From NCBI GenBank assembly GCA_947450255.1, contig CANFVA010000009.1, positions 1 through 39,741 on the forward strand: a stretch of 39,741 bases of DNA. The letters run 5' to 3'. The notes beneath the pieces were generated by a model. It was given only the letters and a program-made list of their open reading frames with translations, was not told where the DNA came from and searched no databases. Both the position numbers and the translations under genes were made by a program. Below, piece by piece: positions 1 to 39,741 of the stretch. This stretch comes from Comamonadaceae bacterium (GTDB lineage: Bacteria; Pseudomonadota; Gammaproteobacteria; Burkholderiales; Burkholderiaceae_C). Positions within the stretch are counted from its first letter, which is position 1, and the number at the start of each line of letters is the position of its first letter.

Positions 1-788
1 AGTTGCTTTTGCTGGGTGACGCTGAGCACGAGATCACTTTGACCGAGTTCCCCTGCGCTTTCTTGCGCAGGCGCGATTTGGATTTCCGCTTCTGCGGTGG
101 GTAAGCGCTTGAAGTTTTCTAGGGCTTGTTCGATATCGCGCAGGTTAAGCATGTCCCCAGGTCGCATCGGTAATGCGCTGCTAAGTACGCTCGGTTTGGC
201 TTGAGTTTTGGGCGCTAGCACGATGGTGTGCACGGTTCCGGGCACGATAGTGATGATGAGCTTGCCACTGGCAAGGTTTTGTGGCTCGATCAATGCCCGC
301 GTGGTAACCAAGCCCGCCGCCAGCAGCGCGTCTTGGGCGCGTTTACCTAAGAGGCTGATGCCCTCAAGCCCAATGCAGCGACCGATGGCCGAGTCTGGCG
401 GCCCCATGGGTGAGGCTTTATCTATTTCGCGAAGAATCCAGCCAAAGTGATGGAATGCTTCTTGTGCCGACGCTTTTGGAGTTCCTGGCGCTGCGGGTAA
501 GGCTAATTCGATGGTCTGCAGGACAAAGCAAGGGGTTTGGCCGTCGGAGATCTTGGCGTTGGAAGCGGCGTTGTCAGGGCCAGCGCGAACATCAACGCTT
601 GGCTCTAGGCGCTTGCGCAAATCTTGGTTGCGCTCTTGCAGAATACGCCTCTGCTGTTCGGAGACTTCGTCAGGATTGGACTTTACCGGCTGCGCGCAAG
701 TAGGTAGCGGCAAGAGCGTTGCGCTGAAGAAAAACCCCAATGCGCAGGGGAAGACGCGTCTGCACAGAATAAGAAAAGAAAAATGCAT
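1..788 (-). CDS. Two-partner secretion outer-membrane transporter, TpsB/ShlB/FhaC family (N-terminal part, cut by window edge)
   Basis: The reverse strand from an ATG at 788 stays open to the left edge, giving 262 residues. Residues 1-32 look like a signal peptide (hydrophobic core, then Thr-Cys-Ala before Gln33). A Gln/Arg-rich linker follows. Residues about 87-184 resemble the first POTRA domain of TpsB transporters: the paired cysteines Cys87 and Cys138, the run GLVTTRALIEPQNLASGKL and an IVPG ending. Residues about 207-260 match the next segment, with the family-typical LRDIEQALENFKRLPTAEAE. In this family the POTRA domains recognise a large exoprotein (TpsA) and a C-terminal beta-barrel exports it across the outer membrane; the barrel lies outside the window. 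No convincing ribosome binding site precedes the ATG. The TpsA partner is not visible here. Confidence 0.85.
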   Translation of the reverse strand, partial: MHFSFLILCRRVFPCALGFFFSATLLPLPTCAQPVKSNPDEVSEQQRRILQERNQDLRKRLEPSVDVRAGPDNAASNAKISDGQTPCFVLQTIELALPAAPGTPKASAQEAFHHFGWILREIDKASPMGPPDSAIGRCIGLEGISLLGKRAQDALLAAGLVTTRALIEPQNLASGKLIITIVPGTVHTIVLAPKTQAKPSVLSSALPMRPGDMLNLRDIEQALENFKRLPTAEAEIQIAPAQESAGELGQSDLVLSVTQQKQ

Positions 789-1110
789 GATGAACCACGG
801 CGCCAAGGCAGCGCTCTGGGCCGCTTGCATATGGCATATGTTTCACGCTTCGTCCAACTTGTACCAGCGCCACTCATGGGGCTGCATTGTCTGAGTGCTA
901 GCGCCCTTTAGGAAATCGCTTTTTTGAAGAATTCGCAAAGCTTCTATTTGCTTTTGTTTTTAACGTGGAAAACATCAAAAAATATGCGCATTTTTTTAGT
1001 TTTTGTTCACCTAAACAACAGTCCAAGGCGTACGCCTGGGTACAACTCATGCACAACTACTTTTGACTGCACACACTCGGAGTGCCGTTTTTTCGGGCGC
1101 GAGTGATGTA
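789..1110. other. Intergenic region between the tpsB-like start and the livF end
   Basis: This stretch separates the outward-reading tpsB-like gene from the 3' end of the transporter operon. It is clearly more AT-rich than its surroundings, with several T runs around 940-1000. It carries a short tandem CATATG pair at about 829-841. The tpsB-like promoter is presumably here, but I cannot place -35/-10 boxes with confidence. No convincing intrinsic terminator follows livF: the short CACTC/GAGTG repeat at 1074-1084 has almost no loop and its T run is poorly placed. No small gene is supported. Confidence 0.4.
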
Positions 1111-1821
1111 CTACACGCCCAAAAACCCCGCCAGCGCCGGATCGCGCAGCAAGTCCTGGCCACTGCCGCGCAGCACCACCTGTCCTTTTTGCAAGACGAG
1201 GGCAGTGTCGGCGCGTTCCAGCACTTTGCGGTAGTCGCGGTCCACGATCAGAGTGGCAATACCGCTTTGGCGTATGCCTTCGATCACGCGCCAGATTTCG
1301 GCCACGATCAAGGGGGCCAGGCCCTCGGTGGCTTCGTCCAGGATGATGAGTTGCGGGTGCGTCATCAGGGCGCGGCCAATGGACAGCATTTGCTGCTCGC
1401 CCCCCGAGAGCTCGGAACCCAAATTAGACAGGCGCTCGGCCAGGCGCGGAAAGGTGTTCATCACGCGTGCAAACGTCCAGTCGCTGCGCCCGTCGGCGCC
1501 CGCTCTGGCAGCCATGAGCAGGTTTTCGCGCACCGTCAGATTCGGGAACACGCCGCGGCCCTCGGGCACGTAGGCCACGCCCAGGCGCGCCACTTCATGC
1601 GGGCGGCTATTGGATACGTCCACCCCAAAGGCGCGGATGCTGCCGCTGCGCTCGGTCACATGACCGAGCAGAGTACGGATCAGCGTGCTTTTGCCCATGC
1701 CATTGCGCCCAAGCAGGCCCATGGTTTGGCCGGGCGCTATGTCGAGGTCCACGCCGTGCAAGACCTGGCCCGAGCCGTACCAAGCCTGGATCCCACGCGC
1801 TTGCAAAATCAGCTCAGCCAT
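1111..1821 (-). CDS. livF: Branched-chain-type ABC transporter ATP-binding protein LivF
   Basis: This 236-residue ATPase energises a branched-chain-amino-acid-type (HAAT) importer at the inner face of the membrane. Visible motifs are Walker A GRNGMGKST, signature LSGGEQQML and Walker B LIILDEATEGLAP. The length is typical of LivF. The open frame extends upstream to 1878, but MAELILQARG at 1821 matches the family start. It is the last gene of the liv block, 69 bp after livG. In clusters for aromatic acid catabolism such importers usually carry the aromatic acid, not leucine; here the substrate is inferred from context only. Confidence 0.9.
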   Translation of the reverse strand: MAELILQARGIQAWYGSGQVLHGVDLDIAPGQTMGLLGRNGMGKSTLIRTLLGHVTERSGSIRAFGVDVSNSRPHEVARLGVAYVPEGRGVFPNLTVRENLLMAARAGADGRSDWTFARVMNTFPRLAERLSNLGSELSGGEQQMLSIGRALMTHPQLIILDEATEGLAPLIVAEIWRVIEGIRQSGIATLIVDRDYRKVLERADTALVLQKGQVVLRGSGQDLLRDPALAGFLGV

Positions 1822-1890
1822 GGCGCGCTCCGCTGCGCAGATCTTGCACCACGCATTGGCAATCCAAGGCCATCGCAATCACAACTTGCA

Positions 1891-2643
1891 TCAATGGTCT
1901 CCCAAGTAAGCGATGCGTACTTCGGGGCTGTTGCGCACCGCTTCGGGGCTACCGCAGGCAATCAGCTGTCCATTGACCAGCACAGTAATCACATCGGCAA
2001 CCCGAAACACCGCATCCATATCGTGCTCGATCAAGAGCATGGCGTGGCTGGACTTGAGCGCCGTCAGCAATTCGAGCATGCGCTCAGTTTCTTCGGCACC
2101 CATGCCCGCCAGCGGCTCATCAAGTAACAGCACCGAGGGCTGTGTGGCCAGGCACATGGCGATTTCGAGTTGGCGCTTTTGCCCATGCGACAACAGGCCC
2201 GCTTCGCGGTCCAACAAATCGTGCAAGCCCGCTTGCGTCGCGGCGTCCTGCGCGGCCTGCATGCTCTTGGCACAGGACCTGGCGCTGCGCCACCAGGCCC
2301 AGGCCTGCTGGTGCATGGCTTGGGCGGCCAGGCGGCAGTTTTCGAACACGCTAAAGCTGGGGTAAATCGTGTTGCGCTGGTAGCTGCGGCCAAGACCCGC
2401 ACGGGCACGGCGCGGCTGACTCCATCGGCTCACATCCTGCCCCAGTAAATGCACCGAACCCGCAGAGGCTTCCAGCTCGCCGGACAAAATATTCACCAAG
2501 GTGGACTTGCCCGCGCCATTGGTGCCAATGACTGCATGCACGCTGCCGCGCGCCACGTCAATAGACACATTGTCCAAAGCGGTCAGCCCGCCCCAGCGGC
2601 GGCTGATGCCGGTACCGCGGAGCAAAATTTCAGGGCTGTGCAT
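1891..2643 (-). CDS. livG: Branched-chain-type ABC transporter ATP-binding protein LivG
   Basis: This is the second ATPase of the HAAT importer, 250 residues from the ATG at 2643. Motifs are Walker A GTNGAGKST, signature LSHGQKRQLEIAMCLA, Walker B VLLLDEPLAGMG and the H-loop MLLIEHDMD. The frame is open upstream to 2694 but the extra residues are Arg-rich and unlike the family, so the internal ATG is preferred. It overlaps the end of livM by 14 bp, indicating translational coupling. It should pair with LivF below the LivH/LivM permease. Confidence 0.9.
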   Translation of the reverse strand: MHSPEILLRGTGISRRWGGLTALDNVSIDVARGSVHAVIGTNGAGKSTLVNILSGELEASAGSVHLLGQDVSRWSQPRRARAGLGRSYQRNTIYPSFSVFENCRLAAQAMHQQAWAWWRSARSCAKSMQAAQDAATQAGLHDLLDREAGLLSHGQKRQLEIAMCLATQPSVLLLDEPLAGMGAEETERMLELLTALKSSHAMLLIEHDMDAVFRVADVITVLVNGQLIACGSPEAVRNSPEVRIAYLGDH

Positions 2644-3652
2644 GGCCTGCCTTTGTGGGCGTCGCTTGCGCCAACGCACCGCTGCCATGCGCACCGGGCT
2701 TACGCCCTAGCAATTGCCCCGGTATGCCCACCAAACCGCGCGGCAGCAAGGCCACGCTGGCGATGATGGTGAGCCCCAGGCCCAGATGCCAATGCTTGGC
2801 AAATTCGCCAAAAATCGCCTCGGAGCGGAAAAATTCTTGCAAGAGCGCAAACGCGAACGCGCCAATCAGGGCGCCGCGCAAATGGCCCAAGCCGCCCAAA
2901 ATAATGATGATCAGTACCTCGCCCGAGATATGCCAGCTCATCATTTCCGGGTTCACAAAACCGTCTTTTACGGCAAACAAAAACCCCGCCAATCCGGCGA
3001 TACCGCCTGACACCACAAAGGCCGCCAGCTTGTACGGGTAGGTAGAAAAACCGGTGGCACGCATGCGTTGCTCGTTGACGCGGATACCGGCCAGCGCATG
3101 GCCAAATTTGGACCGGCCCAGCATCGCCAGAAACACAAAAGTAGCCAACAAACAGGCCAGCGTAAAGCGGTACATCACCAGCGGCTTATCCAGGTCCAGC
3201 CAGTCGCCTAGCACGGGCTTCATCATCAGGTAAATGCCATCGGTGCCGCCACCCAAAGGCGTGTCGTGCACCACGTAAAAGGCCATTTGCGCAAAGGCCA
3301 AAGTCACCATAATGAAATACACGCCCTTGGTGCGCAGGGACAGCGCGCCCACCACCAGGGCATAGGCGGCGGCTAACAACACGCACAGGGGCAATAGGGT
3401 GGCGACCGAGGCCGGCCCATCGGAGGGCGACAAAAGTACAGTGGCATAAGCACCGATGCCAAAAAACGCTGCCTGCCCAAAACAGACCAGGCCGGTAGTA
3501 CCGACCAGCAATTCCAGGCTGAGCGCCAGCACCGCAAAGATCATGATCTTGGTGGCCAGATCCACCCCAAACTTGCCCGCCACATGCGGAAACATGGCCA
3601 GCGCCGCAAAGCAGGCCAGCACAAAAAGAAACTTAGGCAACTGTGCGCGCAT
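2630..3652 (-). CDS. livM: Branched-chain-type ABC transporter permease LivM
   Basis: A 340-residue polytopic membrane protein of the HAAT permease family. It has hydrophobic segments throughout and the family stretch LELLVGTTGLVCFGQAAFFGIGAY, discernible near residues 45-70. The start at ATG 3652 overlaps the livH stop by one base (TAATG), a normal coupling in liv operons; an upstream open extension to 3838 lies antisense-like across livH and is not used. The C-terminal tail after the last membrane segment is Gly/Ala-rich and probably cytoplasmic. It forms the translocation pore with LivH. Confidence 0.9.
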   Translation of the reverse strand: MRAQLPKFLFVLACFAALAMFPHVAGKFGVDLATKIMIFAVLALSLELLVGTTGLVCFGQAAFFGIGAYATVLLSPSDGPASVATLLPLCVLLAAAYALVVGALSLRTKGVYFIMVTLAFAQMAFYVVHDTPLGGGTDGIYLMMKPVLGDWLDLDKPLVMYRFTLACLLATFVFLAMLGRSKFGHALAGIRVNEQRMRATGFSTYPYKLAAFVVSGGIAGLAGFLFAVKDGFVNPEMMSWHISGEVLIIIILGGLGHLRGALIGAFAFALLQEFFRSEAIFGEFAKHWHLGLGLTIIASVALLPRGLVGIPGQLLGRKPGAHGSGALAQATPTKAGHAQP

Positions 3653-4533
3653 TAACCGGCCTTGAACAATCCGTCCGGCTTCCACAGCAGGATGACCGCC
3701 ATCAACACATAGACCAGCACGCCAGCGACTTGCGGGACCAGCACTTTGCCAAAGGTATCGACCAAGCCGATCAGCAAGGACGCCAACAAAGCTCCACGGA
3801 TCGAACCAATGCCGCCAATTACCACCACCACAAAACAAATAATCAGCACCAAGCTGCCCATGCCCGGATAGACCGACGACACCGGCGCGGCCACCATGCC
3901 CGCCAACACCGCAATCGCCACACCGGCGGCAAACACCACGCGGTACAGAAATTTGATATCAATGCCCAGCGACTGCACCATCTCGCGGTTGGTGCTGCCC
4001 GCGCGAATCATCATGCCCAGGCGGGTTTTGGCAAACACCAAGTACATACCCAGCGCCAAGAGCAAACATACGCCGGAGACAAACAGGCGATAGACCGGGT
4101 AAATCATCATGTCGCCCAGAGGAATGCTGCCAGACAAAAAATCAGGCGCTTGCACGCCATGGACATCGTCACCCACCAGCAGGCTGCGCAGTTCTTCAAA
4201 CACCAAAATCAGACCATAGGTCATCAGCACTTGCTGTAAGTGCTCACGCGTGTAAAGAAAGCTGTAAAACGCCCACTCCAGCACATAGCCCAGAGCCACG
4301 GCCAGGATCAAACCGAATAACAAAGTCGTGAAAAAACCGCCGCCTACTGTGGCCGCGACAAGCGGCGCCAAGGCAAACGCCATGTAGGCGCCTATCATGT
4401 AAAAGCTGCCATGGGCCAGATTGATCACACCCATGATGCCAAATATCAGCGTCAGACCCGAGGCCACCAAAAACAGCAGCAAGCCGTATTGCAGTGCGTT
4501 CAAGCACTGGATAAGAAAAGTGGTGAGGTCCAT
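3652..4533 (-). CDS. livH: Branched-chain-type ABC transporter permease LivH
   Basis: A 293-residue permease of the HAAT family starting MDLTTFLIQC. The classic LivH signature GLTLIFGIMGVINLAHGSF lies near residues 26-44, followed by alternating hydrophobic segments. The ATG at 4533 is preferred over an in-frame GTG at 4551, because the GTG falls inside an inverted repeat (4541-4584) in the livK-livH gap. It sits directly downstream of the binding protein gene, and its final base overlaps the livM start. Function as half of the membrane channel is well supported; substrate is not. Confidence 0.88.
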   Translation of the reverse strand: MDLTTFLIQCLNALQYGLLLFLVASGLTLIFGIMGVINLAHGSFYMIGAYMAFALAPLVAATVGGGFFTTLLFGLILAVALGYVLEWAFYSFLYTREHLQQVLMTYGLILVFEELRSLLVGDDVHGVQAPDFLSGSIPLGDMMIYPVYRLFVSGVCLLLALGMYLVFAKTRLGMMIRAGSTNREMVQSLGIDIKFLYRVVFAAGVAIAVLAGMVAAPVSSVYPGMGSLVLIICFVVVVIGGIGSIRGALLASLLIGLVDTFGKVLVPQVAGVLVYVLMAVILLWKPDGLFKAG

Positions 4534-4540
4534 AAAAATA

Positions 4541-4584
4541 CAGGGCCGCACCTAACGCCGCACAGCGTTAGGGCACAAGCCCTG
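4541..4584 (-). repeat. Nested inverted repeat (RNA hairpin) between livK and livH
   Basis: Perfect arms CCTAACGC (4551-4558) and GCGTTAGG (4565-4572) enclose a 6-nt loop. They are nested in a second perfect pair, CAGGGC (4541-4546) and GCCCTG (4579-4584). No T run follows, so it is not a canonical terminator. Such hairpins between a binding-protein gene and its permease genes commonly stabilise the upstream message and lower downstream expression. That role is inferred here. Confidence 0.6.
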
Positions 4585-4603
4585 TGTGCATTGTTTCAGT
4601 GGC

Positions 4604-5791
4604 TTACATCTTGCAACCGCGGCCGGGGTCGGCCAACTTGGCACTGGCCATACTCACGACCTTGTTTTCTTTTTCTTTGTCGCTGGCCTGGCGCAGGTAG
4701 AAGTCTTGCACCGGGTTGTGCGCGGCAGAAATCGTGAACGGGCCACGGGGGCTGTCGATGATGGCTTTGCGCAAAGCCGCAGAAATCTCCACGGCTTTGG
4801 TCGCGTCGCCTTTGGTCGCATTGAGGCCCACGGCCAGCATTTGCGCCGCGTCATAGCCTTGCACCGCATAAACGTCGGGCTGCAGGCGGTAGGTCTTGGC
4901 GTAGTTCAGACGGAAGGCTTTGTCACGCTTGGTGTTCAGGCTGTCGGCGTAGTGCAGAGCGGTGAAGATACCATCGGCCGACGCGCCCTGTGCATCCAAG
5001 ATGCCTTCGGTCAAAAAGCCCGATGCATACAAGGGAATGGAACCTTTAAGGCCCGCTGCCGCATAGTCCTTGACGAATTTGACCGCGCCGCCACCGGCGA
5101 AAAAGGTGAATACCGCATCAGGCTTAGTGGCCGCAATTTCCGTGAGCAAACCTTGGAACTCCACATTCGGGAACGGCAAACTCAGTTCTTTGACTACCGT
5201 GCCGCCGCCTTTCTCAAAGCTTTCCTTGAAGGCTTTGACCGACTCGTCACCTGCTGCATATTTCCACGTAATCGTGACCACCTTCTTGATGCCTTTTTTC
5301 GCCATCACTTCGCCCATGGCGTAGCCGGGTTGCCAGTTGGAGAACGAGCTGCGGAAAATATTGGGCGCGCACATAGCGCCGGTCACCGCGTCGGCACCGG
5401 CATTGGGCACGATGAGCAAAGTGCCGCTTTCTTTCGCGGCCTTGGCCATGGCCATGGCTACGCCCGAGTGCACGGTGCCAATAATTACATCGACTTGATC
5501 GCGCTTGATCAACTTGTTGACGTTGTCGGTGGCTTTAGAGGGCTCGGACTCATCGTCCACCTTGAAGTACTCCACTTCGCGGCCACCGACCTTACCTCCG
5601 AGCTCAGTGACATGCTGGCGAAATCCGTTTTCAATCGCGACGCCCAAGGCGGCAAATGTTCCGGTATACGGCAACATAAAACCGACCTTGAGTTTGCCCG
5701 GGGTTTGCGCAAGCGCAAGGGACGTGCTCAGTGCGGTCACCGCGACGGCGCTGCCAAGCCAACGAACGATTGGCTGAAGGGGTAGATACAT
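4604..5791 (-). CDS. livK: Periplasmic substrate-binding protein of the HAAT ABC importer (LivK-like)
   Basis: A 395-residue periplasmic-binding protein of the branched-chain-amino-acid (type I) family. Residues 1-28 form a signal peptide with a cleavage-like ALA-Q site. The mature start KLKVGFMLPYTGTFAALG is typical of this family, and the TVHSGVAMAMAKAAKESGTLLIVPNAGAD region fits the ligand-binding hinge. AAAAGGAG lies just upstream of the ATG at 5791. It is the first gene of the livKHMGF block and begins only 2 bp after the upstream hydrolase stop, so it belongs to the catabolic operon. Similar proteins near box genes are assigned to uptake of benzoate-like acids; the exact ligand here cannot be read from sequence. 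Confidence 0.88.
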   Translation of the reverse strand: MYLPLQPIVRWLGSAVAVTALSTSLALAQTPGKLKVGFMLPYTGTFAALGVAIENGFRQHVTELGGKVGGREVEYFKVDDESEPSKATDNVNKLIKRDQVDVIIGTVHSGVAMAMAKAAKESGTLLIVPNAGADAVTGAMCAPNIFRSSFSNWQPGYAMGEVMAKKGIKKVVTITWKYAAGDESVKAFKESFEKGGGTVVKELSLPFPNVEFQGLLTEIAATKPDAVFTFFAGGGAVKFVKDYAAAGLKGSIPLYASGFLTEGILDAQGASADGIFTALHYADSLNTKRDKAFRLNYAKTYRLQPDVYAVQGYDAAQMLAVGLNATKGDATKAVEISAALRKAIIDSPRGPFTISAAHNPVQDFYLRQASDKEKENKVVSMASAKLADPGRGCKM

Positions 5792-5793
5792 AG

Positions 5794-6738
5794 CTAGTCT
5801 CCTTTTAGGGATGTCAAAAATTCACAAACACCTGCGGTCAGGACCGCTTCCTGATCCCGGTGGGGCACATGCCCGCAATCGGCCAACTCAAGCAGTTGCG
5901 TGGGCCCGGCCAGAGGACGCAACGCATAAATTTGCTGCATTGTCCCGTATTCGTCGTCAATGCCTTGCACACCCAACACCGCACAGCGCAATGGCGCGAT
6001 TGTGTCAGCAATCGACCAGGCGGCAAATTCCGGCGCCAGCCAGGCTTCGCTCCAAGCCTCCAACACCGCGCCCGCGTCCGCATGGTAGCGCGCCAGTCGC
6101 GCCACCAAGCCCTGCTGCGCCTGGGGCGATTGCAAGGCCGCAATGGCGCTAAGGGTTTTCTGCTCGACAAACACATGCGGAGCCACGGCCACCACCGCCG
6201 CGGGCCAATCCGGGAATTGGGCGGCGAATAAAAGTGCGATCGAGGCGCCATCGCTGTGTCCGAACAAGATAAGCGGCGCGGCCGACTGCGCGCAGGTCGG
6301 GGAAGCCACCGGGTGCGGACCCGGCGCCACCACGCCCAGGGCGCGCAGCAAGGCGGGCAGCACCTGGTAGGCCTCGGTGTGCATGAAATCGCAGGCCCAG
6401 CGCTGGCGCGCATGCTGCGGCTGCGACTGGCCGTAGCCGGGCCTTGAATAGACCAGCCCCCGGCAACGGGCTGTTGCGCACAAGCGGGCCGGAAAGTCCT
6501 TCCACATCGCCAGCGAGCCCAAGCCCTCGTGCAGGAAGACGATCAGCGGCGCCGCCGCGGGGGCATCCCCGACCCACGCATATTCCAGGCCTACCGGCCC
6601 GCCGGGCAAGGGCAAATCAATCCACTGTGGCAAGGGGCTTAGGCCTGGTTGAGCGCTTGGGCGCGCAGGCGGAAACGCTGGATTTTGCCGGTCGCGGTTT
6701 TGGGCAACTCGGTGCAAAACTCGATCCAACGCGGGCAT
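5794..6738 (-). CDS. Alpha/beta hydrolase (serine hydrolase)
   Basis: The frame encodes up to 314 residues of alpha/beta-hydrolase fold. The oxyanion strand IVFLHEGLGSLAMW is at about 67-79. The nucleophile elbow GHSDG has Ser162. An acid-site GIDDEYG and a terminal CGHVPH histidine complete the triad. The start is uncertain: ATG 6738 gives a 100-bp overlap with the CoA-ligase gene and an N-terminus rich in Pro/Gln/Arg without family character, whereas a TTG at 6633 would begin just before the conserved region. Small hydrolases of this kind accompany box and related CoA-dependent aromatic clusters, where thioesterase or lactone/C-C hydrolase roles are proposed; the substrate is not deducible. 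Confidence 0.8.
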   Translation of the reverse strand: MPALDRVLHRVAQNRDRQNPAFPPARPSAQPGLSPLPQWIDLPLPGGPVGLEYAWVGDAPAAAPLIVFLHEGLGSLAMWKDFPARLCATARCRGLVYSRPGYGQSQPQHARQRWACDFMHTEAYQVLPALLRALGVVAPGPHPVASPTCAQSAAPLILFGHSDGASIALLFAAQFPDWPAAVVAVAPHVFVEQKTLSAIAALQSPQAQQGLVARLARYHADAGAVLEAWSEAWLAPEFAAWSIADTIAPLRCAVLGVQGIDDEYGTMQQIYALRPLAGPTQLLELADCGHVPHRDQEAVLTAGVCEFLTSLKGD

Positions 6739-8234
6739 TTGATGTGCGCCAGGCGTTCGCGCAAAAATTGGCGCATCCCCTCTTGCAACGGGGCATCACC
6801 GCTGACGCCCTGGCGCAGCACTACGTAGGCCTTAGGTTTGATCATGTCATGTTCATCGGGCGCGCCGATCACGGCGCATTCCAGCACACCAGGGTGCTCG
6901 GCCAGCACCGACTCGATCTCGGTAGGCGAGACCCAGACACCGCCCACGCGCAACATATCGTCCATCCGGCCCACGTAAAAGTAATTGCCCTGCGCATCCT
7001 GGTAGCACTTGTCGCCGGTAAGCACGCCGCCGTCCCACATAGTGGCCGCGGTGCGCTCTGGTTTGTTCCAATACTGCTGGGCGGCGCTCGGGCCTTTGAC
7101 AAATAAATTACCAATCTCCCCCACCGGCAAGGGCGCGCCGTGTTCGTCCAGGCAAATGCCCTCGTAACCGTCCACGATCTGTCCGCAACTGCCGGGTACC
7201 ACCGCGCCGGGCCGGTTGATCATGAACATATGCGTCAGTTCGGTGGTGCCTACGCCATCCAAAATTTCTTTGCCAGTGACCTCCAGCCATTTGCGGTACA
7301 GGGCCGGGGGCAGCAACTCACCACCGCTGACACAGATCCGCAAGCGGCTGCAGGCTTGCGCAATCTGCGCGCTCTGCATAGAGCGCATCAATTCCAAAAT
7401 ACCGGCGAACAGAGTCGGCACTGCCATCATGGCGGTGGGGCGCTGGGCCAGCATATGGTCTAGCACCGCCTTGGGCTTGATAGGATCGGCATCGACCACG
7501 ACGCTAGCACCGGCGCGCAAGGGGAAATACACCTGGTTGCCCAGGCCGTAGGCAAAAAACATTTTGGGCGGACACAGGATATGGTCGTTGGCGTTCAGGC
7601 CCATATTGCCAATGCCAAACAACTCGGTCGCCCAATAGATATGCGCGTGCGTGTGCACCACGCCTTTGGGGCTGCCGGTGCTGCCCGAGCTGTAAAGCCA
7701 AAAAGCCGCGTCCTGCGCATCGCAAACATAGGTGGCCAATTCCTGCGGCATGGGATCCACCGCCGCCTTGAAGTCGGTATAGGCCGGCACGGGCGCTCCC
7801 GTGGCAAACAGCAACTTCGGGAAATCTTCGGCTTGGCGTATGGTGTCGATACGCGCCAGCAAGTCCGGGCCCACAACCAGCGCCTTGGCGCCGCTGTCGC
7901 GCACGTAGTACGCATAGTCCGAGGCCAGCAAAAAGGTGTTGAGCGGCAAGGCCACCGCGCCGATTTTCATGGCGCCCAAAAACAGCGAAACAAAGTCCAG
8001 CCCGTCCGGCACGATAAACATCACCCGGTCCCCGGCTTGGATGCCGTGGGCGCGCAGCATGTGCCCGACCTGGCAGGCACGGCGGTACACATCGCCAAAG
8101 CTGTAGGTCACTTCCGGGCACACCAGATAAGGCCGCGCCGCCTCGATGGGCGACATGCGCAATTCCATCAGGTAATCCACCACATTGCCGGTCAGGCCAG
8201 GATGTTTATGGGCTTGTAGGTTCTTGTTAGGCAT
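6639..8234 (-). CDS. Benzoate-CoA-ligase-family aryl-CoA synthetase (second copy)
   Basis: A 531-residue adenylate-forming enzyme that activates a carboxylic acid with ATP and CoA. Visible are the P-loop SSGSTGSPK (182-190), the DGVGTTELTHMF region, the GEIGNLFVKGPSAAQQYWN segment, a YVGRMDDMLRVGG hinge and the catalytic Lys517 in PKTATGKIQRF. It starts at ATG 8234 behind a perfect GGAGG. It resembles the bclA product at 15466-17049 in length and motifs, but differs clearly in sequence, so it is a diverged paralogue and not a recent duplicate. Embedded in the TetR-linked operon, it probably supplies the CoA ester for the PaaA-like oxygenase. The acid may be a substituted benzoate or another cyclic acid; specificity is unknown. 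Confidence 0.87.
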   Translation of the reverse strand: MPNKNLQAHKHPGLTGNVVDYLMELRMSPIEAARPYLVCPEVTYSFGDVYRRACQVGHMLRAHGIQAGDRVMFIVPDGLDFVSLFLGAMKIGAVALPLNTFLLASDYAYYVRDSGAKALVVGPDLLARIDTIRQAEDFPKLLFATGAPVPAYTDFKAAVDPMPQELATYVCDAQDAAFWLYSSGSTGSPKGVVHTHAHIYWATELFGIGNMGLNANDHILCPPKMFFAYGLGNQVYFPLRAGASVVVDADPIKPKAVLDHMLAQRPTAMMAVPTLFAGILELMRSMQSAQIAQACSRLRICVSGGELLPPALYRKWLEVTGKEILDGVGTTELTHMFMINRPGAVVPGSCGQIVDGYEGICLDEHGAPLPVGEIGNLFVKGPSAAQQYWNKPERTAATMWDGGVLTGDKCYQDAQGNYFYVGRMDDMLRVGGVWVSPTEIESVLAEHPGVLECAVIGAPDEHDMIKPKAYVVLRQGVSGDAPLQEGMRQFLRERLAHIKCPRWIEFCTELPKTATGKIQRFRLRAQALNQA

Positions 8235-8273
8235 GGCGTCCTCCGTAGTCCTGAGTTAATTTGTTTAAGCGCG

Positions 8274-9218
8274 TCACGCAGGGGTGCTGGCAGGCGCGCC
8301 CAGCACCGATTGCCGTACAAATTGGCGCAGGGCCAGGGCGCAGGCTTGGGGCTGCTCTAGCTGCAAAAAGTGCCCTGTCCCGCCGATGCACGTGTAGCCA
8401 ATAGCGCACTGTTGGTGTACCTCCAAGGCAAAGCGGGCAGGCAAGCCACTGCCTTGCACCTGCGGGTCTGCGGCAAGCATGTGCACCGGGAATGGGCAGT
8501 CCTTCAACACTTGCAGGGCCTGCGGCCAGAGGTTCTCGCGATACACATGGGCCTCAAGAGCGGGTGCACAACGCAATTGCCACAGGCCGCCGGCCTGGGT
8601 CTGGCGCAAGGTGGCCAAGGCCATGTCCATACAGGCTTGTGCCTGCCACGCGCCAAACACCTCCACGCGCGCAAACCGGTCGGCCAGTTGCTGCGCGCTG
8701 TCAAAGGCCGGACGCCGACGCAAGGCGGCTTGGGCCAGTAATTGCACCTCAAGCCCATGCTCGTTTTCCATCGCATGGCCGGGTGGCGGACTCAGGGGTG
8801 GGTCCACCAGCAGCAAGCCGTCCCAACGTGGGCCATAGCGATGCAAATGGCGCAAACTGGTAACGGCACTGAGCGAGTGAAAAACCCCTACGAGCGGGCG
8901 TGTATCAAATTGTGCGGCCAAGGCGCTGGACAGGGCTTGCATGTCCGCCTCAAATTGCGTCCAGTGGTGGGCCGCCGGCGTGCCGGCAGGGCTGCGGCCA
9001 TGGCTGCGAAAATCAAATAACGAGACCTCAAAATCAGCCAGCAATTCACGCCAAAACACTTGGTAGCCATCCATCGCGAGGCCATTGCCATGGCTGAGCA
9101 CTAGTCGCACGCGCGCTGCCGGATTGGGGTACCAGCGCCAAGATAGCGCTGTGCCATCGTCGGCGTACACGGCCAACGCCTGGCCTTGCAGCCCAGCAGC
9201 TGGCGGCGCGGTGTTCAT
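8274..9218 (-). CDS. Alpha/beta hydrolase (second, different family member)
   Basis: A 314-residue alpha/beta-hydrolase-fold protein from ATG 9218, whose start overlaps the reductase stop (ATGA). It shows the oxyanion region LVLSHGNGLAMDGYQVFW, a FDFRSHGRS strand, the nucleophile region VGVFHSLSA and a C-terminal GGTGHFLQLEQP histidine. The frame stays open upstream to 9476, but that extension lies over the reductase gene and is unlike the family. It is only distantly similar to the hydrolase at 5794-6738, so the operon has two non-redundant hydrolases. Possible roles are thioester hydrolysis (salvage of stalled CoA intermediates) or ring-fission product hydrolysis. Neither is shown. Confidence 0.82.
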   Translation of the reverse strand: MNTAPPAAGLQGQALAVYADDGTALSWRWYPNPAARVRLVLSHGNGLAMDGYQVFWRELLADFEVSLFDFRSHGRSPAGTPAAHHWTQFEADMQALSSALAAQFDTRPLVGVFHSLSAVTSLRHLHRYGPRWDGLLLVDPPLSPPPGHAMENEHGLEVQLLAQAALRRRPAFDSAQQLADRFARVEVFGAWQAQACMDMALATLRQTQAGGLWQLRCAPALEAHVYRENLWPQALQVLKDCPFPVHMLAADPQVQGSGLPARFALEVHQQCAIGYTCIGGTGHFLQLEQPQACALALRQFVRQSVLGAPASTPA

Positions 9219-10234
9219 GGCGCGGCTCCGGTGGCGGCGGGCGCAAAACGGTCGTAATAAATATCGCTGGCATCCAGGCCCTTGACCAGCAAAGTTTTTT
9301 TGGCAGCTTCCACCATCGGCGGCGGACCACATAGGTACGCGGTAGCACCAAAGAAGTCGCCGCGCTGCGCCTTCAATGCATCGACGGCAGTGCCGCGCAA
9401 GCCTTGCCACGGCGAATCCACCGCTTCGTCGGACAACACCGGCACAAACTGCAATCGCCCATCCTGCGCCGCCCATTGTTGCAAGGGCCTTGCGGCGGCG
9501 ATTTCGGCTGCGTCGCGCGCCCCAAAGATCACCAGCAAATGACGCTGCTGCGGGCCGCGCAAAGCCGCTTGCACCAGCGCCAGCACCGGCCCGATGCCCG
9601 TACCACCGGCTACAAAAACGGCAAGTCCCGGGTGCTCAGCATCAAACCGGTAGGTGCCAAAGGGGCCGCGCAAGTTGACCACATCGCCAGGGGCCAGCGC
9701 ATGCCGCTTGAGCCGGTTACTGACCTGTCCGCCGGGATAGATGCGAACCATAAATTCGAGACGGTCGCTACCCGGTGCCACGCTGACCGAATAGGAGCGT
9801 GCATGCACCACATCGGGTAGATGCCATTCGAAATACTGCCCGGCCTCAAACTCCACCGGCTGCGGGCAACGCAGGCGCACTTGCACCGTACGCGGACCAT
9901 GCCAGACCAGCGATTCCATGACGGCATCTAACTGCCGAATAACCGGACCGTTGCGCGCACGCAAAGGCACTTTGAGCACCAGGTTGGAAGTGGCAAAGCA
10001 CATACAGGTCAGCACCATCCCCTGGGCGCGCATGGCCTCGGTAAACACTGCCGGGTCACTGCCGGGTAGCTGGCGCACCGTGCCGCTTTGCAATTGCGCC
10101 AGGCACTCGCCGCATTCGCCCGAGCGGCAGTTGTAGGGCAGCTCCAGGCCCTGGGCCAGACAAGCGTCGAGCACCGTCTCCTGCGAGGACATGGCTACCT
10201 CCTGGTCACCGCCGTCCAGTGTCAATGTGTACAT
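9215..10234 (-). CDS. [2Fe-2S]/FAD/NAD(P)H oxidoreductase, oxygenase electron-transfer component
   Basis: A 339-residue flavoprotein reductase. The N-terminal plant-type ferredoxin domain has cysteines near 36, 41, 44 and 77 (CRSGECGEC ... LTC). The FAD-binding motif RSYS is near 146-149, and the NAD(P)H-binding GGTGIGP (about 210-216) and CGPPPM (about 302-307) follow. This order (ferredoxin first) is that of BenC/MmoC-type reductases and is opposite to PaaE, where the ferredoxin domain is C-terminal. A TTG one codon upstream (10237) is possible. The gene follows the PaaA-like diiron protein by 52 bp and is its obvious electron donor. Confidence 0.9.
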   Translation of the reverse strand: MYTLTLDGGDQEVAMSSQETVLDACLAQGLELPYNCRSGECGECLAQLQSGTVRQLPGSDPAVFTEAMRAQGMVLTCMCFATSNLVLKVPLRARNGPVIRQLDAVMESLVWHGPRTVQVRLRCPQPVEFEAGQYFEWHLPDVVHARSYSVSVAPGSDRLEFMVRIYPGGQVSNRLKRHALAPGDVVNLRGPFGTYRFDAEHPGLAVFVAGGTGIGPVLALVQAALRGPQQRHLLVIFGARDAAEIAAARPLQQWAAQDGRLQFVPVLSDEAVDSPWQGLRGTAVDALKAQRGDFFGATAYLCGPPPMVEAAKKTLLVKGLDASDIYYDRFAPAATGAAP

Positions 10235-10286
10235 CAAGCGCCTCTAGCTAAATACTGCGAGCACAGAGACGACTTGGGGCGCACGC

Positions 10287-11045
10287 TCAATAGGCACGGT
10301 CGGTGTCCTGCTGGCCCTGGGGGTTCCAAATTTGGGTGTAGTCCTCGGGTAAGGCAAAGCCCCAGTCTTCGGTGACAAAAGCGCGCACCTGTTCCCAGTA
10401 GATAGCACGCATGTTTTCATTGGTGTCTTGTTTGATACCGAAGTGCCGGTAGCGCTCGTTTTTCTTGGACGCATCGGCACCAAAGGACTGCAAACCCACT
10501 GGCAACCATTTGTGCAAGGCGTGTTCCACCTGGGCGCGCCCTTGGTCAGTTTGCAGCAAAGCTTTGACCGCGTCCATACCCAAGCCGACATGGCCGTATT
10601 CCTCTTTGAGCGTGTCTTGCGCTGCCTGGCGAAAGGGCTCGTAGCGGCATTGCACAAAATGGCGAAACTGATGGGCTGCGGCGCGGTCCAAGATCGCCAA
10701 AAACACCGCCTGGTCGGCCCAGGACTCCATCGGCGTGTCAAAGGTGGACAAATGCCCTTTGCTGCGCGCGTATTCCTGCCAATCTAGGCCCAGCTCTTCC
10801 ATGAGTTTGCGATAGCGCAGGTGGTGGCCGTACTCCTCCATGACGGTGCGCGCCATACGCATCTTGAATTCAGCCGTAGGCGCACGCAATATGCTGGCCT
10901 CAAAAATATCGCCGCCATACAACTCGCTGACCACATGGATGTTGATCAGGTTGAGTAATAGGTCCTGGTACTCGGGGTCTTGATCCCAGAACTCGGCGGC
11001 GGTAACGACCGCTTGCGCGGGTGCGTCCATCAGGGCTTGCGACAT
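10287..11045 (-). CDS. PaaA/PaaC-family ferritin-like diiron oxygenase (putative acyl-CoA epoxidase subunit)
   Basis: A 252-residue protein of the phenylacetate-CoA oxygenase family. All ligands expected of a functional diiron four-helix bundle can be read: Glu41, Glu71-x-x-His74 (EEYGHH), Asp120 and Glu149-x-x-His152 (KEEYGH). Keeping both ExxH motifs makes it PaaA-like and not a structural PaaC-like subunit, although it is shorter than the roughly 310-residue PaaA. No PaaB, PaaC or PaaD homologue is present in the operon. AGGAAA lies upstream of the ATG at 11045. With the adjacent reductase it should oxygenate a CoA-bound ring, likely to an epoxide. The substrate is unknown. Confidence 0.85.
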   Translation of the reverse strand: MSQALMDAPAQAVVTAAEFWDQDPEYQDLLLNLINIHVVSELYGGDIFEASILRAPTAEFKMRMARTVMEEYGHHLRYRKLMEELGLDWQEYARSKGHLSTFDTPMESWADQAVFLAILDRAAAHQFRHFVQCRYEPFRQAAQDTLKEEYGHVGLGMDAVKALLQTDQGRAQVEHALHKWLPVGLQSFGADASKKNERYRHFGIKQDTNENMRAIYWEQVRAFVTEDWGFALPEDYTQIWNPQGQQDTDRAY

Positions 11046-11101
11046 AGATTGATTTCCTTTTCTATTGAATAACTACAGGTTGAAAGGCGAAGTACGCCGG
11101 C

Positions 11102-12601
11102 TTAGGCATAAAAGCCGCGCGCCGTCTCCGAGGCGTCGACGATCACGTTTTTGACCTCTGTGAAATCGAGCAAAGTTTCAAAGGCGTCTTCGCGGCCAAA
11201 GCCGCTGGCTTTGCTGCCGCCAAACGCCGCACCCGAGGGATAGAGGTTGTAGCAATTGACCCATACCCGTCCGGTGTGAATAGCGCGCGTCGCTTTGTGT
11301 GCGCGTGACAAACTGCCAGTCCACACGCCGGCGGCCAGGCCTTGCTCGACCGCATTGACTTGGGCGAACATGGCATCCTCGTCCTCCCAACTGTCAAAGG
11401 TGGCTACAGGTCCGAAAATTTCTTCACGGGCAATTCGCGCTTGCGGGTCCACACCCTCGAACAAAGTGGGCGCCATGAACAAGCCCTTGGGGTATTGGTC
11501 CACTGGTACCGGATGCCCGCCACACAGAATGCGCCCGCCTTCGCGCACGCCGATGGCGATGTACTCGCTGACCCGTTCGAAGTGCGCGCGCGAGGACAAA
11601 CTACCCATCCGGGTATTCGGGTCAAAAGGGTCGCCGATGTTGAGATTGGGTACCAAAGCCAGGATTTTTGCTTTCAGCGCATCGGCCACACTGGCATGGG
11701 CGTAAATGCGGCTGCCAGCGGTACACACCTGGCCCTGGTTGAGAAACGCGCCTAGCAAAATGCCTTGTGCCGCCCGGTCCAGGTCCGCATCGGGATAAAT
11801 GACCTGGGCGTTTTTTCCACCAAGCTCCAAGGTCAGGCGCTTGAGCGTCGCGCCCGCCGCGGCCATCACACGTTGACCGGTGCGCGTGGAGCCGGTGATC
11901 GAAATTTTGCGTATGCCAGGATGCGCGACCATGGCCGCACCCGTACCCGCGCCGCTTCCGGTGACGACGTTGACCACCCCCGGCGGAAAAATACGCCCAA
12001 ACAGCGCCGCAATTTCCAAGGTGGTCACTGGCGTGGTGTCGGCAGGCTTATAGACCACGGTATTGCCGCTGGCCAGGGCCGGGGCGATTTTTCCGACAAA
12101 CATATTGAGCGGAAAATTCCACGCACCAATGATGCCCACCACGCCCAAAGCTTGGCGCAGACCGTAGCTGGTAATTTCCGGCGTTACCGGCACCACCACG
12201 CCCTCGAAAACGCGGCACGCGCCTGCGTAATAGCGCAAGCGATCGGCAGCGGTAAATACATTAGCCCGGCTTTCGCGCAGAGGTTTACCCGTGTTCGCGG
12301 TCTCCAGCAATGCCAAGGGCTCCAAATGCACCACCAGCGCATCGGCGGCCGCTTCCAATAGAGCCTGGCGTTTTTTGGCGCTTAGATGGGCCCAGGCGGG
12401 CTGGGCCAGGGTGGCGGCCTGCACCGCGGCGTCCAGGTCCACATCGTCCGCCTCCGGGACCGTGGTGAGCAGCTTTTGCGTCAGCGGGCTGTAGCATTGC
12501 ATGCGCTCGCCGGCGTGCGCTTCATGCCAGTCGCCGTTGATGTAGAGCGGATAGGTCGCGCGCACGGTGCTACGCAGGGGACGCTTGGTAAAAGTTGCCA
12601 T
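11102..12601 (-). CDS. NAD(P)-dependent aldehyde dehydrogenase
   Basis: A 499-residue member of the classical aldehyde dehydrogenase superfamily. It has Asn162 in GAWNFP, the cofactor loop ITGSTRTGQ, general base Glu259 in LELGGKN and catalytic Cys293 in NQGQVCTAGSR. It ends with a typical FGGSKASGFGRE segment. ATG 12601 follows AGGA and lies 7 bp after the thiolase stop; an upstream open extension to 12652 is unlikely. It looks like the betaine-aldehyde/hydroxymuconic-semialdehyde type, not the PaaZ/BoxD type. In this operon it would oxidise the semialdehyde formed on ring opening, the step done by the aldehyde dehydrogenase domain of PaaZ. It might also cover the BoxD step missing from the neighbouring box cluster. 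Confidence 0.88.
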   Translation of the reverse strand: MATFTKRPLRSTVRATYPLYINGDWHEAHAGERMQCYSPLTQKLLTTVPEADDVDLDAAVQAATLAQPAWAHLSAKKRQALLEAAADALVVHLEPLALLETANTGKPLRESRANVFTAADRLRYYAGACRVFEGVVVPVTPEITSYGLRQALGVVGIIGAWNFPLNMFVGKIAPALASGNTVVYKPADTTPVTTLEIAALFGRIFPPGVVNVVTGSGAGTGAAMVAHPGIRKISITGSTRTGQRVMAAAGATLKRLTLELGGKNAQVIYPDADLDRAAQGILLGAFLNQGQVCTAGSRIYAHASVADALKAKILALVPNLNIGDPFDPNTRMGSLSSRAHFERVSEYIAIGVREGGRILCGGHPVPVDQYPKGLFMAPTLFEGVDPQARIAREEIFGPVATFDSWEDEDAMFAQVNAVEQGLAAGVWTGSLSRAHKATRAIHTGRVWVNCYNLYPSGAAFGGSKASGFGREDAFETLLDFTEVKNVIVDASETARGFYA

Positions 12602-12608
12602 AGTGTTC

Positions 12609-13787
12609 CTAGGTTCGTTCAAGAAGGTGGACGCAGGCGACCGCTGAATCATTTCCCAGCAGCCCGCCAGCCATTTGCGCTAGGCCCCAGCGCGCGCCGA
12701 CCACCTGGGAAGCGCCGGCGCGGTCGGTCAATTGCCGTGTCAGCTCGGCAATTTGGGCTACGCCGGTAGCACCCACCGGGTGGCCCCGGCAGGTCAGGCC
12801 CCCTGACACATTGATGGGCATGCGACCCCCCAAACGGGTGTGTCCGCTTTGGGTGCGCACAAAGGCCTCGCCCGGCGCACACAAACCAAGGTCTTCGATA
12901 TCGATGAACTCTTGGGGCGCCGTCGGATCATGCACTTCGGCCAGCGACACATCGCGCGGGTCCAGCCCCGCTGCCGCAAAGGCCAAGGCACCGCAGCGCG
13001 CAGTGGCATTGGGCGCCGTCGCAGCGCGCTGCGGCTGGCCCGAGACCACACACGAGGCCCGCACGGTCGGGCCGCGTATTCCATGGCGGCGCGCAAACGC
13101 GCCGCTGACCAGCACCACTGCCGCTGCGCCATCGGCGATGCCGCCGCACATGGCTCGGGTCAGGGGCGCTAGCACCATGCGGTCTTGCAAGATGGCGTCC
13201 ACATCCATCAGTGTGCGCACCGCCGCCTTGGGGTTGAGGCTGGCATGTTGCCGGTTTTTCGCTGCACAGGCTGCAAAATCACGGGGCGTGGCGCCGTAGC
13301 GCTGCATATAGGTGTTGGCACGCTCGGCATTGAGGTCCATGAACACCGAGCGGCCAGCGTCGGTGGGCTGGCGATCTGAGGCCGAGGCCAATGCCACCAT
13401 GGCGCGTGCGCGCTCAGCATGCGTCATTTTTTCTACGCCCAGCACCAGCACGCAGTGATACTGTCCGAAAGCAATTGCGCTCCAGGCCAGCGCCATGGCA
13501 TCGGCGCCACTGGAACAAGCGTTTTTGAGGTTGTGTACCGGGATACTGTGAATGCCAACGCCAGGCAGCAGCATCTGGCCCAGCATGGTTTCCTGGCCCT
13601 GCATCAAGCCGCCAAAAGCATTGCCCACATAGGCCGCTTGTAGCTGCGCGGCCTGCACACCGGCATCGCGTAAAGCCGCTTGCACCACGGGCAAGGCCAG
13701 GCTTTGCAAGCTGCTGTCGGGCCACAGGCCGAAGGTGCCGACCTCAGCGCCGGCCACCCTCACCTCGCAGGGGGGCGGCGTTGTCAT
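12609..13787 (-). CDS. Thiolase (SCP2-like acetyl-CoA acyltransferase)
   Basis: A 392-residue thiolase-fold protein. The acylated cysteine Cys91 lies in KNACSSGADAMAL and the catalytic His336 in LTCRGHPVGATG. The C-terminal second cysteine motif of biosynthetic/degradative thiolases (CxG) is replaced by a Gly-rich GGLLGND stretch, as in SCP2-type or lipid-transfer thiolases. The start overlaps the preceding hydratase gene (ATGA, 13784-13787). In the operon logic it would cleave a 3-oxoacyl-CoA at the end of the route. An aldolase-type reaction, as with some SCP2-like homologues paired with MaoC heterodimers, is possible, but the intact Cys favours thiolysis. Confidence 0.85.
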   Translation of the reverse strand: MTTPPPCEVRVAGAEVGTFGLWPDSSLQSLALPVVQAALRDAGVQAAQLQAAYVGNAFGGLMQGQETMLGQMLLPGVGIHSIPVHNLKNACSSGADAMALAWSAIAFGQYHCVLVLGVEKMTHAERARAMVALASASDRQPTDAGRSVFMDLNAERANTYMQRYGATPRDFAACAAKNRQHASLNPKAAVRTLMDVDAILQDRMVLAPLTRAMCGGIADGAAAVVLVSGAFARRHGIRGPTVRASCVVSGQPQRAATAPNATARCGALAFAAAGLDPRDVSLAEVHDPTAPQEFIDIEDLGLCAPGEAFVRTQSGHTRLGGRMPINVSGGLTCRGHPVGATGVAQIAELTRQLTDRAGASQVVGARWGLAQMAGGLLGNDSAVACVHLLERT

Positions 13788-14173
13788 GGGCTGAGTATGG
13801 CGACTTGCGCCTGCCCTTTGGCGGTGAGGGTGCCATCGGCCTTTTGAGCGACCAGTGCCAGTGCCACCTCTGCGTCAGTGACCCGCTCGACGGTGGCGCG
13901 CAACTCCAAATCTTCCAACGGAAACACTGGCGCAATGAAGGACAGGTCTAGACTGCGCACTTGGTCCGCCCCGCAATGTTCTGCCAACAAGCGCGCGAAA
14001 TGTGCCGTCGTCATCGGCCCTTGCTGTATCACCTGCGCAAAGCCGCAGCGCAAGGCAAATGCATCGTCGATGTGGATGGGATTAGGGTCTTGCGTGGCTT
14101 GCGAAAACAGGGCAATCGTCTCACGCGATGCGCCGGGCACGCGGACTTGGAAAAGCACTTCACCCAGCTTCAT
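13784..14173 (-). CDS. MaoC-family hot-dog hydratase (catalytic half)
   Basis: A 129-residue single hot-dog-fold MaoC protein. It carries the (R)-hydratase motif DPNPIHIDDAFA, with catalytic Asp29 and His34, followed by GFAQVIQQGPMTTAHFARLL. It overlaps the upstream MaoC-like gene by 4 bp (ATGA at 14170-14173) and the thiolase gene by 4 bp, so all three are translationally coupled. It is half the length of double-hot-dog hydratases and probably needs the upstream protein as partner. The reaction would be enoyl-CoA hydration or a PaaZ-like oxepin-CoA hydrolysis, since the PaaZ hydrolase domain is also MaoC-type. Confidence 0.85.
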   Translation of the reverse strand: MKLGEVLFQVRVPGASRETIALFSQATQDPNPIHIDDAFALRCGFAQVIQQGPMTTAHFARLLAEHCGADQVRSLDLSFIAPVFPLEDLELRATVERVTDAEVALALVAQKADGTLTAKGQAQVAILSP

Positions 14174-14580
14174 GGCGCACCCCGCTTAATAAGGCGCGTC
14201 ACCTCGCGCACCGCCAACGCACCGGACTGGGCGTGGTGGTAATCAAAGGTGGCATCGACAAACCATAAAGGCCCGGCTTTGCTGTTTTTTTCTAACACCC
14301 GGTCTATGCGTACGCGCACTTCCAGCACATCATCCCACTGCACTGGCGCAAACCACTCGTAGCGCTGGCCGCCGTGCAAGGCCTGGTGGCGCGGTATGTC
14401 CAGATCGCTAAACAAATCGACGCCCTGGCTTTCGCCGCGTAAGAATATCAGGTAGGTCAGCGCAGGCCGCGCCGGCAAAGCGGCCAGGCCCAAGGCTTGC
14501 GCATATTGCAAGCCCATGGTGCGGTCGGCCCGCACCTGATAGGGCGGGTACACCTTGCCTTCGTGGTCTTTGGATACCAA
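14170..14580 (-). CDS. MaoC N-terminal-domain-like hydratase subunit (partner half)
   Basis: A 136-residue protein resembling the N-terminal, non-catalytic half of double-hot-dog MaoC dehydratases. It has the typical opening KVYPPYQVRADRTMGLQYAQALG, a PALTYLIFLRG substrate-pocket strand and HGGQRYEWFAPVQWDD. The Asp/His hydratase motif is absent, in line with a structural or substrate-binding subunit. The start codon is TTG at 14580, decided by a well-placed GGAG 6 nt upstream. It is the first gene of the 14-gene operon and pairs with the next gene as a probable heterodimer, as in HadAB or ChsH1/ChsH2 systems. Confidence 0.8.
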   Translation of the reverse strand: MVSKDHEGKVYPPYQVRADRTMGLQYAQALGLAALPARPALTYLIFLRGESQGVDLFSDLDIPRHQALHGGQRYEWFAPVQWDDVLEVRVRIDRVLEKNSKAGPLWFVDATFDYHHAQSGALAVREVTRLIKRGAP

Positions 14581-14596
14581 TGGGTGCTCCTGTGCA

Positions 14597-14637
14597 TTAA
14601 TTTACGCTAGTGTAAATTAATATGCGCACCACCGCAA
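14597..14637 (-). promoter_or_regulatory. Predicted promoter and TetR-type palindromic operator of the 14-gene operon
   Basis: On the minus strand, TTGCGG (14637-14632), a 17-nt spacer and TACACT (14614-14609) form a reasonable sigma70 promoter. A 24-bp palindrome (14597-14620) covers the -10 box. Its half-sites are TTAATTTACGCT and AGTGTAAATTAA, with only one mismatched base pair between the arms. Size, symmetry and position fit a TetR-family operator, and a tetR gene begins its coding region nearby. Transcription would start near 14602, leaving about 20 nt before the TTG start. Confidence 0.65.
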
Positions 14638-14729
14638 GTGGGTTTTAGCGCTTGCGGGCGTTTTCTCTCTTCAATGCATGTAGTTGATCGCTACATTGGT
14701 AGGTGGATGCAGGGAAAATATTTTTTACA

Positions 14730-15431
14730 TTACGTAGATTTTTTACGGGGATGCGAGCGTCTCGCCACTACCGGTTGTGCCGCAAGCGCACTTGGCGCGC
14801 CAGCCCTCTGGTGCATGGGCTGCAAGCCCTGGCTCAGCATGGCGAAATAGGTATCAATGATGCTGTCAATGGGCGCGGACTTGCGTGGGTTGTACCAGCG
14901 CGCCAGCCAATTGCACATGCCCAAAATGCCAAAGGCAATCATCTTAGAGTCGCCCAGGTCAGAGATTTCACCTGCCACCTTGCCCTCGTCGATCAAGCGC
15001 GTCCACATTGACTCGTAGTCTTTCCAGACACGGCGCATCGCCACGTGCAACGCTTCGTTGCCGCCCATCACGCCATCGCGTAAAAAAATCGTCATTTCCA
15101 GGCAATGACGGTCAAAGCGCTGCAGGTGGTTGCGGATCGCCAAGCGCAGTTTTTCGTGGGCGGGAAGGGTTTGCGAGAGCACCGCCTGCATGCCATCGAT
15201 CAAGCCGCTGGTTTGCGGGCCGACGATGGCAATCAATATTTCGGTGCGGCTGCGAAAGTAGTAATACAAGGCCTCGCGCTTGATACCCACCGCCTGCGCC
15301 ACATCGTCCAGCGAGGTGTAGGCATAGCCTTTTCGGTCGAATAAGGCTGTGGCATGGCGCAATATCTCTTCGCGGCGCAAAGCGGATTTGCGCGGCTTGG
15401 CCGCTACAGTGGGTTTGTCAGGGCTAGGCAT
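14730..15431 (-). CDS. TetR/AcrR-family transcriptional regulator
   Basis: A 233-residue regulator. The N-terminal TetR DNA-binding domain is at about 18-65 (REEILRHATALFDRKGYAYTSLDDVAQAVG followed by REALYYYFRSRTEIL) and an all-helical ligand domain follows. The ATG at 15431 is preferred over a TTG at 15440. The tail after about residue 205 is Arg/Ala/Pro-rich and probably disordered. It lies 34 bp downstream of bclA on the same strand, so it is probably co-transcribed with benzoate-CoA ligase. It is followed by the palindrome at 14597-14620, its likely target. A CoA-ester ligand is plausible, as for PaaR-like TetR proteins, but not shown. Confidence 0.85.
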   Translation of the reverse strand: MPSPDKPTVAAKPRKSALRREEILRHATALFDRKGYAYTSLDDVAQAVGIKREALYYYFRSRTEILIAIVGPQTSGLIDGMQAVLSQTLPAHEKLRLAIRNHLQRFDRHCLEMTIFLRDGVMGGNEALHVAMRRVWKDYESMWTRLIDEGKVAGEISDLGDSKMIAFGILGMCNWLARWYNPRKSAPIDSIIDTYFAMLSQGLQPMHQRAGAPSALAAQPVVARRSHPRKKST

Positions 15432-15465
15432 TGCGGCCAATGCTAGCCGATGTCAAGCCAGCAGT

Positions 15466-17049
15466 TCAGGCCTGCCCTGCCGACAAAGCCCGCAGCTTGA
15501 AGCGTTGGATCTTCCCGGTCGCGGTTTTGGGCAACTCGGACACAAATTCGATCACGCGGGGGTATTTGAAAGGCGCCAGCCGGTCTTTCACGAATGCTTT
15601 GAGTTCGTCGGCGCTCACTTCCTGCCCGGGCTTGCGCACCACGTAGGCTTTGGTTTTGGTGAGTCCATCGGCGTCGAGCACGCCAATGACCGCTGCCTCA
15701 AGCACAGCAGCGTGCGCGATCAGCGTGGACTCCACCTCAAAGGGCGAGACATAGATGCCGCTGACCTTGAGCATGTCATCGCTGCGGCCGCTGTAGGTGT
15801 AACTTCCATCCTCGTTACGGGTGTATTTGTCGCCGCTGCGGGTCCAGGCGCCTTGGAAGGTTTCCAGGGTTTTTTCGCGGTTGCCCCAGTACAGCATGGC
15901 CGCGCTGGGGCCACGGATATACAGGTCGCCGGTCTCGCCGTCGGGCACGTCCTGGCCGGCGTCGTCGCGCAGCGCGATGTCATAGCCGGGCACCGGCCAG
16001 CCCGTCGTGCCGTAGCGCACCTGGCCGGGGCGGTTGGAGAGATAGATATGCAGCATTTCGGTCGAACCAATACCATCCACAATGTCCACACCGAAATGGG
16101 CCTTGAAGCGCTCGCCGATGTCAGCGGGCAAAGCCTCACCGGCCGAGGAGACCAAGCGCACGGCCAGGGTCTTGGCAGCCGGCAAAATCGGCGAAGCCAA
16201 CATGGATGCAAACAAGGTGGGGGCGCCAAAAAACGCCGTAGGTTTTTGCCCGCCCACGCCGCCTGCCAGGCGGTGAAACACCGCATCCGGCGTGGGCCGT
16301 TCGGCCATCAAGAGGGTGGTGGCACCCACACTCAGAGGAAAGCTCAGACCATTACCCAAGCCGTAGGCGAAAAACAATTTAGCAGCCGAGAAACACACGT
16401 CGCTAGCCTGTAAAGCCAGCACGTCCTGCCCGTAGAGCTTGGCAGTCCAATAAGGGTTGGCATGGCTGTGCACTGTAGCCTTGGGTCTGCCGGTGGAACC
16501 CGAGGAAAACAGCCAAAAACCCGGGTCGTGCGGGTGTGTGGGCGCACTTTGCGTCAGCGGCGGCTGTGCGGTCAGCCAGTCCTCCACGGCCACGCAGCCT
16601 GCGGGCAGCGGCCCCTGCGCACCGGAGACGACCACCTGGCGCAACTCGTGCGACCCTTGGGCCATAGCCTCTTGCAACACCTGCAGCAGGGCCTGCGACA
16701 CCACGGCGATTTGCGAGCGGCTTTTGGCCAGCATATAGGCGTAGTCCTCGGCCTTGAGCAAGGTGTTGGCCGCCACAGGCACGCTGCCCGCGTAGAGCGC
16801 GCCCAAAAACGCGCAAGGCCAATCGATGCCGTCGTGCATCAGAACAAACACGCGCTCTTCGCGGCGCACCCCGGCGGCCTGCAAAGCACCCGCCACCGCC
16901 TGTATCCGTTGCGCCAGCGCGCTGTAGCTCAGTGTGCCCTGGTCATCGACAAAGGCCAGGCGCGCGCCGTGATCCCGATTGCGGTCCAGTAGGTACTGCG
17001 CGAAATTAAACACCTCACCCTGCGGGTCCATTGCAGTGCGGTCTGTCAT
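15466..17049 (-). CDS. bclA: Benzoate-CoA ligase
   Basis: A 527-residue adenylate-forming ligase that converts benzoate, ATP and CoA to benzoyl-CoA, the entry step of the box pathway. Features are the P-loop SSGSTGRPK (182-190), DGIGSTEMLHIYLSNRPG, GETGDLYIRGPSAAMLYWGN, YSGRSDDMLKVSGIYVSP and catalytic Lys513 in PKTATGKIQRFKLR. The ATG at 17049 follows AGGAG. The gene diverges from boxR across a 172-bp gap containing TGCA boxes, which fits BoxR control. The assignment as the true benzoate ligase, as against the paralogue at 6639-8234, rests on its position beside boxRCBA and the strong family signature. Confidence 0.9.
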   Translation of the reverse strand: MTDRTAMDPQGEVFNFAQYLLDRNRDHGARLAFVDDQGTLSYSALAQRIQAVAGALQAAGVRREERVFVLMHDGIDWPCAFLGALYAGSVPVAANTLLKAEDYAYMLAKSRSQIAVVSQALLQVLQEAMAQGSHELRQVVVSGAQGPLPAGCVAVEDWLTAQPPLTQSAPTHPHDPGFWLFSSGSTGRPKATVHSHANPYWTAKLYGQDVLALQASDVCFSAAKLFFAYGLGNGLSFPLSVGATTLLMAERPTPDAVFHRLAGGVGGQKPTAFFGAPTLFASMLASPILPAAKTLAVRLVSSAGEALPADIGERFKAHFGVDIVDGIGSTEMLHIYLSNRPGQVRYGTTGWPVPGYDIALRDDAGQDVPDGETGDLYIRGPSAAMLYWGNREKTLETFQGAWTRSGDKYTRNEDGSYTYSGRSDDMLKVSGIYVSPFEVESTLIAHAAVLEAAVIGVLDADGLTKTKAYVVRKPGQEVSADELKAFVKDRLAPFKYPRVIEFVSELPKTATGKIQRFKLRALSAGQA

Positions 17050-17161
17050 AGCGGTTACTCCTCGTTGTCGCGCGGCGCCTAGCTATGGGCTAGGCCACCT
17101 TGCAGTGGTTAGCTGGAGCCGCCGGGCGCGCTGATCTTGCCGAAGTTTGATCCAGCCCGCT

Positions 17162-17192
17162 TGCAGCTTTTGAAAAAATGCATTATTGTGCG
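17162..17192. promoter_or_regulatory. Putative BoxR operator in the bclA-boxR divergent gap
   Basis: The 172-bp gap between the divergent bclA and boxR starts contains TGCA at 17162-17165 and 17179-17182, then TGCG at 17189-17192. The last two are 10 bp apart start to start (TGCATTATTGTGCG), one helical turn. The same arrangement occurs upstream of boxC. BoxR/BzdR-family regulators are known to bind TGCA-containing repeats, so this is a likely shared operator controlling bclA and boxR itself. Confidence 0.55.
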
Positions 17193-17221
17193 TAAGCGGA
17201 CCTTAATTTCATTTTTTCTAT

Positions 17222-18160
17222 ATGTCAAGCACTATATTGCATCTTCACCACAAAAATGTGGTTTCAGGGGCCCTAGACGCCCCATCCGACGAGGACAAGC
17301 ACCCTTATTTGGTCGGTTTGGGCCAGCGTGTGGGGGCGCTGCGCGCGCGCCGGGGCATGACGCGCAAAGCCCTGGCGGCGGCGGCGCAGGTCTCGGAACG
17401 CCACTTGGCCAATATGGAATACGGCCTGGGCAATGCCTCGGTGCTGGTGTTATTGCAAGTGGCCAAGGCCTTGCAGTGCACCCTGGCCGAGCTGCTGGGC
17501 GATGTCAGCACCTCCTCTCCCGACTGGCTGATGATCCGCGAGATGTTGGAGCAATGTGATGCGCCTACCTTGCACCGGGTGCGCGTTGCCATCGGTGACT
17601 TGCTGGGCACCGGCGGCGTGGCGCAGGAGCGCAGCACCCGCATCGCCCTGGTGGGCCTGCGCGGGGCGGGCAAGTCCACACTGGGCCGCTTGCTGGCGGA
17701 GGACTTGGGTTACCCATTTGTCGAACTGGGCCGGGAAATCGAGAAATTTGCCGGTTGCAGCGTGGCCGAAATCCAGGCCTTGTATGGCATCAACGCCTAC
17801 CGCCGCTACGAACGCCGGGCCCTGGAGGAGAGCATTCAGATTTACCCCGAAGCCGTGTTTGCGACACCGGGCGGCTTGGTGTCGGACCCGGCCAGCTTTA
17901 ACCTCTTGCTGGCGCACTGCACCACGGTTTGGCTGCAAGCCGAGCCGGCCGACCACTTGCGCAGGGTCACCGCCCAGGGCGATATGCGCCCCATGGCCGC
18001 GAGCAAAGAAGCCCTGCAGGACCTGAAAAATATTCTGGACGGACGCCAGCCTTTTTACTCCAAGGCGCAATTCGCCATCAACACCAGCGCCCAAGACCAG
18101 GAAGCCACTTTGGCCCTGCTGCGGACGACGGCTCGGGAGTATTTGCAGCTGGCACCTTAA
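17222..18160 (+). CDS. boxR: BoxR, benzoyl-CoA-responsive transcriptional regulator (XRE-HTH + shikimate-kinase-like domain)
   Basis: A 312-residue fusion. Residues about 30-95 form an XRE-type helix-turn-helix (LGQRVGALRARRGMTRKALAAAAQ ... ERHLANMEYGLGNAS). From about 140 a shikimate-kinase-like domain follows, with P-loop GLRGAGKST (145-153) and the FVELGREIEKFAG strand. This architecture is diagnostic for BoxR/BzdR, where the kinase-like domain senses benzoyl-CoA and the HTH represses box/bzd promoters. The ATG at 17222 has no clear ribosome binding site. It is transcribed away from bclA, with boxC beginning 98 bp downstream behind its own promoter. Confidence 0.92.
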   Translation: MSSTILHLHHKNVVSGALDAPSDEDKHPYLVGLGQRVGALRARRGMTRKALAAAAQVSERHLANMEYGLGNASVLVLLQVAKALQCTLAELLGDVSTSSPDWLMIREMLEQCDAPTLHRVRVAIGDLLGTGGVAQERSTRIALVGLRGAGKSTLGRLLAEDLGYPFVELGREIEKFAGCSVAEIQALYGINAYRRYERRALEESIQIYPEAVFATPGGLVSDPASFNLLLAHCTTVWLQAEPADHLRRVTAQGDMRPMAASKEALQDLKNILDGRQPFYSKAQFAINTSAQDQEATLALLRTTAREYLQLAP

Positions 18161-18176
18161 ATTTTTTAAAAAAAGA

Positions 18177-18238
18177 TTGACGGACTCAAAATTTATGCAC
18201 TATGATGCATAAACTTCAACCACATGCACTTTTATGCG
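18177..18238 (+). promoter_or_regulatory. Predicted boxC promoter with overlapping BoxR operator repeats
   Basis: TTGACG (18177-18182), an 18-nt spacer and TATGAT (18201-18206) form a strong sigma70-like promoter. TGCA boxes at 18196-18199 and 18206-18209 flank and overlap the -10 hexamer, exactly 10 bp apart (TGCACTATGATGCA). Further TGCA (18225-18228) and TGCG (18235-18238) copies lie downstream, where a bound repressor would block clearance. Benzoyl-CoA would relieve BoxR binding. The operator call follows known BoxR/BzdR biology; the bases themselves are clear. Confidence 0.7.
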
Positions 18239-18258
18239 TGCTAACCACCGAGGCTGTT

Positions 18259-19917
18259 ATGAACCCTGAAAACTTTGTCAACTACCAGACCGAACCCAGC
18301 CGGTACCACCACTGGACACTGAGCTTTGAAGGCCCGGTGGCGACGCTCAAAGCGGACTTTGACGAGAACGGCGGCCTGCGCCCCGGCTACAAACTCAAGC
18401 TCAATAGCTACGACCTGGGTGTGGACATCGAGTTGCACGACGCCATCAATCGCATCCGCTTTGAGCACCCCGAAGTGCGCAGCGTGGTGGTGACCAGTGC
18501 CAAGGACAAAGTGTTTTGTTCCGGCGCCAACATCTTCATGCTGGGCCTGAGCAGCCACGCCTGGAAAGTCAATTTCTGCAAATTCACCAACGAGACGCGC
18601 AACGGCCTGGAAGACTCATCGGCGCACAGCGGTCTGAAGTTTTTGGCAGCGGTCAATGGCGCCTGCGCCGGCGGCGGCTACGAGCTGGCGTTGGCCTGCG
18701 ACGAAATTTTGCTCGTCGATGACCGCTCCTCTGCTGTCAGCCTGCCCGAGGTGCCTTTGCTGGGCGTGCTGCCCGGCACCGGCGGCCTGACCCGCGTCAC
18801 CGACAAGCGCCGCGTGCGCCACGACCTGGCCGATGTGTTTTGTACCAGCGCCGAAGGCGTACGCGGCCAAAAAGCCAAAGACTGGCGCCTGGTCGATGAC
18901 CTGGCCAAGCCCGCCGAATTCGCCGCCCGGGTGCGCGAACGCGCGCTGGCTCTGGCCGCGCAAAGTGACCGGCCCGCAGACGCCAAGGGCGTGGCGCTCA
19001 CACCGCTGCAACGCACGTTCAGCGACGACGCCGTGCACTACAGCAGCCTGAAAGTGGAAATCGACCGTGCCAAGCGCACCGCCACCTGGGCCATCCAAGC
19101 GCCCCAAGGCGCACAGCCTTCCACCATCGCCGACATCGAAGCGCTGGGCGCGCAATGGTTCCCCTTGCGCATGGCGCGCGAACTAGAAGATGCCGTCTTG
19201 CACATGCGCACCAACGAGTTGGATATTGGTATCTGGCTGCTCAAAACCGAAGGCGACTCGGCCGCGGTACTGGCCATGGACGAAGTCTTGCAAGCCCACG
19301 CCAAGCACTGGCTGGTGCGCGAAACCACCGGCCTGCTGCGCCGCACCTTCAGCCGCCTGGATGTGTCCTCGCGCAGCCTGTTTGCGCTGATCGAGCCGGG
19401 CTCCTGCTTTGCCGGCAGCTACCTGGAATTGGCACTGGCCTGCGACCGCAGCTACCAACTCATGCTGCCCGATGACGCTGCACGCACCCCGCACATTACC
19501 GTGGGCGAGCGCAACTTTGGCGTCTATCCCATGGCCACCGGCCAGAGCCGCTTGCAACGCCGTTTTTACGAGGAAAGCGCGCCACTGGAAGCCGTGCGTG
19601 GCGCCACCGGCAAAGCCCTGGACGCTGACGTCGCCCTGGCGCTGGGCCTGGTCACCGCCGCGCCCGACGATATCGATTGGGCCGACGAAGTGCGCATCGC
19701 CATTGAAGAGCGCGTCGCCATGTCGCCCGATGCCATGACCGGTCTGGAAGCGAATTTGCGCTTCAACGGCAAAGAAAACATGCATACCCGCGTGTTTGGC
19801 CGCTTGACCGCCTGGCAAAACTGGATATTCCAGCGCCCCAACGCCGTAGGCGACAAGGGCGCGCTCAAGGTCTATGGCAAAGGCGAACGCGCTGCCTTTG
19901 ACTGGAACCGCGTTTAG
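18259..19917 (+). CDS. boxC: Benzoyl-CoA-dihydrodiol lyase BoxC
   Basis: A 552-residue enoyl-CoA hydratase/isomerase-superfamily protein. BoxC opens 2,3-epoxybenzoyl-CoA hydrolytically to 3,4-dehydroadipyl-CoA semialdehyde and formate. The sequence shows the BoxC opening (NYQTEPSRYHHW), a crotonase motif GANIFMLG, oxyanion-hole regions VNGACAGGGYELALACDE and SCFAGSYLELALACDRS, and two crotonase-like halves, matching the usual length of about 550. The ATG at 18259, behind GAGG, is preferred to an in-frame ATG at 18202 that would overlap the -10 box. It is the first gene of the boxCBA block. Confidence 0.93.
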   Translation: MNPENFVNYQTEPSRYHHWTLSFEGPVATLKADFDENGGLRPGYKLKLNSYDLGVDIELHDAINRIRFEHPEVRSVVVTSAKDKVFCSGANIFMLGLSSHAWKVNFCKFTNETRNGLEDSSAHSGLKFLAAVNGACAGGGYELALACDEILLVDDRSSAVSLPEVPLLGVLPGTGGLTRVTDKRRVRHDLADVFCTSAEGVRGQKAKDWRLVDDLAKPAEFAARVRERALALAAQSDRPADAKGVALTPLQRTFSDDAVHYSSLKVEIDRAKRTATWAIQAPQGAQPSTIADIEALGAQWFPLRMARELEDAVLHMRTNELDIGIWLLKTEGDSAAVLAMDEVLQAHAKHWLVRETTGLLRRTFSRLDVSSRSLFALIEPGSCFAGSYLELALACDRSYQLMLPDDAARTPHITVGERNFGVYPMATGQSRLQRRFYEESAPLEAVRGATGKALDADVALALGLVTAAPDDIDWADEVRIAIEERVAMSPDAMTGLEANLRFNGKENMHTRVFGRLTAWQNWIFQRPNAVGDKGALKVYGKGERAAFDWNRV

Positions 19918-19965
19918 GCACCAGCACAACATCTTCAATTTTTGATTCATCCACCGGAGTAACTT

Positions 19966-21393
19966 ATGTCAGCCATCAACTACAGCGAAAAAATCCCTAA
20001 CAACGTGGACCTGGGCAGCGACCGCACTTTGCAGCGCGCCCTGGAACAGTGGCAGCCCAATTTCATCAACTGGTGGGATGACATGGGCCCCGAAGGCACG
20101 ACCGACAACGAGGTGTATTTGCGTACCGCTGTCAGCGTCGACCCGCAAGGCTGGGCGCAGTTTGGGCATGTGAAGATGCGCGACTACCGCTGGGGCATTT
20201 TCTTGAACCACGGCGAGAGCGATCGCAACATCCATTTCGGCGACCATAAAGGCGAGAAAGTCTGGCAAGACGTGCCTGGCGAACACCGCGCCAACCTGCG
20301 CCGCATCATCGTCACGCAAGGTGATACCGAGCCGGCATCGGTCGAGCAACAACGCCATTTGGGCAAGACTGCGCCCAGCATGTACGACTTGCGCAATCTG
20401 TTTCAGATCAACGTAGAAGAAGGCCGTCACCTGTGGGCCATGGTGTACTTATTGCACAAACATTTTGGCCGCGATGGCCGTGAAGAAGCCGAAGCGCTGC
20501 TTGAGCGTCGCAGCGGCCAGGAAGACAACCCGCGCATTTTGCAAGCCTTCAATGAAGAGACGCCCGATTGGCTGAGCTTTTTCATGTTCACGTATTTCAC
20601 CGACCGCGACGGCAAGTTCCAGTTGTGCGCTTTGGCCGAGAGCAGTTTCGACCCCTTGGCACGCACCACCAAGTTCATGTTGACCGAAGAGGCGCACCAT
20701 ATGTTTGTCGGCGAGTCGGGCATCAGCCGCATCATTCAGCGCACATGCGCGGCGATGAACGAATTGAAAACCGATGACGTGGGCAAACTGCGCGCCGCTG
20801 GAGTCATCGATTTGCCGACGATTCAGCGCTACCTGAATTTCCACTTCAGCGTGACCATCGATTTGTTCGGCGCCGACGAGTCTAGCAACGCTGCCACTTT
20901 CTACAGCTCCGGTCTCAAAGGCCGCTATGAAGAAGGCAAGCGCGATGACGACCATGTGTTGCGCGGCCAGACCTACAAGGTCTTGCACGTCGTTAATGGC
21001 CAGTTGCAGGAAAAAGAAGTGCCCATGCTCAATGCGCTCAATGAAGTGCTGCGCGACGACTACATCAAAGACTCGGTGGGCGGTGTCGATCGCTGGAACC
21101 GCGTGATAGAAAAAGCCGGTCTGCCGCACCGTTTGAGCGTGCCGCACAAGGCGTTTCACCGCAACATCGGCGCCCTGTCCGGTGCCAAAGTCTCACCCGA
21201 TGGCCGCGTGGTATCCGAGCAGGAATGGCAAGCCAAAGTCGGCGAGTGGTTGCCCACCGCCGAAGACCGCGCTTTTGTACAAGGCCTGATGGGCCGCGTA
21301 GTAGAGCCCGGCAAATTCGCCAACTGGATTGCGCCCCCGGCTATCGGTATCAACCGCCAGCCGGTGGATTTTGAGTACGTTCGGTTTAATTAA
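19966..21393 (+). CDS. boxB: Benzoyl-CoA 2,3-epoxidase BoxB
   Basis: A 475-residue diiron oxygenase that, with BoxA, converts benzoyl-CoA, O2 and NADPH to 2,3-epoxybenzoyl-CoA. The full set of iron ligands can be placed by comparison with the characterised Azoarcus enzyme: Glu122, Glu152, His155 (EEGRH), Asp213, Glu242 and His245 (EEAHH). Length and end-to-end content are typical. GGAG precedes the ATG at 19966, 48 bp after boxC. An unusually long 437-bp gap separates it from boxA. Confidence 0.95.
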   Translation: MSAINYSEKIPNNVDLGSDRTLQRALEQWQPNFINWWDDMGPEGTTDNEVYLRTAVSVDPQGWAQFGHVKMRDYRWGIFLNHGESDRNIHFGDHKGEKVWQDVPGEHRANLRRIIVTQGDTEPASVEQQRHLGKTAPSMYDLRNLFQINVEEGRHLWAMVYLLHKHFGRDGREEAEALLERRSGQEDNPRILQAFNEETPDWLSFFMFTYFTDRDGKFQLCALAESSFDPLARTTKFMLTEEAHHMFVGESGISRIIQRTCAAMNELKTDDVGKLRAAGVIDLPTIQRYLNFHFSVTIDLFGADESSNAATFYSSGLKGRYEEGKRDDDHVLRGQTYKVLHVVNGQLQEKEVPMLNALNEVLRDDYIKDSVGGVDRWNRVIEKAGLPHRLSVPHKAFHRNIGALSGAKVSPDGRVVSEQEWQAKVGEWLPTAEDRAFVQGLMGRVVEPGKFANWIAPPAIGINRQPVDFEYVRFN

Positions 21394-21514
21394 TTGCCGC
21401 TTTTTTGCTGAACCTGGTTAGCGGCTGGGAATTGCAGATGTTTGGTATACCCGCCTTGTATTGCTGGACCCGCGTGGTGACAGCGGCAGGCGGGGTTCCA
21501 TGTAGGCTTGAAAC

Positions 21515-21549
21515 TATGGATTGCCGCGGCCAGCGGCCTCGCAATGACG
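21515..21549 (-). repeat. Dispersed palindromic repeat, copy 1
   Basis: Read on the minus strand, CGTCATTGCGAGGCCGC then TGGCCGCGGCAATCCATA. The unit is itself palindromic: ATTGC and GGCC pair with GGCC and GCAAT around a 3-nt centre. A closely similar sequence is the left arm of the element at 24716-24796. It resembles the CGTCATTGCGAGG-type intergenic repeats dispersed in many bacterial genomes. Confidence 0.65.
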
Positions 21550-21660
21550 GGTTTGGGCCTATGCCGAGTTTCCCTTAAGTTAAATTTTTGCGTTGAAAGT
21601 CGCGAGAAAAATGCGCTTTACCTCGTGCTTGAACACCCACTACTTCGCAGAGGCCCTGCG

Positions 21661-21715
21661 GGCCGGGGCCGGGCGACGATTTTTCGCTCGCGTCATGAGG
21701 AGCCCGGCCCCGGCC
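21661..21715 (+). repeat. Strong GC-rich inverted repeat upstream of boxA
   Basis: GGCCGGGGCCGGGC (21661-21674) and GCCCGGCCCCGGCC (21702-21715) are perfect 14-bp complements, extended by further pairing outside. GACG (21675-21678) and CGTC (21691-21694) inside the loop can also pair. No T run follows. In RNA it would be a very stable structure about 115 nt upstream of the boxA start, possibly a processing, stability or attenuation element. Confidence 0.6.
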
Positions 21716-21830
21716 TGCGTGGACTCGGGTTCAGCGCAATAAGCAGGCGCAAGGTAAAGCAAAAACAAGTGACTTCAGCCACCCGTCAATTGAAGCCACA
21801 ATCGCGATAACGTCAATACGAATCAAAGCC

Positions 21831-23117
21831 ATGAGCACAGACACCGCCGAACTGCTACAGCAACACCTCATAGACCCCGAAGTCTGCATACGCTGCAATA
21901 CCTGCGAAGCCACCTGCCCGGTGGGCGCCATCACGCATGACAGCCGCAACTACGTGGTCGATGCGGATAAGTGCAACCATTGCATGGCCTGCGTGCCGCC
22001 CTGTCCGACCGGCTCGATCGACCACTGGTTACCGGTATTGCGCAGCAAGGCTTACTCCTTAGAAGAACAGATGGGCTGGAACGAACTGCCAGAACCGCAA
22101 ACCCATGATGTGCCTGCGGCAGCAACCATCACCCAGGTCTCAGGCAGCACTGCCTTTGAGAAAGCAAGCAGCTCGCTGCCCGCTACTGCCGATGCGCCGA
22201 GCAACGCGCCAGTAGCCGACAGCCTGAGCGGTTTGGGCTCCACCCTGCCGCCCTGGTCCGCAGCCCACCCGTATACCAATTTGCATGGCCCCAAGGCGCC
22301 CACCACCGCCACAGTGGTCGGTAATATGCAGGTCAATGAGGCGGGCACCGACAACGAAACCCACCACATCGTGCTGGACTTTGGCAGCATGCCGTTTCCA
22401 GTGCTCGAGGGCCAATCGATCGGCATCGTGCCACCCGGTGCGGATGCCAGCGGCCGGCCGCACCATGCACGCCAGTATTCGATTGCCAGCCCACGCAATG
22501 GCGAGCGGCCCGGCTATAACAACGCATCGATTACCGTCAAGCGCGTGGTGCAAGACCACCAAGGTAAGCCGGTGCATGGCGTGGCCTCCAACTATCTGTG
22601 TGACCTGAAAACCGGCGACAGCGTGCAAGTGATAGGTCCGTTCGGAAGCAGCTTTTTGATGCCCAACCACCCGGGCAGCCATATCGTGATGATTTGTACC
22701 GGCACTGGCAGCGCGCCCATGCGTGCCATGACCGAATGGCGCCGCCGTTTACGCGCCAGTGGCAAATTCGAGGGCGGAAAACTGCTGCTGTTTTTCGGCG
22801 CACGCACACAGCAAGAACTGCCCTACTTTGGGCCACTGCAAAAGCTGCCCAAAGATTTCATCGATCTGCACTTTGCCTTTTCGCGCACCCCCGGCCAGCC
22901 CAAGCGCTATGTGCAAGACGCCATGCGTGACGCCGCTGCGCAATTGGCCGCGCTGCTGCAAGACGGGCGATCGCATTTTTATGTGTGCGGCTTAAAGAGC
23001 ATGGAAGAAGGCGTGCTGCAAGCGCTGCGCGACATTGCGCAGGACGCCAAACTGGACTGGGCAACGGTGGCCAAAGACTTGAAGCAGCAAGGCCGCCTGC
23101 AGTTGGAGACCTACTAA
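21831..23117 (+). CDS. boxA: BoxA, benzoyl-CoA epoxidase reductase component
   Basis: A 428-residue iron-sulfur flavoprotein that passes electrons from NADPH to BoxB. The N-terminus carries two [4Fe-4S] motifs: cysteines 19, 22, 25, 29 ([12 protein letters not shown]) and 48, 51, 54, 58 ([12 protein letters not shown]). A linker rich in Ala/Ser/Pro (about 85-140) leads to the FAD/NADPH reductase module, with [22 protein letters not shown] and a terminal [11 protein letters not shown] segment. This layout is specific to BoxA. The ATG at 21831 has only a weak ribosome binding site. Confidence 0.93.
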
Positions 23118-23173
23118 GTCGTGGTTCGCAGCCTCTGGCTTACACCACATCCACCTAACGCCGCATCCAACCT

Positions 23174-24688
23174 ATGCAAACCTCACTCTCCTCCACCAAA
23201 GTCCTGGTCGTCGGCGCAGGCATCATGGGCGCAGGTATTGCGCAAGTCGCCGCGCAGGCGGGGCACAGCGTGTACCTGGTGGATGCGCGCGCGGGTGCAG
23301 CGCAGCAGGCCTGCGCCAAGTTGCGAGAAGGCCTGGACGCCCTAGTAGCCAAGGGCAAATTTACGCAAGCACAGGTCGATACGCTCATGGGGCGCATCCA
23401 ACCGGTCGCTGGCTTTGCCGATGCGGCGGACGCAGGTTTGGTAGTCGAGGCGATTGTCGAAAACCTGGACGCCAAGCGCGCCTTGTTTAGCGAGCTGGAG
23501 GCTTTGCTCAGCGACGCGTGTGTGCTGGCCAGCAATACTTCTTCACTATCCATTACCGCTATCGCCAAGGGTTTGCGCCAGCCAGCGCGTGTGGTGGGCA
23601 TGCATTTTTTCAATCCTGTACCGGTGATGAAACTGGTGGAAGTGGTATCCGGTTTGCAAACCTCGCCCGGGGTAGCGCAGGCGATTTTTGATTTGTCCAA
23701 AGCCTGGGGCAAAGTGCCGGTGCATGCGCGCTCGACGCCAGGCTTTATCGTCAACCGCATTGCCCGGCCGTTTTATGCCGAGGCGCTGGCGCTGCTGCAC
23801 GAGCAAAGCGCCAGCCCCCAGGTACTGGACGCTTGCATGCGCGCCATCGGCTTTCGCATGGGGCCCTGCGAGCTGATGGACTTGATCGGCCACGACACCA
23901 ATTTCGCCGTGACCCAAGCGGTATATGCGGCCAACTTTTTTGACAAGCGCTATACGCCTTCCTTGGTGCAAAGCGCGCTGGTCGATGGCGGCATGTTGGG
24001 CCGCAAAAGCGGGCGCGGTATTTACGACTACGCCGCAGGCAGCAAGCCGCCGGTGGTGGACATGCAAGCCCTGCCCTTGCCTGCTACCAGTCACCTGCAA
24101 TTGCACGGCCGCCCGCAGGACGCACACACCATGGCCGACTGGCAAGCGCGCTTACAAGCCGCTGGCATCACGGTGGAACTGGTGCCCGATAGCGCATGGA
24201 CGGGCATGCAGGCGGGCAACTTGCAGATCCGCCAGACCGATGGCCGACCCGCATCTGCGCTGGGCGCGCATGTGGTGGTGTACGACTGGCACGTACCGCA
24301 AGGCGGCGCGCCGGTACTGGCTTTTGCGGCGTCCAGCGGCGCCAGCGAAGACCAGATCGCGCAAGCGCAGGCAGTGCTGGGCGCGCTGGGCTTTGCGCCG
24401 CAGCGTGTGGCCGACCAACCTGGCCTGGTGGTGGCGCGGACCTTGGCGATGCTGGTCAATGAAGCGGCCGATGCGGTGCAACAAGGCGTGTGCGACCCCG
24501 CAGGCGCCGATGCTGCCATGAAGTTGGGCGTGAACTACCCGGCAGGCCCGTTTGACTGGCTGGCGCGCTGGGGCGCACCGGCGGTGGTACAGGTGCTAGA
24601 GGCGCTCGATGTCCATTACCGCGGGGAGCGCTACCGCGTCAGCCCCTGGCTGCGCCACGCGGTGTGGCAGACACACCATACCGCTTAA
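23174..24688 (+). CDS. 3-hydroxyacyl-CoA dehydrogenase, PaaH-like (probable 3-hydroxyadipyl-CoA dehydrogenase)
   Basis: A 504-residue NAD-dependent dehydrogenase of the PaaH type. The Rossmann motif GAGIMGAGIA is at 14-23, the SNTSSLSITAIA and GMHFFNPVPVMKLVEVV segments hold the catalytic Ser/His, and 3-hydroxyacyl-CoA dehydrogenase C-terminal domains occur twice (around 185-285 and 400-500). In the lower box pathway it would oxidise 3-hydroxyadipyl-CoA to 3-oxoadipyl-CoA, the substrate of the thiolase encoded next. It follows boxA by 56 bp. No ribosome binding site stands out before the ATG at 23174. Confidence 0.88.
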   Translation: MQTSLSSTKVLVVGAGIMGAGIAQVAAQAGHSVYLVDARAGAAQQACAKLREGLDALVAKGKFTQAQVDTLMGRIQPVAGFADAADAGLVVEAIVENLDAKRALFSELEALLSDACVLASNTSSLSITAIAKGLRQPARVVGMHFFNPVPVMKLVEVVSGLQTSPGVAQAIFDLSKAWGKVPVHARSTPGFIVNRIARPFYAEALALLHEQSASPQVLDACMRAIGFRMGPCELMDLIGHDTNFAVTQAVYAANFFDKRYTPSLVQSALVDGGMLGRKSGRGIYDYAAGSKPPVVDMQALPLPATSHLQLHGRPQDAHTMADWQARLQAAGITVELVPDSAWTGMQAGNLQIRQTDGRPASALGAHVVVYDWHVPQGGAPVLAFAASSGASEDQIAQAQAVLGALGFAPQRVADQPGLVVARTLAMLVNEAADAVQQGVCDPAGADAAMKLGVNYPAGPFDWLARWGAPAVVQVLEALDVHYRGERYRVSPWLRHAVWQTHHTA

Positions 24689-24715
24689 GGAATGCCTGCA
24701 TGAAGCCAAATCTCT

Positions 24716-24796
24716 TGTTGCGAGGCCGCAGGCCGTGGCAATCCATGGTGGCGTGCCTGCATGGATCGCCGCGTCGCTGCGCTCCTGGCGATGACA
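24716..24796 (+). repeat. Dispersed palindromic repeat, copy 2 (longer element)
   Basis: The left arm TTGCGAGGCCGC, then AGGCCGTGGCAATCCATGG, closely matches the minus strand of 21515-21549. A right arm from about 24761 (ATGGATCGCCGCGTCGCTGC, then GCTCCTGGCGATGAC) is an imperfect reverse complement of the left arm. The whole is an approximately 80-bp imperfect palindrome filling most of the 154-bp gap between the PaaH-like gene and the thiolase gene. No transposase is associated. Confidence 0.65.
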
Positions 24797-24842
24797 TAGT
24801 TCAGCGATAGCGAATTTTCATTTTTCCAATGCGAGACACACC

Positions 24843-26045
24843 ATGCAAGACGCTTTTATTTGCGACGCCATCCGCACCCCTTTTGGCCGCTACAGCGGCG
24901 CGCTGTCCTCGGTGCGCGCCGATGACCTGGCAGCCATTCCCATCCGGGCGCTGATGGAGCGCAACCCCGGCGTGAATTGGGCGGCGCTAGATGACGTTTT
25001 TTACGGCTGCGCCAACCAAGCTGGCGAAGACAACCGCAACGTAGCGCGCATGGCCACGCTGCTGGCGGGCTTGCCGGTGGACGTGCCTGGCGCCACTATC
25101 AACCGCTTGTGCGGCTCCAGCCTGGACGCGGTGGGCAGCGCAGCGCGCGCCATCAAAAGCGGTGAAGCGCAGTTGATGATCGCCGGTGGTGTAGAAAGCA
25201 TGAGCCGCGCCCCCTTTGTCATGCCGAAAATGGACAGTGCTTTTGGCCGCAATAACGCGGTCTATGACACCACCATCGGCTGGCGGTTTATCAACCCACT
25301 CATGAAGCAGCTCTATGGCGTGGACTCCATGCCCGAGACGGCGGAAAACGTGGCGCAGCAATTTGGCATCGAACGCCAAGCCCAAGACCGCATGGCCTTG
25401 CGCTCGCAAGAGAATGCGGTACGCGCCCAAGGCGCGGGGTACTTTGACACCGAAATCACGCCGGTCAGCATCCCCCAGAAAAAAGGCGATGCCTTGGTGG
25501 TGGCGCGCGACGAACATCCGCGCAGCACGTCATTAGAAGCGCTAGCCCAACTCAAACCCATCGTGCACGCGCAAGGCTCGGTCACAGCGGGCAATGCCTC
25601 GGGCGTCAACGATGGCGCGTGTGCGCTGCTGCTGGCCAGCGCCAGCGCCGCACAGCAACACGGCCTGACACCCCGCGCCCGCGTGCTGGGCATGGCCACG
25701 GTGGGCCTGGCGCCACGCATCATGGGTTTTGGCCCGGCGCCCGCGGTGCGCAAAGTACTGGCCCAGGCCGGGCTGACGCTGGCGCAAATGGATGTGATCG
25801 AACTCAACGAAGCCTTTGCCGCCCAAGGCCTGGCGGTGCTGCGCGACCTGGGCTTGGCCGACGACGACGCGCGCGTCAACCCTAACGGCGGCGCCATCGC
25901 CCTGGGCCACCCCCTGGGCGCCAGCGGCGCGCGGCTGGTTACCACGGCGCTGAACCAGTTGGAGCGCAGTGGGGGGCGATATGGTCTGTGCACTATGTGC
26001 ATCGGCGTGGGTCAGGGGATTGCGCTGGTGATGGAGCGGGTGTAA
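24843..26045 (+). CDS. pcaF: 3-oxoadipyl-CoA thiolase (PcaF/PaaJ-like)
   Basis: A 400-residue degradative thiolase. It has Cys90 in NRLCGSSLDAVGSAARAI, His356 in ALGHPLGASGARL and Cys386 in LCTMCIGVGQG, the standard catalytic trio. The N-terminus DAFICDAIRTPFGRYSGALSSVRADDLAA is characteristic of 3-oxoadipyl-CoA thiolases. It cleaves 3-oxoadipyl-CoA with CoA to succinyl-CoA and acetyl-CoA, ending the box route. It is the last gene of the plus-strand box series. The symbol is by similarity; paaJ would be equivalent in this context. Confidence 0.9.
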   Translation: MQDAFICDAIRTPFGRYSGALSSVRADDLAAIPIRALMERNPGVNWAALDDVFYGCANQAGEDNRNVARMATLLAGLPVDVPGATINRLCGSSLDAVGSAARAIKSGEAQLMIAGGVESMSRAPFVMPKMDSAFGRNNAVYDTTIGWRFINPLMKQLYGVDSMPETAENVAQQFGIERQAQDRMALRSQENAVRAQGAGYFDTEITPVSIPQKKGDALVVARDEHPRSTSLEALAQLKPIVHAQGSVTAGNASGVNDGACALLLASASAAQQHGLTPRARVLGMATVGLAPRIMGFGPAPAVRKVLAQAGLTLAQMDVIELNEAFAAQGLAVLRDLGLADDDARVNPNGGAIALGHPLGASGARLVTTALNQLERSGGRYGLCTMCIGVGQGIALVMERV

Positions 26046-26075
26046 CAGCCTGCATTTCCCAAAAGTACCTATTCG

Positions 26076-26112
26076 TGATGTTTGATGCGTGATGTGCTAG
26101 CATCAAACATCA
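26076..26112 (+). promoter_or_regulatory. Perfect inverted-repeat operator of the vapBC module
   Basis: TGATGTTTGATGC (26076-26088) and GCATCAAACATCA (26100-26112) are perfect 13-bp complements separated by 11 bp, ending 15 bp before the vapB start. VapBC complexes repress their own promoters by binding such repeats, so autoregulation is the likely role. Each arm also contains a repeated TGATG submotif. Confidence 0.8.
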
Positions 26113-26127
26113 AACACGAGGTGTGCC

Positions 26128-26406
26128 ATGCGAACCACTCTAGACATTGCCGACGATGTGCTTTTTGCCGCCAAGGAAATTGCAAAGCGCGAGAAAAAGT
26201 CGCTTGGCCAAACGATTAGCGAACTCGCACGCCGCGCTTTCACGCAGCCCACTGCGGTGAGCGACTTGGACCCGGCGCATGTACCGAGTGGCACCTTGCG
26301 GGTGGCTGAACGTTTGGCGCGCTACGGCATTAGCCCTCTGCCCGCCAGAGGCGGCATTGTCAGCAACGAGCTGATTGAGCGCTTGCGCGATGCCGAGGGC
26401 ATTTGA
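26128..26406 (+). CDS. vapB: VapB-like antitoxin (ribbon-helix-helix)
   Basis: A 92-residue small protein starting MRTTLDIADDVLFAAKEIA, the ribbon-helix-helix pattern of VapB/CopG-type antitoxins, continuing KREKKSLGQTISELARRAF. The C-terminal half is expected to wrap the toxin. GAGG precedes the ATG at 26128. The stop overlaps the toxin start (TGATG at 26404-26408). It is preceded by a perfect inverted repeat, consistent with autorepression together with VapC. Confidence 0.85.
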   Translation: MRTTLDIADDVLFAAKEIAKREKKSLGQTISELARRAFTQPTAVSDLDPAHVPSGTLRVAERLARYGISPLPARGGIVSNELIERLRDAEGI

Positions 26407-26834
26407 TGCGCGCATTGCTAGACATCAACGTCCTCATTGCACTGCACGACCGCGATCACATCCACCACGAACGGGCTGCGCTGTGGCTAGAAGCGCACAT
26501 TGCACATGGCTGGGCCAGCTGCCCACTGACCCAAAATGGCTGCTTGCGCATCATGAGCCAGCCCGGTTACAGCAAGCCCCAGCCTTTGTCTGCGCTGGTA
26601 GTCATGTTGCAAGGCTCCACCGCCACCACTTTTCATCAGCTGTGGGCCGACGACATTAGTGTTTTGGATGCTGGGCGCTTTCACCACCCACACATCCATG
26701 GGCCACGGCAATTGACCGACTTGTATCTGCTGGGGCTGGCCGTAAAGAACGCTGGTCGATTCGTAACCTTCGATGCACGCATTCCCTTGAGCGCGGTGCA
26801 CGGAGCGAGTCCCGCGCATTTGGTCACTTTGTAA
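26406..26834 (+). CDS. vapC: VapC-like PIN-domain ribonuclease toxin
   Basis: A 142-residue PIN-domain protein. The first acidic residue lies in RALLDINVLIALHD, with a conserved central segment around NGCLRIMSQPGY and C-terminal acidic positions in LTDLYLLGLAVKNAGRFVTFDARI. PIN-domain VapC toxins cleave specific RNAs, often initiator tRNA or rRNA, when released from VapB; the target here is unknown. The ATG at 26406 overlapping the vapB stop is preferred over the TTG immediately before it. Confidence 0.87.
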   Translation: MRALLDINVLIALHDRDHIHHERAALWLEAHIAHGWASCPLTQNGCLRIMSQPGYSKPQPLSALVVMLQGSTATTFHQLWADDISVLDAGRFHHPHIHGPRQLTDLYLLGLAVKNAGRFVTFDARIPLSAVHGASPAHLVTL

Positions 26835-26884
26835 GCAAACCGAACACCTAGTCGATGGCAAGCGACCCAAGGCACAATCGCCAA

Positions 26885-28378
26885 ATGAACAACCAAGCCC
26901 CCTTTATTGCCCCCCAAAAATTCACCTCTGCCGCCGATGCCTTGGCGCAAGTGCAAAGCATTTATGCCCAAAGCATCGCCCACTTGCGCGCCTGCATGCA
27001 GGCCTTTGTGGCGGGGGATGACAGCCTAGGCCGTGTGCGTGCTTTCTACCCGCTGGTGCGCTTGCATACCGACACCGTGTCGCGCACCGGCAAGGCGGAG
27101 GGCGCGGGCCTGAGCTATGGCTTTGTCGCCGGGCCGGGGCGTTTTGAAACTACGCTGACGCGGCCTGATTTGTATGGGCGCTACTACTTGGAGCAGTTTC
27201 AATTGCTGCTCAACAACCACGCGGTGGAGCTAGAAATTTGCACCAGCACGCAGCCCATACCCGTACATTTTTCGTTTGCTGATAACGACCACCTGGAAGG
27301 CGAGATGAGCACCGAGCGTAGCGCCCGTATGCGCGATGTGTTTGACCTGCCGGACCTGGCCGCCATGGACGACGGCATTGCCAACGGCACCTATGCGCCC
27401 GGCCCTGGCGAGGCGCAGCCCTTGTCGCTGTTTACCGCCCCGCGCGTGGACTATTCGCTGCACCGCCTGCGCCACTACACCGGCACGCTGCCCGAGCATT
27501 TTCAGAACTTTGTGCTGTTCACCAACTACCAGTTTTATATCGACGAATTCATCGCCCTGGGCCGCGCCGCCATGGCCGACCCGCACAGCGCCTACAGCGC
27601 CTTTGTGGAGCCGGGTAACTTGACGACTCGCCGCGTAGCCACTGCCGGGGCTGCGGCGCAGGCCGAAGGCCAGAGCCCGCCGCGCCTGCCGCAAATGCCG
27701 GGCTACCACCTGGTGCGCGAAGACGGCAGCGGCATCAGCATGGTCAACATCGGCGTCGGCCCGGCCAATGCCAAAAACATCACCGACCATATCGCCGTGC
27801 TGCGCCCCCACGCCTGGATCATGCTGGGCCACTGCGCCGGCCTGCGCAATACCCAGCAACTGGGTGACTATGTGCTAGCGCACGGCTATGTACGCGAAGA
27901 CCATGTGCTGGACGAAGAGCTGCCGCTGTGGGTGCCCATCCCCGCGCTGGCCGAAATCCAGGTGGCGCTGGAGCAAGCGGTGGCCGATGTCACGGGCCTG
28001 AAAGGCAGTGCGCTAAAAAGTATTTTGCGCACCGGCACCGTGGCCAGCACGGACAACCGCAACTGGGAACTGCTGCCGGACAACCAAGCCCAACGCCGCT
28101 TCAGCCAAAGCCGCGCCGTAGCCCTGGACATGGAAAGCGCCACCATCGCCGCCAACGGCTTTCGCTTTCGGGTGCCCTATGGCACCTTGCTGTGCGTGAG
28201 TGACAAACCGCTGCACGGCGAAATCAAACTCCCCGGCATGGCCAACCATTTCTACCGCGAACGGGTGGACCAGCATTTGCGCATCGGCATGCGCGCCATT
28301 GAACTCATGCGTGAACGTGGGCTGGACCAACTGCACAGCCGCAAGCTGCGCAGCTTTGCGGAGGTGGCGTTTCAGTAG
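26885..28378 (+). CDS. amn: AMP nucleosidase
   Basis: A 497-residue enzyme hydrolysing AMP to adenine and ribose 5-phosphate, a control point of adenylate pools. The N-terminal AMP-nucleosidase domain and a C-terminal nucleoside-phosphorylase-like domain are recognisable, the latter with ISMVNIGVGPANAKNITDHIAVLRPHAWIMLGHCAGL and ALDMESATIAANGFRFRVPYGTLLCVSDKPLHGEIKLPG. The length matches Amn. The ATG at 26885 (MNNQAPFIAPQKF) is chosen; an ATG at 26855 would add 10 residues without family support. It reads independently and is closed by a hairpin at 28440-28470. Confidence 0.9.
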   Translation: MNNQAPFIAPQKFTSAADALAQVQSIYAQSIAHLRACMQAFVAGDDSLGRVRAFYPLVRLHTDTVSRTGKAEGAGLSYGFVAGPGRFETTLTRPDLYGRYYLEQFQLLLNNHAVELEICTSTQPIPVHFSFADNDHLEGEMSTERSARMRDVFDLPDLAAMDDGIANGTYAPGPGEAQPLSLFTAPRVDYSLHRLRHYTGTLPEHFQNFVLFTNYQFYIDEFIALGRAAMADPHSAYSAFVEPGNLTTRRVATAGAAAQAEGQSPPRLPQMPGYHLVREDGSGISMVNIGVGPANAKNITDHIAVLRPHAWIMLGHCAGLRNTQQLGDYVLAHGYVREDHVLDEELPLWVPIPALAEIQVALEQAVADVTGLKGSALKSILRTGTVASTDNRNWELLPDNQAQRRFSQSRAVALDMESATIAANGFRFRVPYGTLLCVSDKPLHGEIKLPGMANHFYRERVDQHLRIGMRAIELMRERGLDQLHSRKLRSFAEVAFQ

Positions 28379-28439
28379 GGATGCGGGTCGCAAAGCTTGG
28401 GGCCTGGCAAGGGGAATGCTTCCTTGGTGCGCTCCTTAT

Positions 28440-28470
28440 TTGGTGGCTACCGAAAATAGCCACCAATTTT
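28440..28470 (+). terminator. Intrinsic terminator downstream of amn
   Basis: TTGGTGGCTA (28440-28449) and TAGCCACCAA (28457-28466) form a perfect 10-bp stem with a 7-nt loop, followed by TTTT (28467-28470). The T tract is short, so termination may be partial, but it is the best terminator-like structure in the window. It lies 61 bp after the amn stop. Confidence 0.7.
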
Positions 28471-28512
28471 GAATGTGTCTATTACAGCCCGCTCAAACCA
28501 TGGCCATAGCTA

Positions 28513-28547
28513 TTGACGCAAACTAAAATTATGGTTAGATTGACCAT
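28513..28547 (+). promoter_or_regulatory. Predicted promoter and operator of the TumE/TumA-like module
   Basis: TTGACG (28513-28518), a 17-nt spacer and TAGATT (28536-28541) form a good sigma70 promoter. The tumE ATG is only 6 nt beyond the -10 box, so transcription would begin at or next to the start codon, implying a leaderless message. ATGGT (28531-28535) and ACCAT (28543-28547) form an inverted repeat around the -10 box, a candidate autoregulatory operator. Confidence 0.6.
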
Positions 28548-28841
28548 ATGAAGGCCAAGCGACTTTTCTACGATAAAGCGGTTTTGCCGGACGGCGGGGT
28601 GGTTGAAATGACGATCTGGCAGCTACCGGCACCGTCTGCAGAAAGGCCGCATGGGCTGAAATACAGTTTGTTTTATGGGCGCGATGGGGAACGCATCGTG
28701 GGATATGACAACGAACGGGGCAAGGGTGACCACAAACACCTGGGTGTCACGCAGATGCCCTATCGGTTTGTCAATATGGAGAAATTGGTGGCTGATTTTC
28801 TGGCCGATGTAGAAAGGGCGACACATGGGAACGACACCTAA
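28548..28841 (+). CDS. TumE-family (DUF6516) putative toxin
   Basis: A 97-residue protein resembling the DUF6516/TumE toxin family. It has an N-terminal beta-rich region (RLFYDKAVLPDGGVVEMTIWQLP), a Tyr/Arg-containing HGLKYSLFYGRDGERIVGYDNERGKGDHKH segment and the typical ending PYRFVNMEKLVADFLADVE. Its 3' end overlaps the next gene by 17 bp, the usual toxin-first order of this pair. Members are implicated as toxins paired with a small HTH antitoxin; the mode of action is not deducible here. Confidence 0.75.
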   Translation: MKAKRLFYDKAVLPDGGVVEMTIWQLPAPSAERPHGLKYSLFYGRDGERIVGYDNERGKGDHKHLGVTQMPYRFVNMEKLVADFLADVERATHGNDT

Positions 28842-29187
28842 AGTGCAGGTCAACGTGGACAGCTTGGCCGCTATGGGCAAGCGCTTTAGCCAAGCATGGG
28901 GCCGCGCCGTCAAGGGCGAACAGAGCGAGGAGACGCACATCACCTTTTTGGATGTGCAGACCATGCTGGAAACGCTGTCTCCGCGCCGGCTAGACATGCT
29001 GCGCCACGTCCGCCAGCACGGTGCCAGCAACGTACGCGAACTGGCGCAAGCATTGGCGCGCGATTACAAAAATGTTCACCAGGACGTTGCCATACTGGAA
29101 GCCACGGGCTTGCTGGTGCGTGATGGCCGCAAGCTGTCTGCGCCTTGGGACGAATTGCAAGCGAATGTTTCTTTGCTGCCTTCTTAA
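28825..29187 (+). CDS. TumA-like winged-HTH antitoxin / transcriptional regulator
   Basis: A 120-residue protein with a winged helix-turn-helix near residues 50-105 (LSPRRLDMLRHVRQHGASNVRELAQALARDYKNVHQDVAILEATGLLVRDG), as in the putative DNA-binding proteins that partner TumE-type toxins. The N-terminal 45 residues probably contact the toxin. It overlaps tumE by 17 bp, so the two are translated together. It probably represses the promoter at 28513-28547 through the ATGGT/ACCAT repeat. Confidence 0.75.
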   Translation: MGTTPKVQVNVDSLAAMGKRFSQAWGRAVKGEQSEETHITFLDVQTMLETLSPRRLDMLRHVRQHGASNVRELAQALARDYKNVHQDVAILEATGLLVRDGRKLSAPWDELQANVSLLPS

Positions 29188-29247
29188 CTATTGAATGCCA
29201 AAGTACCTGAATGCGAAATTGCAGCTGCGGGCGCAATCACAATAACA

Positions 29248-29504
29248 TTGACCAAAAAAAACGAAGACACTGTCCTACAGCGCGTGCAAAGTGATGCGGT
29301 TTTTGCACAAACACTGCTTCATGAAACTACAACCCTATTTCTAAACAGCGAGACCGAACCCCCCGCTTGATCTTGCACGATCTGGTTAACGCCACCATGG
29401 GCTTCGGGCAACCTGCAAAGATTACCGCCAACCCCAGCAAGAGCATGCACCGAATGTTGTCCCCGAAGGGGAACTCCAGCATGAATAACTTGGCGGCAAC
29501 CTAA
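29248..29504 (+). pseudogene. Frameshifted remnant of a HigA-like addiction-module antitoxin
   Basis: From a TTG at 29248 one frame reads LTKKNEDTVLQRVQSDAVFA then QTLLHETTTLFLNSETEPPA and stops at about 29370. The next frame then continues RLILHDLVNATMGFGQPAKI, TANPSKSMHRMLSPKGNSSM and NNLAAT to a stop at 29502-29504. The two halves join into the order typical of small antitoxins that pair with RelE/HigB toxins (LILRDLVNAT..., KSLHRML.PKGNP.MNNL). A single-base indel near 29365 and early truncation after MNNLAAT suggest a dead gene. No toxin gene was found upstream. Confidence 0.65.
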
Positions 29505-29536
29505 TTTTCTAATGGCGAACCCAAAACCACCACTTT

Positions 29537-29842
29537 TTACTTATGTTGTCCCAATGCAGCCTTAACAACCCAAAGGAAGTTGGACGGTGGCTTACATGCC
29601 ATTTTTGACTTGAATTTAATTTCGAATATATTTTTTCTTCGCTTTATCGAAACTTCACAGGCGTTTATCAAAAACCCTTTGTCATCAACCTCTTCATCGG
29701 CAGATGCCCACTCATCTGCGCCAAATGAGTTTAAGGTAATGGAGTCTGTTACCTTGCTATAAAAGCCAAATGCGACTTCATTGCTTTCACGACCCCTCCC
29801 CCAAATAACTCGGGATTCGACCTTTAACTTACCTTGATCCAT
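29537..29842 (-). CDS. Hypothetical protein
   Basis: A 101-residue open frame beginning MDQGKLKVESRVIWGRGRES, with no family I recognise. It lacks a signal peptide or membrane segment. It alternates beta-like stretches (EVAFGFYSKVTDSITLNSFG) with a basic C-terminal half (SIKRRKNIFEIKFKSK). Its DNA is much more AT-rich than the flanking genes, suggesting recent acquisition. It shares strand and AT-rich composition with the next orphan gene 45 bp upstream, so they may form a pair. No clear ribosome binding site was seen. Confidence 0.5.
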   Translation of the reverse strand: MDQGKLKVESRVIWGRGRESNEVAFGFYSKVTDSITLNSFGADEWASADEEVDDKGFLINACEVSIKRRKNIFEIKFKSKMACKPPSNFLWVVKAALGQHK

Positions 29843-29887
29843 AAAAATTCGAACAAAATCCTGCGATTAATCTCTGTTGAAATGTTG

Positions 29888-30319
29888 CTAACACAATTCC
29901 TCATCGTACTCTGAATCATCTAAATTATTTGAATCGGCTTTAACACAATACCAAAGAAAACCCGGGGTTCTGAAATGAATTAAATAGTCTGAAAGTTCCG
30001 CGATTGAATTAAAAGGTACAGTGAAAAAAAATAGAAATATAAGTTTTCGCAAAGAGTCCAAGTTCGCAGACTTTTTTGCCTTCATTTTCAACTCCTTCAA
30101 CGTATGTAGTGACAAACCAAGCAACCTCTTAAGAGCTGCTTCCGATAGCCCGATACTCACGCGCACTTTGGGGTCTATGGAAACCGCCACTTTGGTCACC
30201 CACCCCTCCCGTCGCATGCAATGACCAATCGACTCCAATTGATCACATTCAAACTGGCGCATCGCCAAAGTAAATAAATATTTATTTTGGCAATAGATTA
30301 CCCTAACATACCAATCCAC
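29888..30319 (-). CDS. Hypothetical protein
   Basis: A 143-residue open frame without recognisable family. The GTG start at 30319 is favoured over the ATG at 30262 by a strong GGGAGG placed 7 nt upstream. A lysine/leucine-rich middle (LGLSLHTLKELKMKAKKSAN) precedes a hydrophobic run (LRKLIFLFFFTVPF) that could be one membrane helix. The C-terminus is acidic (NNLDDSEYDEELC). The DNA is AT-rich compared with its neighbours. It diverges from nodI with only 14 bp between start codons. A small two-gene accessory unit with 29537-29842 is plausible. Confidence 0.55.
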   Translation of the reverse strand: MDWYVRVIYCQNKYLFTLAMRQFECDQLESIGHCMRREGWVTKVAVSIDPKVRVSIGLSEAALKRLLGLSLHTLKELKMKAKKSANLDSLRKLIFLFFFTVPFNSIAELSDYLIHFRTPGFLWYCVKADSNNLDDSEYDEELC

Positions 30320-30333
30320 GACAATCCCTCCCC

Positions 30334-31272
30334 ATGCCCCACCCCGCCCCCAGTACCCCGCTGTTTTCCGCGCAGCATTTATCCAAGCGCTTTGGCGCTA
30401 ATACCGTCGTCGATGACCTGTCTTTTGACATTGCGCCAGGCGAATGCCTGGGCGTCATTGGGCCCAATGGGGCGGGCAAGACGACAACCGTGCGCATGTG
30501 CCTAGGACTAACGGCGCCTGATGGGGGCAGCATCAGCGCGCTGGGGCTGCACATGCCGCGCGATGCGCTGGCGATCAAGGCGCAGATTGGGGTGGTGACG
30601 CAGCTCGATACGCTGGACCCGGACTTCAATTGCGAAGAAAACCTGCTGGTCTATGGCCGGTATTTCGGCATGAAAGATCGCGATATTCAAAAGCGCATTC
30701 CGGCGCTCTTAGAGTTTGCTTCGCTCACCAGCAAAGCCAAGGCCAAGCCGGGCGAGTTGTCGGGCGGCATGAAGCGGCGCCTGAGCCTGGCACGTGCGCT
30801 GGTAAACGACCCCAAACTGCTGCTACTGGACGAGCCCACCACCGGCCTGGACCCGCAAGCGCGGCATCTGATGTGGGAGCGTCTGCAAGCGCTCTTGCAA
30901 CAAGGCAAATCGATTTTGCTCACCACCCACTTTATGGACGAGGCCGAGCGCCTGTGTTCGCGCCTATTGGTGCTAGACCATGGCAAAAAAATTGCCGAAG
31001 GCAAGCCGCGCGATTTGATCGCCCAGCACCTGGAGCCCGATGTGGTGGAAGTGTTTGGCGTGGGCGCGCTAGCGGTGCGCGATGGCCCACTGCGCGCCCT
31101 GGCCGCGCGCGTGGAGGTGAGCGGCGAGACCGTGTTTTTTTACACCGACCAAGCCAGCGCGCTCTTGCAGGCGCTGGCCGCTTATCCCCAATTGCGCACC
31201 TTGCACCGCCCGGCCAACCTGGAAGACCTCTTCCTCAAACTCACCGGACGCCAGATCCGCGAGGACGCTTGA
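30334..31272 (+). CDS. nodI: NodI-type ABC exporter ATP-binding protein
   Basis: A 312-residue ATPase of the ABC-2 exporter class. It has Walker A GPNGAGKTT (43-51), signature LSGGMKRRLSLARAL, Walker B LLLLDEPTTGLDP and H-loop TTHFMDEAERL. The stretch IGVVTQLDTLDPDFNCEENLLVYGRYFG is characteristic of NodI. Homologues occur widely in non-nodulating Burkholderiales, where the exported molecule is unknown, so export of a lipo-chitooligosaccharide should not be assumed. The start at 30334 has no ribosome binding site. nodJ starts 1 bp after its stop. Confidence 0.88.
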   Translation: MPHPAPSTPLFSAQHLSKRFGANTVVDDLSFDIAPGECLGVIGPNGAGKTTTVRMCLGLTAPDGGSISALGLHMPRDALAIKAQIGVVTQLDTLDPDFNCEENLLVYGRYFGMKDRDIQKRIPALLEFASLTSKAKAKPGELSGGMKRRLSLARALVNDPKLLLLDEPTTGLDPQARHLMWERLQALLQQGKSILLTTHFMDEAERLCSRLLVLDHGKKIAEGKPRDLIAQHLEPDVVEVFGVGALAVRDGPLRALAARVEVSGETVFFYTDQASALLQALAAYPQLRTLHRPANLEDLFLKLTGRQIREDA

Positions 31273-31273
31273 T

Positions 31274-32098
31274 ATGACCAACTCCCCCGCATACAACCCG
31301 CAACTCCAAAGCCCCTGGCGCGTACCGCGCCTAACGCTGCGGTTTTGGCCGGTGTTTCAACGCAATTTGCTGGTCTGGCGCAAGCTGGCCATTCCCAGCC
31401 TGCTGGGCAATATCGCCGAGCCGCTGATGTGGCTGGTGGCCTTTGGCTACGGCATGGGCGCACTGGTGGGACAGCTGACCATCGACGGGCAGCCCGTGCC
31501 CTATATCTTGTTTTTGGCCAGCGGCAGTATTTGCATGAGCGCCATGAACGCCGCCTCGTTTGAGGCCCTGTATTCGGCCTTCTCGCGCATGCATGTACAA
31601 AAAACCTGGGACGGCATCATGAACGCGCCGGTGGGCCTGGACGACATCGTGCTGGCCGAAATGTTGTGGGCGGCCTTCAAATCCTTGTTTACGGTGACGG
31701 CGATTTTGGGCGTGATGCTGGCGCTGCAAATCAGCCACAGCCCCAAGCTGCTGGTGGCATGGCCGGTGTTACTCGGTGTGGGAATTACTTTCAGTTCTAT
31801 GGCCTTGGTGTTTAACGCCATGGCCAAGGGCTATGATTTTTTCACCTACTACTTCACGCTGTTCCTCACGCCGACCATGTTTTTGGGCGGCGTATTTTTC
31901 CCCTTAGAACAATTACCGCCTGTGGTGCGCGCGGTAGCCGATTGGTTACCGCTGGCCAACGCAGTGGCATTGGTGCGGCCTTTGTTTATGGACCAGTGGC
32001 CTAACAATGTGCTGCACCATGGCGGCGTGTTGGTGGCCTATGCAGTGGTGTCGTTTTGGGTGGCGCTGGGGCTGACGCGCAAACGCTTCGGGCAATAA
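31274..32098 (+). CDS. nodJ: NodJ-type ABC-2 exporter permease
   Basis: A 274-residue integral membrane protein with about six hydrophobic segments. It starts with the NodJ-like WRVPRLTLRFWPVFQRNLLVWRKLAIPSLLGNIAEPLMWLVAFGYGMG and contains LTPTMFLGGVFFPLEQLPPVVRAVADWLPLANAVALVRPL, the conserved ABC-2 C-terminal region. It is directly coupled to nodI and forms the membrane half of the same exporter. No convincing terminator follows before the convergent carotenoid-oxygenase gene, 93 bp away. Confidence 0.88.
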   Translation: MTNSPAYNPQLQSPWRVPRLTLRFWPVFQRNLLVWRKLAIPSLLGNIAEPLMWLVAFGYGMGALVGQLTIDGQPVPYILFLASGSICMSAMNAASFEALYSAFSRMHVQKTWDGIMNAPVGLDDIVLAEMLWAAFKSLFTVTAILGVMLALQISHSPKLLVAWPVLLGVGITFSSMALVFNAMAKGYDFFTYYFTLFLTPTMFLGGVFFPLEQLPPVVRAVADWLPLANAVALVRPLFMDQWPNNVLHHGGVLVAYAVVSFWVALGLTRKRFGQ

Positions 32099-32191
32099 CT
32101 GAGACGCACGATGCAAGACGCGGGCGCACTGCCCCGCATGCAGCTTGCATTGACCACTGTGGCACTGTGCGCAAATGCGGCACACACCCCA

Positions 32192-33637
32192 TCACCAACC
32201 TCGCGCCAGCCTCGCACTGCTGATCCATGTGGCATGAAAGCCGTTGGGCACACGCTGGGGTAGCGCAATGCGTGCTACCGGGCCTTGGGCCACGTTGGCC
32301 GCGTCAAAAATGCTCACATAGGAGCGCGCTTCTTTGGCGTCCCACACAAAGCCGACCAGGTAGCCGTCGTCTTCGTTGACGTGCTGGTCTTTGGGCGCGA
32401 AGCTGTGTTCGCTCAGCCACTGGTGCATGCCGCCGTGGTAGGCGGTGCAGGTGCTGGTGTGCAGGTCGTGGCGGGCGATGCCGCAAAAGCGCGGGTCTTC
32501 GGGCTGATCGCTGCTGCCCATCAAGATGTTCCAGGTGTAGCGCGTGGGCTCGCCCATGCGGGCGCTGTTGATGATGGGGAATTCTTGGTTGAGCACATCG
32601 TCGAGCACGCGCTCGCGGGTCTGGCCGGTGCGCAAATTAAAGCGCCATTCGTAGAACATGCAGTCCATACCCAGTTGGGCAATCAGGCGCGGCAGGCCGC
32701 TGGCATCGGATTGGCCACGGCTGTCACGCTGCGGCTTGAAGGGCGTGCCGGTCATGACGATTTCGACACCGCCTTGGCCATCCTCCTCTTCCCAGGCATT
32801 GGCGACGTGGTACATGTAGGTGGGGCGCGCTTCAAACCAGCGAATGTCCTGCGTGCTGCCGTGGCGCGGCACCACGCCAAAGCGCGAAGGCAGCTCCGGA
32901 TAAAACGCCACCTTGTGGCGTCCGGCAGCCGCGGCCACCGGGTCTTGGAACAAGGGCAAATCGTGCAGCACGGTGTAGTTGCGCGTGATGGCCATGTCGT
33001 GGGGCAAGCGCGGGCCGGGCAAGGGCACCGGGATCAGCGTGGTGAGTACGCCGCTTTTATCGAGCACGCCGTAGTGCATAAACGGCGCCTCTTTGCCGTA
33101 GCAAAAAAAGATGAATTCGCCAGTGCGCTCATCCACCTTGGAGTGCGCCGAAATATGCAAACCGGCCAGGCGCGGGTCCAGCGCCAAAGTGTCCACCGTG
33201 GACAAGTCGCCAGGCCGCACGCGATACACCTCCCCGCCCAAATACCACATGGCTAGCAGATGGCCGGCGAAGTATTTGACGTCGGTGTTGGCCGTGTTTT
33301 TGAGCGGCATATCGGGCCGGTCTTTGCGCGGCGGATCTTTGATGCCTTGCCACAGCGCGTGGCCCACTTGGGTTTCTTCATGGAGGCCTTGGGTCTGAAT
33401 CCAGCGGTTTTGGTAGAAGGCGCGGCCGCCTTCAAAGCGCACCGCGTGCAACATCCCGTCGCCGTCAAACCAGTGGTAGCGGCCAGGCGCTTCGAAGCGG
33501 CGGTTGGGGCCGTTGCGCACATGCATGCCGTGCAGGTCGCGCGGAATCTCGCCCTGCACTTGCGTCAGTTCGACGGTGATTTCTTCGTCCACCGGGGCGA
33601 AGCCCCCTTGCAAGGTAATTACGTCGTTGTAGCCCAT
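32192..33637 (-). CDS. Carotenoid oxygenase (RPE65/CCD family)
   Basis: A 481-residue member of the carotenoid/stilbene cleavage dioxygenase family, seven-bladed propeller enzymes with a non-haem iron held by four histidines. Candidate ligands lie in LHISAHSKVDE, RLPHDMAITRNY, TYMYHVANAWEEE and the C-terminal NGFHATW. The N-terminus has RNGPNRRFEAPGRYHWFDGDGMLHAV, a family hallmark. The ATG at 33637 is chosen for the GGAG 6 nt upstream. Substrate could be an apocarotenoid or a lignin-derived stilbene. The window has no carotenoid genes, and the nearby aromatic catabolism makes the stilbene possibility worth noting, not established. Confidence 0.88.
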   Translation of the reverse strand: MGYNDVITLQGGFAPVDEEITVELTQVQGEIPRDLHGMHVRNGPNRRFEAPGRYHWFDGDGMLHAVRFEGGRAFYQNRWIQTQGLHEETQVGHALWQGIKDPPRKDRPDMPLKNTANTDVKYFAGHLLAMWYLGGEVYRVRPGDLSTVDTLALDPRLAGLHISAHSKVDERTGEFIFFCYGKEAPFMHYGVLDKSGVLTTLIPVPLPGPRLPHDMAITRNYTVLHDLPLFQDPVAAAAGRHKVAFYPELPSRFGVVPRHGSTQDIRWFEARPTYMYHVANAWEEEDGQGGVEIVMTGTPFKPQRDSRGQSDASGLPRLIAQLGMDCMFYEWRFNLRTGQTRERVLDDVLNQEFPIINSARMGEPTRYTWNILMGSSDQPEDPRFCGIARHDLHTSTCTAYHGGMHQWLSEHSFAPKDQHVNEDDGYLVGFVWDAKEARSYVSIFDAANVAQGPVARIALPQRVPNGFHATWISSARLARGW

Positions 33638-33720
33638 ACCAAACTCCACATTTTTTGCGGGACGGTTTCAGATTCTTAAACCTTAGCCTAGGGCAAGCGT
33701 CAAGGGCTGACAATCGGGGT

Positions 33721-34743
33721 ATGCACCATGTTTTTGAAATGCTGACGCCCGATCGGGTTCTGGACGCCCTGGAATCGGTCGGCCTGCGCGGCGACGGCCG
33801 GCTGACCGCCTTGTCCTCGTACGAGAACCGGGTCTATCAGGTGCAACTGGAGGACGGCAGTGCGGTGGTAGCCAAGTTTTACCGGCCCGAGCGCTGGAGC
33901 GAGGCGCAGATTTTGGAAGAGCACGCTTTTGCAGAGGAACTGATGGAGGCGGAAATTCCGGCCATCGGACCGCTGCGCCTGGCCGGGGCTACGCTGCACC
34001 AGTTTGGTGGCTTTGGCTTTAGCGTCAGCCCGCGCCGGGGTGGCCGCCCGCCCGAGTTGGACGACGAAGAAGTGCTGGAATGGATTGGCCGCTTTCTGGC
34101 GCGCATCCACACCGTGGGCGCGCGCAAGCCCTTTGCCAGCCGCCCGGCGCTGGATTTGCAAAGCTTTGGGCAAGATTCGCGCGACTGGCTGTTGGGGCAG
34201 GACAAAATTCCGCTGGACGTGCAAAGCGCCTGGGCCAAGCACTGCGAACAAGCGCTGGCCCTGGTGGCGCAGCACCCCGTGCTGTGCGGCAAAAAAGCCG
34301 CCAGCGGCGAGGCGCCGATCCGCCTGCTGCGCCTGCACGGCGACTGCCATCCGGGCAATATCTTGTGGACGCCCACCGATGCCGCCGCCAGCGCCGGGCC
34401 GGGGCCGCATTTTGTGGACCTGGACGATGCACGCACCGGCCCCGCGGTGCAAGACTTATGGATGCTGACCAGCGGTGACCGGCGCCAGCGTAGCCGCCAG
34501 CTGGGCTTTTTGGTCGATGGCTACGAACAATTCCGCGCATTTGACCGAGAAGAACTCGCCCTGATCGAGCCGCTGCGCACCCTGCGCCTGATCCACTACA
34601 GCGCCTGGCTGGCCCGGCGCTGGAGCGACCCGACTTTTCCGCAGAACTTCCCCTGGTTTGGCTCTAGCGATTACTGGCACGGGCAGGTGCTGATGCTGCA
34701 AGAGCAATGCGAAGCCATGCAGGAAGCGCCGGTGGTGGTGTAA
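33721..34743 (+). CDS. srkA: SrkA/RdoA-type stress-response serine/threonine protein kinase
   Basis: A 340-residue protein of the YihE/SrkA aminoglycoside-phosphotransferase-like kinase family. Features are ALSSYENRVYQV at the nucleotide-binding start, AKFYRPERW with the ATP-anchoring Lys, LHGDCHPGNILW as catalytic loop and FVDLDDARTGPAVQDLWML as metal-binding segment. The end FPWFGSSDYWHGQVLMLQEQ is typical. SrkA counters programmed death under envelope and oxidative stress in Escherichia coli; the role here is by homology. The ATG at 33721 is chosen over an upstream extension from 33655. It diverges from the carotenoid-oxygenase gene. Confidence 0.9.
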   Translation: MHHVFEMLTPDRVLDALESVGLRGDGRLTALSSYENRVYQVQLEDGSAVVAKFYRPERWSEAQILEEHAFAEELMEAEIPAIGPLRLAGATLHQFGGFGFSVSPRRGGRPPELDDEEVLEWIGRFLARIHTVGARKPFASRPALDLQSFGQDSRDWLLGQDKIPLDVQSAWAKHCEQALALVAQHPVLCGKKAASGEAPIRLLRLHGDCHPGNILWTPTDAAASAGPGPHFVDLDDARTGPAVQDLWMLTSGDRRQRSRQLGFLVDGYEQFRAFDREELALIEPLRTLRLIHYSAWLARRWSDPTFPQNFPWFGSSDYWHGQVLMLQEQCEAMQEAPVVV

Positions 34744-34762
34744 GCGCTGCGCCCGGCACCTG

Positions 34763-35344
34763 CTAGGCCTTACCCGGCTCCTGCAGCACCGCCGGGTCAA
34801 AGGGCTGGCGCGCAAACACAGTGCGCAGCAAAGGCGCAAAGTGCGACAAAGGGCGGCTGCGGTAGGCCGGGTCGAAAGAAGCCTGGTCGTACAGGGCACA
34901 AAAGCGCTGGCAACTGGCAAACCAGGGGTGGTCGGCATAGGCCAGGTGGCCGTCATGGGGTTTACCCAAATGGTGCGCATAAAACTGCATTTGAAACAGA
35001 CCGTGCATTTCCACCACCCAGGTGACTTCGGCGCGCACATAGGGCCGAATAATGGCCGCCGCCATTTGCGAATGGTTGTCGGGCGCCAGCACGTCGCCGA
35101 TGTCGTGCAAAAGCGCCGCCACCACCATGTCGACGTCGGCGCCATCGTCCTCGGCGCGGGTAGCGCTTTGCAGCGAATGCGCGAGGCGGCTGATTTGGTA
35201 GCCAGGCAAGGATTCATTCAAGTCTTGCAAAGCCGCCAGCAAGCGCTCGGGCAGCGTCTGGATATAGGCCTGCTCCAGCCGGTGCAGCAACTGGTAGTCC
35301 GCGGCCGTACCGTCTTGCATGCGGGTAAATGTCACCTGTTCCAT
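34763..35344 (-). CDS. HD-domain protein, PhnZ/inositol-oxygenase-like
   Basis: A 193-residue HD-domain protein beginning MEQVTFTRMQDGTAADYQLL. The predicted metal-binding residues are spread over SRLAHSLQSATRAEDDGAD, VVAALLHDIGDVLAPDNHSQ and VVEMHGLFQMQFYAHHLG. This layout resembles the compact HD oxygenases related to PhnZ and myo-inositol oxygenase more than a plain phosphohydrolase, but the reaction is unknown. The start at 35344 is preferred over 35407. It lies 69 bp downstream of the MFS gene on the same strand, and converges with srkA. Confidence 0.78.
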   Translation of the reverse strand: MEQVTFTRMQDGTAADYQLLHRLEQAYIQTLPERLLAALQDLNESLPGYQISRLAHSLQSATRAEDDGADVDMVVAALLHDIGDVLAPDNHSQMAAAIIRPYVRAEVTWVVEMHGLFQMQFYAHHLGKPHDGHLAYADHPWFASCQRFCALYDQASFDPAYRSRPLSHFAPLLRTVFARQPFDPAVLQEPGKA

Positions 35345-35413
35345 ACGCGCCTTTGTGGTGGGGGCTTGTCGTTCCAGCACGATTGTGCACCGACACTGGC
35401 GAAGCACGCTCCC

Positions 35414-36673
35414 TTATTCCGCATCCTGCGGCAAAGCGCGCGGGTCCATCTGCAAGGCAGCTTGCGAGCTGGCGTCCATGATCACATAGTCCGAACGCGG
35501 CGCTGCCGTCTCGATGCGCTGGGTCTGGCCCAGCAGGAAATACCACACCGTACCCGCCAGCGCCAGCAACACCATTGCGAAATACAGCATCAGGCTTTCC
35601 GGGCCCAAGTAGTCCATCATGCCGCCGGCCAGGGTGGGGCCCAAGGTGGCGCCTATGCCGTAGAGCAGCAGCAGGCCACCGGTGGTTTCCAGCACTTTAG
35701 AAGGCTCGATCAAATCATTGGTATGCGCCACGCTCAGGCCGTAAATGGAAAACGAAAGCGCGCCGTACAAGATGCCCAACATCACCAACAGGTTTTCATA
35801 TTCGCGGGCCAGGTAAAAGCCCACAGCGGCCAGCAATGCCGAAATCAAACACACCCAGACCAGCATCCAGCGCCGGTCGTAGCGGTCCGACAAATGGCCT
35901 ACCGGGTACTGGAAGGCGGCGCCGCTCAAAATCGTAGCGGCCATAAAGGTGGCGGTGTGGCTGTCGCTAAAGCCCACGCCTTTGCCAAACACATTGCCCA
36001 GGCTGTAAAAAGTGCCGCTGATCAGTCCCGAGCCCATAGCGGCGATCGCCCCAATCGGCGAGATGGCAAACAAATGCACCAAACTCATGGACGGCGCCTT
36101 GGTTTGCCGGGGCTCGCGAATCGTCGTCATGGTGGTGGGCACCAATGCAAAAGAAAACAAGATGGATGCCAACGCAAAGGGCACAAAACCAAAGCGATCG
36201 CCCGCCAAAATCAGCCACTGTCCCAGCGCGGTGGACACACCACTGACCGCCATATAGGCGGCAAACACTTTGCCCCGGCTTTCGCGCCCGGCCACCACAT
36301 TGAGCCAGCTCTCGATCACCATGTACAGGCCCACAATGCACAAGCCGGTGGTAAAGCGCAACAAGCCCCAAAACCAGGGGTTGGTCCACAGCGCATGCAG
36401 CACCGGCAAGGCCGAGGCTACCGAGGCCATGACGGCAAAGGCACGGATATAGCCCACCCGCCGGATCAGCCCCGGACAGGCATAGGTGCCATAGACAAAG
36501 CCGGCGAAATAAGCCGACATGATCATGCCGGTGACCAAGCCCGAGTACTTGGCCAGACCGGCTTGTGCGCCAATGGCCACTGTGAGCAAGGCAATGCCCA
36601 CCACCAACATGCTGACGCCCGAAAGCAGCGAGGCCAGGGGTAGCGTGAGCGGGGAAAAACGGGGCAGTTGCAT
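35414..36673 (-). CDS. MFS transporter (YcaD-like)
   Basis: A 419-residue major-facilitator protein with about 12 hydrophobic segments. It starts MQLPRFSPLTLPLASLLSGVSMLVVGIALL and includes the intracellular-loop motif GHLSDRYDRRWML between segments 8 and 9, and the stretch GLYMVIESWLNVVAGRESRGKVFAAYM typical of YcaD-type proteins. The C-terminal 35 residues are hydrophilic. The ATG at 36673 is used; the extension to 36733 lacks support. It diverges from the carnitine-degradation operon across 248 bp, so it might move a related compound, but the substrate is unknown. Confidence 0.85.
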   Translation of the reverse strand: MQLPRFSPLTLPLASLLSGVSMLVVGIALLTVAIGAQAGLAKYSGLVTGMIMSAYFAGFVYGTYACPGLIRRVGYIRAFAVMASVASALPVLHALWTNPWFWGLLRFTTGLCIVGLYMVIESWLNVVAGRESRGKVFAAYMAVSGVSTALGQWLILAGDRFGFVPFALASILFSFALVPTTMTTIREPRQTKAPSMSLVHLFAISPIGAIAAMGSGLISGTFYSLGNVFGKGVGFSDSHTATFMAATILSGAAFQYPVGHLSDRYDRRWMLVWVCLISALLAAVGFYLAREYENLLVMLGILYGALSFSIYGLSVAHTNDLIEPSKVLETTGGLLLLYGIGATLGPTLAGGMMDYLGPESLMLYFAMVLLALAGTVWYFLLGQTQRIETAAPRSDYVIMDASSQAALQMDPRALPQDAE

Positions 36674-36921
36674 AGACAAAACACACAGGCAGGCAGGCCA
36701 CAGGCGGCGAAGCGTCGATGGTGACACAGCCAAGGCAGACCCAAGCCTGAAAACGCGACGTTTTGCGCGCTTTGCAGGACAATTCTTTCGATTGGCGCAG
36801 CGCCACGGGCGCCCCTGGCGGCAAGTCGCATTTGGCGGAAAATGCGTCGCAGCTTGGGCACCAGCTTGCCATCGTCGGCCCTACAGTGGCGCACCTGTTG
36901 CATTTGAATGGAAACTTCCGC

Positions 36922-37665
36922 ATGCACTCTCCTTCCCCGCTAACACAGGCGCGCATCGATTTGGCCGCCGCCTTTCGCTGGGCCGCGCGCTGGGATATGC
37001 ATGAATCGGTCGCCAACCATTTCAGCTTGGCGGTCGCCGAAGGTGGCACACAGTTTTTGCTCAACCCGGTAGGCAGCCATTTTTCGCGCATACGCGCCAG
37101 CGACTTGCTGCTGCTCGATGCAGACCACGGCGACCAAGACATTACCGCGCTAGGCGCCGACCCCACCGCCTGGAACCTGCACGCCATGCTGCACCAGCGC
37201 TTGCCGCAGGCCCGCTGCATCTTGCACACGCACATGCCTTATGCCACCACGCTGTGCTGCCTGCAAGACTTTGAATGGTTGGCGCTGGACCAAAACGCCT
37301 GCCGCTTTTACGGCCGCATTGCCTACGACCGGCATTACGCCGGTATGGCGCTCGATACCTCCGAGGGCGAACGCGTCGCCGCACTGATGCAAGACGGCCA
37401 AAGCGTGCTGTTTATGGGCAACCACGGCGTGATGGTGATTGGCCAAAGCGTGGCCCAAGCCCTGGACGAACTCTATTACCTCGAAAAAGCCGCCAAAGTG
37501 CAAGTACTGGCCCTGTCCACCGGTCGACCGCTGGCCCTCATACCCGACGCCGTGGCGCGCTTGGCCAGCGCCCAATGGAACGATTACCCTACCGACGCTT
37601 GCGCTTTGCATTTGCAAGCGCTCAAAGCCATCCTTGACCTCGAAGAAACGGACTACGCACTATGA
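36922..37665 (+). CDS. Class II aldolase/adducin family protein
   Basis: A 247-residue class II aldolase-fold protein from ATG 36922. Metal-binding histidines appear in [15 protein letters not shown] and GNHGVMVIG, with [36 protein letters not shown] as the N-terminal substrate region. Its stop overlaps the cdhC start (ATGA, 37662-37665), so it is translationally coupled to carnitine catabolism. Such a protein is not a standard part of the carnitine route. It could act on a hydroxy- or keto-intermediate or be an isomerase/decarboxylase; I cannot assign a reaction. Confidence 0.83.
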
Positions 37666-38549
37666 ATCCCAATGTCATCATTACCTGCGCGCTCACTGGC
37701 GCGGGCGACACCGTCGGCAAGCACCCGGCCATTCCCGTAACGCCCACGCAGATCGCGACGGCGGCGGTGGAAGCGGCCAAGGCCGGCGCCACCGTGGTGC
37801 ACTGCCATGTGCGCAACCCCGCCACCGGGCAATTCAGCCGCGACCCGGCTTTGTATGCCGAAGTCATGGACCGCATCCGCGATTCGGGTGTCGATGTGAT
37901 TGTTAACCTGACCGCCGGCATGGGCGGCGACCTGGAAATAGGCGCGGGCGAGAACCCCACCCACTTTGGACCCAACACCGACCTGATTGGCCCGATGGCG
38001 CGCCTGATCCATGTGGAGCAACTGCTGCCCGAAATCTGCACCCTGGACTGCGGCACGCTCAACTTCGGTGACGGCGACACGATTTATGTCTCCACACCCA
38101 CCGCTTTGCGCGCCGGGGCCAAGCGCATTACCGAGCTGGGCGTGAAAGCCGAGCTCGAAATCTTTGACACCGGCCACCTGTGGTTTGCCAAACAAATGAT
38201 CAAAGAAGGCCTGCTGGAGAACCCGCTGTTTCAACTCTGCCTGGGCATTCCCTGGGGCGCACCGGCGGACACCACCACCATGAAAGCCATGGTGGACAAC
38301 CTGCCGCCGGGCGTGGTCTGGTCGGCCTTTGGCATTGGCCGCTCGCAAATGCCCATGCTGGCGCAATCGGTGATTTTGGGCGGCAACGTGCGCGTGGGCC
38401 TGGAAGACAATCTGTGGCTGGACAAAGGCGTGCCTGCCAGCAATGGCTCGCTGACCGAGCGCGCAGTAGAAATCATCACCCGCTTAGGCGGCAAGCCCAT
38501 GACGCCCGCCGAAGGCCGCGTAGCCATGGGCCTGAAAAAGCGCGGCTAA
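37662..38549 (+). CDS. cdhC: Beta-keto acid cleavage enzyme (BKACE, DUF849), probable 3-dehydrocarnitine cleavage enzyme CdhC
   Basis: A 295-residue BKACE-family TIM-barrel. Zn-binding histidines lie in VVHCHVRNP (His47, His49), and conserved stretches include [33 protein letters not shown] and the EDNLWLDKG motif. These enzymes transfer the acyl part of a beta-keto acid to or from acetyl-CoA. Next to carnitine dehydrogenase and a hot-dog thioesterase, the probable reaction is 3-dehydrocarnitine plus acetyl-CoA to betainyl-CoA plus acetoacetate. The ATG overlaps the aldolase stop. Confidence 0.88.
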
Positions 38550-38562
38550 ACCAAGGAAAACT

Positions 38563-39528
38563 ATGTCGTTTGTTACTGATATCAAGACTTTTGCGGCGCT
38601 GGGCACTGGCGTCATCGGCAGCGGCTGGGTGGCGCGTGCGCTGGCCCATGGGCTGGACGTGATCGCCTGGGACCCGGCGCCCGGCGCCGAAGCTGCGTTG
38701 CGCGCGCGTACGGCCAAAGCCTGGGGCGCGCTGACGGCCCAAGGCCTGGCGCCTGGCGCCTCGCAGTCGCGCATAAAGTTTGTGGCCACGGTGGAGGAAT
38801 GCGTGGCGCAGGCCGACTTCATCCAAGAAAGCGCGCCCGAGCGCCAAGACTTGAAGCTGGCGCTGCATGCGCAAATCACCGCAGCGGCGCGGCCCAATGT
38901 GCTGATTGGTTCGAGCACCTCGGGCCTTTTGCCCAGCGACTTTTATGCTGATGCCAAACACCCCGAACGCTGCGTCGTGGGCCACCCGTTTAACCCGGTG
39001 TATTTGCTGCCTTTGGTGGAAGTGGTGGGCGGCGTGAACACTTCGCCCGAGGCCATTCAAGCGGCGATGCAGGTGTATCGGTCTTTGAGCATGCGCCCTT
39101 TACATGTGCGCAAAGAAGTGCCCGGCTTTATCGCCGACCGTTTGTTAGAGGCCATGTGGCGCGAGTCGCTCCACCTGGTCAACGAGGGCGTGGCCACCAC
39201 CGGCGAGATTGACGACGCCATCCGTTTTGGCGCCGGTATGCGTTGGTCCTTTATGGGCAGTTTTTTGATTTACACCTTGGCCGGTGGCGATGCAGGCATG
39301 CGCCACTTTATGGCGCAGTTCGGTCCGGCGCTCAAGCTGCCCTGGACCAAGCTGGAGGCGCCTGAGCTCACCGACAGCTTGCTCGATGCCGTGGCCGAGG
39401 GCAGCGAAGCGCAGCTGGGCGGACGCAGCATTGCCGACTGGGAGCGCTACCGTGACGACTGCCTGATGGCAGTGCAAGCGGCCATCAAAGCGACCAAACT
39501 CAAACACGGTATTGCGCCCGATGCCTGA
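38563..39528 (+). CDS. cdhA: L-carnitine dehydrogenase CdhA
   Basis: A 321-residue NAD-dependent 3-hydroxyacyl-dehydrogenase-fold protein. It has the Rossmann motif GTGVIGSGW (14-22), [12 protein letters not shown], the catalytic His region [20 protein letters not shown] and a C-terminal helical domain ([28 protein letters not shown]) typical of L-carnitine dehydrogenases. It oxidises carnitine to 3-dehydrocarnitine, the substrate of CdhC. AAGGAA lies upstream of the ATG at 38563. Its 3' end overlaps the thioesterase gene by 8 bp. Confidence 0.9.
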
Positions 39529-39741
39529 AACCTTGCTCACCTACGAAGCCCCGGTCATTGCCGACTGGGTGGACTACAACGGCCATTTGCGCGATGGCTT
39601 TTACATGGTTTTGTTCAGCTACGGCGTGGATGGGCTGATGGACCAAATCGGCTTGGACGCGGCCGGGCGTAAAGCCACCGGGCACTCCATCTTTACGCTG
39701 GAAGCGCACATCAATTTTTTGCATGAGGTCAAACTCGGCGC
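39521..39741 (+). CDS. cdhB: Betainyl-CoA thioesterase-like hot-dog protein CdhB (N-terminal part, cut by window edge)
   Basis: The first 73 residues of a hot-dog thioesterase: [20 protein letters not shown], then [22 protein letters not shown], the 4-hydroxybenzoyl-CoA-thioesterase-like pattern with Asp and Asn in the WVDYNGH motif, and [21 protein letters not shown]. In carnitine degradation this enzyme frees glycine betaine from betainyl-CoA. The ATG at 39521 overlaps cdhA by 8 bp. The remainder lies beyond the window. The identity rests on the cdhC-cdhA context as much as on the sequence. Confidence 0.85.

Follow-up and report, generated by a model that had tools for sequence, protein, structure and literature searches.

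The paa and box pathways are the best-characterised aerobic CoA-dependent central pathways for aromatic compounds. In the 39,741 nucleotides of Comamonadaceae DNA analysed here (the window), we describe a gene module that resembles both. With the paa pathway it shares a PaaA-fold oxygenase whose ligands follow the PaaA pattern, a presumably CoA-bound substrate, an aldehyde dehydrogenase (ALDH), a MaoC-type domain and a thiolase; it differs in lacking PaaB, PaaC, PaaD, PaaG, the PaaZ fusion and PaaK, in having a reductase with its ferredoxin domain first, and in drawing its MaoC proteins and ALDH from other subfamilies. With the box pathway it shares the aerobic aryl-CoA logic, a benzoate-family ligase and its very location inside a box operon, whereas BoxA, BoxB, BoxC and BoxD have no homologues within the module (family-profile scan), its oxygenase is closer to PaaA, and it has its own TetR regulator and operator-like palindrome.

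Three further systems offer partial likenesses. A MaoC hydratase, an SCP2-like enzyme and an ALDH are also combined in bile-acid degradation (Shy/Sal/Sad) and cholesterol degradation (ChsH1-ChsH2/Ltp2), but these have neither the oxygenase nor the benzoate-family ligase of the module. The Sal and Ltp2 aldolases carry a YD[C/H] motif, with Gly in place of Cys in Sal (PMC12329534). A retro-aldol reading of the Shy/Sal/Ltp2 kind was rejected, as the module thiolase keeps Cys and HD in place of that motif and no DUF35 domain was found in the module. BbsAB is the closest solved sequence to this thiolase, although only slightly closer than SCP2-thiolases, and its BbsA-like DUF35 partner has no counterpart here. 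Finally, the likeness to the anaerobic 3-methylbenzoate mbd cluster lies in a TetR regulator, a dedicated aryl-CoA ligase and a transporter for a substituted benzoate; the chemistry is anaerobic, and the mbd operator reads ATAC-N10-GTAT rather than TTTAC-N6-GTAAA.

An insertion in a box operon

The module comprises nine genes on the minus strand (6639-15440), in the order tetR, maoC1, maoC2, thiolase, ALDH, diiron oxygenase, reductase, hydrolase and aryl-CoA ligase. It forms an 8.7-kb insertion in the box divergon, between bclA (15466..17049, minus strand; 763.5 bits to TIGR02262) and an alpha/beta hydrolase gene (5794..6738, minus strand) that occupies the position of the box lactonase and is followed by livKHMGF, a putative benzoate ABC transporter (1111..5791, minus strand); locus L063 provides the empty site against which the insertion is seen. 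On the plus strand, the host operon continues with boxR, boxC, boxB and boxA (names assigned from similarity and visual inspection), a 3-hydroxyacyl-CoA dehydrogenase and a 3-oxoadipyl-CoA thiolase (17222..26045). The first-pass annotation had placed nine enzyme genes in a minus-strand train at 5794-14580, and all nine ORFs exist and match the expected families. The train and the adjoining liv genes were seen correctly, but the boundaries move: the unit also takes in the TetR gene (14730-15440), whereas the hydrolase at 5794-6738 and liv are part of the box operon, since the module-free loci L050, L051, L062 and L063 carry them too. The idea that the unit brings its own uptake therefore fails in the window, while L015 and L019 do carry the module with a separate liv set. 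Likewise, "beside but distinct from" the box cluster holds for the distinctness only, the unit being inserted within it.

In the window, boxD is missing from its usual place, and none was detected at E 1e-60 in G000, G018 and G020 (86, 86 and 99% complete), that is, in 0 of 3 module genomes of the genus. We considered the module ALDH as a replacement for BoxD. The case is strong within the genus and is weakened elsewhere: boxD is also absent from the box loci of G006 and G035, which have no module, and from 20 of 23 module-free, box-positive alphaproteobacteria, and 6 of the 21 genomes carrying the module have boxD too.

Enzymes and regulator of the module

Judged by their sequences, the module genes are real and look active. 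The single-subunit diiron oxygenase (10287..11045, minus strand; PF05138, PaaA_PaaC 2.9e-18) matches the PaaA structure 3pvr at 4e-13, and its predicted fold superposes on PaaA with an rmsd of about 2 Å, BoxB being matched weakly. E40, E70, H73, D119, E148 and H151 are invariant in 27 sequences; we take these to be metal ligands from the alignment to PaaA. Fold and ligands thus identify a PaaA-type catalytic diiron subunit, although with 77.2 bits it does not reach the 280-bit cut-off of the PaaA equivalog model. It would be expected to turn over an aryl-CoA with O2, and the neighbourhoods of its sisters fit aryl-CoA oxygenases: one lies among cupin, FAH and GST genes of gentisate type (L057), and others lie among FAH, amidohydrolase and TPP enzymes (L040). 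Its partner, a ferredoxin-first NAD(P)H reductase of BenC/MmoC-like type (9215..10237, minus strand; Fer2-FAD-NAD domains), is scored best by the BenC model, though below cut-off (188.4 of 430 bits); with 108.9 of 420.8 bits to the PaaE-type model and its Fer2 domain in first position, it is not a PaaE.

The two hot-dog proteins resemble the halves of a hydratase heterodimer. The N-terminal-type half, maoC1 (14170..14580, minus strand; PF13452, FAS1_DH_region), gave an AlphaFold model with a pLDDT of 87.9, whose nearest folds are HadAB, itaconyl-CoA hydratase (PaIch) and ChsH1-ChsH2, and is taken as the non-catalytic partner. The catalytic-type half, maoC2 (13784..14173, minus strand; PF01575, MaoC), keeps the motif DPNP[IV]H in 16/16 aligned sequences and has the PhaJ-type hydratase 1iq6 as its solved relative. 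The SCP2/BbsB-type thiolase (12609..13787, minus strand; family profile) is closest to benzoylsuccinyl-CoA thiolase among solved sequences (168.7 bits, only 5 bits above an SCP2-thiolase). The Cys of its NACSSG motif and its HDP motif are invariant in 14 sequences, and its GHP motif is invariant too; these residues are compatible with thiolytic activity. For the ALDH (11102..12601, minus strand; ALDH profile, 5.7e-158), the nearest solved relatives are betaine-aldehyde and hydroxymuconic-semialdehyde dehydrogenases, and identity to BoxD is 26-30%; a search at E 1e-130 detected no module ALDH among 40 genomes with box but no module, a set that holds no positive control. ALDH and MaoC are encoded separately rather than as a PaaZ fusion, and at the limits used neither maoC2 nor the ALDH matched a PaaZ chain of solved structure. 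An accessory alpha/beta hydrolase, abh1 (8274..9218 with its likely start, minus strand; family profile), is matched by a similar called ORF at 6 of the 20 loci. Family scans found no PaaB, PaaC or PaaD among ten ORFs, no PaaG-type enoyl-CoA isomerase among the ORFs scanned, and no acyl-CoA dehydrogenase in the module core, which agrees with the first-pass view of a unit lacking PaaB/C/D, PaaG and BoxC. Its proposal of paa-like chemistry rebuilt from separate parts survives for the oxygenase and not for the MaoC pair, ALDH, reductase or ligase.

The aryl-CoA ligase (6639..8234, minus strand) is a member of the benzoate-CoA-ligase family TIGR02262 (478.9 bits, cut-off 375.25), has anthranilate- and benzoate-CoA ligases as its closest relatives, and keeps FFAYG or something close to it. 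In a midpoint-rooted tree that carries a long-branch warning, it forms a clade apart from BclA with 100/100 support. Its pocket-region motifs PPKM/SGGE/GTTExTHMF are present in 16/16 sequences, while the BclA counterparts are SAGEALP/GSTEMLHI (15/15) and SAAKL (14/15), so it is not a benzoate-CoA ligase proper. A BclA-like match (46-87% identity) exists besides in 18 of 19 module genomes, on the boxB contig in 8 of these. Because the ligase clade is separate from BclA, the substrate is probably an acid other than benzoate, as had been proposed.

Upstream of maoC1, by about 20 nt, lies the palindrome TTTAC-N6-GTAAA (14601..14616), probably the operator of the TetR-family regulator (14730..15440, minus strand; Pfam TetR_N, TetR_C_24), relatives of which (49-86% identity) occur within 11 of 20 loci. 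The palindrome is upstream of maoC1 in the window and in 13/13 loci where that region is visible. Across the window and 20 loci, 33 occurrences were observed against 0.1 expected from a simple 200-base block shuffle, a figure that comes from related loci and not from 33 independent events. In G061, G062, G064, G069 and G070 every site lies at the module, whereas genome-wide totals in 16 genomes (52, against 32 for a reversed-pattern control) show little excess; the signal is one of position, not of genome-wide count. G075, the genome of L029, has no copy. Certain alphaproteobacteria also have the palindrome in front of a gene for a PRK12582-type acyl-CoA synthetase, with crotonase, SDR and thiolase genes nearby. 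Control of the box genes by the module TetR was considered and rejected, the exact palindrome being absent from box loci L050-L056, L059-L063 and L065-L070; L064, a G020 contig with the module end and box, has a single copy, before maoC1.

Distribution and proposed function

Orthologous oxygenases (58-95% identity) were found in 20 fetched loci of Beta- and Alphaproteobacteria, most of them with the module. The recurrence of most of the gene set around the oxygenase argues against a chance association, and the divergence of the parts is matched (r 0.73-0.96). The first-pass expectation of a separate CoA-dependent unit whose genes travel together and include a dedicated ligase and regulator is thus largely borne out, and among the papers listed by our search of open-licence literature there was neither a characterised orthologue nor a paper on the gene set. 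Two module loci come from named, non-MAG strains. Among plasmids, no diiron-protein match of at least 60% identity was found in 198 records matched, the best among the matches listed being 30.4%. The suggested comparison with paa and box gave a clear contrast: boxB is present in 21/21 module-bearing genomes, far above its background (17/58 relatives, 23/140 alphaproteobacteria, 7/16 paaA-positive alphaproteobacteria), while true paaA occurs in 2/19, with none over the cut-off in 17/19.

We tentatively favour, while holding it somewhat short of an even chance, the reading that an aerobic catabolic module for an aryl-CoA, mobile and under TetR control, has entered the box operon and would serve to oxygenate the ring of a benzoate-related acid. 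The substrate and steps are what we infer from the parts. The ligase would activate a ring acid, similar to benzoate but distinct from it, as its CoA thioester; the diiron enzyme, with electrons from the reductase, would oxygenate the ring in this thioester; the HadAB/ChsH-like heterodimer would add water, opening the oxygenated product by hydrolysis or hydrating it; the ALDH would oxidise the resulting aldehyde; and the thiolase would cleave a beta-ketoacyl-CoA, sending fragments into the box/beta-ketoadipyl-CoA lower pathway. By analogy, the aryl-CoA or a later thioester probably lifts TetR repression; MbdR is a precedent for an aryl-CoA inducer (PMC4424350). The matched divergence, the kept metal ligands and PaaA fold, the separate ligase clade and the thiolase Cys speak for this ring-oxygenating reading, as do the recurrence of the gene set, the neighbourhoods of the sister diiron proteins, the position of the palindrome and the empty site in L063. 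Against it, the module lacks an enzyme dedicated to ring opening, such as PaaG or BoxC, its MaoC pair and ALDH are not of PaaZ or BoxD type, L016, L017 and L025 lack thiolase and ALDH between maoC2 and oxygenase, L029 has the oxygenase without the module on a 4.8-kb contig, and the palindrome is missing in G075.

The co-occurrence with boxB is itself double-edged: if the lower pathway were all that is shared, paa genomes should host the module just as well as box genomes, yet true paaA is rare. It would also fit a module that feeds the box pathway, trimming the side chain of an aryl acid (e.g., a phenylpropenoid) to benzoyl-CoA or benzoate for attack by BoxB, with the MaoC pair hydrating an aryl-enoyl-CoA, the thiolase freeing aryl-CoA and the ALDH taking an aryl aldehyde. 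We regard this as the less probable account, though a serious one. The closest solved thiolase releases benzoyl-CoA, with the narrow margin given above, and the alphaproteobacterial extension, with its PRK12582 synthetase, crotonase, FabG-like SDR and second thiolase, suits side-chain shortening. Yet the ligase is of the benzoate family with FFAYG or near kept, the conserved O2-dependent oxygenase would have no obvious job, and the ALDH is left unexplained by a retro-aldol step, given that a DUF35 partner and aldolase residues are missing.

A more specific proposal, which we consider improbable, is that ring cleavage here follows a third aerobic aryl-CoA logic, alongside those of paa and box. 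The PaaA-like enzyme would place an epoxide across C2-C3 of an ortho-substituted benzoyl-CoA; the MaoC heterodimer would then treat the oxepin form as a beta-alkoxy-enoyl-CoA and hydrolyse it; the thiolase, in the role of BoxC's formate-releasing step, would remove the ortho carbon and its substituent as an acyl-CoA (acetyl-CoA from 2-methylbenzoate); and the ALDH would oxidise the remaining dehydroadipyl-CoA semialdehyde, an intermediate shared with the box pathway. A non-aromatic cyclic or branched acid, hydroxylated by the diiron protein at a saturated or allylic carbon and then degraded by beta-oxidation-like steps of MaoC, thiolase and ALDH, also seems unlikely: the maoC1 fold suits a branched or bulky enoyl-CoA and in L016 (and in L017, judged by similarity) the reductase is followed by acyl-CoA dehydrogenases, but the core has no such enzyme, the ligase is nearest to aromatic acid ligases and one sister oxygenase sits among gentisate-type genes. 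We give similarly little credence to a second route for benzoyl-CoA itself (e.g., at other O2 levels) replacing BoxC/BoxD chemistry, with the ALDH for BoxD, as the embedding in the box operon and the lack of boxD at its usual place in the window and in G000, G018 and G020 would suggest, because boxD can also be absent without the module and present with it, and a ligase clade and a regulator of its own point to a different substrate.

If the ring-oxygenating reading is true, a conserved, self-regulated and patchily spread module would bring a further way of attacking the ring and an aryl-CoA ligase of new specificity. A single ligase, an oxygenase with its reductase and a single operator-like site make up a set that is open to direct tests.

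Genes of the module and their conservation

All nine enzyme genes that the first-pass annotation had reported on the minus strand are present, each with a clear family, in a source genome of 2.71 Mb in 210 contigs that is 85.6% complete (the window is its contig C9). In the diiron protein, E40, E70, H73, D119, E148 and H151 are invariant across 27 aligned sequences, positions that we take, from alignment with PaaA, to be the iron ligands. The maoC2 motif DPNP[IV]H and the thiolase's Cys, HD and GHP motifs are also preserved in the alignments, and the catalytic signatures of these three proteins thus look intact. The AlphaFold models of the diiron protein and of maoC1 are confident (pLDDT 90.8 and 87.9). 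In Foldseek searches, the diiron protein comes closest to PaaA among solved folds (seven of the eight top PaaA chains superpose at an rmsd of 1.8-2.1 A), some of the matched chains being benzoyl-CoA- or phenylacetyl-CoA-bound, with BoxB a clearly weaker match; maoC1 comes closest to HadAB, itaconyl-CoA hydratase and ChsH1-ChsH2.

Searching the genome collection for the diiron protein, by a method that requires exact short peptides so that distant members can escape it, gave 37 loci: 20 share 58-95% identity with it (L013-L032), the other 17 share 30-36% (L033-L049). Most parts of the module recur around the oxygenase across the 20 close loci, in line with the conserved gene set expected earlier: maoC1 and maoC2 in 15 (in L013, L020, L027, L029 and L032 the contig ends before their place), the thiolase (at least 57%) in 15, the aldehyde dehydrogenase, full-length or nearly so, in 15, the reductase in 18 and the ligase (at least 52%) in 13. 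The maoC pair lies on further contigs of the same genomes for L013 (L064), L020 (L088) and L027 (L087, where the script called maoC1 and did not call maoC2). Thiolase and aldehyde dehydrogenase are absent at that place in L016, L017 and L025. Short C-terminal remnants of the dehydrogenase just before the oxygenase gene in L016 (9645-9903) and L018 (9734-9919) suggest deletion or relocation, and L018 carries a full dehydrogenase and another copy of the oxygenase gene farther along (about 16362-18656), in a locus shared with dnaA, dnaN and gyrB. In L029 the 4.8-kb contig shows only the oxygenase. For the seven core proteins, pairwise identities correlate (r 0.73-0.96, leaving out L013 and rows below 40% identity or 80% length), as would be expected for parts inherited together. 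Our literature searches, in open-licence papers, found no paper describing the module gene set.

Single PaaA-like diiron proteins also form a second set (L033-L049, L057 and L058), at 30-36% identity, which going by record titles comes mostly from Rhodospirillaceae and Defluviicoccus. Both sister loci scanned, L040 and L057, have a reductase and an FAH hydrolase. The sister gene of L057 (genome G059) stands among cupin, FAH and GST genes, a set that we read as gentisate type, with PdxA-like, kinase-like and CoA-ligase-like genes interspersed; that of L040 accompanies FAH, amidohydrolase and TPP enzyme genes. These settings suit a family of aryl-CoA oxygenases.

The module within the box operon

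In module-free genomes of the same genus (L050, L051), the box divergon runs boxR / boxD-bclA-hydrolase-livK-livH, an order that agrees with the BoxR regulon described in PMC6449761 (boxD, bclA, lactonase, putative benzoate ABC transporter). In G035 (L063), the hydrolase and liv genes directly follow bclA; L063 2-3964 aligns to window 1748-5710 and 4845-9286 to window 15466-19916, so that between bclA and the hydrolase the window carries an additional stretch of about 8.7 kb running from tetR to the ligase. Within the genus and order, 13 of 61 genomes (its own included) match the diiron protein at 1e-10 and only three (G000, G018, G020) have a close orthologue, making the module patchy; because of this rarity we infer insertion, not loss. 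The window livK groups with box livK genes of the same genus and, given the layout of module-free relatives, the hydrolase (5794-6738) and livKHMGF are thus the host's, and the uptake system formerly assigned to the module in the window belongs to the box operon. In L015 and L019 the module has another liv set, while box retains its copy (L052, L053).

The interval between boxR and bclA where boxD normally stands (window 17050-17221) does not contain it. The gene is likewise missing from the box loci of G006 and G035, which lack the module, and of G061, which has it; in all these cases box must rely on a different aldehyde dehydrogenase. In L055, L056, L060 and L069 (genomes of L021, L030, L023 and L031), boxC-boxB pairs are present, and the fetched stretches hold no boxA match. 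BoxR-type TGCA-N6-TGCA sites lie around boxR and at the boxC start (17179-17192, with one mismatch, and 18196-18209), a pattern not enriched across the whole window (33 seen against 44 expected). By eye, window 36763-39528 has aldolase-like, BKACE-like (DUF849) and 3-hydroxyacyl-CoA-dehydrogenase-like genes in a row, presumably resembling a carnitine breakdown set.

boxB is found in all 21 module genomes (18/18 behind L015-L032, plus G000, G018 and G020), against 17/58 other relatives and 23/140 other alphaproteobacteria (two module genomes removed). Fisher tests, which treat related genomes as independent although they are not, gave p = 7e-5 for nine betaproteobacteria and p = 4e-9 for 12 genomes counted as alphaproteobacteria, L023 (class unstated) among them. 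As a control for aromatic lifestyle, boxB occurs in 7/16 alphaproteobacteria with paaA over the cut-off (p = 0.003 against module genomes); only 2/19 module genomes have such a paaA. G071 and G062 have nine and five PaaA-family-profile matches respectively, none above the cut-off.

A probable operator

The palindrome TTTAC-N6-GTAAA, the probable operator of the module TetR, lies upstream of maoC1 (window 14601-14616) and does so in 13/13 loci with that region; in other genomes it also precedes ligase, ALDH-oxygenase and accessory operons. A whole-genome search took in 16 of the 21 module genomes. The only site of G061, of G062 and of G070 is at the module; every site of G064 (four) and G069 (five) is in the module, and G075 has none. 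The totals are 52 against 32 for the reversed pattern (4 vs 2 in G000, 3 vs 4 in G018, 4 vs 4 in G020, 1 vs 1 in G061 and G070), an excess so small that the numbers alone are weak; the evidence is the position before module genes. Fetched box loci lack the exact palindrome except L064. Five loci, alphaproteobacterial or unplaced, have the palindrome ahead of a PRK12582-type acyl-CoA synthetase: L021 (793.5 bits, cut-off 777) and, by similarity, L022, L023, L027 and L091, some with crotonase, FabG-like SDR or second-thiolase genes nearby. Upstream of the module in L021 (4298-5686) is a UbiD-family decarboxylase-like gene, at 233.1 bits just below the cut-off of 244.85.

Substrate and proposed route

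A tree for which the program warned of long branches separates the module ligases (16 rows) from box BclA (15 rows) at 100/100 support, and their acyl-pocket regions show near-fixed differences. A BclA-like match at 46-87% identity is present in 18/19 module genomes, on the boxB contig in eight of these (partial in G073, none in G074). This split, together with the BclA-like gene, suggests that the module probably activates an acid other than benzoate. A ring acid is most likely, because aryl-CoA ligases cluster according to substrate (PMC8388817).

The main rival is that the module shortens the side chain of an aryl acid and yields a product that BoxB itself attacks, which its tie to boxB and not to any lower pathway favours. 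A Sal/Ltp2-like aldolase role for the module thiolase was rejected on its residues, which are those of a thiolase; the simplest reason for an aldehyde dehydrogenase in a side-chain scheme is therefore gone, and, as judged from sequence, a ring-opening aldehyde would remain as its natural substrate. Our best reading is ring oxygenation: the acid would be activated to its CoA thioester, oxygenated on the ring, hydrated or hydrolysed via the MaoC pair, oxidized at the resulting aldehyde and finally thiolysed, with products that would enter box-type lower metabolism.
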